Assembly: GCA_037783545.1 (NCBI GenBank)
Contig: JBBELK010000480.1
Location: 2,365,001-2,429,000 of the forward strand
Source of the DNA: Henricia sp. BOLD:AAB3569
Taxonomy: Eukaryota > Echinodermata > Asteroidea > Spinulosida > Echinasteridae
Direction of reading: 5' to 3'
Length of the DNA stretch: 64,000 bases
Positions 1 to 64,000 of the stretch are shown piece after piece; positions within the stretch are counted from its first letter, which is position 1, and each line of letters starts with the position of its first letter. The notes beneath the pieces were generated by a model. It was not told the DNA's origin, searched no databases, and saw only the letters and a program-made list of their open reading frames with translations. The position numbers and the translations under genes are program-made.

Positions 1-178
1 TTACTCACAATAAGTTAGGGTTATTATTTTTCAAATGAGTTTTCACCTATTTCTGTGACAAGGTGTGTCTGTCATGCAGATACAATTGTCTAATCATAAT
101 ACAAAATCATTCCAACGGAATGCATAGCATACCCTCAATAAAATATCTGCGTACATCCCTAACTTATTGTGAGTAGTG
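1..178. mobile_element. Miniature element with inverted ends (empty-site copy)
   Basis: Ends ACTCACAATAAGTTAGGG and CCCTAACTTATTGTGAGTAG are inverted repeats. The interior is homologous, inverted, to 54110-54174 plus 54434-54500, and lacks the SINE found there. Confidence 0.7.
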
Positions 179-481
179 TACGTCTTTGAAACCATAGCTC
201 AGGGTATAGGTAACAGTAGTACATATCATCAATGCTTTGAATAATCGGTGCATTGTGAGTGGTCGAGAGTTGGTCATGTGGGTGGGTATTAACGGCTGCA
301 CACAGTGTGAGCAAAACAGATAATTAGCTTTAATCCCAACCCTGCAAGTGAAGTCTACTCGTAAAATACTTTAATCCGATTAATGCTGCTTGTTAAGATT
401 TGCCTGTTGCATGGATGTAGACGGATTAGGCAATGAGCAAAGATTAATCATGGGATTGTCATGAGATTAGCCAGTATTTGG
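179..481. other. No recognisable feature
   Basis: AT-rich sequence; I see no coding potential, RNA gene or clear repeat here. Confidence 0.5.
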
Positions 482-731
482 GTGGATTCACACCGAGCTT
501 TTTTTTGCGCGTAATTTTGACGTGTTTCGCTTTCAGAAAAAGCTGTGGCTGGAATTTGGCGGGAATTTGGAGTAAAACAAAATGTACTCAAAATCACAGA
601 ACAACTTGGGCGGAAAGTGTTTTTTTGTGATTTTGTTCTATTTTGTTTCAGTCCAGGTTCCCTCCATATCGCTTTTTCTCAAAGCGATGTATGTCAAAAT
701 TGCGCGCTAAAAGGCTCGGTGGAATCCACCC
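482..731. mobile_element. Family B foldback element, copy 1
   Basis: Ends GTGGATTCACACCGAGC and GCTCGGTGGAATCCACC. The arms share TCGCTTT-AGAAAAAGC and pair with each other through most of the element. The same element recurs at 34279, 35097, 38312, 44709, 47626 and 58123. Confidence 0.85.
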
Positions 732-792
732 TTAAAGGCATTTAATACATAGTAACTTTATACAGCAATAAACAATTGCCCTACTTAATATA

Positions 793-1226
793 TGGGTCTT
801 TCTTTCCACAGTAAAGGAGGCATTTTGGCAACACAGACCATATTTTCCAAAAAATGCCTTTGTCTAGTCTCAGAATAAAAGAAATAAGTTTCAGTTGTTC
901 TGTAAAGATAACGTAGGCCCAAAAAAGGTTACAAATAGTGTGACAACATGCCTTTCTAAAAACCCTGTGTACAAATTTCCAATATATGCTAATACCTAAA
1001 ATGTAACGAGTGTCCGTCCCGGTTTTGAGCGTAAATTGGAAATTTGTACACAGGGTTTTTAGAAAGGCATGTTGTCACACTATTTGTAACCCTTTTTGGG
1101 CCTACGGTAAGTTATCTCTTTAGAACAACTGAAACTTATTTCTTTTATTTTGAGACCAGGCAAGGGTATTTCCTCGAAAATATGGTCTGTGTTGCAAAAA
1201 TGCCCCCTTTACTGTGGAAAAACCCA
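793..1226. mobile_element. Family A foldback element, copy 1
   Basis: Long inverted arms beginning TTCCACAGTAAAGG and containing CAACACAGACCATATTTTC. The two arms are near-complements for about 200 bp each. Target duplication TA is plausible. Confidence 0.85.
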
Positions 1227-1397
1227 TTTACAAGTGTGTTTTAGTGCAGTATCATAAATTTGTCAGTCAACTTCACAAATGTTTTAGGCTCAAATTCTTT
1301 CTTCAAAAATTAGCTATTATATTTGTAGTGATAATTCTATAATCGCCTTTTATACCCAGACTTTGATCAGAACCTACTACATGTACAAAAAAAATAA

Positions 1398-1934
1398 ATG
1401 TCCTACTTTGATCTTGATTAACTTTATAATTTTTCAACGGATTTAAACCAAAATTTCACATCATGTAAACAAGACCTGACAAATTCCCTTGAGTGAGTTT
1501 CATCAGTTTTGTCCAAGAGGTTGAGATTTAAATGCCGTACGAAAAACAAAAAATCTAAATTTGAGAATTTGCCACTTTTAACTTGGCATCCGCCTTTGCT
1601 AAGGAAATTGTCTGTCTCGAGTCCCTTTGCACCTCTTGATGAATTGCGCGAAATGATCAAGATGGTTTGCGTAATATTAGGAGTGATCCTGCCTTTCCTC
1701 AGAAGCTTTCGGCTCGGCACACATTCCACCACCGTCTCCAGCGACGTATTGACATTGAAGTCGAAAGTAGCGAATTCTGAAATTGACCTTTTTTTTGTAT
1801 GGCGTTTAAATCTCAACCTTTTGGACAATACTGATGAAAGTCGCTTAATAAAATGTCAGGCCTCATTTACATGTGAGTTTTTGGCTCAAATCCGTTGAAA
1901 AATGACAGTTATTTAAGATTAAAAGTAGGACATG
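1398..1934. mobile_element. Foldback element with about 200-bp arms
   Basis: Ends ATGTCCTACTTTGATCT and its complement near 1930. Both strands carry the same shadow reading frame because the arms are near-palindromic, which rules out a gene here. The centre (1600-1740) is unpaired. Confidence 0.75.
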
Positions 1935-2449
1935 TTTTTTTTTTTACTAAATGTTACAATTGCTTCAAGAGTTTAGTTTCACGTTTAGAGTCGTAAAGTT
2001 TCACCATATATAGAATTTCCGACATTGTGACATTTTTTCTTAACGTGTTAATTTCGCTACTTCTCTTAACATGTTAATTTCGCTACTTGCACGGAATCGC
2101 CATATTGGCAAAACAGCGAGGCTATACTTGCGTGAATTGAATAATGACTCCCTCGTGTTGTTACCATGTCAGTCGCTGTGACGTTGACTTTTGTCCATTG
2201 TAAAATATGTTTGCACGGAAAGCTTCATTTTGAACACAACTGTGCCAGTGGCGTATAAGCATCCGAACTTTCCCTTCAAAATTATCTATGTGAATTAGAC
2301 CATTTTTATTCCAAGAAATCTGAACTTAAATGCGGCAAATTACTATGATACGTCACAGCCCTGACCCAACAGTATTTTGTAGCTCTAGTGCTGTATTGGT
2401 AAAAATACCGTAAATGCAGTGCATATTATAATGTGCAAGTAGTTGTTGC

Positions 2450-2588
2450 CATACACCGTATCGAATAGCTGCCATCTTGTAGGGCAGTTTCTTTGTTCCG
2501 CGAGGACATGCTTGGTTGCCCATTTTGTGCATTTTGACCAATTAAACAACAGAAGTTGTCCTACAAGATGGCAGCTATTCGATATGGT
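2450..2588. mobile_element. Palindromic miniature element N, copy 1
   Basis: Ends CGTATCGAATAGCTGCCATC and its complement. A second copy is at 48468-48625. Confidence 0.75.
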
Positions 2589-2589
2589 C

Positions 2590-3134
2590 TATTCTTGGGT
2601 TTCACTTTCTTGACAACCGGTTGTTATCTGCCATTACTGTGTCCATACTATGGCACGGCAAAGCGAAAATATTTCAACACTGATAATTTAATGTTGACGC
2701 ATATTTTCGCAAATGTTGATAGTCTGTTTGAAACTGGCATACCGTGCTTTTTAAGTTTTAAAAAAAAGTTTTTCTGGGTTGATGGCAAAATTATCGGTGT
2801 TGAATTATTTCCGATTTGGCGTGCCATTACTGTGTCCATACTATGGCACGCCAAAGCAAAAATAATTCAACACTTATAATTCTGCCGTCGACCCTAAAAA
2901 AACAAGTCTCAATATTTTTAAAAACTTGCCAACAAAAGCACGGTATGCCAGTTTCAAACAGTCTATCAACATTTAAAAGTCATGCCAACTTTGTTTTTTC
3001 TTGCGCAACATTTGCGAAAATATGCCTCAACATTAAATTATCAGTGTTGAATTATTTCTGCTTTGGCGTGCCATAGTATGGACACAGACTTGCGGATAGC
3101 AACCGGTTGTCAAGAAAGTGAAACCCAAGAACAA
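2590..3134. mobile_element. Foldback element O
   Basis: Ends TTGGGTTTCACTTTCTTGAC and its complement at 3110-3130, with further inverted or direct copies of TGTCCATACTATGGCACG inside. It abuts element N. Confidence 0.75.
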
Positions 3135-3204
3135 ACAGTTTTCAAGATTTGACTGAGCACACTTTAAAGAAAATGTTACTAAAACAGTACATTGCATGGT
3201 AGTG

Positions 3205-3572
3205 TATGTGGGTCTTTCCACAGTAAAGGGGGCATTTTGGCAACACAGACCATTATTTTAAAGGAAATATCTTTGTCTGGTCTCAAAATAAAAGAAATAA
3301 GTTTAAGTTGTTCTGAAGAGATAACTTAGGCCCCAAAAGGGACACTTGCGTTACATTTTAGGCCGTCCTGGTTACGAGTGTATATTGGAAATTTGTACAC
3401 AGGGTTTTTAGAAAGGCATGTTGTCACACTATTTGTGACCCTTTTGGGGCCTAAGTTATATCTTCAGAACAACTGAAACTTATTTCTTTTATTTTGAGAC
3501 CAGATAAAGGTTATTTCTTTAAAATATGGTCTGTGTTGCCAAAATTCCCCCTTTACTGTGGAAAGACTCGCA
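3205..3572. mobile_element. Family A foldback element, copy 2
   Basis: Same arms as at 793-1226, near-complete, with TGTATGTGGGTC at the left and GCATGCGTGTAT at the right, fitting insertion at TA. Confidence 0.85.
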
Positions 3573-4892
3573 TGCGTGTATATGACCTGACATTTTCATT
3601 CTTGTTACAGTATAGAAAACAAGTTCGGTGTGGTTAATTGTAGTAAGACATGTATTTGTTTACATTCTTTAAACGAATTACTTTATAGGTAAGACTTAAT
3701 TACTTTATCTTATGCAAGGATAGAGGTACACTTTTACCAAAATTTAAATCTTCCCTGTCGACATTGTCAAAAAAACAATATTTATGCAATTCAATTTTAT
3801 AAGATTTTTGTCCCCTTTAGTGTGTGTGTGCAGAGCACCAATATTTTGGGTCATTCCTTCTGTGTTGGGTGCTGGCAGTTTATTCCATTAGCGTTTAGCT
3901 TGTATTTAATAAGTCACAGAAAGAATATTATTACTAAAACGAAACCGTCAAAAGATGTTACTGTATTTGTATTTTTGTTTTGTACATTATCCTGGACCTA
4001 CATGTATTTCGTATTGGGAAATCACTTTATTCGGTGAACAATAGTTAATCTACCACCCCACCCCCCAAAAAAACTATTTTTAGTGTTATCGCGCGTGTCA
4101 TATTCAACCCTGCGCATCAAAGCTTCTTTCTTTTTTCAAAGCACTTAGACTCTTGTCAAGCTGCTGTTGACGGCAGTCGCAAGGCTAGAACTTCACGAAG
4201 ACATCAACTTTGCCCACAATTCCCCTGGATTTTCGGCAGTAAATACTGTTGGCTTCATATCAACTTGACTTTATTGCTTGGAATCCACTTTTTAAAAAAA
4301 ATAAATAAATAAAAGAAGCATCACCGCATCATTTTGGGAGACCTCAACTTATACATTTGGGGGGTGGTTGATGCCAAATGATCGAGAGAGGAGCAGTGCC
4401 TTTTTAAACATCAAGTAATTGCTAATGAAGATTATTTTCAGTTGTACAACTCCATAATGGCCTGTTAACATGTGTGTCAAACGTCATCCAGTGCGATTTT
4501 CAATTACGCTGTTCACACATGGGTGGTGTATCAAACAAGTTTACTGGATGTGCATGTGATTTCACAAAGGGTCAATCTTCTTATCTTGGGACATTGGTAT
4601 GGGAATTAGGACGCATTGAACTCGTCTTAACATTTGTGAAATTGATCCCAGGTCTGACAAATTGCTTTGTCAAGACACGCGTTTACATAAGATAATCCCT
4701 TCGTTGAATGAAGCAATTTTTCTCCATATTTATTGGTGCTTATACCGGTAAACTTGTTTACTTTCAAATGAATGAAGTTGGGAACATCAGTTTTAAGCTG
4801 GGACACCTTTTGGTACATGGGATGCAGACGCACAACATTATTTAAGTAGAGCATCTGCCTAGTGAGTCGGAGGTCTCTGGTTAGAATCCCAA
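3573..4892. other. Intergenic, mostly unassigned
   Basis: No gene seen. 4240-4305 is homologous, inverted, to 33710-33775. 4570-4625 matches 39243-39293. 4843-4890 has a tRNA-like end (TAGAGCATCTGCC and a degraded TTAGAATCCC), probably a SINE remnant. Confidence 0.5.
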
Positions 4893-5396
4893 TAGGGTGC
4901 TTTCACAGCGGTTCAAAGGGTCGCTATTGCTTGTCTTCCAGAACAAGAGAGAATAGAGCCACATGGCTCTATTGTTCTCTCCAGTTCTGGAAGACGAGCA
5001 ATTGATCACGTTCACAGGCGCCATCTTCGTAGGAAAAAATGCTACTGCGTATTAAACGCCATAAAGTACGCGCACGCACACGCTGGAACATGTTCTAAAC
5101 ACGCGCGCGTGTTGCTCGAAATTTGTTCGCAATACGGCGCAACCAATGTGCATCACAAAAAAATACGCTCAAAATCATGATGCAGGTGGCAATTTGTAGG
5201 AAGTGACGTCATTTGAACGTGATAAATAGACAGCCGAAGTGTGACGACATGGTAATTGGCTCTAAACTATCATTGCAAAAGCACGGGGACACGGTTGAGT
5301 GATTTTTAGTTGAGAGCCAATTGCCTAGGCAACTAACAAAAGATGACGTATTCACTTTCGCAGTCTATAGTGACCCCCTGTGAAAGCGCTCTATAA
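4893..5396. mobile_element. Miniature element P with an internal hairpin
   Basis: Ends AGGGTGCTTTCACAG and CTGTGAAAGCGCTCT are imperfect inverted repeats. Near its left end, TTGTCTTCCAGAAC and GTTCTGGAAGACGAGC form an inner hairpin (4936-5003). Confidence 0.7.
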
Positions 5397-5699
5397 GGCA
5401 CATGATTTTTCTCTTATGTGCCAAAACTGAATGAAACTACAAAAGCAGTAACTCGGCATTTTTCCAATTTTTTCTTTAATCTGCAGGGGATGACCGTTAT
5501 GTACACGTTGCTATATTCATACATCCTAAAACTGTACACAAAAAAAACAGTAATACACAGTAACTCGGACTACCAATATTACAAAGCCTTTCGTGTGAAG
5601 AGAACATAAGTTTCCACCCTGAGAATATTAAAAGAATTAACTTGAACATGAAGACGACTAATACACTACTTCAGATTGTCGATAAAAGCCTTGAGTAAA

Positions 5700-5992
5700 C
5701 ACATGCGAGTCTTTCCACGGTAAAGGGGGCATTTTGGCAACACAGACCATATTTTCCAGAAAATACCTTTTGTCTGGTCTCAAAATAAAAGAAATAAGTT
5801 TCAGTTGTTCTGAAGAGACGACAACATGCCTTTCTAAAAACCCTGTGTACAAATTTCCACTATACGCTCGGGACAGACACTTGTGTTACATTTTAGGCCG
5901 TCCCGGTTATGAGCCTATAGACAAAGGTATTTCCTCAAAAATATGGTCTGTGTTGCCAAAATGCCCCCTTTACTGTGAAAAGACCCATGTAC
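5700..5992. mobile_element. Family A foldback element, copy 3 (internally deleted)
   Basis: Starts CATGCGAGTCTTTCCACGG and ends ACTGTGAAAAGACCCATG. Shorter than copies 1 and 2 because part of the right arm is missing. Confidence 0.8.
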
Positions 5993-6149
5993 ATTTCATA
6001 TTTGTCATATAAACAGTTGTACATGTATTAGTGCAGAATGCACCTAATTGTTTTTTCTCAACACTAAGAGCATGTTCAAGCAAGAATGAGCATTGTAGAA
6101 CAAACATTTTTTTTTTTTGGTAGTGTACATGTACTTACACCACTGACCT

Positions 6150-6342
6150 ATATAAATGGACTGGATGGGCCACTTCCTGGTTGAAACCACTATCCGCCAT
6201 CTTCCACCATTTTGCATGTGTTATTAAAGTGGAATGCGAGTGATTATATGGACTGGAAATCAGTCTAGGCAAAGCATTGTCTGTAGCAAGATGGCCGACG
6301 CGTTGCTTCAATTCTTGCATATTATCCATCTCCTGTCCATGT
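6150..6342. mobile_element. Palindromic miniature element Q, copy 1
   Basis: Contains AAGTGGAATGCGAGTGAT and GCAGTCTAGGC-like arms shared with 52752-53003, and arms with CGCCATCTTCCACC / AGATGGCCGACGCG. Confidence 0.6.
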
Positions 6343-6454
6343 ATAGAGGTCAGAAAAGTTACCGCACACTGAAAAATCTCTACTCTATAAAATGTTAAAG
6401 ATGACCATGTCTTGTCAACAGACTTGCGCTACTAGTCACTCCAGCATTATTGTA

Positions 6455-6835
6455 CCGAATAGACTTGGGCGACTCTAGCATTTTTGGAGTCTACTCAAAA
6501 AAACATTTTTTTTCACAGAAAAATCACTAAATATACTACAGCATGTTTAAGTGCTTGTGCCCTTTTTGCGATAGCTTGTGAGGCATAGCAACAATATCCA
6601 AGGGGGTGGGGTTAATTGGGCAATCTTGCAACTTTGCATTATTGGCACCGAGCGGCACTAAATATCCATGAAATGATGCTGCCCTGTGCCACACACCTTT
6701 TTTAATAATGTCAAAATTTTGCATAAGTCAAGTGTTTTTGGAATTTGGAATTGCTAGGTAATTTCTAGAATCGACTTCCAAACTGAAATCGATTTTACTC
6801 TACTCCGGCGCGGAATCGCCCAACCCTTGTACCTA
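6455..6835. mobile_element. Probable inverted-repeat element
   Basis: Ends AGACTTGGGCGACTC and GGAATCGCCCAACCCT are imperfect inverted repeats. The interior is not recognised. Confidence 0.4.
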
Positions 6836-7304
6836 TCTGCAGCGACATCTGTTCCAACAGACTGGATGTGAACACACCACTGTAATTCCGAATAATACAA
6901 AACGTTTTACTTGTATCTCTAAACATTCATTTTTTTAGCAGCTTTAGGTTTAAGACATACAGAAATAGGAGTGCTGATTTAAAAAAAAAAAAAACCTTTT
7001 AACATCTGTTGCATTTAAAATGTTAAAAATGTAAAATGCTAGATTTGGAAAGGACTTTTCATTTTTCCTAACCTGCTGTAAACTCGGGCCAGGCCGCACC
7101 AGACAATTGGACTGTTCCCTTAATGCAGTGTGCATCAAACAGTGTCACTTGGTGTCTAGGAACTAAACAGAACGGCAAGAATATCAAGTTTATACTTCAC
7201 ACAAAAACAAATGTGAATTTGATATGACGGCGAAATTTTTGTGCCGGAAATTTGCAGAAAATTGAACTACATGTAGTTTCAACTTACGAAAATGTTTGAC
7301 GTCA

Positions 7305-7690
7305 GATTTATGTAAAGGCCTGTCCACATTGTACTTTTTGGGTAAACTTACCAAGACGATGGGTACTCTTCCCATTTTTAATCCAGTGCGGACGGCCTGG
7401 GAAGTTTTCCCCGAGTCCAGCGGTTAATTTTCCTGGCCAACTGCTGCCCAGGAAAATTGACCGTGGAACTTTTCCCGAGACGATAAATCCAATGCGGACA
7501 CATCGAGTCGGTAAAAGCGCACTGGAAGCGTACGTCCGGGCAGTGAAGGTCATCCCGCTAAGGTACACTGCACATGCTCTCCTCGGTCTCGGTAAATTTT
7601 CCCGTGTCGAAAAAGTCCAAATGCAGACAGCAGTAAAATTTAGCAATTTTTCATTTTACCATCGTTTCGGTAAAACATGCTGAAAAATCA
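7305..7690. mobile_element. Probable repeat rich in GGTAAA and GGAAAATT motifs
   Basis: Several inverted copies of motifs such as GGGAAGTTTTCC, AATTTTCCTGG and CGGTAAAA on both strands, with TGTCCACATT at the left. It looks like a degraded foldback element. Open frames here are shadows. Confidence 0.4.
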
Positions 7691-7799
7691 TTTGCAGTAA
7701 CCCCAGTTTTTATTTTATAAAAACTTTACTGAAAGTGATCAGAACAATGGTAACAAGTACCCCATGAAGTTCTGTCACCCGGGGAAAAAAACAGCAATA

Positions 7800-7991
7800 A
7801 GGGAGTTTCACATTCCGCGGCCATCTTAAAAAAAGTGCCACCATTCGACTTAAAAAGCCAGACAGTCGAGGGGAACAAAATTGCTCAGCCGGCCAATGAG
7901 CACGCTTGAAATGCTATTGACTTGCAATTTTGTTCCCCTGCCTCAACTGGTTTCGCTTTTTTAAGATGGCCGCAGAATGTGAATCTCCCAT
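7800..7991. mobile_element. Palindromic miniature element H1
   Basis: Ends GGGAGTTTCACATTCCGCGG and GCAGAATGTGAATCTCCC. Arms share GCCATCTTAAAAAA and GGGGAACAAAATTG. Confidence 0.8.
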
Positions 7992-8007
7992 TTTAAAGTG
8001 TGCAATG

Positions 8008-8127
8008 TGGGCTGGATCTGAATGAGTGGCTTTGGCTGTGGCTATGCTGTTTCTAAAGAATGTCATTGTCCGCCCATAGCAACAGCCATAGCCACAGCCA
8101 AAGCTACTAATTCGGATCCAGCCGTAC
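8008..8127. mobile_element. Palindromic miniature element H2
   Basis: Arms GGCTGGATCTGAATGAGT / ACTAATTCGGATCCAGCC, with GGCTTTGGCTGTGGCTAT and its complement. About 50-bp arms with a short loop. Confidence 0.8.
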
Positions 8128-8217
8128 TTTGACAGTACATGGGAGTTGGGAGCATTTCTAACAACCAACTGCATCTATGGAGCTTTCAGGAGAATGGTTG
8201 ACTGAAACTTGTCTTTA

Positions 8218-8394
8218 CATGTACCGAGCAACAACAACGAAAACCGCAAATTTTCAGTTTAATCAAAATTAGAATATTTCTTTTGAAATATTCACATAAC
8301 AGCTTCATTATGCATGACTGCACAAAGCTTCTGTGTGCTGAAAATGTCCACTCTCAGATTGACTGAGAGTTTCTTTTGTTGTTCGGTACATATA
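8218..8394. mobile_element. Miniature element H3
   Basis: Ends TGTACCGAGCAACAACAACG and TTTGTTGTTCGGTACA are inverted repeats. Confidence 0.7.
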
Positions 8395-8639
8395 AGGCAT
8401 TATTTCCAGGAAATGATTATAAAATGACACATTGGCCTTTAAATGTGTTCGTGAAAAACTACAGACCCAGTTCAACTGTTTCACAGCTAATTCTAGACAT
8501 ATTACAAGTTTATTTATGATTTAAAACTTAAATAAGATGGTACATTGTAATAATAATGTATACTCAAATTGTGGTACGATCGAGCAAAATCAGTCTGAAG
8601 TCAAAATTGGGGATTTTTACATATAAATTTTAGCGTATT

Positions 8640-8905
8640 TCAGAATCCATATTAGTGAATACACGGCTAAATGTTACAATAGACCGATCCAGTAAGCTCC
8701 GCCCAATTAGCAATTGCCTAGCAGCACGGCACACAAGCGAGGCACGTGTGCATTCGCGTGAACACTTTTGAGCCTGGCTCGCGGCCGCGCCCTGGTCAGC
8801 GCGTACACACGCACACAGAAACTGCATGCTCCCGAAAGCAAAATGTGCACTGTGACAATATCCGGTCGTGTGCATGTGCATACAACCCTACAAATGTACT
8901 TTCAA
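8640..8905. mobile_element. CpG-rich repeat, copy 1
   Basis: Contains ATAGACCGATCCAG, GTAAGCTCCGCCCA and AAACTGCATGCTC. Homologous in inverse orientation to 37080-37380. Confidence 0.7.
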
Positions 8906-9172
8906 AACAAGGATTTGCCGAGTTCCGACTAATTTGGCACGATCGCATGACAAATCTGACCATCTACCACAAAATGGGCTGTAAAAGTTGGCTGTGAGTC
9001 AATTTTTTTTAAACAGTTTCAGAAACAACTTCTAAGCTTTAAAATGATGCTCGTTTCAAGTTTATACGATATTCAGGAGTGAAATATTAAGGTTCACTGA
9101 ATCTGGCCATGTCTGAATATATACAAATGTGAGAAATCTTGGTTTAAAATTTAAGATGTGAATTTCTGACGT

Positions 9173-9756
9173 AATTATTAACACTGTATACTCAGTGCTT
9201 TCCCGAGACACTATGAAAAACTTCATAGTGTGCTCGGGTGGGACTCGAACCCACGACCTTCTGCAAACAAGGCAGATGTCTTAAACGATTCGAACCGGCC
9301 ATTCAACACCGGCTAGCTCGGTGGTCGAGTGGTTAAGACGTCTGCCTTGTTTGCAGGAGGTCAGGCGCGGATCCGGGGGGGTGGGGGGGGGGAGGGGGCG
9401 CTTGGGGGTCAAAACTCCCCGCCCCCTGCTCTTTAAAAAAAAAAAATTAATAAATTAATTGACAAATAAATTTTGGTCCAGATGTTCATCAAGAGAAATC
9501 CAAGGAGGTTATTTTCCCCGATATACAAGTCTTCCCCATCATAAGGTAAGTGCATCACTCAGCAATGTACAAGTGATAGATTGCATACTTTATATATATG
9601 TATATATATATATATATAACAAAATCTGACGGGCCGAAACTCCCCCTGGAAAAATTCCTGGAACCGCCCCTGGAGGTCGTGGGTTCGAGTCCCACCCGAG
9701 TACGCTATGAAGTTTTTTCATAGTGTCTCGGGAAAGTACAGTGTTAATAATTACAT
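9173..9756. mobile_element. Foldback element whose arms hold a tRNA-like sequence, with nested insertion
   Basis: Outer arms GTAATTATTAACACTGTA / TACAGTGTTAATAATTAC. Each arm carries GAGACACTATGAA and a tRNA-like unit with A-box (TAGCTCGGTGGTCGAGTGG) and B-box (GTGGGTTCGAGTCCCACC). The right tRNA-like unit is split by the element at 9363-9673. Confidence 0.75.
9363..9673. mobile_element. Inverted-repeat DNA element nested in a tRNA-like sequence
   Basis: Starts AGGCGCGGATCC and ends GGAACCGCCCCT (imperfect terminal inverted repeats), flanked by a GAGGTC duplication. The interior has a G-run, an A-run and a TA dinucleotide repeat (9591-9618). Confidence 0.65.
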
Positions 9757-9891
9757 TGGGTAAGGGCAAAACAAACCCCAATTAACATTTTGCTTTGAAG
9801 TGCAAAATAAAGTCTGCCAACTTTACGGCCCGTTTGTGGTTGACGGTCAGAACTGTACTTAACTCCAAACATTGTTGTAGCTGAACGTAGC

Positions 9892-10169
9892 TCAGGGCTG
9901 TTCAACGGTGACCACCTCAACCGCCTGAGTCGCCAGCGGGACCGACAATTGCTGCTGCTGTAGTTGAGTTGCTTGTATCTGCCCGCCGGCCGTTACAATA
10001 GACGATGGTACAACGACCTGTTGCATGTGTCCCCCTTGGCAGACGGCCGGAGATTGGGACTGAACAACGGCAACAGTGTGAACGGGAAGCTGTGTATGGA
10101 CTTGGATTTGACCACCGTGCTGCATGCTGTTGACCATGCTCTGATACATGGAGGCGGGGATCACGATGC
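9892..10169 (-). CDS. NRF1: NRF1 coding exon 7 (C-terminus)
   Basis: Acceptor TTTATACCAG. Encodes GIVIPASMYQSMVNSM, a Gln/Val-rich run and the family C-terminus QAVEVVTVEQP, with TGA at 9894-9892. I saw no convincing polyadenylation hexamer on the minus strand in the first few hundred bases downstream. Confidence 0.96.
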
Positions 10170-13100
10170 CTGGTATAAAGAAAGAGGCTTGTTCAGAGTT
10201 TTCCAGAAAATGGATTTCACTCTAACCTAACAATCATGTAAAATATTATCCATGGGAAGAAAACAGTACAACTCGTTTAAGATTACAGGCTCAAAATATC
10301 GTCTGGAACTTGGCGCGTATAACAGGAGCACTGTAAGAGATTCTTTCAGATATCACAATGGGAAACCATTCTCAACAAAAGATCAAGTTAACAATCCAAA
10401 AGCAGCCTACTGTGTAGAACAATACCCCGTGGGCTGGTGGTTTCACAATTGTATTTCTTGTAATCTAAATGGTCAATATCCCCATGACAAGTGGAGTATT
10501 TCTCCAAAGAATATAGCGTGGTCCACAAAAGAATTCTTATTACAAGATTGTATCTTGTACCATCAAAATACGTGAAATTTAAGGAGCGTGTTCAGAATTT
10601 TACAAAAAATTTGATTTTGTTTTAACCTAACAATCATATACTTTTTACAATCTCCAATTGCGCAAGTCCACTTACGCCATAAATTATTGCGCAAGTAATG
10701 GCGTAAGTGGACTTGCGCAATTGCGTAAAGTTTCGTGAAATCGGCTGCAGATAAATTAGTTTACAAAACATCGGTGGTTTTTTGACGATATCCTTGAAAA
10801 TATACGGATTGAGAGCACAAAAGTTCAGAATGGTAATGAGAAAAATATGACGAATGACATGGTGTCAAAATATCAACACCAATGGGAAAAATGGGTGGTC
10901 AAAAATGTGATCTGGACACGCTCCTTTAAAGCTCTTAACAGGATCTGCAATGTCCCATGATTTTAACTACACTCGACCAAAAAAGTTCTGTCACCAGTAA
11001 GACATTTATAGATATTTATTATTAAATTGGAATTAATGTAGGAAAATAATATATCAAATTTTAGCTGAACATATCCCTCAAAGGAATAGAGCTCAACAGA
11101 GATCATGATAGCAAGCTTCACTGAACAGGAATGCAACAAAGGAGTGTGGGGTCAGAATGAAAAACACCAAAGAACAATGCAACTTGTGATTTGGGCAATT
11201 TGTGTGTAGACAATTAGGAAATTTTTAAGTGAGTTTGGATTAATCAATGTCTTGTCAAAAACATCAAAATCAAAATAGTTAAATTGTCCAATCTCAATCG
11301 TGCCATTGCATTAGGTATGGTGGAAGCAAAATACTGAACTGTAACTCCACTTGCATGAGTGCAATAAAGTTTACATCGTTGTTCTTTGGTGTTTTTCATT
11401 CTGACCCCACACTCCTTTGTTGCATTCCTTTGAGGGATACGTTCAGCTAAAATTTGATATATTATTTTCCTACATTTAATCCAATTTAATAATAAATATC
11501 TATAAATGTCTTACTGGTGACAGAACTTTTTTGGTCGAGTGTATTTGATGGAAAAACCTTACTCAAATGGAAGATAGAAGTGGTTCCAACTGTCCAATGC
11601 AATGATTCTGCCCGAGAGACATCTTTTTATTAAAAACGGCGGTGCATCAGTATGTGATGTCTCCAAACTTTGCTTGAGTACAAGTCAGAAGGATCTATTG
11701 AATTAACATCATTTGCACCAATTTTGACAGATTTTGATTCAAATTTACCGAACTAATACAAGCACTGTTACATCAATGCTCCTAACCCCCTTTTTTCCAC
11801 AGAAAATGGGAATCCATAAAACTCGAACAATATTTCACACCCAAATTGAAATTTTTGTAAGCATTGTACCTTGCGTGGTTCCATCACTGCCCACCGTGCT
11901 AAGTGTTCCCATTGTCTCTGCATTCCCAGACAGCATAATATGCGTTCCTTCAGCGAGCGTAGCCTCAGCGAGTGTCGCCATGCCCTGCGCCGCCGCTTCG
12001 CTATTCATCTCCACCGATACCGGCGTAGCTTGCGGTGCTTGCGGGAGCGTCGTAGTTGTGACTACGGTGCCGCCCTGCGATGCAGCGACATCAGCGAGTG
12101 TTTGTACGGCTTGAGATGCTTGTTGCTGCACTGGGATGTGATGCAGCTGAACATGCTGGATCTGCCCCATCTGTTGAACTTGCTGTACCTGTTGCACTTG
12201 CTGTAATTAATTGACAAGCAGCCAATCAAAATTAAGTACACAAGTTCCAGTAGCCGATTTCATGAAACTTACGCACTGCATAAGCTGGGCATCATTCCTG
12301 TGATTATTACATGCAAGCTATGGGGCTTATAGCATTTTCAAAAGTTGCGAAAACTAAGCATTTGTTCGTAAAATCGACTGCAGGCCCTAATTTAAATCAC
12401 AAGCTATAGACTTTTATCACGGTGCGACCATCTTCCCTTTTCTCCTATTAAAGGCCCTGTAGATGATCTGTTTTTAAAACCATTAAAACCATTATAAATC
12501 AAAAGAAAGACATCAACAAACTCACCCGAAGAAATTTTGTCAAATGTACCACGTTTAAAAAAAACATGAAAATCCATATGCATTTTCCTGGTTTGGGGGG
12601 GTTGTTTCAAATATTCGTTCTCAGTTGATCAGGTACTATATGTGGCTTGCGTCATGCACTCTGTGGCGCACATCATGCGTGTGTGCGCGGTCCATAAAAA
12701 TGCATCGCGTTGGAACACGCACACAGAGTACACAGCGCCCATGCATTTTGGACCGCGTAGATGCGAACCAAAAATAAGTAAATCGTTTGCAAACGATCTA
12801 AATAATTTCATCTTTACGGATTATTTTCTGGTAAAATTATATCATTTTGAGCGAAAACCTTTCATTGGATAGTTGCTATTAATTCAATCTTTACTTTCAG
12901 AACTTTTCCCCTGTAAACTCGTCGATTACTTTTTGGGATCCTTGCAAATGATCCACTGGGCCTTTAAAGCTCTTATACAGGATCTGCAATGTCCCATGAT
13001 TTTAACTATTTGACTCAAAAATTCTTACTCAAATGGAAGATAGAAGTGGTTCCAACTGTCCAATGCAATGATTCCAACATGAGATGATATCATTTTAAGA

Positions 13101-16100
13101 TGATATTTAAAAAACTCACGTTGACGTCCGTGAGCGTTGCCACTGTGTTTCCCGTATCCACTTGAATAAGAGACACGGTACCATCAGGGTTATTAATGGT
13201 TTGTACCACGGCATGAGATGGTATAATAGTGGCTTGTGCACGCTGCTGGATAAAATCCTTGACTTCTTTATCTTCATTGAATTCTGGCAAGAGGTCTTCG
13301 CGTCCGTGGTGTTTGTAGCAGTTCTTGACGATAGTGCGTAGGGCGTGGGTCCACGAAACCTGCAAGGATTGAAGAGTGTCATCGCAAAACGCCATAAAAT
13401 AAAAATTTCCATTTTTTACTTTTCAAAAATTCTAGGCGGTATTCGGGTACTGTCCTGAATGCCCGTTATATTTTCACATTTTTAATTGGTCCGGAATGGA
13501 ACTCGTTTTTTGCAGAATGGGTCGCAAATGTTTTTCACAGTTCATCCACGTATAAAATGAAAACAGGCATTTACCAAATGCTTAAACAGTTAGTCTAACA
13601 CCGGTCAAACTTGCTACTTGCAAAACATGTCTGTTTAAACGTTTAATTATTAGGGTTGTAGTCGAGTCCATAACAAGTCCTCACAAGTCCCTGGGTCATA
13701 ATTCAAGTCACAAGCTATTCAAATGAACTCCAACAAAGGCATTCTTTTGTGCGTGTACTGTTCATCCTTTGCTTCTTGTTACTGGACTTGTGATTTTATC
13801 GGCTCTGGACTTGCGATTTTATCGGCTCTGGACTTGCGATTTTATCGGCTCTGGACTTGCGATTTTATCGGCTCTGGACTTGCGATTTTATCGGCTCTGG
13901 ACTTGTAATATTATCGGCTCTGGACTTGTGATATTATCGGCTCTGGACTTGTGATTTTATCGGCTCTGGACTTGTGATTTTATCGGCTCTGGACTTGTGA
14001 TTTTATCGGCTCTGGACTTGTGATTTTATCGGCTCTGGACTTGTGATTTTATCGGCTCTGGACTTGTGATTTTATCGGCTCTGGACTTGTGATTTTATCG
14101 GCTCTGGACTTGTGATTTTATCGGCTCTGGACTTGTGATTTTATCGGCTCTGGACTTGTGATTTTATCGGCTCTGGACTTGTGATTTTATCGGCTCTGGA
14201 CTTGTGATTTTATCGGCTCTGGACTTGTGATTTTATCGGCTCTGGACTTGTGATTTTATCGGCTCTGGACTTGTGATTTTATCGGCTCTGGACTTGTGAT
14301 TTTATCGGCTCTGGACTTGTGATTTTATCGGCTCTGGACTTGTGATTTTATCGGCTCTGGACTTGTGATTTTATCGGCTCTGGACTTGTGATTTTATCGG
14401 CTCTGGACTTGTGATTTTATCGGCTCTGGACTTGTGATTTTATCGGCTCTGGACTTGTGATTTTATCGGCTCTGGACTTGTGATTTTATCGGCTCTGGAC
14501 TTGTGATTTTATCGGCTCTGGACTTGTGATTTTATCGGCTCTGGACTTGTGATTTTATCGGCTCTGGACTTGTGATTTTATCGGCTCTGGACTTGTGATT
14601 TTATCGGCTCTGGACTTGTGATTTTATCGGCTCTGGACTTGTGATTTTATCGGCTCTGGACTTGTGATTTTATCGGCTCTGGACTTGTGATTTTATCGGC
14701 TCTGGACTTGTGATTTTATCGGCTCTGGACTTGTGATTTTATCGGCTCTGGACTTGTGATTTTATCGGCTCTGGACTTGTGATTTTATCGGCTCTGGACT
14801 TGTGATTTTATCAGCTCTGGACTTGTGATTTTATCAGCTCTGGACTTGTGATTTTATCAGCTCTGGACTTGCGATTTTATCAGCTACAACCCTGTTAATA
14901 ACAACCTCTTACCTTTTTCTTTTCCTCTTCTGTGCGAACGTCACTGCGTACGTTAGCCCAGGGTAAATCGGACGGCCACCAGACCGGCCTGCAACTCTCC
15001 TTTCCCCAGCCCGGTTTACCCCGCCCCGTCGAGTACTTGAGCATGAGCGGAATGAACGCCCTGAGTTGGGCTTGCGTCATCTTGTTGACCGGTGTCGGAA
15101 TGCCATCTAAGACCAGGGGTGGGAGGTCGTAGAGGTTGGCGGTGTCCCCTGTTTGGGCCGGGGGTGTCTGCTGGGCGAGCGCGTTGTCTAACTCACTCAT
15201 GATGACGCTTTTACAGCTGCGCACCTGTTTATGGAATTAAAGGAGCGTGTTTAGATCACAATTGAGCCCCCCATTTTTCCTATGGGTGTTGAAATGTTGA
15301 TACCATATAATTTGTCATATTTTTCTCATTACCATTCTGAAATTTCACACTATCAATCCATATATTTTCAAGGATATCGTCAAAAAACCACCGCCGTTTT
15401 GTAAACTAGTTTATCCGGTTGCATAAAGCAGTGCAGTGACTACACCATTTTTTTAGCTTCCACATCAAAATTTAGCAGACTTAGATAAAAGGATAATGAA
15501 CAATTCTGGTGCGATAGACCTTTTGCACCGGCAGCCATGACAGTGGGCAGGTTTTCATATTTAAATGTCACAATAGATCCACAAAGTTCCTACTCTGCAC
15601 AATGCACAGTGACAATCCCTATCATGGCTGCCGGTGCAAAGAGTCTATAGACTTAAACTGACCACATGATCAAGTGGGTTGGCGCCAAACACTTTGAAGT
15701 TGGTTTCCTGTTTCCCTGGTGTACAGCAGATCATAACGGCTTGCTGTCCCACTCTGGTGGTGTACTCGTCGATTGTGGCTCGTAACTTCCTGCAATTGAA
15801 ATGAAGAAATGCTATTTCCTCAAAATATTCTTGATCCGAACAGAAGTTTGTTGAATACAGTGAACTTGTGGATAACAATGATCGCCCAATCACTTTGGAA
15901 TTGCTTTCAAGACTTCCCACTTCAGTGATTTCCTCTAGGTCCAAGTGTATTTAATTTGAATAAAGCGATTCCCACAGTAATGAAATGTGACATTTTCTGT
16001 TTCTGCAGTTAAACGCTCTCAGAAAACCAATTATGTTGGGTTTTCTATTTGATCAAACCTGCATGGCATGAGCTGACTTTAGGATCTACGCATCTCCCAA

Positions 16101-18210
16101 ACAGCCCAAGAAGTGCAGAAGCTTAGGAAGGCACTTCGGACAGAGTGGCACACTCTGCCTCAGTGGCTCCTACAGAGGCTGGTGCAGTCAGCCTTGCCAC
16201 AAGAGATGGTCATACACGTTACTTGATCTCTTGGTTACAGTAAAAACATGTCCTTTTTTAAAGGTAAAGTACATCATTTGCAGTGACCTCAATTTTTTTT
16301 TAATGAGTTGACAAGAAAAACCTTACTACCGGTAAAAGAGTTAATATCAATAGTACCAAATACCACATTAATTTATTTCTGTCCTAAATGGTATTTTGTG
16401 TGAGAAATTAACAACTGAAGGTGGTTTTCTAAAAAAGTCTTTTGCAAAAGACTTTTTTTATCATTCAACTTAAAGGCACAGACTCGTCAGCAATGCGCGC
16501 GCCAAATTCGTGCAACGAAATACGCAGCTCCATGTAGCAAAAGCATGGAGCTGCGTATTTTATGGCACGAAATTGGCGCACGCGCATAGCTGACGAGCCT
16601 GTGCCTTTAACACAAACACCATGCATGGATTTTTCAAGTTTTCTGAAGTATTGCTGCATCTACCGGTATGTGGCTGAAATTTCAAAATGGTCGCTCACCT
16701 CAGTAGCCTCGTCTGTTGTCGTTTGCGAATTGATGGGTTGGTTTCAAACGAGTGAGGGCGCTTTCTCTTCTTGCCTGTTGCTATAGCAGCAGCTGCCGCT
16801 ACGCCAATGGGTCCTTTAAAATGAAACAGAATATAAATGATATTTGGTATGGTGCCTGATCATCTCTTAAATGAAACAACTAAACATGGGATGAAAGACA
16901 AATTGTATGGACCTCATCGAGATTTAGAGCATCTGTCTAGTGTGTCAGAGGTCTTGGGGAAAACCTGAAGGAGTATACCACTGTGCCTCATAGCTCAGCT
17001 GGTAGAGCATCTGCCCGGTGTGTCAGAGGTCTTGGGGAAAACCTGAAGGAGTATACCACTGTGCCTCATAGCTCAGCTGGTAGAGCATCTGCCTGGTGTG
17101 TCAGAGGTCTTGGGGAAAACCTGAAGGAGTATACTACTGTGCCTTATAGCTCAGCTGGTAGAGCATCTGCCTGGTGTGTCAGAGGTCTTGGGGAAACCTG
17201 AGGGAGTATACCACTGTGCCTCATACTATCATAGATCAGCTGGTAGAGCATCTGCCTGGTGTGTCAGAGGTCTTGGGGAAAACCTGAAGGAGTATACCAC
17301 TGTGCCTCATAGCTCAGCTGGTAGAGCATCTGCCCGGTGTGTCAGAGGTCTTGGGGAAAACCTGAAGGAGTATACCACTGTGCCTCATAGCTCAGCTGGT
17401 AGAGCATCTGCCCGGTGTGTCAGTGGTCTTGGGGAAAACCTGAAGGAGTATACCACTGTGCCTCATAGCTCAGCTGGTAGAGCATCTGCCCGGTGTGTCA
17501 GAGGTCTTGGGGAAAACCTGAAGGAGTATACCACTGTGCCTCATAGCTCAGCTGGTAGAGCATCTGCCTGGTGTGTCAGAGGTCTTGGGGAAAACCTGAA
17601 GGAGTATACCACTGTGCCTCATAGCTCAGCTGGTAGAGCATCTGCCTGGTGTGTCAGAGGTCTTGGGGAAAACCTGAAGGAGTATACCACTGTGCCTCAT
17701 AGCTCAGCTGGTAGAGCATCTGCCCAGTGTGTCAGAGGTCTTGGGGAAACCTGAGGGAGTATACCACTGTGCCTCATACTATCATAGATCAGCTGGTAGA
17801 GCATCTGCCTGGTGTGTCAGATGTCTTGGGGAAAACCTGAAGGAGTATACTACTGTGCCTCATAGCTCAGCTGGTAGAGTACGTACCTGCCCAGAGAGTC
17901 AGAGGTCTTATCCCAGGCTTGGTTGAAACATCATTTTTTTTGCATTTGAATTTTTACTGGGAGTGCCCTTTACACCCATCACACGTTAAAGAATATTCAT
18001 ATTTTTTTTCTTTCTCTTTTTCATCATGCGATTCATACAAATAATTTCCTATCGATCTACGATTTTTTATTTATTTATTTAATACTTGCCTGCTGCAGCA
18101 AGTTGCGCAGTGACGTCATCATGCATTGATGAACTCAGCAAGTCATCGTCATATGCGGACTCCGGCGAGGAAGGCTCGCTGACATCATCATGATCACCTA
18201 TCATCATCAT
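9892..18210 (-). CDS. NRF1: Nuclear respiratory factor 1 (NRF1 / P3A2 / Ewg family), 7 coding exons, complete
   Basis: Sequence-specific nuclear transcription factor; in animals the family binds GC-rich YGCGCAYGCGCR sites in promoters of nuclear genes for mitochondrial function. Coding exons on the minus strand are 18210-18090, 16813-16699, 15789-15663, 15224-14913, 13359-13120, 12200-11870 and 10169-9892. They join in phase to 1524 nt, 507 residues plus TGA, close to the about 503 residues of human NRF1. Visible are an acidic Ser/Pro-rich N-terminus, the basic stretch KKRKRP (residues 55-60), the conserved DNA-binding/dimerisation block (about 55-250, with RKRQQTRLLRKLRATIDEY and STGRGKPGWGKESC), then a Gln/Thr/Val-rich activation region ending in QAVEVVTVEQ. 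An in-frame TAA at 18222-18220 just upstream supports the ATG at 18210. Introns carry many mobile elements. Identification is by family knowledge of the protein sequence and is very secure; an upstream non-coding exon is likely because an acceptor-like site precedes 18250. Confidence 0.96.
10577..10931. mobile_element. Family C miniature element, copy 1 (with nested hairpin)
   Basis: Ends TTTAAGGAGCGTG and CACGCTCCTTTAAA. Interior shared with copies at 15237, 18317, 22855, 31504, 37375, 46946, 54988 and 59077. In NRF1 intron 6. Confidence 0.85.
10655..10728. repeat. Near-perfect hairpin nested in family C element
   Basis: ATTGCGCAAGTCCACTTACG and its exact complement around a loop with a further TTGCGCAA. 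Related sequences at 62120-62262. Confidence 0.8.
10968..11545. mobile_element. Recent foldback element M in NRF1 intron 6
   Basis: Arms of about 110 bp starting CACTCGACCAAAAAAGTTCT are almost exact complements. A second inverted pair (AACAAAGGAGTGTGGGGTCA) lies inside. Flanked by TA. The uninterrupted target is present at 12963-13075. Confidence 0.9.
11870..12200 (-). CDS. NRF1: NRF1 coding exon 6 (activation region)
   Basis: 331 nt, acceptor TTAATTACAG, donor CGCAAG|GTACAA. Opens with a short Gln/Val repeat and contains NSEAAAQGMATLAEATLAEG, matching the NRF1 activation domain. Confidence 0.95.
12448..12967. mobile_element. Family G element, copy 1 (NRF1 intron 5)
   Basis: About 520 bp with AAGGCCCTGTAGATGATCTG at one end and CCACTGGGCCTTTAAAG at the other. 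Inverted copy at 62391-62921. Confidence 0.8.
12963..13078. repeat. Local duplicate, empty-site copy for element M
   Basis: CTTTAAAGCTCTT through AATGCAATGATT matches 10925-10967 joined to 11546-11627 without the foldback element. It ends about 40 bases from the exon 5 donor. Confidence 0.85.
13120..13359 (-). CDS. NRF1: NRF1 coding exon 5
   Basis: 240 nt in phase 0, acceptor CCTTGCAG, donor GTCAAC|GTGAGT. Encodes VSWTHALRTIVKNCYKHHGR and then NNPDGTVSLIQVDTGNTVAT, a conserved NRF1 block joining the DNA-binding and activation regions. Confidence 0.97.
13647..14897. repeat. 23-bp minisatellite (about 48 units) within an inverted-repeat element, NRF1 intron 4
   Basis: Unit GGACTTGTGATTTTATCGGC plus TCT, 13784-14885. 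Central units are identical; the first six and last five differ (CGATTTT, AATATTATC, ATCAGCTC). TAGGGTTGTAG on the left and CTACAACCCT on the right are inverted, as if the array expanded inside a miniature element. Confidence 0.9.
14913..15224 (-). CDS. NRF1: NRF1 coding exon 4 (core DNA-binding region)
   Basis: 312 nt in phase 0. Encodes LDGIPTPVNKMTQAQLRAFI and the hallmark block STGRGKPGWGKESC, ending RSDVRTEEEKKK. Donor AAG|GTAAGA. The 23-bp minisatellite starts about 28 bases beyond the donor, and a family-C element lies about 13 bases upstream of the acceptor. Confidence 0.97.
15237..15475. mobile_element. Family C miniature element, copy 2 (truncated)
   Basis: Starts TTAAAGGAGCGTGTTTAGAT about 13 bases upstream of the NRF1 exon 4 acceptor. 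The far end is missing. Confidence 0.8.
15513..15651. mobile_element. Family E palindromic miniature element, copy 1
   Basis: Ends ATAGACCTTTTGCACCGGC and GCCGGTGCAAAGAGTCTAT, with GCCATGACAG and its complement in the arms. Also at 23240 and 46098. Confidence 0.85.
15663..15789 (-). CDS. NRF1: NRF1 coding exon 3 (DNA-binding region)
   Basis: Acceptor AATTGCAG, donor CATGTG|GTCAGT. Encodes KLRATIDEYTTRVGQQAV and FKVFGANPLDHV, near-identical in pattern to the NRF1 family. Its donor lies about 12 bases from the end of a family-E miniature element. Confidence 0.96.
15840..16232 (+). pseudogene. Tc1/mariner-like transposase C-terminal relic, copy 1
   Basis: Bases 16107-16222 read QEVQKLRKALRTEWHTLPQW and LLQRLVQSALPQEMVIHV, the C-terminal helix region of Tc1-like transposases. 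Flanking sequence down to about 15840 is shared, inverted, with 59600-59985. It overlaps NRF1 intron 2. Confidence 0.6.
16470..16610. mobile_element. Family D palindromic miniature element, copy 1
   Basis: Complete hairpin of about 140 bp: TTAAAGGCACAGACTCGTCA ... ACGAGCCTGTGCCTTTAA, with AATACGCAGCTCCATG in both arms. Also at 43901 and 61821. Confidence 0.9.
16699..16813 (-). CDS. NRF1: NRF1 coding exon 2 (nuclear localisation signal)
   Basis: Acceptor TTTTAAAG, donor CTGAG|GTGAGC. Encodes an Ala-rich run, then KKRKRPHSFETNPSIRKRQ, matching the start of the NRF1 DNA-binding region. 115 nt, phase 1 to phase 2. Confidence 0.95.
16925..17925 (+). repeat. 78-bp tRNA-like tandem array in NRF1 intron 1
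   Basis: Twelve full units plus a partial one. Each has a Pol III A-box (TAGCTCAGCTGGTAGAGC) but no clear B-box, then GAGGTCTTGGGGAAAACC. Two 84-bp variant units with TACTATCATAGATC lie 555 bp apart, showing a higher-order block of seven units. Inverted units occur at 20307-20480. Confidence 0.9.
18090..18090 (-). other. Non-canonical GC splice donor of NRF1 intron 1
   Basis: Exon end CAG followed by GCAAGT, the known strong form of GC-AG introns. Required by reading frame with exon 2. Confidence 0.85.
18090..18210 (-). CDS. NRF1: NRF1 coding exon 1 (residues 1-40)
   Basis: Starts with three consecutive Met codons and carries the family motif EPSSPESAYDDD. It ends after a G that completes a Gly codon with exon 2. 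The only junction that keeps frame uses CAG|GCAAGT, a GC donor. The GT two bases further on would shift the frame. A second acceptor-like AG (ATAG|GTGATC) lies just inside the ATGs, so a shorter version of this exon with an upstream start is possible but less likely. Confidence 0.88.
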
Positions 18211-18250
18211 GATGATTGGTTAGTTGGTCACGTGACCTTCGGGTCACATA
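18211..18250 (-). promoter_or_regulatory. NRF1: NRF1 5' leader with palindromic E-box and hairpin
   Basis: Forty bases upstream of the start ATG, preceded by an acceptor-like TTTTTTACAG. It contains the perfect 12-bp palindrome GGTCACGTGACC (18226-18237), an E-box of the USF/MITF/TFEB type. Overlapping it, GTGACC-CGAA-GGTCAC can form a 6-bp hairpin in the transcript. Whether it works as DNA site or RNA structure is unknown. Confidence 0.45.
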
Positions 18251-18316
18251 CTGTAAAAAATAATTGCATCAATACAGTAACTTTGTATCATTGTATGTGA
18301 TTTATATGATGTACAA

Positions 18317-18505
18317 ATTAAAGAAACGTATTCAGATTTTTCCAGAAACTTTCTTTCGTTTTATTACATCATAGGCCTAAAATTCCTCCCCCAAAATATG
18401 GAAGAAAACAGGAAATTTTGATGTGGAAGCAAAAAGGTTGGTGTAATTACTGCACTGCTTTATGGAACCAGATAAATTAGTTTACAAAACATCAGTGGTT
18501 TCCCG
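18317..18505. mobile_element. Family C element fragment, copy 3
   Basis: Diverged: AAAGAAACGTATTCAGATTT, then GATGTGGAAGC and GATAAATTAGTTTACAAAAC as in other copies. About 70 bases upstream of the NRF1 5' leader. Confidence 0.7.
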
Positions 18506-20300
18506 AGGTTAATTTCAATTCAGGCATGCAATATTTTACAAAATGTTGCACTTTTTGCTCCAAGCTTCTTCGCATTTTTGTGTTTAAAAGCCATAAACTT
18601 TAGCAAATTTGATAAGAAAATTCTTCATATTTTATTCAAATTTATTTGTCTAGATAAAATTGGACCAAGCAAAAACATTTAATTTTGCAATGGTCATTTG
18701 TTAACTGAAAAATAAAATTTTGGCTAAAATAAAGTGAAAATGTAAGTTTCTTTAATTATAGGCTACATATATGTACTTCAAAGAATCGGGTACCAAAACT
18801 CAACCAATTTTCTTAAGCCAAGAAAATTCTATTTAGGGATGAAACCGTTTCGTCAGTTCATGCGCGCATGTGGAATTTGTTAATTCAATGTTCTTTAAAA
18901 AAAAAGCAAAATAATATAAAATGCCACTGATTCAGTGATTGTGATCATGCCAGTTATTTCCTTTATTTGCAGTTCTGAAATTTACAGTGTACATGTATTT
19001 ACACCAATATTCATTGACAACTTTGCCAATTTTTTTGCTAACTTTTTCCACCTGTTTTTACTTCAGTGCATTGGGCATAAAAACAACCCAAAAATGCACG
19101 CAGCCCATTGGGTGTTTCTCCCAAAAACCCCAAAACTTTTTGGTGCATGCGTACAAAATCGACGACTTTTTGCGACTGCGTAATGGCTGCCGCTATTGCG
19201 CATGTCTCACTTATTTTCAGACGGTAGCAAATCTATGGTCGAGTTCGAAGCCAGAAAAATCTCTTGAATCCTACGTTTTCGTGTGTTTCTTGTACAAAAA
19301 TCTCCCATCCCATTATCTACTTAGATTTTCTGCGCCCTTTTGTATGTGGAAGGTTCAGATTCTACTGAAAATCCGTAAAAATGTGTGTCTGCTCGGGGAT
19401 GAGAGACGGAACGAAAAGGCCGAGTGAAATGATACGCCATTGCGTCTGCGCACAACCGAACATCGACTATCCGAGTGGGAAACCCTCAAATAAAATACCA
19501 AATTCTATCACAAATACAGTTTTTCTGCCAACGAGATTTGATCACTGGGTTCTTCAATATGCATATTTTCGCCACAGTCTTTTTCATCGGTAATATCTAC
19601 CCAAAAAACCCACAAAAAAACAACACAAACGATCACGACTAAATGCCAATTCTTGGAAAGAGCGCAGTGCGGCTGCGCAAACGACAAAAGAGTGACAATT
19701 TTCAATATTTACCACCGTTTTTCCTGACAAAAATCTTGCTTTATTTGGAACTATAATGTATGTAGCAGGTTGAAACGTGTAAACTAACTCTTCAATTACA
19801 TATACTGATGGTGTCATGGAAAGATACTTACCACAAATAATGAAATTTTGGTGTCAAAAAATCTCTCTTTCGCAGATTTCAGATGCGCGGAACAGTTCAC
19901 ATTCGGGACAGTTGTGAGCACGCCACTCAGTTCACTGAGAGGGTGTAGAAATAGGGGTACCTTCAATTGACGTAGGGAGAATTTGAAAATCGATCAGGTG
20001 TTTCCATAGGAACAAGAGCATAGCGTAAATAGGGTCAATGCACTTTTGGTAAAACTTAAAGAGGATCGATGTGGAAATTAAGTTTTTAATTTTCTCCATG
20101 ATCATGATTGAAACAAATATCCTTAAAAGGGATGGCAAAGAAAGAGAATTTTTTATGCTAATTGTTTGTGGTAAATCCAATATGCATAAGTACGGTGCAC
20201 CAAGGGCAGTTTTATTATCACAAAGCAGGGACGGTGACAAAATTATAATAAAATATGAACAATTACTGATTTTTAAGTGGTTTTCTTTGGGCCTCTACCA
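18506..20300. other. Intergenic or 5' region of NRF1, no gene seen
   Basis: AT-rich with a CpG-richer stretch at 19130-19470. Open frames show no domain and no family resemblance. No repeat family recognised. Confidence 0.5.
19130..19470 (-). promoter_or_regulatory. Possible NRF1 promoter / first non-coding exon region
   Basis: Locally CpG-richer sequence 0.9-1.2 kb upstream of NRF1 coding exon 1. It contains TGCGCATG (an NRF1-type half-site), AATGGCTGCCGC (YY1-like) and CTGCGCAC. No donor or transcript evidence is visible, so this is a weak inference from base composition and motifs only. Confidence 0.2.
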
Positions 20301-20306
20301 GCTGAC

Positions 20307-20480
20307 CTTTGAGGCACAGTTGTATACTCCCTCAGGTTTCTCCAAGATCTCTGACACACCGGGCAGATGCTCTACCAGCAGAGCTATGAGGCACAGTGGT
20401 ATTATAATACTCCCTCAGGTTTTCCCCAAGACCTCTGACACACTGGGCAGATGCTCTACAAGCAGAGCTATATGAGACAC
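20307..20480 (-). repeat. tRNA-like units, inverted (two copies)
   Basis: Two units of the 78-bp repeat of 16925-17925 in opposite orientation, separated by GGTATTATAATACTCCC. Confidence 0.85.
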
Positions 20481-20859
20481 AGTGGTTTTCTGTTACAACT
20501 TTTCTCCGGGTGTTGCATGAATCATGGAGCATGAATGCATAACTATAAATCCACTATGATGCATCTGCAGTATACAGTGCATGAATGACAGTTTTAATGT
20601 CAGAGAACGAAAAACATAATTTGTTAAAAATATGAAGTTATGACGTGACTGTAAATTGTTCTTACTGTATTATGTAGTAAAAGACAACAGATTGGAGAAT
20701 GTCATTTTTTTAAAGTAGATATTATAGTAGTAGTTCTTTTTGGCACAAAGTCAAATTAAATCAAATTTTATGCAAACTATTGATTCACATTTGCTAATAA
20801 GCATCATACATCAATTTAAATAATCTTAAAGACCCTATGTATCATTTGCAAGATAAAAC

Positions 20860-21605
20860 AGTTCGCTGAGAAACAGTTCGTTGAGGGCGTTCGCCCTTTC
20901 AGCGTTCCGCATACGCGAACGGTGCGCCAACAACGTTCGCCAACGTTGGCCAACAAACTGTTGGATTAGTCCCAGCGGTCGTATAATAGCGACGTTGTAA
21001 TGTGGCTTGCCGCTGCTTACCAATTTTTTGAAGAAATGTGACATGTTGCCATTAATTGTGTAGTAGCCAGCGATAAGGGAGAAAACAACGAAAGGTATGG
21101 CAAGCCAAATGCCCAATAATTCGATAAACACTGTTTTTCGAAAAACAGTGTTTATCAGTTGATCAACAAAGTTTATCTCGAAATACTTTGTTTATCGGCG
21201 AAAAACTATGTTTATCGGCGAAAAACAGTGTTTATCGAGATAAACTTTGTTTATCGAGTGATAAACAGAGTTTTTCTCGAAAAACAGTGTTTATCGGTTG
21301 AAAAACCTTGTTTATCGGCGAAAAACCGTGTTTATCGGCGATAAACATTGTTTATCGAATTATTGGGCATTTGGCTTGCCATAGTAAGGTGCAATTTATT
21401 TGTAATTTTCAAAACTGCAAACCATCGTCTTTCATGTCGCGTGCGCCATTTTGAAATGACTCGCGAACATCGCGGGAAACTTAAAAGTTCGTTGGCCAAC
21501 GTTGGTGGCGCACAATACGTTCCACTTGAAATTGTTGGCCAACGTTTGCAAACGTTCGCGTATGTAGAACGCAGCCCCTTTGTTCGTTTTGATGTAAAGT
21601 CAATA
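20860..21605. mobile_element. Family F element, copy 1, carrying a hairpin array
   Basis: Arms rich in AACGTTGGCCAAC, with GCGTTCCGCATACGCGAACG at the left and ACGTTCGCGTATGTAGAACG at the right. Inner arms share ATTTCTTCAAAA- and ATGGCAAGCCAAATGCCC-type sequence. Confidence 0.75.
21092..21382. repeat. Short tandem palindromic array inside a perfect inverted repeat
   Basis: ATGGCAAGCCAAATGCCC(AATAATTCGATAAAC) and its exact complement flank about 220 bp of roughly 20-bp units such as GTTTATCGGCGAAAAAC. The units are themselves quasi-palindromic. Confidence 0.85.
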
Positions 21606-22854
21606 AAAGGTAGCCTTTTTTAACTTTGAAGATTTCATTGCACTAAATCACAGAAAGAGGGCGCTGTTTGGAGTGCATCACTTCAGGAAGGGAAAAGTAA
21701 AGAAAAACATACGACTTCAAGCTGGAATTGTGGCAAATTGCTGCAGTTTCCACCCTCAGTTTTGTCATGGCTTACAACAGGAAACATGTAAAACAAACTC
21801 GAATAGCCATGGATTACAAAGTTCGAGCAAGTTTGAGAAAAAAAAGTGGAATCTTTTGTGCACAGTTGAATGTGATTTTCCTGTTTGCCTCTTCTGACAT
21901 CACAACCTTGATCAGAATATGCATATGCATTAGCATAAAAGCTAAAAACCTTTGTTTTAACCCCCAAAACAAGCTCCAAATAGGATTTTTATGACTGTAA
22001 CTGATTAGAGTAGTTTCATAGCATAGATTTCATTGATAAAAATCCCTAATCACGGGCTCTTTAAACGAAACCCAATTTTAAAGAATTTACAATAGTTTTC
22101 AGAGGGTTATTTGTAATGACTTCATGAAGAACATGTATTTCATTTTTTTTTTAATATTCATGTAACCTGACACAAGCACTATAGTGTAAGCTACAAATTT
22201 TTTAAAAATTTACATAAAAATTTAATTATCCACACAATACATTTTGCAAAATGATACACTTTCAAATTAAAATGTCTGCTCTAAATACAAAATTTGATCT
22301 CTGGCAGAACTACAAAAATAACTAAGTAACTACAAGTCTATAAGTGCAATTCTAATTACCAAAATAGAAATATAACATTTTGTCTGCGAGATAGTAATTA
22401 AGCACCTTAAATGTTGATCTAATGCTCGTCAAAATGTCTAACACAAACTTATATTTAAGTACATATAATTATTATAAGCACCATCAAAAAACATATTTTA
22501 AGGTCTTATTTTTAACTAAGGAAATTAAAAGACTAGACGTGACTACAATAGAAATAGAAAAGCATGTTAAGTAACTCCTCAAAAAGGTAAAAAGTTTGCT
22601 TTGGTTTTCACTGGTTTTTGTTCTTAAATCATGTACAAATTTTGAAAATATAATTTAAATAACACACAATTTCTAGCTAGGTGTATTAAAGGTTAAAGTA
22701 TGATTTGCATAGTACATAAAAATGAGCGCGCGCACCATCATTTTTAAAACCATCAATTGTTTTCTTCAATAACAATTTTGGTACCATTGCTCTGATCACT
22801 TTAAATAAGATTTACATAACGTATTGGGTTACTAGTAAATGTTATACTAAACCC
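21606..22854. other. AT-rich intergenic stretch
   Basis: No gene seen. 22063-22125 (AACCCAATTTTAAAGAATTT ...) is shared with 55595-55660, marking an otherwise unrecognised repeat. Confidence 0.5.
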
Positions 22855-23096
22855 TTTAAAGGAGCGTGTTTAGATTTTTGCACAAAATGGATTTTGTTTT
22901 CACCTAAGAATCATATAAAATGATTCAGAAAACAGGACATTTGTGGTCTCCAATTTTGATGTGGAACCAGATAAATTAGTTTGTAGACAAAACATCGGTG
23001 GTATTTTGAGTATCAAAAATGGTATCAAAATCTCCACACCTATGGGGAAAAAAATGGGGGGTTAAAAAAATGTGATCTGGACACGCTCCTTTAAGA
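22855..23096. mobile_element. Family C miniature element, copy 4
   Basis: Ends TTTAAAGGAGCGTGTTTAG and GACACGCTCCTTTAA. Nearly complete and short. Confidence 0.85.
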
Positions 23097-23239
23097 GGAA
23101 TGTAGGTTGTTCACATGACCAAGCAGTTGCTGACATTTTGAGCTAGCTAGGGCTAACTAGGCAGATGATCTCACCGTTGAACATAAAATATAACCAGTAC
23201 AAAATCAGGCAGTGAGCAATTTAAAATTAATTACTAATG

Positions 23240-23386
23240 GAGCTTCTGCACCGGCGGCCATGACAGGGGGCAGATTTTATTATTTAAATGATGTAACAAT
23301 AGAACCACAAAGTGCCTACTCATGCATGACACGAGGTGACAATGTGACTGCCCCCTGTCATGGCCGCCATGCAAAGGCTCTATACA
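23240..23386. mobile_element. Family E palindromic miniature element, copy 2
   Basis: TGCACCGGCGGCCATGACAG ... CTGTCATGGCCGCCATGCA, arms about 35 bp. Confidence 0.85.
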
Positions 23387-23544
23387 TGTACCAACTTTAT
23401 GACACTTGGGAAAACCAGCATCACGGCAAATCCAGTTTAGCCTGTATTGTTATGGTCATTTTGGCCTCGAGTGAAGGCCAATTGTAAATGACAATATGGC
23501 CCTGAACAGAAGTCACATGACCTTATATATAGCCTTAGATTTGT

Positions 23545-23760
23545 GGGGTGTTATGGCCGAGCGGTCTAGTGCGTCGAACTCAAGTTCCTGTGCCAGTACT
23601 AAAATGTGGGTTCAATTCCGGGCCGCAACAGGTTGTGGCACTTGTGCTCTTGAGCAAGGCACTTAATCACACGTTCTCCATCCTTCGGAAGGGATGTAAA
23701 GCCGTTGGTCCGGTGTGTTAGGTAAGGTAACGCACTTTAAAGATCCCGGAGCATTTCTTT
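23545..23760 (+). mobile_element. tRNA-derived SINE (tRNA-Leu-like head)
   Basis: Head GGTGTTATGGCCGAGCGGTC with a long variable arm and B-box GTGGGTTCAATTCC, followed by a tRNA-unrelated body (GAGCAAGGCACTTAATCAC, GATGTAAAGCCGTTGGTCC). Body sequence recurs at 62310-62390 and 62921-62955. Confidence 0.8.
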
Positions 23761-23913
23761 GTGAAGAGAAGGGGAGGGATTCCCCGGTGTCTCTGGCCAT
23801 TTCTAATTCATCATGGGTTTTCCTCACGCTTGCCGCGCGAGCGACAGTGCTTTTGAGGAATCCTTGGTTTCAGTACCAGAAAGAAATAATAATAACATGT
23901 TCTACAAAGTCCA

Positions 23914-23950
23914 CTTGACAGATACCATTTAACATTTCCTTCATGTCTTG
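23914..23950 (-). pseudogene. Copy of the SMKR1 stop-codon region
   Basis: 31 identical bases to 24444-24475, which spans the SMKR1 stop codon and start of the 3' UTR, 530 bp apart in the same orientation. May be a partial gene duplicate or an unusually long target duplication around an insertion of about 500 bp. Confidence 0.6.
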
Positions 23951-24443
23951 GCCAACTCACGCCCGAGTCATTTTGATGTAATTTAATAAATTTGGTCATG
24001 TTATGCCGAAAAGAAACGATTTCTATACTTTCCAGAAATTGTATTGGGTTCCGTTCCTTATGACTGTCCCATTCCTACCAAACTTTCAAACGACGATCTT
24101 AATTTACTCCGCAGTTTTTCAAATTAATAACAGGGATGCATGCTGACGAATGTAATGGAACGGATTTCCCAGTATGCTTTAAATAGCAGCCAATCGTCGA
24201 CGCGGACAACGGCCAGCATTACCGAGTACATGTATCACATGCATGCACGGTGTTTACAATCTGCGCGCGTTACATTTGAATGCCTGCAATTATGCTACAA
24301 TGCACTGCCAAGCGTCCTGATTGGTCCAGCAGAGGCGACAAGATTTCTGTCGCTAGTCCCACCGCCAAATGGGGCCTTTTTCAACAGGGCCACTGTACGC
24401 AGGAGTTAGGGAGTGCGTTAAAGGGGCACTGTTGCAAGAGGAT
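23951..24443. other. Stretch between the two SMKR1-end repeats
   Basis: About 490 bp of moderate GC with no recognised feature. Might be an insertion if the flanking 31-bp repeats are its target duplication. Confidence 0.4.
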
Positions 24444-24472
24444 GACTTGACAGATACCATTTAACATTTCCT

Positions 24473-24778
24473 TCATTTCTTCTTTTTCTTCTTGCCTTTC
24501 CCTTTTTTCTTTCCCTTGGGGGCATCCGGCCACCCAAACCCCCTCATTTCCAGAAGTTCCTGCACTCCATGAGCGATGTAATAAGCGTTCGTCATGGCGG
24601 CAGGACTCATTAAATCCACCGGTTTCTTGGCAAGTTTCCCGATGGGCGAGGCCGACCTGGCTTTTCGTCCTTTCTTCTTGCCTCCTGGACTTTTACTCCT
24701 GCTGCGGCTTCTACTCCCCTTCTTGGATTGCCGTGGTAATGCCTTGGCGCTTCGGCTGTAGCCTGCCTTTTTGCCAGG
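24473..24778 (-). CDS. SMKR1: SMKR1 main coding exon
   Basis: 306 nt, phase 0, ending TGA at 24475-24473. Composition is strikingly Lys-rich at both ends around the conserved SPAAM...YYIAHG core. A 31-bp stretch covering the stop codon and early 3' UTR recurs at 23914-23945. Confidence 0.88.
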
Positions 24779-25562
24779 CTGTGGGAGATATGAAAAAAAA
24801 AAATGTACATGTAAAACTAAAACTTAAAAGAACAATAAAAGCTCATTTGCATATCGTTGCTAGAATTATATAATATTGGATGGCTTTGAGGGTGATATGA
24901 GAATATACCGCGTCATGAAAATACAGAACGAGCCGAAGGCGAGTTTGGTATTTTCATGACGAGTGAGGTATATTCTTAAATCACCCGAAAAGACATCCAA
25001 TATTATTATTGTTATATAAAATGAAGCTTTGTTTTGAAAGATTTCCGCGAGATTTTTGTCCGTTTGGTGTTGAAAACTTCAGTTTACAACTGCATGTGCT
25101 TTTGTTATATTGTTGTACAGTATTTTTTGTTACTGTACTCCTGTGCGCGTAGCACAACCCATGGTGCATTGGACGCCCCCCAGCTATGGCGGATATACAG
25201 CATGTACAGGGAAGTAGACTTTCGTTACCGGATTGGTCTATAGTAAAACCAGGGAACTGTTTCCCTCAGCTCAGCATGCCGCAGCTAGCTGAGGTTACCT
25301 CGGCTCGAATTTTATCATGTGGTTAGATAACCACATGATAAAATTCGAGCCGAGATAACCTCGGCTAGCTGCGGCTGTGGTGCTTAAGTTTAGTCTTTAG
25401 ATAGTAATGGACATTTCACTAAGTTTCAGATTACCAGCTAATGTTTAGAACCAGGACAGGTAGGCCTACCATGCCCATGGCATGGCCTGCATGGTACCCT
25501 ATCGATAATCCAATCGTCAAAATGATCATCACATCTTTTTGCCCAAAGCCCAAACTTACCAT
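24473..25562 (-). CDS. SMKR1: Small lysine-rich protein 1-like (SMKR1)
   Basis: The main exon (24778-24473) encodes 101 residues plus TGA. It has a Lys/Arg/Ser-rich N-terminal half ([18 protein letters not shown]), then the diagnostic block [36 protein letters not shown] and an all-Lys tail. This matches vertebrate SMKR1 (DILSPAAMLNLYYIAHN, RGFHWPGAPKGKK). Acceptor ATCTCCCACAG is clear and the exon is in phase 0. The best first exon ends at 25560 with ATG|GTAAGT, so it contributes only the initiator Met and the protein would be about 102 residues. The molecular role of the family is not known to me. It lies about 6 kb upstream of NRF1 on the same strand. The N-terminal basic part is longer than in the human protein. 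The 781-bp intron holds two palindromic elements. Confidence 0.85.
24884..25210. mobile_element. Element U, copy 1 (SMKR1 intron 1)
   Basis: Palindromic part GAATATACC...CGTCATGAAAATAC / GTATTTTCATGACGAG...GGTATATTC, followed by ATATAAAATGAAGCTTTG and GTCCGTTTGGTGTTGAAAAC. Inverted counterpart at 31584-31945. Confidence 0.7.
25277..25375. repeat. Long near-perfect hairpin
   Basis: GCCGCAGCTAGCTGAGGTTA...CACATGATAAAATTCGAGCC: arms of about 48 bp with two or fewer mismatches and almost no loop, in SMKR1 intron 1. Confidence 0.9.
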
Positions 25563-25680
25563 GTTTACAAATTAGCTGTTTAAAAGCCGTGAAACACGTG
25601 ATCATTTCCTTTTCTTTAAGCTTCCTCCATGATATGATGGGTCCTATCCTAGAATGCGAATGACTCACTCAGACTGGAGT
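25560..25680 (-). CDS. SMKR1: Candidate SMKR1 first exon (5' UTR plus initiator ATG)
   Basis: On the minus strand the sequence reads AAACATG|GTAAGT, a near-consensus donor directly after an ATG. Splicing to 24778 gives Met-Pro-Gly-Lys-Lys, like the vertebrate start Met-Pro-Gly/Ala-Lys. Two short upstream ATGs occur, one followed at once by a stop. The 5' limit is arbitrary. Confidence 0.5.
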
Positions 25681-26009
25681 CAGACTCAGTCATGAACATG
25701 GTCATGAAGAAGTAATTTCAGTTTTCTACCACGCTGTTTTCTCATCAGCTCATCAGCAGAGCAAGTTATTAAACTTACACCTTATCGGGAAATGACTAAA
25801 AAATAATGGTTGACCAAACTCATCATTAACATTTTGCACATTTTGGAATGCTAAAATAAACAAAGAAAGTGATACATTTTTCTTAAAACCAAACACGATC
25901 TGTGAAAGACACACCACCGGCCGTACATATCCGATATCCATATGCTATTGTTGCCATGGCTACATGCAACCAGCAACACTTGAGGGCGCAATTCACTCCG
26001 CCTGCGCCT

Positions 26010-26432
26010 GAGCGTGCGTTCCACATACGCGAACGTTTGCAAACGATGGTGCAACGTTCGCCAACGTTCGCCAACAAACTTTTGTTTTGTTCGCGATGTT
26101 CGCGAGTCATTTCAAAATGGCGCACGCGACATGAAGGATGACAGACAATAGTTTCCAGTTTTGAAAATAACAAATAAATCGTACCTTTGGTGGTTTCTTC
26201 TCTTATCGCTGGTGAGACACATTCAAAAGCAACGTGTCACAGTGACATTTCATCAAATATTTGGTAGGCAACAGTGAGCCACATTACAATGTCGCTACGA
26301 CCGCTGGGACTGTGGGCGCCGCCATCTTGGCAACGTATTTTGGCCATTTTGGCAAACAATCCGTTCCACATTGAGCAAAACGTTGGCGCCAACGTTAACA
26401 AATGTTCGCGTGTTTGGAACGCACGCGGTCGG
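26010..26432. mobile_element. Family F element, copy 2
   Basis: Ends GCGTTCCACATACGCGAACG and GTTCGCGTGTTTGGAACGCA. Interior GTTCGCGAGTCATTTCAAAATGG, CGCCGCCATCTTGGCAACG. Confidence 0.8.
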
Positions 26433-26621
26433 ATCGGATCAGCCGTTGATTGGCTGAATGATGAACATTAGGGAGGTTTAGATGCTCGTTAAACGCGAAC
26501 GTGAACGCGAAATGCTTGGATCACTTGATCGTTACTTTGAGAAAATCTTAGAACCGAAGAAAACAAAAATCCACAAATGTGACTTTCGTGGCAAGATAAC
26601 TCTTTTGCCGTGACCAAGGCT

Positions 26622-27055
26622 GCGTTCCACATACGCGAATGTTTGCAAACGTTGGCAACGTTGGCCAACAATTTCGAGTGGAACGAATTGTGCGCCACCA
26701 ACGTTCCATAACGTTGGCCAACAAACTTTTGGATTGTCCGCGATGTTCGCGAGTCATTTCAAAATGGTGTCCATGACATGAAAGATGACAGACGATGGTT
26801 TGTAGTTTGGAAAATAACAAACAAATTGCACCTTTCGTGGTTTTCTCCCTCATCGCTTGCGATACACAATCAATAGCAACGTGTCACATTTCCTCAAAAG
26901 ATTGGTAAGCAGCAGAGAGCCACGTTACAACGTCGGTACGACTGCTGTGACCGAGGAGGCCGCCATCTTGACAATGTATTTTGGCAAACAATCCATTCCA
27001 CATGAGCAAACGTTGGCGCCAACGTTAACAAACCGTTCGCGTGTTTGGAACGCAG
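26622..27055. mobile_element. Family F element, copy 3
   Basis: Same layout as copy 2: GCGTTCCACATACGCGAATG ... TTCGCGTGTTTGGAACGCAG. Confidence 0.8.
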
Positions 27056-27124
27056 CCCAGTGTCGTTAATCTTGCCGTTCGCGCGCGCAGGAGTATACTC
27101 GTGTAAACACGAGTACACGCCCGA

Positions 27125-27245
27125 ACGCAGCCAAAAGTTCGTTGGCCAACGTTGGCCACATTGGTGGCGCACAATACGTTCCACTCGAAATTGTTGGCCA
27201 GCGTTGCCAACGTTTGCAAACGTTCGCGGATGCGTAACACAGCTC
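27125..27245. mobile_element. Family F element fragment, copy 4
   Basis: Single arm: AAAAGTTCGTTGGCCAACG ... AACGTTTGCAAACGTTCGCG. Next to CAGGAGTATACTCGTGTAAACACGAGTA, itself a short hairpin. Confidence 0.75.
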
Positions 27246-27297
27246 TGGTTCTCTCAGCATACTTCATATCATGCATGTGGCATTTTCCATTAAGGTG

Positions 27298-27525
27298 ATG
27301 GCGCGCCAGTAGGAAACTTTTGTAAGTTGCGCGCCAGTTAGAAGGAACACTTTTGTAAATGGCGCACCAATAGAGAACTTTTTAAGAGGTACGCCAGTAC
27401 AGTAGAATGAGTGCCGCCGCGCCAGTAGGAGGGATTTTCTAAGTGGCGCGACAGTAGAAGCAGGACTTTTGTGAGTGGCGCGGCAGTAGAAGAAGGATTT
27501 TTGTGGCGCGGCAGTAGAAACCCGC
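27298..27525. repeat. Degenerate tandem repeat, about 35-40 bp unit
   Basis: Six or so units of GGCGCGCCAGTAG...AACTTTTGTAAGT with many changes. The core GCGCGGCAGTAGAAG is CpG-rich. Confidence 0.7.
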
Positions 27526-27534
27526 GATGTGATG

Positions 27535-28115
27535 ACCTCCTGATCCTCCTCCTCCCCCACTACCCCTCCACGCCCACCCCTCGTCCCCACCCATCCCATC
27601 CTCGCCCCCTAACCAACCTCCCCACCCACTCCCTCAACACCCACCACCACCCTCGCCCTGCCCACCCATCCCCACCACCCCGTCCCCACCAACCCCATCC
27701 CTAACCATCCCCACCCACCTTCTCCCCACCCACCTTCTCCCCACCCACCCTCTCCCCACCCACCCCTCCATGTCAAATTTTTCGCCACCCCTCCCCTGCC
27801 TATACAACATCTCCACCCACCCCTCCCTGCCCCTTCCCGCCCCGCCCACTCCCTCCCATCAACTCCTTCCCCGCCAACGCCCTCCCCCGACACCCTTCCT
27901 GCCCATCCTCTCCCTACTGACCCCCTGTCCGTCGACCCCTCCCCACGGACCCCTTACCCGACCCCCTCCCGAAGCACACATCCCCACCAACCCCTACCCC
28001 ACGCTCTACCCTCCCCCAGGCTCAATGCATCCCATACCTAGTATACTCGGTACCCACTCCCCCTCTCCAACCCCTGGCTCTAGCCCGGCACCCTTCCGGG
28101 CTCGCCTTTTATCCT
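27535..28115. repeat. 570-bp C-rich polypyrimidine tract
   Basis: Almost purine-free on the plus strand (CCCCACCCACC-type), G-rich on the minus strand. Long open frames on both strands (Pro/Ser/His-rich or Gly-rich) are composition artefacts. Confidence 0.85.
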
Positions 28116-28339
28116 AATTTTAAAGAAGCAAAATAAAAAGTCGTAAATAATGAATTTGGTTAATTAATAAACAACTAAAAAGAGTTGATGCAAAATATTG
28201 TACAGTGCCACAACTTTTTAACAAAAATATAAATAGAAGTTCGTTTCCAGAGTTTGTAAACACGAATAAATAAATCACAGCTTTGTTCTAAGCTGATTTA
28301 AATGCATAAAATCACGCGAGGGCGCTATATCAAATCTCT

Positions 28340-28541
28340 GTTCGTGACAGGTCCAACCAGCGCTAGCAGCCAGCGGAATGTTTTGTTGCCCGAACGCTCG
28401 CACTGCTCCGCTCCTTCGGCAATAAAACCTGTTTTTCTGTCGGCTGCAAAGCTGGATAATTGCCGCTTTACCTCGATAAAGGAGCCCAGTTACTGAAAAG
28501 TCTGCCTCTGTGGAGTTTTCACCTGAAAAGCGTCAGAATGG
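28340..28541 (+). CDS. Candidate first exon A of the HMG-box gene (ATG G|GTAAGT)
   Basis: GC- and CpG-richer stretch ending CAGAATGG|GTAAGT, a consensus donor in phase 1. Joined to 34887 it gives Met-Asp-Met-Leu. The CpG-rich setting fits a promoter and 5' UTR. It could instead belong to an unseen transcript; the start of the exon is not defined. No other plus-strand gene is visible to claim it. Confidence 0.4.
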
Positions 28542-31500
28542 GTAAGTTGCAGCGATGTTTTGATGGTGGTTTTTCCTTTGTGATTTTAGTTTTTTTTGGC
28601 GAGGGGCTGTGAACGCTTCGCGTCGCGGTTATGGCGAAGGTGCTCGCTGTTTTATTTTTCTTGCGCCGCGAGATCTTCTCCCCAATTTGCAGTGGAACTG
28701 CGGGGGTTTTTCGGCATGGTTTTCCCCCTTCCCCACCGCCAAGAAGTGACCTGAGCAGTTCATCGAGTCCTCGGTGATGTTGCGGTAAAGATAGGGAAAC
28801 ACGTGGGAAGAGTTCGGGAGATAAAGAACAACATTAGAGCGCTCAAAATAAGAAGAGAAATAGGTTTTCTTTGTGTTCTCTTTGTTTGGGCACAGGGCGC
28901 CATGCCTGCTGTAGAAAACGCCATAGAACCAACACACAACGCTATATGACTCATGACAGCTGCGTGTTGACCAATCACAGGCCAGCATTTCTCTCATATG
29001 TATATGTATGTACAAAGGCTAATGCTTATTTTTTATTTATCTAGCACAAAATGGGTCTATGTGAAATGTTATGGTGCGAGAATTATACAAATGGAATATT
29101 GTTTATATAGATTTATCATTCAAGAGGGAAAGTAGATAAATTTGTATTTGATATTTTATTTTTAGAAAAATATATTTGTGACTGCATTCATCTTTAGTTT
29201 TGACTACTTTATTTCATTTTTAGTTCAAAAAGTGTGTTGTGTTTTTGTTTTGGGGGTGGGGGCGGTGGTGGGGTGGGTTGGGGATGACATTAAAACAAAC
29301 TTATTAATTTGCTGGCAGTTATTAATTAACATTTTAATTTACATTTAATTTATTTTTTATTTATTTAATACATTTTTTTTCTTTTCAGTATTTTATACAG
29401 AAAGTAAAAATTAGTTTTAAAATTAAACTTCTTTGTAATTTAGCCATTCAAGGCAATTTGTCAAGTTAAATTTTGTTTTATTCATATACTACGGATTTTG
29501 TTATATTTTGTATTTGGTGTGTTTTGTGAAAATGTTTTGTAAAAAAACAGGCCTATACATTGTACTTTCAGCTATCTAAGTACATGTAGTGCTATGGCAT
29601 CTCAACTTGTTTTCATACTCGGAATCTTAAGTGATAGTTTTTATAGTTCAGTTTATTGAAGCTCCTTGGGACATTGCATGTTACCTTGTTATTAACATGG
29701 AATTTGGGACATAATATTTCCCTTGTTATAAGCAGAATGTTGTATTAACAGTACTATTATTATCGTGGTTTGACATTTAATTTTGATACAGTTTGGCCAT
29801 AATTGTACATTGGCCAGATGGAATGTGTCAGCTGTATAAATAATATATTGTATTAAGGTCAAATGTAACAACAGGCGCCTTAACACTATGAAGTCTTTGT
29901 TCTGAATGTCAACTTAGGGTCATGACCACAAACCAGCACAAAGTCTATCTGACATAAGGGACACTGGCTCCATTCAGGCCCCAGATTTTCAATAACAGAT
30001 CGCTAGATTACATTGCTGGCCAGTACTTGCTGAGGGAATTTCTCTAATGTGTTTTGGTTGTTCATGTTCATAATGGCATGGTTCACAGTTTGTTGAAAAG
30101 CTGAAGGTTTTTTGTGTGTGTGTGATATGAATTCCAGTTGAGTTGGCTGTTGGGGGACCAACATTTTGACAGATTTACATGTAGGGAGGTCAGTTGGATA
30201 AGAAAAGAGGTCACTTTCAAGACAGTAAGCCTTTTTCTTGTAGAAATTTTATTTGTCATTTTATAGTCTAAAGTAAAAAATTAAAAAAATACCAGTTCAG
30301 TTGATCGTCCACATAATGTTTTGAAACCCAATTAACGACATATTGCATGATTGGAAAACTTTTAAAATCACGAACTAAACATAACTAAAGAATAAAGTTG
30401 ATAAATTGCCCTACTAGAAATTTCAGAAAACCTGAAAAATGTATGCATGTTTTTTGTGCTAAAAGAATGGTAAAAAAAAAATTGTCTGCAGACAATTTTA
30501 AAAAAAAACACCATCTTACACGGAAAAAAATCATGTGATGTTTGTTACCATTGCTATCAACACTTGTGAGTTTTGAGGTGGCAATTTGGCCACAAAAATT
30601 CCAGGTAGGTCGGGTTACCGTAAACACATTTATTTTGTTTGGCCTTAGTATAAAAATGCCATCAAATTTAGTTCAATAGGTGCTACCTAATAATTTAAGT
30701 TTTAAAAATCATTCTTCAGGGACCCTTCAAATTTCACTTTATGATCCTAACATTATTTTATGTTTTAGCTCTCTACATTTTTAAAATAATGATTTGGCAT
30801 TGGAATACATGTAGACCCACAACAACTGAAATTTTCCAATTTTATTTGGCTATTTCGAAGATTTATTTAACTAGTAGAAAACGTTCATTTAAAAAAATGT
30901 TTTGCCAAGCTTTTATGATGATAATGGCCATAAATTTGGTTCCCCCGCTACAAATGGATCAGTCCATGGCTATTATTATAACAGGAAACATCTATAGGTC
31001 ATTTTGGGGGTGACTCACCCTCTCGAACCGACACTAAAATTTGTCCATATTGCTTACTTGCAGACTTTAATCTTCTGAATTACTACTACCTCTCCCCACT
31101 CTACCGCTGTTTCCTGTGCCATTATTAAACATGCAGAACTTACCATGTTGTATCGATCGCCCGCATGAAACAGCGGAGTGATACATTCAACAGCCAGCAA
31201 TAATAATCCAGTGAATTACTTTATAGTATCGCGTTACTGCGATTCTGCGCTATAGTGTTACTATACTGAGTTAGAGCTGAGCAGGGAATGAACGGACTGG
31301 TTCGGAGTGTGATTGCCCATTACTATTACCTCGGATACTGGAATCTGCAGCCCGGCTTTTGTTTACTCAGTTGATTCTGCGGGAAAACCATGGACTGTGG
31401 GCTAGTACCGTTCATTGACGTGATATCTTTACGTCTGTGTGTGTATGTGGGATGGGGGAGGGGGGTTGGGTGGGGAGGTCATTGCAGAAAAGTGGAATTA

Positions 31501-34500
31501 GCACTTTAAAGGAGCGTGACAAGATTTGTCCCCAAAAAAACAAAAATATATATATATTTTGTTTTAACCTAACAATCATATAAATTATTATATAAAGTGA
31601 AGCTTTTGCGGATACCGTGCATTTCTGATACTGTGCAGCACAGAGCCACAATCCGATGTGCGTACATGCTGGGTGCACCAAAGCACACACGTAAGCGTGC
31701 GTCGTACAGCAAGTTAATGCACTGTGCGTGTGCGCGCAAAGTGACAAAAAATACTGTACAACAGTAACATGCACATACAGTTGTACAAGTTTTCAACACC
31801 AAACGGACAAAAATCTTGCGGAAATCTTACAAAACAAAGCAAGTATAAGTTTCATTTTATACAATAATAATATTGGATGTCTTTTCGTCATGAAAATACT
31901 GTATTTGCCTTCGGCTCATTCAGTATTTTCAATGAAAAGTACCGGGTAGGCGGACAATTTATATGCAAATGGGTCTTTCCACAGTAATGGGGTACATTTA
32001 TGTAACATACAAGATCTTAGGTCCCAGTTCAGTTCAAATGTCTTAATTTTATCTTTAAATTATCCAGCTAAACTGAGGAAATAACTTTTGCACGAAGGAG
32101 TAAGAAAATAGTCTTACAACATACATTTCTGAAAAGCCTGTGCACAAATTTTCCTATTATGTATGTAACAAAGACAGAAAAAAAGTCACAAAATTGTCTG
32201 TCCACGTTACATACGTAATAGGAAAATTTGTACACAAGCTTTTCAAAAATGCATGTTTTGGCAGCAATTTCTTACCTTTTTGGGCAAAAGTTATTTCCTG
32301 AGAACAATACAAGGAAATTTCTTTTATTTTGAGATAAACTATTAAAGACATCTGAAAGAAATTATTGACTTATTTTTCAAATGTACCCCATTACTGTGGA
32401 AAGACCCAAATAGCAGTAACCAGGGCGTAACTATGGACTGGTCGACGTACGCGCGGTGTTTAACAGTCAGGCTCGGTATTTTAAATTTGATGCCTTCCTT
32501 TGTGTGTATAGTTTATCTTCGTGGATTCTCTTGGTGTTAATAAATATGCTCGAGAGGGGTAAACGTTCAAATTAGCATTGGCCCAAGATGTTTCTTAATC
32601 CATTCATATTGCTGGGATACACCAGGCCGGAGCCACAGACGAAGGCGGTGATTTTGAAAACGGCCAATATGTCGGAGCTGAACTACAGAGGGCGCTGTTC
32701 ACTGCGCAATATTCACGTATTCAGTTGTTCGCATAAAATGGAAGGTAAACTTATGATGAACAATTGTCCTTAATTTTCAACAGGGGTGGAATTTTCTTAT
32801 TTTTTTATTCAGAATTTGTCTCTCTGGTAACTAAGGAATAAATACAATACTTTTTTATTCTCGTGAAAGCGGAGAAATAAACTCTGATTCCTCCTTTAAA
32901 ATGTTTGTGGAACTAAGACGTACGTGGTAGGATACAGTAAAGAGAAAGGCGCATTTGGATTTTTACCGAATACGTGGATCCAGACAGTAGACATAAGCAG
33001 GTAATTAAGTGAGTTTGGGAATCGTGAAAGAGCCGTATTTGCTGTGCCAATTCTCATTTCCTGTTTGCTGCGTTTGATGTGTGCGTCTTGATGAAATACC
33101 TGACAAGATTCTATACTCTGATATTCGCAGCCTGGGTCTTGGCCAGTTGGAAATTCTATGCTGGTTCTCATCATATTTGTTACATTAATATTGGGAGATG
33201 CAGTTGACCCTTGATAATAGGAGCACTTTTGATATCTGTAGTACAGAATTCTGCTGACATTTTAGGTCAACATTTTTGGTCATTGCTCTCAATCTGACAA
33301 GTCTGAAGGACCTCATATTTATGAGGTTCACTACAAATCAAAATTTCCCATTTTTTAGTTTGCTTTGGCACAAATTGAATAGACTATATTCCTGAAAGCG
33401 TTAGGGCGCTGTCAAGTGGCACGTGCCCATCGCGCGTTATGTTCCAACACAAATGCGCTCCGCACGCATGCATTCCAAATGTTTGCTTGTAATGGAAATC
33501 TGTGTCCGCGCCAGGGGCCCGCACTCCACGTACGCGACTTTTCTCCTATTTTCACCCAAATCACCCCCAGTTCGAGCGCCCTCACGCGTTTAGGGATTAC
33601 GGTCTATTGGCCTTGGGCTGTGTATTATACAAAGTTAATTAGGCAAAAAAAAAAAAACTATGTTTAGCGTAAGTTAGTCTCCCAAAATTACGCGGTGACG
33701 CAGCTTCTTTTTTTTGGTAAGTGGTTTCCAAGCATTAGCAATAAAGTCAAGTTGACATAAAGCCAACAGGCATGTTTTTAATCACCCCCCCCCCCCCCCC
33801 CCCCATGGTTTTTTTAAGTGACAAGCGCGCTAACGCTAGAAAGAGTTGTTTTTTGGGGGGTATTTTCTGAGGTACACAGGAAAAATTTGTGAAACTGGAC
33901 TAGTGAAATTGATATTAAATTTATATCACAGTGCTTGTGGTATGTTTGATAATAATTAAAGGTTTGACCTGAAGTATGGTACACAACACAGTATAAAATG
34001 TAGATCAGCTGCTATGATACATGTCGCAGTGAATGTGTGAGTTATTCATTGAAATTGGCTGTGTGTGTTGTGTAAATGGCAAAGGTTTAGTGAACATTCT
34101 CAAATACATGTCATGTGTATTGCTTGTTATAAATATACATAGACCTTTTCCATTACCATGTAAACCTTCCCTGTATGTCCCCCATAGCTGGGACGCGACC
34201 AGTGCATGAACTACATGCGTTATGTGATGATGCTCATTGTGTTGTCACTTTGAACAATTTGCGCGTTTGTTGTAATAGTGAATTCACACTGGGCCTTTTC
34301 GTACTTGCGTAATTGTGACGCGTGTCGCTTTGAGAAAAAGCGATGTGGAGGGAATTTTGAGTGAAACGATGCACTGAAAATCACTTAATTATGAAAACAC
34401 TTTCCGTCCAATATGTCCAAGCTAATTCTGTAGTTTTCAGTGCGTTTTTTCTTGCCAAATTCCTTCCACAGAATTAGCTTGGACGGAAAGTGTTTTGAGT

Positions 34501-37500
34501 GATTTTCAGTGCATCGTTTCACTCAAAATTCCTTCCACATCGTTTTTTTTCTTCAATGTGACGTGCGTGGCAATTACGCGCAAAAAGGTTCAGTGTGAAT
34601 TTGTGTGTGCGAAGAGCGCGTTGTGCGTGTCACGTACATGTATGCACGCTGTTCGATTTAACAACAATGCATAATGCACAGTCCATGCACTGGAAAAACT
34701 GCGTCCCACCAACGGCGGACATGTACGGGGAAGGAGTCCTGGCTAATACATTTAGCCAGTGATGTTTTATGAGACCTTTCTGGTGGTGTAGGTGAGGTGA
34801 GGTTCTTTTTTAGGGGGGAGTGTGCTGGGGCAATTAAACTTGAGTCTAATTATCCAGATTCATCCATTTCTCAATGTGAAATGCAGATATGTTACAGCAA
34901 CATCAACAACTTATGGTTGCCCCCGCCAAGCGAGGGCGCAAACCGAAGGAAGGCAAACAGAAGAGAAAGCGACGTCCGAAGCCAACAGACCACATCAAGA
35001 AGCCCAAGACGGGATACTTCTACTACTTGGAGGCATTCAGGAAGAACTTCGGCAAGAATGGAGAGCAGATTCCAAGGGTAAGATCAGAACTTGGGCTGGA
35101 TTCACACTGAGCCTTTTTGCGCGTGAATTTGACGTGCGTCGCTTTGAGAAAAAGCGGCGTGTCGTGGAAGAAATTTGGACTCAAACAACGCACTGAAAAT
35201 CACAGAATCGCAAAAACACTTTCCGCCCAAGTTGATTCTGTGGTTTTCAGCGCATCGTTTCATTTTAAATTCCCTCCATGCCGCATTTCTGAAAGTGATG
35301 CACGTCAAATTTATGCGCTAAAATACTTGGTGTGAATCCAGTCTTAACCCTTCAGACATGCACCGCACCTAAAAATACACGGGGGCTTAAAAGGGGACTC
35401 AAAAGGGAGACTCCAGACGCGCTGTACCCTGGGGCTATTTCACTGTCGGGGCCATTGGTTGCCTTCGGCGAATGGGTTCGCCGAAGATGTCAAAGACTAA
35501 TCTTCTCCCCAAACTGCCGTCCCATGAGCAGGAGTCGTAGAGTATCAGAGCTGATGTTCCCAGTAAGGTGTTCTGGCGAGTTGAATCGTAGTATAGTGAC
35601 CCAAGAGTTACACATCTGATGGAAAAGGGTGGAGAGGGCTGCTGACCACCGCAGAGCCAGCCAGGGCATCTGCACGCTCGTTGATCTTCACTCCGCCATG
35701 TCCAGGCACATACATCCAGAAGACTGCACAGTCAGGGTGCTGCGTACGAAAGGCAGGCCAGTTGGCTGGCAGATCTTGGTCAGCACAGCCATGGAGTCGG
35801 TTGCGAAGATAACGGTATTCCCATTTAGATGGAGCTGACTGAGCCCGTGAAGGGCATGCTGAATCGCTTCGAATTCCATGCGCATGCTGCTGGTATAGAT
35901 CCGGTGGCAACCAGAGTCTTCAACAATAGTGCAGTTGTTAGAGCGGATTATGTATCCCCATCCAGCACGATTGTTCCCTGGGTCAAAGGAGCCGTCTGTA
36001 GCCACAGTGATGGCATCCTCACCTCCCAATTCCAGGACCGGCTGACAGCATAAGGCTTGTGCGGCTCCTTCGGCCCAGTCCCTGGCATGTCTGTTGAAGG
36101 CAACAATAACACGAGGGTCCTCATCATGATCCTCACTGGATATCCAGGGTGCTGTTGAAGCGAGAGAATGCTCACCAGTGAGCTGAACAACAGCTGAGAC
36201 TGTTGCGGAGCTTCTGCTGAGTCGCTGATGAGATGTTGTTCTAGGTGGTCTGGGCCGTAGCTTGCAAACAGCTGTTGTAGGTAGGATGACTGATGGCTTT
36301 CATTGTGCAGGGTACACAAATGAATGGGGCTTGGCTAGCGGCCCAGATTTACAAGGGTCGGCCTAAGTGGTGAGTGAACTCAACATGAAAAGGTGACTAT
36401 GCAAGCTCCAACAGGGGGTTTGAATCAGGATTACATGGAGTTTGAGCGGAATTGACCCAAAGGCCCAAAAAAAATGGGTCTGCCAAAAGCACAAAATATT
36501 CTGAAAAGGGTTAAAAAAGAGGATTAAAGCATTTATTTTGATTTCCAAAATGGGCTCTAGAACAGAGTAAGACTCGTTTCATTGTCTGATTTGTCAAATT
36601 TGCTAATGGATATTTTTAGTTAGGATTCGAACCAGAAACCTCTTGCTCAATAATATTAATCTGTTTTTCTGTTTTTTTGTAGGCCAGTGAAATTACCAAA
36701 GCATGCGGTGCCAAATGGACTTCAATGAACGAAGTAGAAAGGAAACCGTATATAGAGCTTGCTTTGACAGACAGAGAGAGGTACTTGGCGCAGGTAGGTC
36801 TACTTAGATCCAGAAAAATTTGTTTATTTTTCGTTAACTTTTGTCGACACCAATTTCGCTGAGCACTTTTGCTAACTTGTAAATGTGACGTGCACAGAGC
36901 TACGGCGAAATGCAGCACGAGTGACGCAAAAACACCATAAACATCATTTTTATCAGCGCAGAGGACCCTAGCCGGTTTAAAACGGATTGTATAAGACTAT
37001 CCTAACCTACTTTTAATCCCTTCATAAATGTGTTTTTGTGTAAACGGGAAAAACTCACAAAAATTAGCTTGTCGTTTTGCTATGTTGTGCATTCACTGCG
37101 TTCTAGATGTGTGTCGAGATGTTTTTGTTCGATCGCGCGTGTTACGCGTAATGCAGGCGTGTTGTACGTGCACGCACACGACCGGATACTTAAGTGCACA
37201 TTTTGCTTTCGAGCGTGCAGTTTCTGTGTGCGTGTGCATGTTTCAATACGCGCTGACCAGGGCGCGGACGCTGACACACGGCGCGGCCACGCGACTCTAC
37301 TGCACACGTGCCTCACATGTGTGGCGTGTTGCTAGGCAATTTCTAAATGGGCGGAGCTTGCTGGATCGGTCTATTACTGCACTGCTTTACGTAACAAGAT
37401 AAATTAGTTTACTCAACTTCAGTGTTTGTTTGATGGTATCCCCGGAAATATACGGATTGAGAACGTGAAATTTCCAAATGAGTGGAGTGGTCTCTCAATT

Positions 37501-40500
37501 GATGAACTTAAGGCTGCTGGACACCAAAGAATCCAAATTTAAAAGTGTTCACCATTGTTAATTCGTAGAAGTAAGCGCCTACGGGCCAAGTAATGGCTCA
37601 AGACGATTATTATTATTAATGGAAAAATATGACAAATGATATGGTATCAAAATCTCAACACCCATGGGACAAATGGGTGGTCAAAAATGTGATCTGGACA
37701 CGCTCCTTTTATTTGCAATTGCCCTTTTACAGCGAGAAATGTTCACAAAGAAGCGAGACCCCGACAAGCCAAAGAAACCCGCCACGGCGTACTTCCTGTT
37801 CCTTGAAGATTTCCGGAAGAAGATGAAGGGCGTGCCGTTGGAACCGGGCAAACGATTGACCGTAATCTGCGGCGAGGAGTGGAATAAACTGACCGACCAA
37901 CAGAAAAAGCCGTACCAGGACCAGGTCGCGATCAAGTATAAGCTCTATGAGGAAGCTATGAGGGAGTGGAGACAGAAGGTAATTATGATCCCGTTCGCAT
38001 TAGTGATTATGATTCCTTTCACATTAGTGATTATGATCCCGTTCGCATTAGTGATTATGATCTCGTTCACATGATGGAAATCACTTTGTTACACAAAGAG
38101 ATTTCCTAATCTCTTTATCAGCTCTATGAGGAATCTATGAGGGAATGGAGACAGAAGGTGATTATGATCCCGTTCACATGAGGCAAATCACTTCATTTGA
38201 TTAAGAGATTTCCTAATGTGAATGCACGAGTAAGCACTTTGTGGATCATATTATTTAAATAAGAAAAGCGTCCCCTACCATGACTGGAAGTGCAAAGGGT
38301 CTATAGTTAAAGCTGGATTCACATTGAGCCTTTGCGCGCATAAATTTGACGCGCATTGCTTTGAGAAAAAGCAGCGTGTATGAGTGAAACGACACACTGA
38401 AAATTCCATAATCAACTTGGGCGGAAATTGTTTTTTGTGATTCTGTGATTGTAGCCATCACGTGATACACGAGTCTGCCCCAGTGGCAGCCACCACTACC
38501 CGAGCTCACGGGCAGGTCTCTGGTGTAAGGCTCGGTGTAATGACGTCGCCTAGTAACCGCGAGTAGTAAAACATGGCGGGCAGTTTGGAATCGCGACGCG
38601 AGTATGAAGAAAAACACAGATTTATGACACAAATAAGAGGGAATAGGGGTGAAAATATTATTTTGCTTAACCAGTAGAGATGTCTGTGGGCATTGACAAA
38701 GTTTATTGCGGTACTTTTAGGGCAACTATTTTTGTGTGGCGCCGGCTTCATTTTTCATCGCGAGTCAATTGATAACAGCGTTTATAAAGCCCCGCCAGGC
38801 AACAACCTTTGACCTGTGTTCCCAGAATTCAAAGCGTAACCCTGTGTCGTTCGTTTTGCATCTTCTGGGGGCTTCCCCCAGTGTAAACCCCGTGTTACAT
38901 GGTGTAAGCATCTCAAATGCCCCTTATGTGTGACAGATTTTTGTGAACACCTTTGTTTCCCCCTGCTTTCAACTATAGAAGGGTATTCCTGAGCCTCACA
39001 AACCGTCGCCACAGCCATCGCAGGCCAGCATAAGTCACATGCAGGCAGCGAGCATGCAGCAGCAAGTGCAGCAACAACAGCAGCAAGCACAGCAAGCACA
39101 GCAGCCACCACCACCACCACCACAACATAGGCCACAGTATGGTCAAGTGGGACTAGGTAAAGTTTAGCAGTTTGGTATTCGAAGGGATTGTGTCAACGGG
39201 CCAATTTCACAAAGCACTAAGATACGTCTTAGAAGGAGTCACTCTTGTTATCTTGGGACATTGGTATGGGAATTAGGACGCATTGAACTCGTATGAGAGG
39301 CTTTCCACGGTAAAAGGGGGCATTTTGGCAACACAGACCATATTTTCCAGAAAATAGCTTTGTCTGGTCTCAAAATAAAAGAAATACGTTTCAGTTGTTC
39401 TGAAGAGATAACTTAGGCCCCAAAATGGTTACAAATAGTGTGACAACATGCCTTTCTAAAAACCCTGTGTACATATTTCTAATATACGCTCGTAAACACA
39501 AGTGTCCGTCCCGGTTACGAGCGTATGGAATTTGTTTTTTGTTTGCTCCTCCCAATCAGTGATTTGAGACCACCAGTTGGCTTCATAGCTCAATTGGTAG
39601 GGCGTCTGCACGTTAAGCAGAAGGTCCGCGGTTTGAATCCCGGTGGAGCCAAGTTGCTTTTCACTGCATCCAGATTTCCCAAACCCATGTTTAAGAAGCT
39701 GTCGTAATTGTAGAAATACAATCTGGTTACTTCCAGATAGCTAAAAGTATCGGCCTGTTTTTTTAAAATGAAAATGATGTTATTAAAGCCGATACTTTTA
39801 GTAGAATAGTGTTCTCCACTACCGGTTTTGTCCGGGCGCGCCGCCTGGACAAAATCATCAGAAGTACCATTAGCACCCGGACAAAAATTAGCTGCCTGGA
39901 CCAAAATAATCCATTTTCCAAACATGAGCCAAGTCATTCAAAAATTAGGTGTAAAGTCACTAATATAAACATTATTCGCTAGCGGTGTCATACATGGGTA
40001 GTTCCCAAAATTAGGGGTCCAAAATGTTTGGTGTTTCAGTTACGTACGACACTCTCTGCTTCAAAAATCACCACTTATTACCACACATTCTCAGTAATGG
40101 ACTGTGGCCTGTGATTATAGGGGGCAGCATCATTTTCTTCAATATTTTGTTTTCTGATTCCTGAAAAATATTCAAAACAAAAGACCATAAAGGCTTATAA
40201 TTTGTTCCATGGTATTGAATAGGAGTTTGGTGTCCCGGGTTACCTACGCCAATGAAAATTGGCTGTAGAATGAGTTTGCATTAACCTTGGTGCCATATCT
40301 ACACACAAACATTAAATTTGAGTGGCATTTGTTAAAATAAAAATAATTTTCTACTGGGAAACCACTTTCAATCATTAAAAACACTTGGAAATCTTAAAAA
40401 GCATGTCACACTTTTGGACCCCTAATTTTGGGAATTACCCATTATTGTTCACTTACCACACATATCTATTGCATCAGCGACCGATAACGGCCATGGCAGT

Positions 40501-40802
40501 TGCATGCATTCATTTGAAAAAAAACTGCTCATTTGCCCTTCTGCCAGGCACACGACGAAATAACCCTGAGTCACGAAACATTAATCGCATTTGCTATAGG
40601 TATGGCCAATGCCTACAACGGCAGTGCACAGGTCGCTGCAGCGCATCAGCACATGGCGATGCAGAGACTTCACATGCAGCAGCAGCAGCAGCAGCAGCAA
40701 CATCACGCCACGGGACCATCACAGCCGCCGCAGGACGATGACGATGAGGATGATTATGAAGACGAGGATGAAGATGATCTGGAATACGGTGACGATGAGT
40801 AA
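28538..40802 (+). CDS. Tandem HMG-box protein with Gln-rich linker and acidic tail
   Basis: HMGB-like architecture: non-sequence-specific DNA-bending chromatin protein is the expected role, in the nucleus. Exons 34887-35077, 36683-36793, 37733-37978, 38979-39156 and 40600-40802 join in phase; with either first exon the protein is 310-311 residues. Order (using the 311-residue form): AT-hook-like basic segment KRGRKPK (17-23) and a basic run to 34, HMG box A (about 40-103, split by an intron after residue 66), HMG box B (about 112-183, KPKKPATAYFLFLEDFRKKM), a Gln/Pro-rich linker (about 186-244), a second Gln/His run and a terminal Asp/Glu tail (about 290-311). The boxes are divergent from vertebrate HMGB1 and the polyGln tracts are unusual between box B and the tail. 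Exact orthology is not clear to me. Several introns carry elements that end within about 22 bases of splice sites. Confidence 0.88.
28542..31503. other. Intergenic or intron 1 of the HMG-box gene
   Basis: AT-rich; no gene seen. 28600-28960 is GC-richer near candidate exon A. 30348-30570 is homologous in direct orientation to 56820-57090, a shared repeat of about 230 bp. 29230-29280 is G-rich. Confidence 0.5.
31504..31583. mobile_element. Family C element fragment, copy 5
   Basis: CTTTAAAGGAGCGTGACAAG then ATTTTGTTTTAACCTAACAATC; one end only, running into element U copy 2. Confidence 0.75.
31584..31945. mobile_element. Element U, copy 2
   Basis: Contains TTTTCAACACCAAACGGAC and CATGAAAATACTGTATTTGC, complements of element U copy 1. 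Confidence 0.7.
31971..32407. mobile_element. Family A-related foldback element
   Basis: Ends GGGTCTTTCCACAGTAATGG and CCATTACTGTGGAAAGACCC are exact complements. Only the ends match family A; the interior differs, so this is a sister family. Confidence 0.85.
32600..32744 (+). CDS. Candidate first exon B of the HMG-box gene (ATGGAAG|GTAAAC)
   Basis: Alternative 5' exon ending ATGGAAG before GTAAAC, also phase 1. Joined to 34887 it gives Met-Glu-Asp-Met-Leu. The upstream bases are moderately GC-rich and include a CCAAT box. Exons A and B may be alternative promoters, or only one is real. Confidence 0.35.
32745..34138. other. Intron of the HMG-box gene, no gene seen
   Basis: 33710-33775 is the inverted partner of 4240-4305. 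33785-33804 is an uninterrupted run of 20 C. 33410-33600 is CpG-richer without an identifiable motif. Confidence 0.5.
34139..34750. mobile_element. Composite element K, copy 1 (contains family B element)
   Basis: Outer ends TAGACCTTTTCCATTACCAT and GGACATGTACGGGGAAGG, with GCTGGGACGC / GCGTCCCA inverted. A family B foldback occupies 34279-34602. The same composite is at 44568-45151. Confidence 0.8.
34279..34602. mobile_element. Family B foldback element, copy 2 (inside K)
   Basis: GTGAATTCACACTGGGCC ... GGTTCAGTGTGAATTTG, with GAATTAGCTTGGACGGAAAG and its complement in the arms. Confidence 0.8.
34887..35077 (+). CDS. HMG-box gene exon 2
   Basis: Acceptor TGAAATGCAG, donor CCAAGG|GTAAGA. Encodes a Gln-rich start, the basic segment KRGRKPKEGKQKRKRRPK and the first half of HMG box A (KKPKTGYFYYLEAFRKNFGK). 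A family-B foldback element begins 20 bases after the exon. Confidence 0.9.
35097..35342. mobile_element. Family B foldback element, copy 3 (next to HMG exon 2 donor)
   Basis: CTGGATTCACACTGAGCC ... CTTGGTGTGAATCCAG. Starts 20 bases downstream of exon 2. Confidence 0.85.
35490..36320 (-). pseudogene. Non-LTR retrotransposon RNase H relic
   Basis: Minus-strand coding traces in two frames: ITVATDGSFDPGNNRAGWGY, MRMEFEAIQHAL and IFATDSMAVLTKI in one, then VPGHGGVKINERADALAG in another. These are the catalytic motifs of an RNase H domain of LINE type. At least one frameshift (about 35770) and loss of the reverse transcriptase upstream show it is dead. It sits in intron 2 of the HMG-box gene. Confidence 0.85.
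36683..36793 (+). CDS. HMG-box gene exon 3
   Basis: Acceptor after a T-rich tract (TTTTTTTGTAG), donor GCGCAG|GTAGGT, 111 nt, phase 0. Encodes helices 2-3 of box A: EITKACGAKW, then ERKPYIELALTDRERYLAQ, the typical HMG-box pattern. Confidence 0.9.
37050..37374. mobile_element. CpG-rich repeat, copy 2
   Basis: Inverse homologue of 8640-8905: GAGCGTGCAGTTTCTGTGTG, GCTAGGCAATT, GGCGGAGCTTGCTGGATCGG. Confidence 0.7.
37375..37710. mobile_element. Family C miniature element, copy 6 (interrupted)
   Basis: AGATAAATTAGTTTAC ... GATCTGGACACGCTCCTTTT. Ends 22 bases before the HMG exon 4 start; 37470-37615 is foreign to the family. Confidence 0.8.
37733..37978 (+). CDS. HMG-box gene exon 4 (HMG box B)
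   Basis: Acceptor CCCTTTTACAG, donor CAGAAG|GTAATT, 246 nt, phase 0. Encodes the complete second HMG box (KPKKPATAYFLFLEDFRKKM ... CGEEWNKLTDQQKKPYQDQV). The last about 40 bases and the donor are duplicated at 38121-38180. Confidence 0.93.
37979..38074 (+). repeat. 24-bp tandem repeat next to HMG-box exon 4
   Basis: About four copies of GTGATTATGATCCCGTTCGC plus ATTA, starting at the exon 4 donor itself, so the first unit supplies the splice site. Confidence 0.8.
38120..38180 (+). pseudogene. Partial duplicate of the end of HMG-box exon 4 with its donor
   Basis: Sequence coding LYEESMREWRQK followed by GTGATTATGATCCCGTTC repeats bases 37940-38000 with a few changes. The duplicated donor is intact in its first two bases. 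No acceptor is evident before it. Confidence 0.75.
38312..38452. mobile_element. Family B element, single arm, copy 4
   Basis: GCTGGATTCACATTGAGCC followed by GCTTTGAGAAAAAGCAGCG; right arm absent. Confidence 0.75.
38979..39156 (+). CDS. HMG-box gene exon 5 (Gln/Pro-rich linker)
   Basis: Acceptor CAACTATAG, donor GGACTAG|GTAAAG, phase 0 to phase 1. Encodes KGIPEPHKPSPQPSQ, then an interrupted polyGln run and six prolines (CCA repeats). Low complexity makes copy-number variation likely. Confidence 0.85.
39296..39530. mobile_element. Family A element, single arm, copy 4
   Basis: GGCTTTCCACGGTAAAAGGG to CCGTCCCGGTTACGAGCG; right arm absent, followed directly by a SINE. Confidence 0.8.
39555..39700 (+). 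mobile_element. tRNA-derived SINE (tRNA-Asn-like), copy 1
   Basis: 39580-39652 folds as a tRNA: acceptor stem GGCTTCA / TGGAGCC, anticodon loop ACGTTAA (GTT), A-box TAGCTCAATTGG and B-box GGTTTGAATCC. The body GTTGCTTTTCACTGCATCC is shared with 54232-54385, so it is a SINE head rather than a host tRNA gene. Confidence 0.8.
39816..40485. mobile_element. Element W copy 1, split by element V1
   Basis: 39816-39993 and 40443-40485 together match 58672-58925 (TTTTGTCCGGGCGCGCCGCC, AAATTAGGTGTAAAGTC, TTCACTT...CATATCTATT). Confidence 0.75.
39994..40442. mobile_element. Inverted-repeat element V1
   Basis: Ends ATGGGTAGTTCCCAAAATTA and TAATTTTGGGAATTACCCAT with GGGGTCCAAAA adjoining. Related to V2 at 59363-59603. 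In HMG intron 5. Confidence 0.85.
40600..40802 (+). CDS. HMG-box gene exon 6 (Gln-rich and acidic tail)
   Basis: Acceptor ATTTGCTATAG at 40598-40599 is the one that matches the phase-1 donor of exon 5 and keeps the acidic frame: GMANAYNGSAQ, a CAG-type Gln run, then DDDDEDDYEDEDEDD and TAA at 40800-40802. An upstream AG at 40546-40547 is also possible but would lead into a different frame ending at 40739. Confidence 0.85.
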
Positions 40803-40982
40803 AAAAACCACTCTCGTTTGTACTGTCGTCCTCCCACACCCCCACCCCTATGTCTGTTCCAGTGTCAAACTTGCACAGATTACTCTGCTCAGCTATGAAG
40901 CACCGTTAATGCCATTTTCCCGATGTGGTGTGTATTTCAAAATGTGGTGCATGTCTTTTACAGAGTGGTAATTTTATTTTAG

Positions 40983-41302
40983 TAACTTGCGACCGCAATA
41001 GACCTTTATCATGGTGCGGCCATGTTCACTTTTTCCTATTCAAATAAACTAACCAAAGCGCGGATTGCAAAAAAAAAATAGTTTGGCCCCGTGTTAAAAA
41101 TGTTCATTGTCTGCATCACAATGAGACATGCGTAGCGCGATCAAGAAAACGCGCAGCACAGGCAGTGATTCTCTCAAAACAACGGTAGAATACGCGCGGT
41201 CGCGCAGATGCACTGATCGTGCCTAATACGTACTATGGGTAACAAGACAAAGATGGACGCACTGTGATAAACGTCTATATAATAACTCGTGGTCGCAAGT
41301 TA
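40983..41302. mobile_element. Inverted-repeat element L
   Basis: Outer arms GTAACTTGCGACC / GGTCGCAAGTTA, inner arms TAGACCTTTATCATGGTGCG / CGCACTGTGATAAACGTCTA. Lies in the HMG 3' UTR or just past it. The inner left end also occurs at 12404-12445. Confidence 0.75.
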
Positions 41303-41459
41303 TAATAAGAGTTTAGAACTTGATCTGAATTTTTTCTTTAAAATTACTCATTAAGCAGTGCAGATTTGATTTAAAATAAATTTATGAGTGAGAAAATATT
41401 GTGAGGAAATATTTCACCCCGTCTGAAATGTTTTCCACACAGGGTCTGAATTCTTTCCC

Positions 41460-41556
41460 CGCAAGTTTATTAAGTTGCATTCGCAGGTTATTAAGTTGCG
41501 GACGCAAGTCATTATCTTGCGGCCACAATTTATTAAGTTGCAGCTGCAAGTTACTA
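41460..41556. repeat. 24-26-bp degenerate tandem repeat
   Basis: Four units of TTATTAAGTTGC followed by variable CGCAG/CGCAAG. Confidence 0.65.
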
Positions 41557-41689
41557 AGAAAAGCCTACCACCCTGTAAAAGACATGCACCACCTTTTGAA
41601 ATAAACACCACCTCAAAAAATGGCAACAATGGGGCTTCATACTCAACAGAATTGAAGGATCAGTTAAAAAGTGAATTTTGAACAGATAA

Positions 41690-42245
41690 TAGTGAGGTTT
41701 CAATTGCACACGGTGAGGCAGTATGACGACTTTTAATGATTTTTGCATCATTGGTATGTGGGTCTTTCCACAGTTAAGGGGGATTTTGGCAACACGGACC
41801 ATATTTTAGAGGAAATATCTTTGTCTGGTCTCAAAATAAAAGAAATAAGTTTAAGTTGTTCTGAAAAGATAACTTAGGCCCAAAAAGGGTTACAAATAGT
41901 GTGACAACATGCCTTTCTAAAAACCCTGTGTACAAATTTTTAATATACGCTCGTAACCGGGACGGCCTAAAATGTAACACAAGTGTCCGAACCATTTGTA
42001 CACAGGGTTTTTAGAACTTAGGCATTTTGTCACACTATTTGTAACCCTTTTTGGGCCTAAGTTTTAAGATCAGACAAAGGGATTTTCTGGAAAATTTGGT
42101 CTGTGTTGCCAAAATGTGCCCCCTTTACCGTGGAAAGACTCATGCATACTTGTGGCATTCACACAAGTCTTTCCAGTGTAGTTTTGCAACGCTTCTACAC
42201 CTTGGGGGGAAAAATAGAAATCGAAAGGTAAAGACTATATGATTT
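41690..42245. mobile_element. Element Y copy 1, split by a family A element
   Basis: 41690-41754 and 42149-42245 match 61250-61290 and 61660-61800 (GTGAGGTTTC, TTTTTGCATCATTGGTA, CTTGTGGCATTCACACAA). Confidence 0.65.
41755..42148. mobile_element. Family A foldback element, copy 5
   Basis: TGTGGGTCTTTCCACAG ... CCGTGGAAAGACTCATGCA, flanked by TA. Arms near-complete. Confidence 0.85.
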
Positions 42246-43900
42246 AACAAAATGTACTACGACAACCGGCATCATGCGGCGCTAAAAAAAAAAATCAACA
42301 ATCGCAAGAGTTGAACATGTACAACGTTCGCGACGTGATGCCGATTGTCACAGCCAAGTTCTAAGGAAGAAAACAAGATGAGTGCATCACGCGCACATGG
42401 CACGCACATTCTATTTTCTTCAGCGAATCAGCGGATGGAAAATCACGTCATCGAACCTCATCACATCGAATCGTGCGTGACGTGAGCATGATTGCGATTA
42501 TCTTGTGTCGAGTTGCCGCTTGTTCAACGACACTCGCACGATCTGTTCGGATTCGCAGGTTAAACGGGAGATAACTGAACAGTTTAGACGAGGAAAGTCT
42601 GATCCTTCAATTTTGTTGAGTAGCGTATAATCGTTTGTGAATCATTGACGACTCCAAGGGGCCAATTTCATAATGCTGCCTGCCAGTTTATCGGTGCACA
42701 AATGGTCTCGTTTGCGTTGTCATTGTTCATCGTTTGACACTTCATTTTTAGCTGTGTAAAAGCTTGTAAGCGATATTTAAGCGTGCATATTGTAGTCAGA
42801 ATAAGAAAACTGATTATTTTTATTTATTATTTGTATTATTTTGTTTTCATCGACTTGCCATAGTCTGTTGTAGCTATTGATGTGTGCTTGTTAGAGCGGC
42901 CCCCAGTCCTTCAAACGGATGTCTAAATTCGTTTGAAGGGGGAGCTGTTGCCTGTGTTTGGTTTGTCCTCTAAGTCAACTCCAGCACTTATGTACAAACT
43001 AGCACCAAAGTTTAACTCGATCATTGTATAAAAAAAAATGACCCCCTTGGTAAAATTTTACACTGAAATAAATGTTTTTCGGATAAATTATATAACATTG
43101 TTGGATAAATTGTTTGATTTATCCAACTTTTACAGAGAATCAATTTCCAAAATAAGTGTTTTTTAGAAGCTAAGAAGATATTTCTTTCTTTTGGCACAAT
43201 TAAATAAAAAATAAGCACTTAAACAACCTGAAGCAATAAACTGCAGATAGAAAAAACAAAAACAAAAGTGGTGCTGAAATGTTTTGTGTATTGTACTTAC
43301 AAAAAATGTGATGTTGTCGCTGCTAATGTGAAATTTTGACCCAAAATAATTGTCAGATGTGGTTTGAAACACTTAAAATGGGACCCACAAGTGTCGTTGG
43401 TTGCTAGCCAATGTTAGAGACCTCTTCAAGATCTCTTCAAGACATTTGCAGGTATTAAGGAGATTTTAAAGAAATTGACGTCATTTTCCCATTGCACTTT
43501 TTGGGGGTTAAACTACTACGACTGTGTGGCAGAATTACCAAATTGTTTTACCCCAAGAACTATACATCTATGTCAAGTTTCTCAAATAAAGTTTACCACA
43601 GATTTGTGTTGGCTTTCGAACGTGCCGTAAGATTACTGAAGGTCACAGTAATTTTCAGCAAGGAGAAAGTCAAGTGGGTATGCCATTTAAGTAAACACTT
43701 TATTTATTTTTATTCAGATATTATCAGTAACTGGAAAAAAGATCTAGGACTTCCAAAACTTTTTCTTGAAAAATGAAAAGAAAAAGTTATCACTATAGCA
43801 GTGGTATTGAAATATAGTGAAATTTCGTTAAGTCAGACTTGATAACTAGAAAACACTGTTTGGCTCATGTTTGGCTCATTAATAGCAGAATTTACTACAT
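42246..43900. other. Intergenic, no gene seen
   Basis: No family-like reading frame. 42655-42690 begins GGGGCCAATTTCATAATGC, like the ends of the element at 46496. 42895-42950 has a short hairpin around CTTCAAACGGATG. Confidence 0.5.
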
Positions 43901-44043
43901 TTAAAGGCAGAGGCTCATCAGCAATGCGCGCGCGCGCCAAATTCGTGCCACGAAATATGCAGCTCCGTGCCTTTGCTATGGAGCTGCGTATTTCGTGGCA
44001 TGAATTTTCCGCGTGCGCATTGCTAACGAGCCTGTGCCTTTTA
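43901..44043. mobile_element. Family D palindromic miniature element, copy 2
   Basis: TTAAAGGCAGAGGCTCATCA ... AACGAGCCTGTGCCTTTTAA with GCAGCTCC in both arms. Confidence 0.88.
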
Positions 44044-44567
44044 ACTCAAGCCTCTGCTTAACTTTAACTTATTCCCTTGAAGTTTAAGTTCAGGATTACA
44101 CCGTAAGTTTTCTTGAAACTGGCCAAAGGTTTAGGATGTAAACGCATAGGACTTTGATGGGGACATAATTGGAATTACGAAGGAGATTTCAAATTGTATG
44201 TTAGATGTGCATGTGGTTGGCTTTTTAGTGAGCGAATAGTCGGACAATCCGATTCAGAAATGTTGTACCGTGTGCCTGCCAGTACACACTAGCATTGCCA
44301 TGTATCAAATCGCAAGTGTAGCAACGAGTTGGTAATTTAAGACGTGAATGTAAAAAGACAGTGATAATAATAGCGCTTTGAAACGAAATGCTCGTTAGTA
44401 ATATGGTAGTGTAAGAACAGGAATTGCAGATGAGGTCGTGATGTTTAAGAAACCTTGTATAATTTCCGATTGCGCTTGTCGTTTTAGACTTGTACATTGT
44501 GCTTTATGAAGCTGTGTATTTTTTCCTCTGAAAGGCAAGACAGATCACTCGGTTACAAGCAAGGATG

Positions 44568-45151
44568 GTATAGACCATTCCCATAACCATGGAAACCGTC
44601 CCCTGTGTGTCCGCCATAGCTGGGACGCGGTCAGTGCATGAACTACATGCGTTATGTGATGATGCTTATTGTGTCGTCACTTCGAACAATTTGCACGTTT
44701 TTTGTAATGGTGAATTTACACTGAGCATTTTCGCACGCGCATAATTGCGACGCGCGTCACTTTGAGAAGAAGCGATGAGAAGGGAATTTGTAGTGAAACG
44801 ATGCACTGAAAATCACTGAATTATGAAAAGACTTTTCGTCTAACATGTCCAAGCTAATTCCGTGGTTTTCGGTGCGTTGTTTCACCGTAAATTCCATCCA
44901 CAGAATTAGCTTGGACGGAAATTGTTTTCCTAAATCAGTGCATCGTTTCACTCAAAATTCTTCCACACCGCTATTTCTCAAAGCGACGCGCGTGGCAATC
45001 ACGTGCAAAGAGGCTCAGTGTGAATTTGTGTGTGCGAAGGGCGCGCTGCGCATGTCATGTATGCGTGCTGTTCAATTTCCATGCACTGGAAAAAGCTGCG
45101 TCCCAGCTATGGTGGACATGTACAGGGAATGCATCCCGGGAATGGTTATTA
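44568..45151. mobile_element. Composite element K, copy 2 (contains family B copy 5)
   Basis: TATAGACCATTCCCATAACC ... GGAATGGTTATTA at the outer ends; family B at 44709-45027 in the same position as in copy 1. Confidence 0.85.
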
Positions 45152-45180
45152 GCGCAGTAGGCGCAAGATAGACCACTCAC

Positions 45181-45377
45181 GCAATAAAATAAAGTACGAA
45201 AAGACGCCATTTTAGTTAGCAAACTAGATGCGCCTCGTGCCTGTTTGACATGCCTCTCGTGGTGTAATCTGTGTTGTGGCGAAGAGTTACAGCAGCAACA
45301 AACATGTCAAACAGACATGAGACACATCTAGTTTGCTTACTCAAATGGCGTCTTGACGAATTTCACTTTATTGCATT
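45181..45377. mobile_element. Palindromic miniature element
   Basis: GCAATAAAATAAAG...GACGCCATTT / AAATGGCGTC...CTTTATTGC, with AGCAAACTAGATG and CTGTTTGACATG and their complements. Confidence 0.85.
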
Positions 45378-46097
45378 GATTTTGCATTAGTGGTCTTATT
45401 ATCTTTGGTAACAAGCACCCACCGAACCACACTCAGTACTGATATAAACCTTTCCCCTTCCCACCCAAAACAAATCTTACTTTTGGCATATTTTCTCAAA
45501 ATGTCAAAATCACGATGAAGATGCACATGGGACTTTCTCATTTAATTTAAAGACCATTTTATCGAGTCAACTCATGTGTCCAAAAAAAATGTTTTCTTCA
45601 TGTCCCCCTAAACCTGGTCTTCCACAAAAATGTGGCGCATTGTTCTATCAACGTGTATAGTATTGTTGTGTCATCTCTGGATTAGTGGCTTCTGTTGATT
45701 TGTCCAACTCAACGTAATTTCTGTCTGTACATGTAGTTAACAAATATTCAGAGATAAAAACTAGTCACCAACGTTGAGTTAGAAACCGATTAAATAATAC
45801 TTTGTACAAAGTAATTTTAAAATTTTAAAAACCCGTAGAAAATCATGCCAAACGTCGTCAGATGAAATTGTTGTAGATAAAAACTATCGACTTTGTTTAC
45901 CAACTGTTTGGACTTCTAAATCATGCTTGAAATGTACCATATTTTTGCAGTCCAAAATCTTGCGTGGACTAGTTTTTAGATAAACAAAAAAATTAATTAC
46001 ACTGTTTGTGTGTAGTGATCATTATTGTATGTATCATCTACCGTAATATATGTATTCTAACACTGTGTAGGCCAGTTTTTCTATTTAAGATAAACGT
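45378..46097. other. AT-rich intergenic stretch
   Basis: Nothing recognised except two inverted copies of TCAACGT/ACGTTGA near 45700-45785. Confidence 0.5.
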
Positions 46098-46231
46098 GAT
46101 AGACCCATTGCACCGGCGGCCATGACAGGGGGCAGGTTTTCATATTTAAATGATGTGCCTACTCACGGATGACGCACACTGACAATGTGACTGACCCCCT
46201 GTCATGGCCGCCTTTAAAAAGTGTCTATAGG
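46098..46231. mobile_element. Family E palindromic miniature element, copy 3
   Basis: TGATAGACCCATTGCACCGG ... GGCCGCCTTTAAAAAGTGTC, with CCATGACAGG and its complement. Confidence 0.85.
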
Positions 46232-46493
46232 AATAAAGGCACACTTATTTTAATAACCCTTTTTAAAATCATATTTTTGGGCATTGTACCGTATTGATCG
46301 AGTTTACTCGCCTTTTTAATTAGGTTTTATCATGAAAGATACAAATTTCCAATATATGTAATACAGTATGTAAGTGTATACCTTTTAAACCAAGATTGTA
46401 AACTTGCCAGTTCGGTGGCACTTTTTTTTTGTATTCACTGATTAGCTCCGTTTTAACATTAAAAACATTTTTCCCCTCTGTTTTACCCAAAAA

Positions 46494-46752
46494 CAGGTGC
46501 CAATTTCATAAAGCTGCTTAAGCAGAAAAATTTGCCTAATACAAAATTTATTTGCTTCAAAAACAAAAATGGGTTAGCAGATTAAATCGCATGTGATTTG
46601 CATTACAATTGACTGGTGTTCACCTACTCGTGCTAAGAACACAAGTTCACATACAATACATTTTGACTGCTATTAAATACATTTTTGCAAAGCAAATCGA
46701 TTTTGTGTTAAGCAAATTTTTCTGCTAATCAGCTTTATGAAATTGGCCGAAG
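46494..46752. mobile_element. Inverted-repeat element
   Basis: CCAATTTCATAAAGCTGCTT ... AAATTTTTCTGCTAATCAGC, TTTATGAAATTGG; ends about 40 bp. Confidence 0.75.
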
Positions 46753-46945
46753 TTAACCCCTCCCCTTTCTGCAATGAATAAACTATGCTCTTTTCCAATT
46801 TCCTTTGTGTTTCCAAGGAATATGAATTATAATTAATAATTAATGAGATAAATCACTGCCACGTCCATTATAGAAAGAGCCCATAATATTGATGTTACTT
46901 TGATGTATAAGAGAATTAAACACTTTCAGTAACTAAAACCTTTAT

Positions 46946-47296
46946 TTAAAGGAGCGTGACCAGATCACATTTTTGAGTTTGACCTCCCCATGGGTGCTGA
47001 GATTTTGATACCATATCGCGTCATTTTTTCTCATTACCATTCTGAAATTTCACGCCTCAATCCTTATATTTCCAGGTATATCGTCAAAAATCCACCGAAG
47101 TTTAGTAAACTAATTTATCCGGTTACATAAAGCAGTGCAGTGATTACACCAACGTTTTTGCTTCCACATCCAAATTGGAGATTGCAAATTTCCTCTTTTC
47201 TTCCCATGGATCGTATTTTGGGGAAATATTTTATATGATTTTTAGGTTAGAACGAAATCCATTTTTGGGGGAAAATCTGGTCACACTCCTTTAAGT
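46946..47296. mobile_element. Family C miniature element, copy 7 (full length)
   Basis: TTTAAAGGAGCGTGACCAG ... TGGTCACACTCCTTTAAG; the most complete copy in the window. Confidence 0.88.
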
Positions 47297-47310
47297 ACTG
47301 AAGGTGAACC

Positions 47311-47437
47311 CATAGAGTTAGACAGAAAAGTAGAGTCTAAATGTGCTATTCCAGTAAAGTATAAACCAAAATGGTGGCGCCCATATAAACACAGAATTTG
47401 CACTCTACTTTTGTAGACCTAACTCTATGGGTGAAAC
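47311..47437. mobile_element. Palindromic miniature element
   Basis: ACCCATAGAGTTAGACAG ... CTAACTCTATGGGTG, with GTAGAGTCTAAATG / CACTCTAC. Confidence 0.8.
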
Positions 47438-47484
47438 TTAAAGAAGGCCATTTTAAAAATTGTAAGTTTAGCATTAGGCCAAGG

Positions 47485-48048
47485 AAAGTGTCCGGTTTTT
47501 GGTCAGGGCTTCAAAATTTTGCTTTTTTTGTTTTTCCTTATACATGTACCCCATACCTGACTTAGCAATCTGACAACTTTCGAAACAGCACAGGTAGAGT
47601 TCACACTGTACCCCAACAGAAAAGAGTGGATCCACACTGAGCCTTGTCGCATGTAAATTTGACAGATGTCCCTGTGAGAAAAAGCGGTGTGGGGAGAATT
47701 AGGAGTGAAACGACGCACTGAAAATCACTGAGAATCACAAAAACACTTTAAGGCCAAGTTGATTCTGTGGTTTTCACTGCGTTGTTTCGCTCCTAATTGT
47801 TTTCCACACCGCTTTTTCTCGAAGCGATGCGCGTAAAATTTACGTGCGAATCAAGTCTAAACTGGTTCACATTTTGCATGCGTATTTTAATACAACGTAT
47901 GAATGTCTATATTCCTTGCACCTTATTGATTGTACATCAGAAAGACCCTTGACGCCAACTTTAGTCAAATTACGCCACCAAAATCATCAAAAATGGTGGC
48001 ATTTGAATGCCGCATTCATTTATTGACCAAAAACCGGACACTTTCTTA
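47485..48048. mobile_element. Inverted-repeat element containing family B copy 6
   Basis: GAAAGTGTCCGGTTTTTGGT and its exact complement at 48028-48048. A family B foldback occupies 47626-47860. Confidence 0.85.
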
Positions 48049-48467
48049 TTTTGGCTTACATAGGTTGTAGATAATTATGCTGCATAGCCATTCCGTTGTT
48101 ATTACAAACTTAATATATGTCACTCCTTAACAATTAATGATTAGACTTAAATTGTAAAATCCCAAATGTATCTTAAAACCTAACCAACTCACTGTAAATA
48201 ATAATGTGCTTTAGTTTAGTCGTAGTGAATCATGAAGTCTAATTCTAAAGATAAAACTTAACAAAGATCAGCATTGTTTTAATAGAATTATACTGTACTG
48301 TGCTTCTGTTAGAAGATGATACATTAATTTGCGAGTGTCGCCCCTTCACAAGTTTAGGGGTACAAAGGTTTTTTTATTTTTACTTTTGAACACAGTGTAA
48401 TCTTAGAGCAAACTCGCATAACAATTATGAGCTTTTTTTTTGTCATTCAAACGCATGAATAGAGTCT

Positions 48468-48626
48468 ATAGACCGTACTATCGAATAGCCGCTAACTCGT
48501 GGGGCAGTTTCTTTGTTCCTTGAGGACATGCATGGTTGCACATATTGTGCTTACATCGTTGAACAGTTTAAGTAACAAAAGGTGCCCCACAAGATGGAAG
48601 CTGTTGGATATGGTGTATGGTGCCTA
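48468..48626. mobile_element. Palindromic miniature element N, copy 2
   Basis: TATAGACCGTACTATCGAAT ... GTTGGATATGGTGTATGG; GGGGCAGTTTCTTTGTTCC shared with copy 1. Confidence 0.75.
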
Positions 48627-48948
48627 AAAACCATTGGAATGAAACGGCCAAATTTGGGATGAGAGAAAAATAAATTTGCTCATATGATTTTTCTCTCATC
48701 CCAAGTTCAGAGTAAAACACAACACAAGCAATCGGGAAAAGCGGCGATCATTCATGGGAAAAAATGCATTATTTTTTGAAAATCAAAATTCCTAACTCAC
48801 TTATTCCATCCTCTTCACACAAACACTACTTATAAATGAAATAGACTTGAAGTCAACATGTGACGTTTTTTTCAACAAAGATAAATCCAATATGTACACT
48901 GTATTCTGTTGATCAGACATTTTAATAGGAATATTCTCCCCTCTAGCA

Positions 48949-49348
48949 CCCTGTTTACACTTGATCCCGAGCTCGAGATCAGCTCCGGATCACAAACTGA
49001 GTGTAAACGCTCTCGGGATCGACCAAATTGGCCCCAGATGAGACCCTGAAAATTTGGTCTCGCGATGGCTTCGATCCCGAGCTCGGGATCAGTTTGCGGT
49101 TAGATAAGCAATTCATCTTTACCGCGGGAAAAAGCCCGCGAAATTCAACTGGCCTTGCGTACTGTACATGCAAACATTGTTCTGTACGTGCACACATAGA
49201 GCATGACCTTTGACTGCAACTTCTGGCACCGCGCTCGAGATCAACTACTGAATGTAAACCCAGCACTCGAGATCATTGCAGTTAACACTGACGCATTATT
49301 ATCAGGGGATCTTGATCCTGAGATCAGGACCAGTGTAAACACGGTGTT
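48949..49348. mobile_element. Inverted-repeat element with repeated GATCCCGAGCTCGGGATC
   Basis: Ends CACCCTGTTTACACTTGATC and CCAGTGTAAACACGGTGTTA. Internal palindromes of CTCGAGATC / CTCGGGATC type recur five or more times. Confidence 0.8.
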
Positions 49349-49754
49349 AGTCTGTGTAATTTCAAGCAGAATGGACCAGAGTGACTTGCCATAATGTATT
49401 TCCCCTTGTGAAGTTCCCTTCATGGGTGGCTAGTGTTTTACCAAAGTGTTTGTACATGTATTAAGTCAAGCTTTTAGTCATTTCTGTTTACTTTATCACT
49501 GTATAATAACGGCAATTTTTTTGTGGCTTAAAAGTAAATATTTTTATTTTGTAGATTTTGTGAGCATCGTCTGACATGTTAGCGTAAACAAAATAAGCAA
49601 CTCCATGAGTGGGGAAAAATACCAAAAAAAAAAGTGAAATTTGAGATAAGCCTGTCATATGACTATGTGTATTTGTACGTCTCCAGTAGTGAGTTCAATA
49701 AATACGCTAGAAATTGGCCTCCGGTCTCCTGTCTTTAACTTTTTTCTATAAAAT

Positions 49755-52190
49755 ATGAAATTGACATTTTCAGATTGAGGAATTTTGACAAAAATTTCAT
49801 TTCCTGGCTTAGCAGTCGAGGTCAAATTCAAGGAATGTCATCTATAAGTTCTAGGCAACATTTCCTGCAATTTTAAAGAAAATCTCAATAAAAAATAATT
49901 TGGCAAAAAATGATAAATTTCATAAGCAATTTTTTATCAAAATTGGCCCTAAATTGCTGGACTAATTTTTGGCCAAATTTTTTTCATTCAGATTTTCTTT
50001 AAAATTGCAGGAAATGGTGCTTAGAACCCGTAGATGATATTCCTTGAATTTGACCTTGACTGCTAAGCCAATGAAATTTTGACATTAATTTTTTTTGGAA
50101 ATTAACTGGAAATTAACTTGGGAAACTGCTGAAATATGTTTCAAACAGGGTAAATTTCCGCTAGGAGTCATTTCTGAGACATTTTCAAAAAAGTCAATTT
50201 TTGGCCAATTTTGAAAAGAATTGCTGGACTAACCCCTTAGGAAATTTATCATTTTTGGCCAAATTTTTTGGATTCAGATTTTCTTCGAAATTGCAAGAAA
50301 TGGGGCTTAGAACCCGTAGATGATATTCCTTGAATTTGACCTTGACTGCTAAGCCAATGAAATGAAATTTTGAAAATTTCAAATTTTGACATTAATGTTG
50401 ACAAAAATTAAATTTTTCTTGGAAATTAACTGGAAATTAACTTGGGAAACTGCTGAAATATGTTTCAAACAGGGTAAATTTCCGCTAGGAGTCATTTCTG
50501 AGACATTTTCAAAAAAGTCAATTTTTGGCCAATTTTGATAAAAATTGCTGGACTAACCCCTTAGGAAATTTATCATTTTTGGCAAAATTTGTTTGATTCA
50601 GATTTTCTTCGAAATTGCAAGATATGGGCCTTAGAACCCGTAGATGATATTCCTTGAATTTGACCTTGACTGTTAAGCCATGAAATGAAATTTTGAAAAT
50701 TTCAAATTTTAAAATTAATGTCGAAAAAATTCAATTTTTCTTGGAAATTAACTTGGGAAACTGCTGAAATATGTTTCAAACAGGGTAAATTTCCGTTAGG
50801 AGTCATTTCTGAGACATTTTCAAAAAAGTCAATTTTTGGCCAATTTTGATAAAAATTGCTGGACTAACCCCTTAGGAAATTTATCATTTTTGGCAAAATT
50901 TGTTTGATTCAGATTTTCTTCGAAATTGCAAGATATGGGCCTTAGAACCCGTAGATGATATTCCTTGAATTTGACCTTGACTGTTAAGCCATGAAATGAA
51001 ATTTTGAAAATTTCAAATTTTAAAATTAATGTCGAAAAAATTCAATTTTTCTTGGAAATTAACTTGGGAAACTGCTGAAATATGTTTCAAACAGGGTAAA
51101 TTTCCGTTAGGAGTCATTTCTGAGACATTTTCAAAAAAGTAAATTTTTGGCCAATTTTGATAAAAATTGCTGGACTAACCCCTTAGGAAATTTATCATTT
51201 TTGGCCAAATTTTTTGGATTAAGATTTTCTTCGAAATTGCAAGAAATGGGGCTTAGAACCCGTAGATGATATTCCTTCAATTTGACCTTGACTGCTAAGC
51301 CAATGAAATGAAATTTTGAAAATTTCAAATTTTGACATTAATGTTGACAAAAATTAAATTTTTCTTGGAAATTAACTGGAAATTAACTTGGGAAACTGCT
51401 GAAATATGTTTCAAACAGGGTAAATTTCCGCTAGGAGTCATTTCTGAGACATTTTCAAAAAAGTCAATTTTTGGCCAATTTTGATAAAAATTGCTGGACT
51501 AACCCCTTAGGAAATTTATCATTTTTGGCAAAATTTGTTTGATTCAGATTTTCTTCGAAATTGCAAGAAATGGGGCTTAGAACCCGTAGATGATATTCCT
51601 TGAATTTGACCTTGACTGTTAAGCCATGAAATGAAATTTTGAAAATTTCAAATTTTAAAATTAATGTCGAAAAAATTCAATTTTTCTTGGAAATTAACTT
51701 GGGAAACTGCTGAAATATGTTTCAAACAGGGTAAATTTCCGTTAGGAGTCATTTCTGAGACATTTTCAAAAAAGTAAATTTTTGGCCAATTTTGATAAAA
51801 ATTGCTGGACTAACCCCTTAGGAAATTTATCATTTTTGGCCAAATTTTTTGGATTAAGATTTTCTTCGAAATTGCAAGAAATGGGGCTTAGAACCCGTAG
51901 ATGATATTCCTTCAATTTTTCTTGGAAATTAACTGGAAATTAACTTGGGAAACTGCTGATATATGTTTCAAACAGGGTAAATTTCCGTTAGGAGTAATTT
52001 CTGAGACATTTTCAAAAAAGTCAATTTTTTGCCAATTTTGATAATTGCTGGAATTTATCATTTTTGGCCAAATTATTTTTGATTCAGATTTTCTTCGAAA
52101 TTGCAGGAAATGGGGCTTAGAACCCGTAGATGATATTCCTAGAATTTGACCTTGACTGCTCATCTAGGGGATGAAATATGAAATTTTGAA
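49755..52190. repeat. Satellite-like array, 311/324-bp unit, with inverted first unit
   Basis: The marker TTGCTGGACTAACCCCTTAG recurs at about 50221, 50545, 50856, 51167, 51491 and 51802 (spacing 324, 311, 311, 324, 311). The leftmost part (49790-49950) is the inverse of the unit, so the array is bounded by inverted ends. Confidence 0.9.
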
Positions 52191-52541
52191 AATTTACAGC
52201 TAAAATGTCCATTTTCGTAGCAATTATACATGTACATCTCTAAAGATTAACGTCTCAATATTCACCCCAAGAAACAACAGATTACACCAATAAAGACCAG
52301 CAAATCATCGTCTTCCATGATTTTGTTTACTTTATTCCAAAATATATACACTGATTTTTAGTAATTCTGTTCAAAATATTTTACATTTTATAAATAATTT
52401 TTTTTTTTGCAAATGGTACTGGGCGTCAAAACTAAGAAATACACCAATTACACAGGAATAAGGTTTATAAAAATACAAACATAAACCAAAATCGTCAAAA
52501 TATATGATACTGGATCTACTACTTTGTTAATAATCTGATTA
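52191..52541. other. AT-rich stretch, nothing recognised
   Basis: No coding potential or repeat family seen. Confidence 0.5.
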
Positions 52542-53110
52542 AAGGGGCGTTCACATTAATGCGGAAACGCCACGTTTGGGTGCTGTGCTTACCGCATTGC
52601 AATCACCAGTTTTTATAAAATAGAAAATTCCTCTCCAGTAACTTGGGCCTTCTCTGATACCTCATTGGCTACGCGTTGGAAATGTCAGCGCACCGCGGTC
52701 AAAGTTAAACAAATTTAAACTTTGACCGCAGCTCAAAACGCGTTGTGCGCATCGATATATATACACTGGATGAAGGAACGTCGTCTAAAAGTGAAGCCAC
52801 CGTCCCCATTGTACCCCACCAAATACAATGCCTTGCCTAGACTGGTCTACATCTGTTAAGTGGAATGCAAGCGATCCCATGGACTGGGGAGCAGTCTAGG
52901 CCAAGCATTGTTCGTGGGGTACAATGGTGGCCGGCGCGTGGCTTCAACTCTCGTATAGCCAACTGCTATTGCATACTTCATCCAGTGCATATATATCGAT
53001 GGTTGCGCGTTGCAACAGGGCCGCGCACAGGCAGAAAATCAGCTCCTGTACAAACCAAGGCACAGCTGCGCGCAAAGCCATTTTTCCGCGTTTATGTTAA
53101 CACCCTTAAG
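52542..53110. mobile_element. Inverted-repeat element R with nested palindrome Q2
   Basis: Outer ends AAGGGGCGTTCACATTAATG...CGGAAA and TTTTCCGCG...TTAACACCCTT. Inner palindrome 52745-53005 starts ATATATATACACTGGATGAA and has AGTGGAATGCAAGCGATCCC, related to 6150-6342. Confidence 0.8.
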
Positions 53111-53149
53111 ATATTATAAATACCTCGCGGGTCTCACTGGGCCTCAAAT

Positions 53150-53728
53150 GCTGTGCATACCAATAGCTATCCACATGCTTGGTAGATAAAGTCGCTTCAT
53201 TAGCCAAGCTGGCTCATACGGCCGGTACTCATCCCCGGTTTTATTGGCATGGAGTGACTAGGAGCATCAGTATTCCCCCTGGATGGGATGCCAGTCCATC
53301 GCAGGTTAACACCCAGCAGATAGTTGGGTTTCCCCAACAGGTCGTTAGTTTCCAAGGCATGGAGTGACTAGGGGCACTGCTACTCCCCCTGCATAGGATA
53401 CCATCCATCGCAGGTTTACCCCCAGCATTTAGTTGTGTTTCCCCAACAGGTCGTTAGTTTCCATGGCATGGAGTGACTAGGAGCATTGCTACTCCACCTG
53501 GATTGGATGTCAGTCCATCGCAGGTTTACCCCCAGCATTTAGTTGGGTTTCCCAACCATTATTTGCCGGTACCCATTTATACACCTGGGTGGAGAGAGAC
53601 AATGTGGAGTAAAGTGTCTTGTCTAAGGACACAAAGCGATAGCAGTGACCAGGCTTCGAACCATGGACCTATCACCCCAAAGTCCGATGCGCTATCCACT
53701 AGACCACCACATCTCCCTATCACATGCT
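53150..53728 (-). mobile_element. tRNA-derived SINE with triplicated tail
   Basis: On the minus strand a tRNA-like head (GTGGTCTAGTGGATAGCGC ... GGTTCGAAGCC, near 53728-53660), a body with TCTCTCCACCCAGGTGT, then three tail repeats of about 115 bp containing GCATGGAGTGACTAGG on the plus strand. Confidence 0.8.
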
Positions 53729-54105
53729 TGACCCAACCCCAAAATTGTCAACAAAAAAACAACATTGGGTGCATTTATCAGCTCATTAAAATGGTTTTTA
53801 TCAGGACTTGAACAAATCTTGCAAAATATACTACTCAATTTAGTAAGAATCAATAATATTTTCACATATAATTTAAAAAAACAAAAAAAATTAAACATCT
53901 TTTTTAAGGCAAATGTTTATTGATCCTTTTGTAAAAAAAAAAAAAATTCTCGTGCAAATATTTGTCAAATTATGCAAACAAGATTTTAATAGTTGTTTCA
54001 ACGGTTACCATGTTATCACTCTGTGTGGAGGAAAATAAATGCATAAAATTCAACAGCAGCTTATGCATAATACTGGTGGTTTCATTGACAGTACACTACT
54101 TAAAG
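53729..54105. other. AT-rich stretch, nothing recognised
   Basis: A-runs at 53875-53945; no gene or repeat family seen. Confidence 0.5.
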
Positions 54106-54174
54106 TCAGGGATATTGTGGAGTGTATGTAGATATTTTATTGAGGGTATGCATTCCGTTTGAATGATTTTGTAT

Positions 54175-54418
54175 GAATAAGTGATTATTTTTAGGGATTA
54201 TGACTAATTAATTATGACCCAGGGACCGCCGAGGTGAATAAATTCAATACAAATGTGGACAAATGTCTGAGTTTGGGAAATCTGGATGCAGTGAAAAGCA
54301 ACTTGGCTCCACCGGGATTCAAACTGCGGACCTTCTGGATAACGTGCAGACGCCCCACCAATTGAGCTACGAAGCCAACTGGTGGTCTCGAATCACGGTA
54401 GTGCAGCTGTTCCCTCAC
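54175..54418 (-). mobile_element. tRNA-derived SINE (tRNA-Asn-like), copy 2, with target duplication
   Basis: Minus-strand tRNA-like head (GGCTTCGTAGCTCAATTGG, B-box GTTTGAATCCC) and body as at 39555-39700. Flanked by the 15-bp direct repeat TGAATGATTTTGTAT at 54160-54174 and 54419-54433. Confidence 0.9.
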
Positions 54419-54584
54419 TGAATGATTTTGTATATGACTACACAATTGTATCTGCATGACAGACACACCTTGTCACAGGAATAGGTGAAAACGGTCATTT
54501 GTAAAAAAAATAATAAAAATAATAATACAATTTTAAAAATGTGCTACATGCCAGCGACAATCTGTAAAAATCTGCCCAACTTAT

Positions 54585-54932
54585 GCTATGTTTACACCGA
54601 AGCACGACCAAGTTAGGGTCGACTTACGAGTTGTAAAATTCTGTATTTCTTGGACTCGTGAGTGGTCATGAAACTTTTGTCAAGGGGGCGATCGAGAAAG
54701 TTTCCCGACCGTTTTGAACCATTCCATACGGTCGGGGAACTTGTGCCGAGCGATGGCGATTCCTCCCAAGTTATTGCGAGTGTTCAGGACTAACTTGCGA
54801 CCTTCTGACAAGTAACATAGGAGGAACTTAAGATCTTGCCGACCAACTCCTGAGGAAATGCCATTTTGACAAATTTTTGTTCGTAAATCACTCTCAAGTC
54901 CCTCGGGATTTCGGTGTAAACAGGGTATTAGT
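54585..54932. mobile_element. Inverted-repeat element
   Basis: Ends TATGTTTACACCGAAGCACG-like and TTTCGGTGTAAACAGGGTAT. Possibly related to 48949-49348 at the ends (GTGTAAACA). Confidence 0.65.
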
Positions 54933-54987
54933 CTCTGGGTAAAACAAGATTTCTACTAAATGTATCACAAATACGCTATTTTAGAAG

Positions 54988-55106
54988 ATTTAAAGGAGTG
55001 TGTCCAGATCACATTTTTGAGCCCTCAATGCCATCTTATATGGTATCAAAATCTCAACACCCATGGGAAAAATGGGAAGGGGTGTTCAAAAATGTGATCT
55101 CCACGC
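54988..55106. mobile_element. Family C miniature element, copy 8, in the oxidoreductase 3' UTR
   Basis: TTTAAAGGAGTGTGTCCAGA ... AAAATGTGATCTCCACGC. It is short and ends 15 bases from the stop codon of the gene on the minus strand. Confidence 0.8.
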
Positions 55107-55120
55107 ATGCCAAAACATCC

Positions 55121-55192
55121 TTATTTTCTCATGGTGACAACAACTTTGCCAGTTGACTTTCTTGACCAGACAAACTTGAAAGCTTCATTAAT
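55121..55192 (-). CDS. Quinone oxidoreductase-like terminal exon
   Basis: 72 nt, acceptor TTTTTCTGCAG. Encodes INEAFKFVWSRKSTGKVVVT and ends TAA at 55123-55121. The next 15 bases lead straight into a family-C miniature element, which therefore forms part of the 3' UTR. Confidence 0.92.
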   Translation of the reverse strand: MNEAFKFVWSRKSTGKVVVTMRK

Positions 55193-58100
55193 CTGCAGAA
55201 AAAGACAAGCGATACATTAAGCACAAGATAAATGGCTGCATACTTTATACGTAGGGTCCATCTAACGTTTTCAACATTTTCACAATTATACGGACAGTAG
55301 AATTGTTTAAGACTCCCCTCCCCCAGAAATACAACTTATCATTAGTACCACGAAGTGTTAACATTTTATAGCACATGTAAAGACCTACGCAGCCCTCGAC
55401 TCCCTGGTCGAACAGGTTTCGCGAGTTAGTCCAAAAGTGTCAAATAGCCACTGATTAGGTTGATCTCCCAATTTCAGATAAGTCTAAAAATCTTCGAGGT
55501 TGTTAATTAACAATCCAGGATGGTTTTTATTAGGGACGGGACGTTTAACCGGTTAACCGTACAATTAAAAAAAAAAACGGTTTTGCCAAACGTTTAAACA
55601 AAACCCAATTTTAAAGAATTTGCAATAGTTTTCAGAGGGTTATTTGTAATGACTTAATGAAATTGAAATAAATTTATAGGTCGTAGTAAAACTTTGACCA
55701 GATAAAGGTTCAATGATTATTTTGGGGGCCTAGGGGTATTGTGTGCATTGCAAATGCATCTATAAACACCAGTTTAACCGGTTAACCGACACTTGAAAGA
55801 ATTGCAAACCGGTTTCTGAATTAACCTCAAATTTCCATCTCTAGTTTTTATCTGTGTCATAAGTCGCAAGATCAGTCATTTTTGAGAGAATCTGTTGGGA
55901 AAAACCAGAAAGGTTAAAATCTCTGCAAAACCCATTCAAATAAAAACAAAAAAAAACTTACCCGATCCAGAGGAAACGTTGTACAAACGTGTGGTTTTAT
56001 CTTGCCTTCTTGGAAGAACTCAATGCAGTCTTTTACCGATTGTCGGATTCTCGGCGGATCGTTCAAGCGATAGTTGCCCCAGAACAGCCCCATGGCTGCG
56101 ATGTTCTTAACAAGGAGGATGTTTGCTGGAATCTTGGGAATATCGCCGCTGGTAAAGCCGATGACGACAAGACGACCTTCCCATGCAATGCTGCAATATG
56201 GGGAAACAAAAATTAGCAGTCAATATTTGTTTAATATTCTAAATAATTTTTATAGGATTCTGCAACATTTATGAACCGTGCAACGTCCTTTTAAAGATAA
56301 AGAACAAGATTGTAGGGGTGTGCATTTTCGAATAATTTAAAATATGATAATTGGTTTTTTTTAAATACATTTTAGGCCGTCCCGGTTACGAGAGTATGTT
56401 GAAAATGTTTACACGGTGTTTTTAGAAAGGCATGTTGTCACACTATTTGTAACCTTTTTTGGGCATAAGTTATCTCTTCGGAACAACTGAAACTTATTTC
56501 TTTTATTTTGAGACCAGACAAAGGTATTTTCTGGAAAATACGGTCTGTGTTGCCAAAATTCCCCCTTTACCGTGGAAAGACTCCTATTGTATTTCTACAA
56601 ACCATAAACCTACCATCTCAAACATTCCTTGAAAACGTCGCCCCCCACAGCATCCATAATAACATTAGCGCCTCGTCCACCCGTTAACTGCTTGGTCTTG
56701 TCCCTAATGCTCTCCTGCTTGTAGTCAATGGCAGCAGAGGCGCCTTTCTCAATCACCAGACTGCATTTCTCTGGACCGCCAGCGGCGCCTATCACCTACA
56801 CACAAATAAGATAGATTATATGATTGGAAAACTGTTAAGAACAGGAACAACAGCATTACATAACTAAAGAATAATGTTGATAAACTGCCTTGTAGAAATT
56901 TCAGCTACATGGATGCAGTTATACTTCAGAAAACCATACAAATCCATGTATGGTTTTTGTGTTGAATGAGTGGTAAAAGATTTTCTGCAGACATTTTTTT
57001 AAAGCACTTTAGTTACAATTTCTCCCACAAAGGTACCATTTTACACGGGAAAAACAATCATGTGGTGTTTGTTATCATTGCTATCAACACTTTTAGTCAG
57101 GTTTTTTTTGTCAACTCATAAAGTAAAATTTTGGGTCACTGCAAATGATGGGGCTCTTAGCAGCGTTTGCCCTTGTCTTAAATCTTCACTGGCCCGTCGG
57201 CATTTCAAGTGGCCCGGTTTAAAACTGTTAACATTTCTGGTTGTTCTTTTTTAACACAGTAGACCATTATATGCAATAATCACATTTGAATGAATAAATT
57301 AGGAAAATTTGGTAGTCAATGATAAGGTTCTCCCCATTAAAAAAGTTTGAAAAGTGTGGTACATTTGAGCTTTCCTGTGAATTTTAGAGCTATTCTGGAG
57401 ACTTGAAAGGCTCCTTCGTTATAAATTCTCAAGGATGCATGTTTTTGTGCACATTAATCCCTTCGCGATAGGGAACTACATTTCTAAGTGTGAGTGTACG
57501 TCTTGGGGGCGGTTATACAGAATTAGCCATAGTACTACCAGGGCAGAGCTTTTTGACATGTGGCTTGACTCTGGAGAAAATGACTTGTGACTGGACTTGG
57601 GAAATAAGATTGATTTACGACTTGAAATAAAAACTAGTCATCAGGTCTCCAGCCCCAGAGCATGTATACTGCATAACCAAAACTGCAAGTGCAGTCTCTC
57701 ACTCCAGGGGAATAAATTGGAGCCGGCCGTGGGAGTCTGAAGAAAGATCCATGTTTTTTCATCACTCCTTTACATAGTCCGTTTTTACAAAAGAAACTTT
57801 AGTACGGCGTGGGTCTGTTTTATTTCAACTGGACAGCCGGACCATTTGGGAAGGATTTCCAGCTGGCCCGAGACGATTTCAACTGTCATTTGGCCAGCTG
57901 ACCAGTGCTAATTCGAACGCTGCTCTTAGGCTATTTTACTAACCTTAGCACCAAGTACATGAGCGGCCAAATCGACTGTAGCTAGCCCCACGCCACCGGC
58001 AGCTGCAGTCACTAAAACTGTCTCGCTGCAAAATAGAAGAAAAAAACGAGGTACATGAAAGTAATAAATGTTACTGCGATACATTGTTAATATGTGACCT

Positions 58101-61100
58101 GCTCTGCAAAAATTAGCCTTATGGTGGATTCACACCGAGCCATTTCGCACGTAAATGTGACGCACGTCGCTTTCAGAAGAAAAAAAAGCAGTTTGGAAGG
58201 AATTTGAAATTAAATGATGTGTGTTGTGTGTTGAGATGATGCTTTTTCTGCGATACACGATTTTGTCAGTTTTGGCACGAGCGATTCTTAGTCAATGCGA
58301 GGGCGGTATAGCAACTCACCCTGGCTGCGTATTGGCTCGTCTGGTTAGTCCCATCCACGCTGTACCATAAGACACTGGTAAAGCTGCCGCCTCCTCGTAA
58401 CTCATGGAGTCTGGGATTTTAAATAAATCCTGAAACAGATCAAGACAAACATTAATTAGTGTTGCTCCTTGTACTTCATGGAGTTTAGAACCATACGATT
58501 TTTCTTTCATCCTATGTTTGGTTCAAGTCCCATCAAATGTAAGACACTGCCTCCTCGTAGCTCATGGAGTCTGGTATTTTAAATAAATCCTGAAACAGTT
58601 AAACAAGTAGGCATGTTGTCGAATTTCAAAATTAGTCTAAACTTTGAATCTTGCAGCCATGTACATGTAGCAGGGTTCTCCAATAGCCGTTTTGTCTGGG
58701 CGCACCGCGTGGACAAAATCAGAGGTACTATTAGCGCCAAGACAAAATTTTGCCGTGCGGACAAACAACTCGGCCACCCGGACAAAAATAATCAATTTTT
58801 CCCCTCTAAAAACACTTCAGAAGTACGGCGGAGTCATTCCAAAATTAGGTGTAAAGTCGCCAAACATGATTCGCTGGCCGCTGGTGTCTCATTATCGTTC
58901 ACTTTATACCATGCATATCTATTAAGCCTGGGTGATTAGTGTGATTAATCGATATTAATTGATGGCTGGTGTGCATTACTAAAGGTAATCGCAGTGTTTT
59001 TGAATAATCGTTTAATCGGCCTCTCACGATTATTTCAAACTAATCACGATTAGCGGCTCCATCGATTAGTGGCTACATGTTTTCTTCCCATGGATGGTAT
59101 TTTGGGGAGGTATTTTATGTTAGAACGAAATCCATTTTCTGGAAAAATCTGGACAAGCTCCTTTATAAGCAACAAAGATTTTACGATCAACCTACATCCT
59201 CATAAGCCAAGCATTCCTCAGCGAACCCAGTGCCCAATGGTAGAACGGCAGCAACTCGATCACCCTGAAAAACAATCCAATCACAACCAAGTTTTAAAAT
59301 GTACGATTCAAAAACTATAAGTGCAAATTATACCCCGACTGAAAAAATATTTTATCGGTCAGTAGGGTGTTTCTATAAATTAGGGGTCCAAAAGTGTGAC
59401 ATTTGGTGTCCACCTAATATGTGTTATTCTTCGTGCAAAAATCATTAAAATGGCTTGTAAACCATTTTGTATGAATTGTACTTTATGTACTCACTCTTTG
59501 AGATGGAAAGTATGTAAAGAATGTGTCCTGAATTTACAAAAACAAGATGTAAAATGTAACGGGGGACACCAACACTGGACCCCTAATTTATAGAAAGACC
59601 CAGTAACGTGTATGACCACCTCTTGTGGCAAGGCTGTCTGCACCAGCCTCTGTAAGAGCCACTGAGGCAGGGTGCGCCACTCTGCCTGAAGTGCCTTCCT
59701 GAGCTCCTGCACTTCTAGAGCTGTTTTTAGACGAGTGGCTTAAGAGATGGCTAATTTTACACAGATTCAATCAGGTTGAAAACCCAACAAAATGGGTTTT
59801 CAGGGAGCCTTTAAAGTACAGGGTTCTCCCAGATACATGTATATAAGATACATCACATTCCATTACTGTGGGAAACACTTTGTTCAAACAGGTCCACTTG
59901 GACCTGGAGGAAATCACTGAAGCAGAACAGTCTTGAAAGCAATTTCAAGTTCACTGTATTCAACAAATTGTATTTTTTGTTTTTTTTTAGAGTACGTTAC
60001 TTAACAAAACTGAAGGATCAGACCTTATCCCTGAAAACTGTTCAGGCGCAAGTGATTCCTTAAGCACTAGCTTGTGAAGCGTATGCTGAGCTCCAGTGGT
60101 TTGTGTTCTGTTGACAACTCGGTAACCAGGTATCCCGAGTTCGAGCTAAGCGGAGGTCTCGTATTGCTCCGCTCAATGCACTAAAATTGTCCACCGTAAC
60201 TCACTAGCCCCATGTGAATAGTGTGGACTAGGTATTTAGCCCATTTTGTAAGCCCTTTTCCCCAGCTACAAATCATCATTTTGGCAAGATTTTTTTATTA
60301 CTGCAAAGTCTATTTCATGTACAAGATTAAAACATTAAAAGTGTTTCGTGTCTTCATTTTGTGTTTGTTCCTTCACCATACGTCCATGTTTTGCGGGCGG
60401 TTTGCAGGGCCACAAGCAGGCCAGCCAGCATAGCAGAGTGGTCGTGATCAGTGCTATCCTGTACCTATAGAGGGCGCACTTTCCATTATCCGTTCCGGGC
60501 ATGCTTTAACAATGGTAGCGAGCATGTTGTTCGAGGTTGCATGTGACCACATGCTTTGCCCAAAGCGCATACCGCGACCGCGGCAAAGCCATTCAAGCTT
60601 TCCAGGAGGCCTGATTTCTGGCGGTTTATGGATTGATTAGCTACATTGTAGGTCCTATTGTAACAGCGAGGGAGTGCTTAATGCTGCATCTCTTGATTGA
60701 AAAGACAGATTAAATTGACAGATAGGACTCGTGAATGGTTTCAGTTGCGCTTTCTTTTTAGATTAGCCGAACAAACTTCGAGGTAATTAATGGAGGCACT
60801 AGTACAGGAATTTCAGGTTACGGAGGTATTTGCGTGCACAAAATCCTATTTTTTATGTCATTACTTCGAGGTAAACAGAGTTTCGAGGTATCCGGTTTCG
60901 ACTTAACGAGATTTTACTGTATAAAATAGCATGATCCTTAAAATATGTTAAGTAATATATACATACTTGTGTTTGCAGAATTTTACGTTGTGTCATCAGT
61001 ATAAACACAAACAGAAAAGCGGGCATTTTGAAATGTTTAGTTTTGCTTTCATTCATCATTAAGTTTGTAAAATGTGACATCAATCATGATGTATTTACCT

Positions 61101-61157
61101 TTTTAACATCGCTCACTCCTTCACCAACCTCCAAAACTTCCCCAGAGATTTCATTAC
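55121..61157 (-). CDS. Quinone oxidoreductase-like protein (MDR family), 3' part of gene, 7 exons
   Basis: NADPH-dependent medium-chain dehydrogenase/reductase, closest in pattern to quinone oxidoreductase-like protein 2; no structural zinc-site cysteines are apparent. Exons: 61157-61099, 59264-59196, 58429-58320, 58025-57944, 56795-56614, 56190-55962 and 55192-55121, joining in phase for about 266 residues. Motifs in order: NEISGEVLEVGEGVSDVKKG, GDRVA, MSYEEAAALPVSYGTAW, the Rossmann fold signature TAAAGGVGLATVDLAAHVLG, EKGASAAIDY, GGRGANVIMDAVGGDVF, AMGLFWGNYR and the C-terminal INEAF...STGKVVV. The N-terminal about 70-80 residues (GroES-like start) are missing; the first exon here begins in phase 1, so an upstream exon must exist, probably right of position 64000. 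Family is secure, exact substrate is not. Confidence 0.92.
55530..55845. repeat. Repeat with paired TTTAACCGGTTAACCG motifs
   Basis: TTTAACCGGTTAACCG occurs near both ends (55547 and 55775). 55595-55660 is shared with 22063-22125. Confidence 0.6.
55962..56190 (-). CDS. Quinone oxidoreductase-like exon
   Basis: 229 nt, acceptor CATATTGCAG, donor GATCGG|GTAAGT. Encodes AWEGRLVVIGFTSGDIPKIP, NIAAMGLFWGNYR and EGKIKPHV, the typical C-terminal half of the family. Confidence 0.94.
56366..56584. mobile_element. Family A element, single arm, copy 6
   Basis: TAGGCCGTCCCGGTTACGAG ... TTACCGTGGAAAGACTC in an intron of the oxidoreductase gene. Confidence 0.8.
56614..56795 (-). CDS. Quinone oxidoreductase-like exon
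   Basis: 182 nt, acceptor TGTGTGTAG, donor AGATG|GTAGGT. Encodes VIGAAGGPEKCSLVIEKGAS, AAIDYKQES and GGRGANVIMDAVGGDVF of the nucleotide-binding domain. Confidence 0.94.
56820..57092. repeat. Repeat shared with 30348-30570
   Basis: CATAACTAAAGAATAATGTTGATAAA-like stretches, TTTTCTGCAGACA and TGTTTGTTATCATTGCTATC are conserved in order between the two loci. Confidence 0.7.
57093..57940. other. Intron of the oxidoreductase gene, mostly unassigned
   Basis: 57560-57660 resembles the NRF1 minisatellite unit (GACTTGTGACTGGACTTGGG) without expansion. 57840-57905 has inverted GGACAGCCGG / CCAGCTG pieces. No coding sequence. Confidence 0.4.
57944..58025 (-). CDS. Quinone oxidoreductase-like exon (Rossmann motif)
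   Basis: 82 nt, acceptor ATTTTGCAG, donor GCTAAG|GTTAGT. Encodes ETVLVTAAAGGVGLATVDLA with the AAxGGVG nucleotide-binding loop typical of NADPH-using quinone reductases. Confidence 0.93.
58123..58232. mobile_element. Family B element, single arm, copy 7
   Basis: GTGGATTCACACCGAGCC then GACGCACGTCGCTTTCAGAA; right arm absent. Confidence 0.7.
58320..58429 (-). CDS. Quinone oxidoreductase-like exon
   Basis: 110 nt, acceptor CTGTTTCAG, donor CCAGG|GTGAGT. Encodes LFKIPDSMSYEEAAALPVSY and GTAWMGL, the link from the catalytic to the nucleotide-binding domain. A broken partial copy lies at 58518-58601. Confidence 0.92.
58518..58601 (-). pseudogene. Partial duplicate of quinone oxidoreductase-like exon 58320-58429
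   Basis: Retains the acceptor (GTTTCAG) and codons for DLFKIPDSMSYEEA, then has lost about 11 bases, making TGA shortly after. It lies about 90 bp upstream of the real exon. The retained acceptor means it could be spliced in by mistake, giving a truncated product. Confidence 0.8.
58672..58925. mobile_element. Element W copy 2 (uninterrupted)
   Basis: TTCTCCAATAGCCGTTTTGT ... TACCATGCATATCTATT; gives the empty site for element V1. Confidence 0.75.
59077..59166. mobile_element. Family C element fragment, copy 9
   Basis: TCTTCCCATGGATGGTATTT ... TCTGGACAAGCTCCTTT; one end only. Confidence 0.75.
59196..59264 (-). CDS. Quinone oxidoreductase-like exon
   Basis: 69 nt, acceptor GTTTTTCAG, donor GAGGAT|GTAGGT, phase 0. 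Encodes GDRVAAVLPLGTGFAEECLA, the conserved catalytic-domain strand of MDR quinone reductases. The alternative GT two bases later would break the frame of the next exon. Confidence 0.85.
59363..59603. mobile_element. Inverted-repeat element V2
   Basis: GGGTGTTTCTATAAATTAGG and its complement at the right, with GGGGTCCA adjoining. Shorter relative of V1. Confidence 0.8.
59600..59985 (-). pseudogene. Tc1/mariner-like transposase C-terminal relic, copy 2
   Basis: Minus strand reads LRKALQAEWRTLPQWLLQRL, and a nearby frame has GGHTRYW, the end of Tc1-like transposases. Homologous in inverse orientation to 15840-16232. Frames are broken. Lies in an intron of the quinone oxidoreductase-like gene. 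Confidence 0.6.
59986..61098. other. Intron of the oxidoreductase gene, no feature seen
   Basis: 60520-60620 is CpG-richer. 60740-60930 contains several AACTTCGAGGTAA-type inverted pieces. Otherwise nothing recognised. Confidence 0.45.
61099..61157 (-). CDS. Quinone oxidoreductase-like exon (first visible)
   Basis: 59 nt, acceptor ACTTCAG, donor AAAAAG|GTAAAT. Encodes the GroES-fold strand NEISGEVLEVGEGVSDVKK. Begins in phase 1, so the preceding exon ends with one base of a codon, expected to be Gly. Confidence 0.85.
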
Positions 61158-61249
61158 CTGAAGTTAGAGGATATAAAATGGCTATGTTGAAACACTGTAC
61201 GATAGAGACCATAATAGTTTCATCTTTTGTGGTTGCTGTGGGAGACATT

Positions 61250-61805
61250 AGTGAGGTTTCGGTTGCACACGGTTAGCAGTGGACGATTTCGTTCTGAAAT
61301 ATTGGATAGCAGATTTGCTATGCAAATTTCTTTTTGCGTAGCAATTTTAAAATTTTGTTTAGCAATCCAGTATTTTTGTATAGCAAATTCAAAATGGATG
61401 ACTAAACGCTGCAAATAAGGGCTTCTTTTGCGTGGTAAGACGTAAGCTGTCGCGGTACGTTATTATGGTCATTTTTCCATTTTCGTCTTTTTCATTTTTC
61501 ACTAACATTAACAAAACTAATCTGTAAGTGCAAAATTGCATCGCTAAATCAAGTCAAAAACTGCGATGCACTTTGAAAAGTGGCATCGCAGATTGTCAAA
61601 AACGCATCGCAAAAACAGGGGAAATTGTTCACTGGTTAGGCAAAACGACGACTATTAGTAAATTTTGCGTCATCGGTACATACGTACTTGTGGCATTTAC
61701 ACAAATATCCCAAGTGTTGTTTTGTTGTCTATGCTGGTAGCAACGCCTCTACACACCTTAGTGAAAAACGGACGGCGAAAAGTAAAGATTTTGAGGTTTG
61801 GTTGA
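61250..61805. mobile_element. Element Y copy 2 (uninterrupted)
   Basis: Shares both flanks with 41690-42245 and lacks the family A insertion. Interior includes repeated GCATCGC / TAGCAAATT pieces. Confidence 0.6.
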
Positions 61806-61820
61806 TTGTAGTCGTAATCA

Positions 61821-61961
61821 TTAAAAGCACAGGCTCGTCAGCAATGTGCGCGCGCCAGATTCGTGCCACGAAATACGCAGCTCCATAGCAAAGGCACGGA
61901 GCTGCGTATTTTGTGGAACGAATTTGGCAGGCGCGCATTGCCGACGAGCCTGTGCCTTTAA
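61821..61961. mobile_element. Family D palindromic miniature element, copy 3
   Basis: TTAAAAGCACAGGCTCGTCA ... GACGAGCCTGTGCCTTTAA, complete hairpin. Confidence 0.9.
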
Positions 61962-62109
61962 GCGTACAAACCCAAACATCACTACTGTATGCACATGTAG
62001 TTTCGGAAGAAGAGCTACAGAGAATCCCACACCGATCACTGATTTCATCACCATTTGAGTCAAATGCTCAGCAATGCTTAGGCACGACTAGCAACAGCAT
62101 CGCCCAACC

Positions 62110-62265
62110 TACCGTAAAGACATTGCGTACATTACGCAATAAAATCTGGCGCAAGGCCGAGCCTTTTGAAAGGAGCTTAAACATTCTTGAAATTGTTGCA
62201 AGATTGTTGCGCAGCTTACGCAATAAATTGTTGCGCAAGTGGCCTTACGCAGTTGCATAAAATCG
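62110..62265. repeat. Inverted TTGCGCAA / TACGCAAT repeats
   Basis: Related to the hairpin at 10655-10728; degraded. Confidence 0.5.
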
Positions 62266-62280
62266 ACTGCTGAGATTATA

Positions 62281-62955
62281 GACTCAAGGCTTGGCCATGG
62301 TATATGCACCCTTAAGCAAGGTGCTTAACCACATTTGCTCCATGGATGGGAGGTCAAGCCGTACAGGTCCAGTGTGTTGTGTTATGCACTTAAAGGCCCA
62401 GTGTATCATTTGCAATGACCCCAAAAAGTAATCGACGAGATTACAGGGGAAAAGTTCTGAAAGTAAAGATTGAACTAATAGCAACTACCCATTGAAAGGT
62501 TTTCGCTCAAAATGATATAATTTTACCAGAAAATAATCCGTAAAGATGAAATTATTTAGATCGTTTGCAAATGATTTACTTATTTTTGGTTCGCATCTAT
62601 GCGGTCCAAAATGCATGGGCGCTGTGTACTGCGTGTGCGTGTTCCAACGCGATGCATTTTGATGGATCGCGCGCACACTCAGTATATGAAGTGCGCCACA
62701 GAGTGCATGACGCAAGCCACATAGTACCAGCGATCAACTGGGAACGAATATTTGAAACACCCTGCCAAGACCAGGAAAACACATATGGATTTTCATGTTT
62801 TTAAACGTGGTACATTTGACAAAGCTGAAATTTCTTCGGTTGAGTTTGTTAATGTCTTTCTTTTGATTTATAATAGTTTTATTCGCAGAATCACTCAAAA
62901 ACAGATCATCTACAGGGCCCTTCAGCAAGGCGCTTAACCACATTTGCTCCATTCT
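62281..62955 (+). mobile_element. SINE body interrupted by family G element
   Basis: AGCAAGGTGCTTAACCACAT at 62314 and AGCAAGGCGCTTAACCACAT at 62924 flank the family G copy at 62391-62921. The body matches the SINE at 23545-23760. Confidence 0.65.
62391..62921. mobile_element. Family G element, copy 2
   Basis: Inverted copy of 12448-12967 over about 520 bp, with CAGATCATCTACAGGGCC at the right end. Confidence 0.85.
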
Positions 62956-62999
62956 TATGGAACGCCATAGCTATCTTCGGTAGCACCACAACGCCGCCT

Positions 63000-63490
63000 T
63001 TATCATTTCATCATTTCATTCGCCAATTTCATCATTTCATTCGCCAATTTCATCATTTCATTCGCCAATTTCATCATTTCATTCGCCAATTTCATCATTT
63101 CATTCGCCAATTTCATCATTTCATTCGCCAATTTCATCATCCATTCGCCAATTTCATTATTCCATCCGCCAATTTCATCATTACATTCGCCAATTTCATC
63201 ATTACATTCGCCAATTTCATAATTTCATCATTTTATTCGCTAATTTCATCATTACATTCGCCAATTTCAACGTTACATTCGCCAATTTCATCGTTGCATT
63301 TGTCAATTTCACGTTGCATTCGCCAATTTTACCCCTCCATTCGCCAATTTTACCCCTCCATTCGCCAATTTTACTCCTCCATTCGCCAATTTTACCCCTC
63401 CGTTCGCCAATTTTACCCTTCCATTCGCCAATTTCATCATTACATTCGCCAATTTCATCATTACATTCGCCAATTTCATCGGTTGTACAT
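63000..63490. repeat. 21-bp minisatellite with two unit types
   Basis: About 23 units. Type 1 ATTTCATCATTTCATTCGCC, type 2 ATTTTACCCCTCCATTCGCC, arranged in blocks (type 1 outside, type 2 at about 63325-63425). Confidence 0.9.
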
Positions 63491-64000
63491 GGCGATTTGC
63501 CCTTGTTTGCTAGTAATCGATTCCATATTATTCGTTTTTGCGAGTAATCATTGCACGCGACGAGTTCGCCGTTTCATTCTTCAGTTTCATCATGCCATGC
63601 GGCAATTTCACCGTCCCATTTGGCAATATACCATTTCAACTCAGCACTAGGATTCAGCCTAAGATTCAGCCAAGAATTCGATATCTAAAATACATACGCC
63701 AAAAGACTACATACAAAGTGTGTTAATAAAAAACAAGTCAACGAATTTTTGAAACACCATTAGAAAATGCACATTTTTACAATATAATAATTATTTCAAA
63801 CAATCTACAAGTTCAATAATACTATCAATTACGTACGTGGGGAAAATGTGCAAAAACGTGTTAATCATCAAAATAAACGGACACATTGAAGCCAATTAAC
63901 CGGTCTTCTTCAAAGAAAAAGTGTATCCTTTGTGTTAACGATTTTCACATTTTTATTATAAACTTTTAGATCATTACCATATCTAAAAGAAAGTACAGTG
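63491..64000. other. AT-rich stretch to the window edge
   Basis: Degraded minisatellite units to about 63640, then nothing recognised. The missing first exon(s) of the oxidoreductase gene were looked for here on the minus strand and not found. Confidence 0.5.

Follow-up and report, generated by a model that had tools for sequence, protein, structure and literature searches.

The stretch of DNA analysed here (the window) comprises 64,000 nucleotides, spanning positions 2365001-2429000 on contig C480 of a 740.7 Mb assembly, and contains a nearly complete NRF1 coding region together with a gene resembling SMKR1, which lies 6 kb upstream on the same strand and whose product is 102 residues long with a lysine-rich tail. 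The NRF1 coding region consists of seven exons on the minus strand that are in-frame when joined. The features of the two genes, and the interval between them, are as follows:

9892..18190 (upper end approximate), minus strand: NRF1 coding region, from Pfam PF10491, PDB 8k4l and splice motifs
9892-10169, minus strand: NRF1 exon, boundaries placed from splice motifs
11870-12200, minus strand: NRF1 exon, boundaries placed from splice motifs
13120-13359, minus strand: NRF1 exon, boundaries placed from splice motifs
14913-15224, minus strand: NRF1 exon, boundaries placed from splice motifs
15663-15789, minus strand: NRF1 exon, boundaries placed from splice motifs
16699-16813, minus strand: NRF1 exon, boundaries placed from splice motifs
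about 18090-18190, minus strand: NRF1 N-terminal exon from splice motifs, exon end at 18090 with a GC donor, start approximate
18191..24472, no strand: interval from the recognised NRF1 coding start to the SMKR1 stop
24473-24778, minus strand: SMKR1-like coding exon 2, 101 codons plus stop (24473-24475), by similarity to human SMKR1
25560-25562, minus strand: probable SMKR1 start codon, the last bases of exon 1 (ATG/GTAAGT), from sequence and phase

The joined NRF1 protein matched the Pfam family PF10491 at 382.6 bits (cutoff 23.5, E 6.8e-115) and the PDB entry 8k4l, named Nuclear respiratory factor 1, over 233 residues (E 4.3e-112), and therefore contains the DNA-binding and dimerisation domain of NRF1. 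In a search of the whole assembly in which the best candidates were scored, all eight matches to NRF1-domain exons fell on C480 and on a second contig, C264. A contig scan with one NRF1 exon found no relative, and scans of prokaryote and viral contigs turned up no stray animal DNA.

The exon at 24473-24778 would represent an orthologue of human SMKR1, as had been proposed in the initial annotation, on comparison with the human sequence: 22 of 34 core residues were identical, and the alignment score of 167 lay well above the maximum of 75 obtained in 5000 shuffles. The window gene also carries what we take to be the hallmark of SMKR1, namely a core of the form SPAAM-N-YYIAH...RGF-WP-AP followed by a lysine-rich tail. 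An ATG with a good splice donor at 25560-25562 is in phase with this exon, bearing out position 25562 as the end previously assigned to the locus. The exon differs between haplotypes by five substitutions, all five of them synonymous, and by one 6-base in-frame insertion, a pattern that fits a real and constrained protein-coding gene. The SMKR1 matches among the best candidates scored across the assembly numbered two, one in the window and the other on C264, and the predicted protein had no match in Pfam (E up to 1) or in PDB (E up to 10). An ant gene is likewise named SMKR1 in print (PMC7343836), and the family therefore probably extends beyond vertebrates.

The SMKR1-NRF1 pair is present twice, on C480 and C264, with identical order and strand, and these contigs are two haplotypes carrying the same arrangement. 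The earlier description of a SMKR1-like gene directly upstream of NRF1 and on the same strand thus applies to both. The interval at 18191..24472 should house the putative 5' end and promoter of NRF1. No convincing coding exon was found within it, nor between NRF1 and the next gene beyond its 3' end, among the 130 top-scoring frames, out of 2880, in a codon-score screen of open frames, which was trained on few exons and from which repeat-rich frames were dropped. On the side of SMKR1 away from NRF1 lie an HMG-box gene and a quinone-reductase-like gene, neither of which is, to our knowledge, a neighbour of SMKR1 in mammals.

The next recognised gene beyond NRF1 is AHCYL, which lies just outside the window, tail to tail with NRF1, and was picked out by the same codon-score screen in the left-hand 100 kb adjoining the window (best 130 of 2880 frames). 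Its positions on the two haplotypes are:

C480:2340083-2361996, plus strand: AHCYL, from exon matches, with some 13 kb separating the gene end and the stop of NRF1
C264:446978-470220, plus strand: AHCYL on the second haplotype, from exon matches

In the assembly search there was one close AHCYL locus per haplotype, which suggests that the animal is not a vertebrate; weaker matches on C209 and C517, at 35-60% identity, are probably AHCY relatives. The predicted protein scored 551 bits against PDB 3gvp ('Adenosylhomocysteinase 3') and 549.7 bits against 3mtg ('Putative adenosylhomocysteinase 2'), compared with at most 346.6 bits against chains named adenosylhomocysteinase, which places it with AHCYL1/2 over AHCY. 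The former two entries are presumably human AHCYL2 and human AHCYL1, respectively, and near-equal scores to both are expected if this lineage split off before the vertebrate duplication. UBE2H is also present on C480, which accounts for 0.33% of the assembled sequence; the UBE2H exons, at C480:424471-429269 and 1.95 Mb from NRF1, have 73, 81 and 67% identity to the human protein, compared with at most 44% for other E2 matches, and UBE2H exons were found on C70 as well.

Published vertebrate gene lists were used as the comparison for this gene order. A human list for chr7:129187430-129350170 names both SMKR1 and NRF1 (PMC6591479), and a list from goat gives mir-183, MIR96, mir-182, NRF1, SMKR12, STRIP2 and AHCYL2 (PMC11874128), in which 'SMKR12' as printed is read as SMKR1; these two lists agree with the adjacency of SMKR1 and NRF1 that had been put forward for human at first. 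A second human list, for 7q32, includes AHCYL2, NRF1, UBE2H, ZC3HC1, KLHDC10 and TMEM209 (PMC3441634). SMKR1 is absent from two rows of a cattle study for chromosome 4 (PMC13244917), one of which gives SMO, AHCYL2, STRIP2 and NRF1, and the other SMO, AHCYL2, NRF1, MIR183, UBE2H, ZC3HC1 and KLHDC10, and it is likewise unnamed in a sheep list arranged in alphabetical order (PMC11161479). In zebrafish, smo, si:dkey-180p18.2 (twice), ube2h and nrf1 are placed on chromosome 4 (PMC2654907). The mammalian side of the comparison thus consists of printed gene lists, and such lists may omit genes.

When the lists are combined into a composite mammalian order of SMO-AHCYL2-STRIP2-SMKR1-NRF1-miR-183-UBE2H, AHCYL, NRF1 and SMKR1 are seen to be likewise adjacent in the present genome. 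In the human neighbourhood AHCYL2, SMKR1 and NRF1 are presumably all on the plus strand, with SMKR1 and NRF1 therefore sharing a strand. Three differences are apparent: SMKR1-NRF1 is inverted here relative to AHCYL; UBE2H, which lies beyond NRF1 in mammals, is on the same contig but 1.95 Mb off; and neither the miR-183 family nor STRIP was recognised near NRF1. In the case of STRIP, searches with PF07923 and PF11882 gave no match, and all controls were equally silent, which makes this result uninformative. The miR-183 family was not recognised across the 178 kb examined around the locus: no match to its pattern with up to three mismatches occurred in the window, and Rfam models at gathering scores returned only tRNAs from the window, the 100 kb to its left, the 14 kb to its right and 50 kb of C264. 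Two loose matches, with four mismatches each, were taken as chance. The exact pattern had no match in the whole genome, and an Rfam candidate on contig C64 reached 38.1 bits, below the gathering score of 53, among the 59 of 69563 first-look candidates that were scored.

The order of SMKR1 and NRF1 was probably inherited from the common ancestor with vertebrates, as part of a block that also included AHCYL. Points against this reading are the miR-183 family not being recognised nearby, the cattle and sheep lists that leave out SMKR1, and the two genes beyond SMKR1. The earlier suggestion of a conserved gene order is in this way supported and extended, to AHCYL as an immediate neighbour and to UBE2H by linkage at the level of the contig. 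Three orthologues (AHCYL, NRF1 and SMKR1) are shared with the goat list with no more than five intervening genes in either genome, which is the threshold of at least three orthologues and at most five intervening genes used in Robert et al. 2022 to define a conserved block (PMC8851819). From this correspondence we infer common inheritance of the block and, given the presumed human strands, a single inversion that turned SMKR1-NRF1 around with respect to AHCYL. The ancestral block would have comprised AHCYL, SMKR1 and NRF1, with STRIP in mammals, and one inversion, in which SMKR1 and NRF1 would have moved as a single unit, may account for the order AHCYL(+), NRF1(-), SMKR1(-) seen here and that of AHCYL2, STRIP2, SMKR1, NRF1 in goat.

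SMKR1-NRF1 is a new example of a known phenomenon, conserved animal microsynteny. Among the titles and abstract openings listed in a literature search, none treats SMKR1-NRF1 as microsynteny, and the works found to mention the two genes together do not do so in the context of synteny. The Irimia 2012 list of conserved animal microsyntenic pairs may include this one. In Robert et al. 2022, 256 new multi-species blocks were attributed to the bilaterian ancestor, whereas shuffling the genomes gave 45, 48 or 56 (PMC8851819); old neighbours are therefore common, and the present pair is real but of a known kind. As in those blocks and, reportedly, in the pairs of Irimia 2012, unrelated genes have stayed neighbours both in an invertebrate and in vertebrates, with the difference that a single genome is here set against published vertebrate lists.

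Passive persistence and regulatory constraint are both named as open causes of such retention in Robert et al. 2022 (PMC8851819). We lean towards the former as the most likely reason in the present case, such that the pair would have been retained by passive persistence of a short interval of about 6 kb, since in a gap of this size, and less if there is an upstream NRF1 exon, few breakpoints would leave SMKR1 and the promoter of NRF1 both intact. If so, SMKR1-NRF1 would be another ordinary case of slow decay of gene order.

The main alternative, a possible though not a favoured one, is a genomic regulatory block, the cause suggested in the initial annotation, in which enhancers of NRF1 would lie in or beyond SMKR1 as a bystander gene and intervening breaks would be selected against. 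Two studies accept such blocks as one reason why old gene pairs persist (PMC8851819, PMC5722932), and, as would be expected of a bystander, SMKR1 differs from a broadly used regulator in being listed among spermatid- or testis-related genes in work on azoospermic men (PMC11052749). A study of sheep sperm files SMKR1 under production traits (PMC7912062). The pair is also intact despite its flip relative to AHCYL, and a transcription factor gene has been kept beside an unrelated neighbour, as in known blocks of this type. Typical blocks, however, centre on developmental regulators, whereas NRF1 is a master regulator of mitochondrial genes, broadly expressed and largely housekeeping, and is not known as a developmental switch; the interval here is moreover very short, at only a few kb. 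If such a block were general, SMKR1 would become a candidate site for NRF1 control elements and this uncharacterised small gene would gain an evolutionary handle. The stronger proposal that SMKR1-NRF1 is an indivisible cis-regulatory unit, predating the split from vertebrates and flipped as a whole, with SMKR1 carrying NRF1 control sequence, is slightly less probable still.

In a comparison of the two haplotypes, identical runs exceeded those in shuffles both between the genes, where the longest was 388 bp (reached in 0 of 2000 shuffles), and upstream of SMKR1, where a run of 146 bp was found (P 0.0025 by shuffles). Longer runs, however, occurred elsewhere: the left flank held one of 623 bp and NRF1 itself one of 2247 bp. 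Two further stretches held runs of 375 and 399 bp, the shuffle test being confined to the first two regions. The result is therefore non-specific and fails to single out the NRF1-SMKR1 interval, and the comparison was set aside as a test for conserved non-coding sequence.

An improbable further reading is that SMKR1 and NRF1 are co-expressed under shared control, as might be needed in sperm or ciliated cells. Consistent with this are a forkhead-like octamer beside the SMKR1 ATG and a near-perfect candidate X-box upstream of the gene:

25950..25963, plus strand: candidate RFX X-box, one mismatch to the symmetric motif, about 390 bp upstream of the SMKR1 ATG

The forkhead octamer is, however, over-represented across the window as a whole (11 matches, spread out, versus 4.98 expected), and X-box matches with up to three mismatches show no enrichment (5 versus 3.42 expected). 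Co-expression is further disfavoured by the tandem, rather than divergent, arrangement of the genes, by the broad expression of NRF1, and by the literature, in which 'small lysine rich protein' and 'cilia' were found together only in a language GWAS. Finally, although a single comparison of one genome with vertebrate lists leaves some room for chance, an independent joining of SMKR1 and NRF1 here and in vertebrates is very unlikely, given the adjacency of AHCYL as a third common neighbour, the linkage of UBE2H as a fourth gene on so small a part of the assembly, and an estimated frequency of about 1 in 10,000 for one given pair to be adjacent among some 20,000 genes.

Matches to an NRF1-like palindrome were also noted in the window, numbering 31 versus 19.01 expected, a count reached by 1 of 100 shuffles; they were spread out, with four weak examples at 19142-19679 forming a cluster that was picked after the fact. 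The X-box, forkhead and NRF1-like motifs, all noticed post hoc, would fit a ciliary or sperm gene beside an NRF1 that regulates itself.

Two haplotype contigs, C480 (on which the window lies) and C264, each contain NRF1 together with the SMKR1-like gene, and were found to be 99.5% identical over the stretch spanning NRF1 (9098-20217), with a mean identity of 93-98% in the flanks. The exception among the flanks is a piece at about 5693-6827, which is likewise nearly identical in the two contigs. The high identity across NRF1 could reflect shared ancestry, gene conversion or a phase switch in the assembly. Purifying selection alone is insufficient to account for a value of 99.5%, because the stretch takes in introns and tandem repeats.

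Two tandem arrays lie within NRF1 introns, namely a long array of a 23-bp unit (13782-14885), which is common to both haplotypes, and an array of a 78-bp unit (16925-17909), inverted relatives of which are present at 20310-20471. Pieces resembling tRNA were noted by eye in the 78-bp array, and no tRNA was called there by Rfam. Adjoining the stop codon of the SMKR1-like gene, a segment of approximately 495 bp (23950-24444) is present in the C480 haplotype and missing from the other, with a direct repeat of approximately 32 bp on both sides.

To the left of the window (negative positions), the following features were annotated on C480:

-24917 to -3004 (C480:2340083-2361996), plus strand: adenosylhomocysteinase-like gene (AHCYL)
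about -80370, plus strand: ZNF277-like zinc finger exon, with a weak, below-cutoff match to zf-C2H2_2 (19.9 bits)

AHCYL and NRF1 are arranged tail to tail. The more distant exon is likened to ZNF277, which in human is located at 7q31, so linkage along C480 may extend further. Elsewhere in the assembly, a hairpin akin to the miR-183/182 family, scoring below the Rfam threshold, was observed on another contig (C64:1681271-1681344, locus L032).

To the right of the SMKR1-like gene, the features were:

34881-40802, plus strand: HMG-box gene, encoding two HMG boxes plus an acidic tail
35691-36299, minus strand: RNase H domain belonging to a retroelement fragment that sits between HMG-box gene exons
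55917-56795, minus strand: quinone-oxidoreductase-like gene, represented by zinc-binding dehydrogenase exons

The HMG-box gene, for which HMGB1 is the nearest among solved structures, is divergently oriented with respect to the SMKR1-like gene, and a possible first exon lies near 28520.
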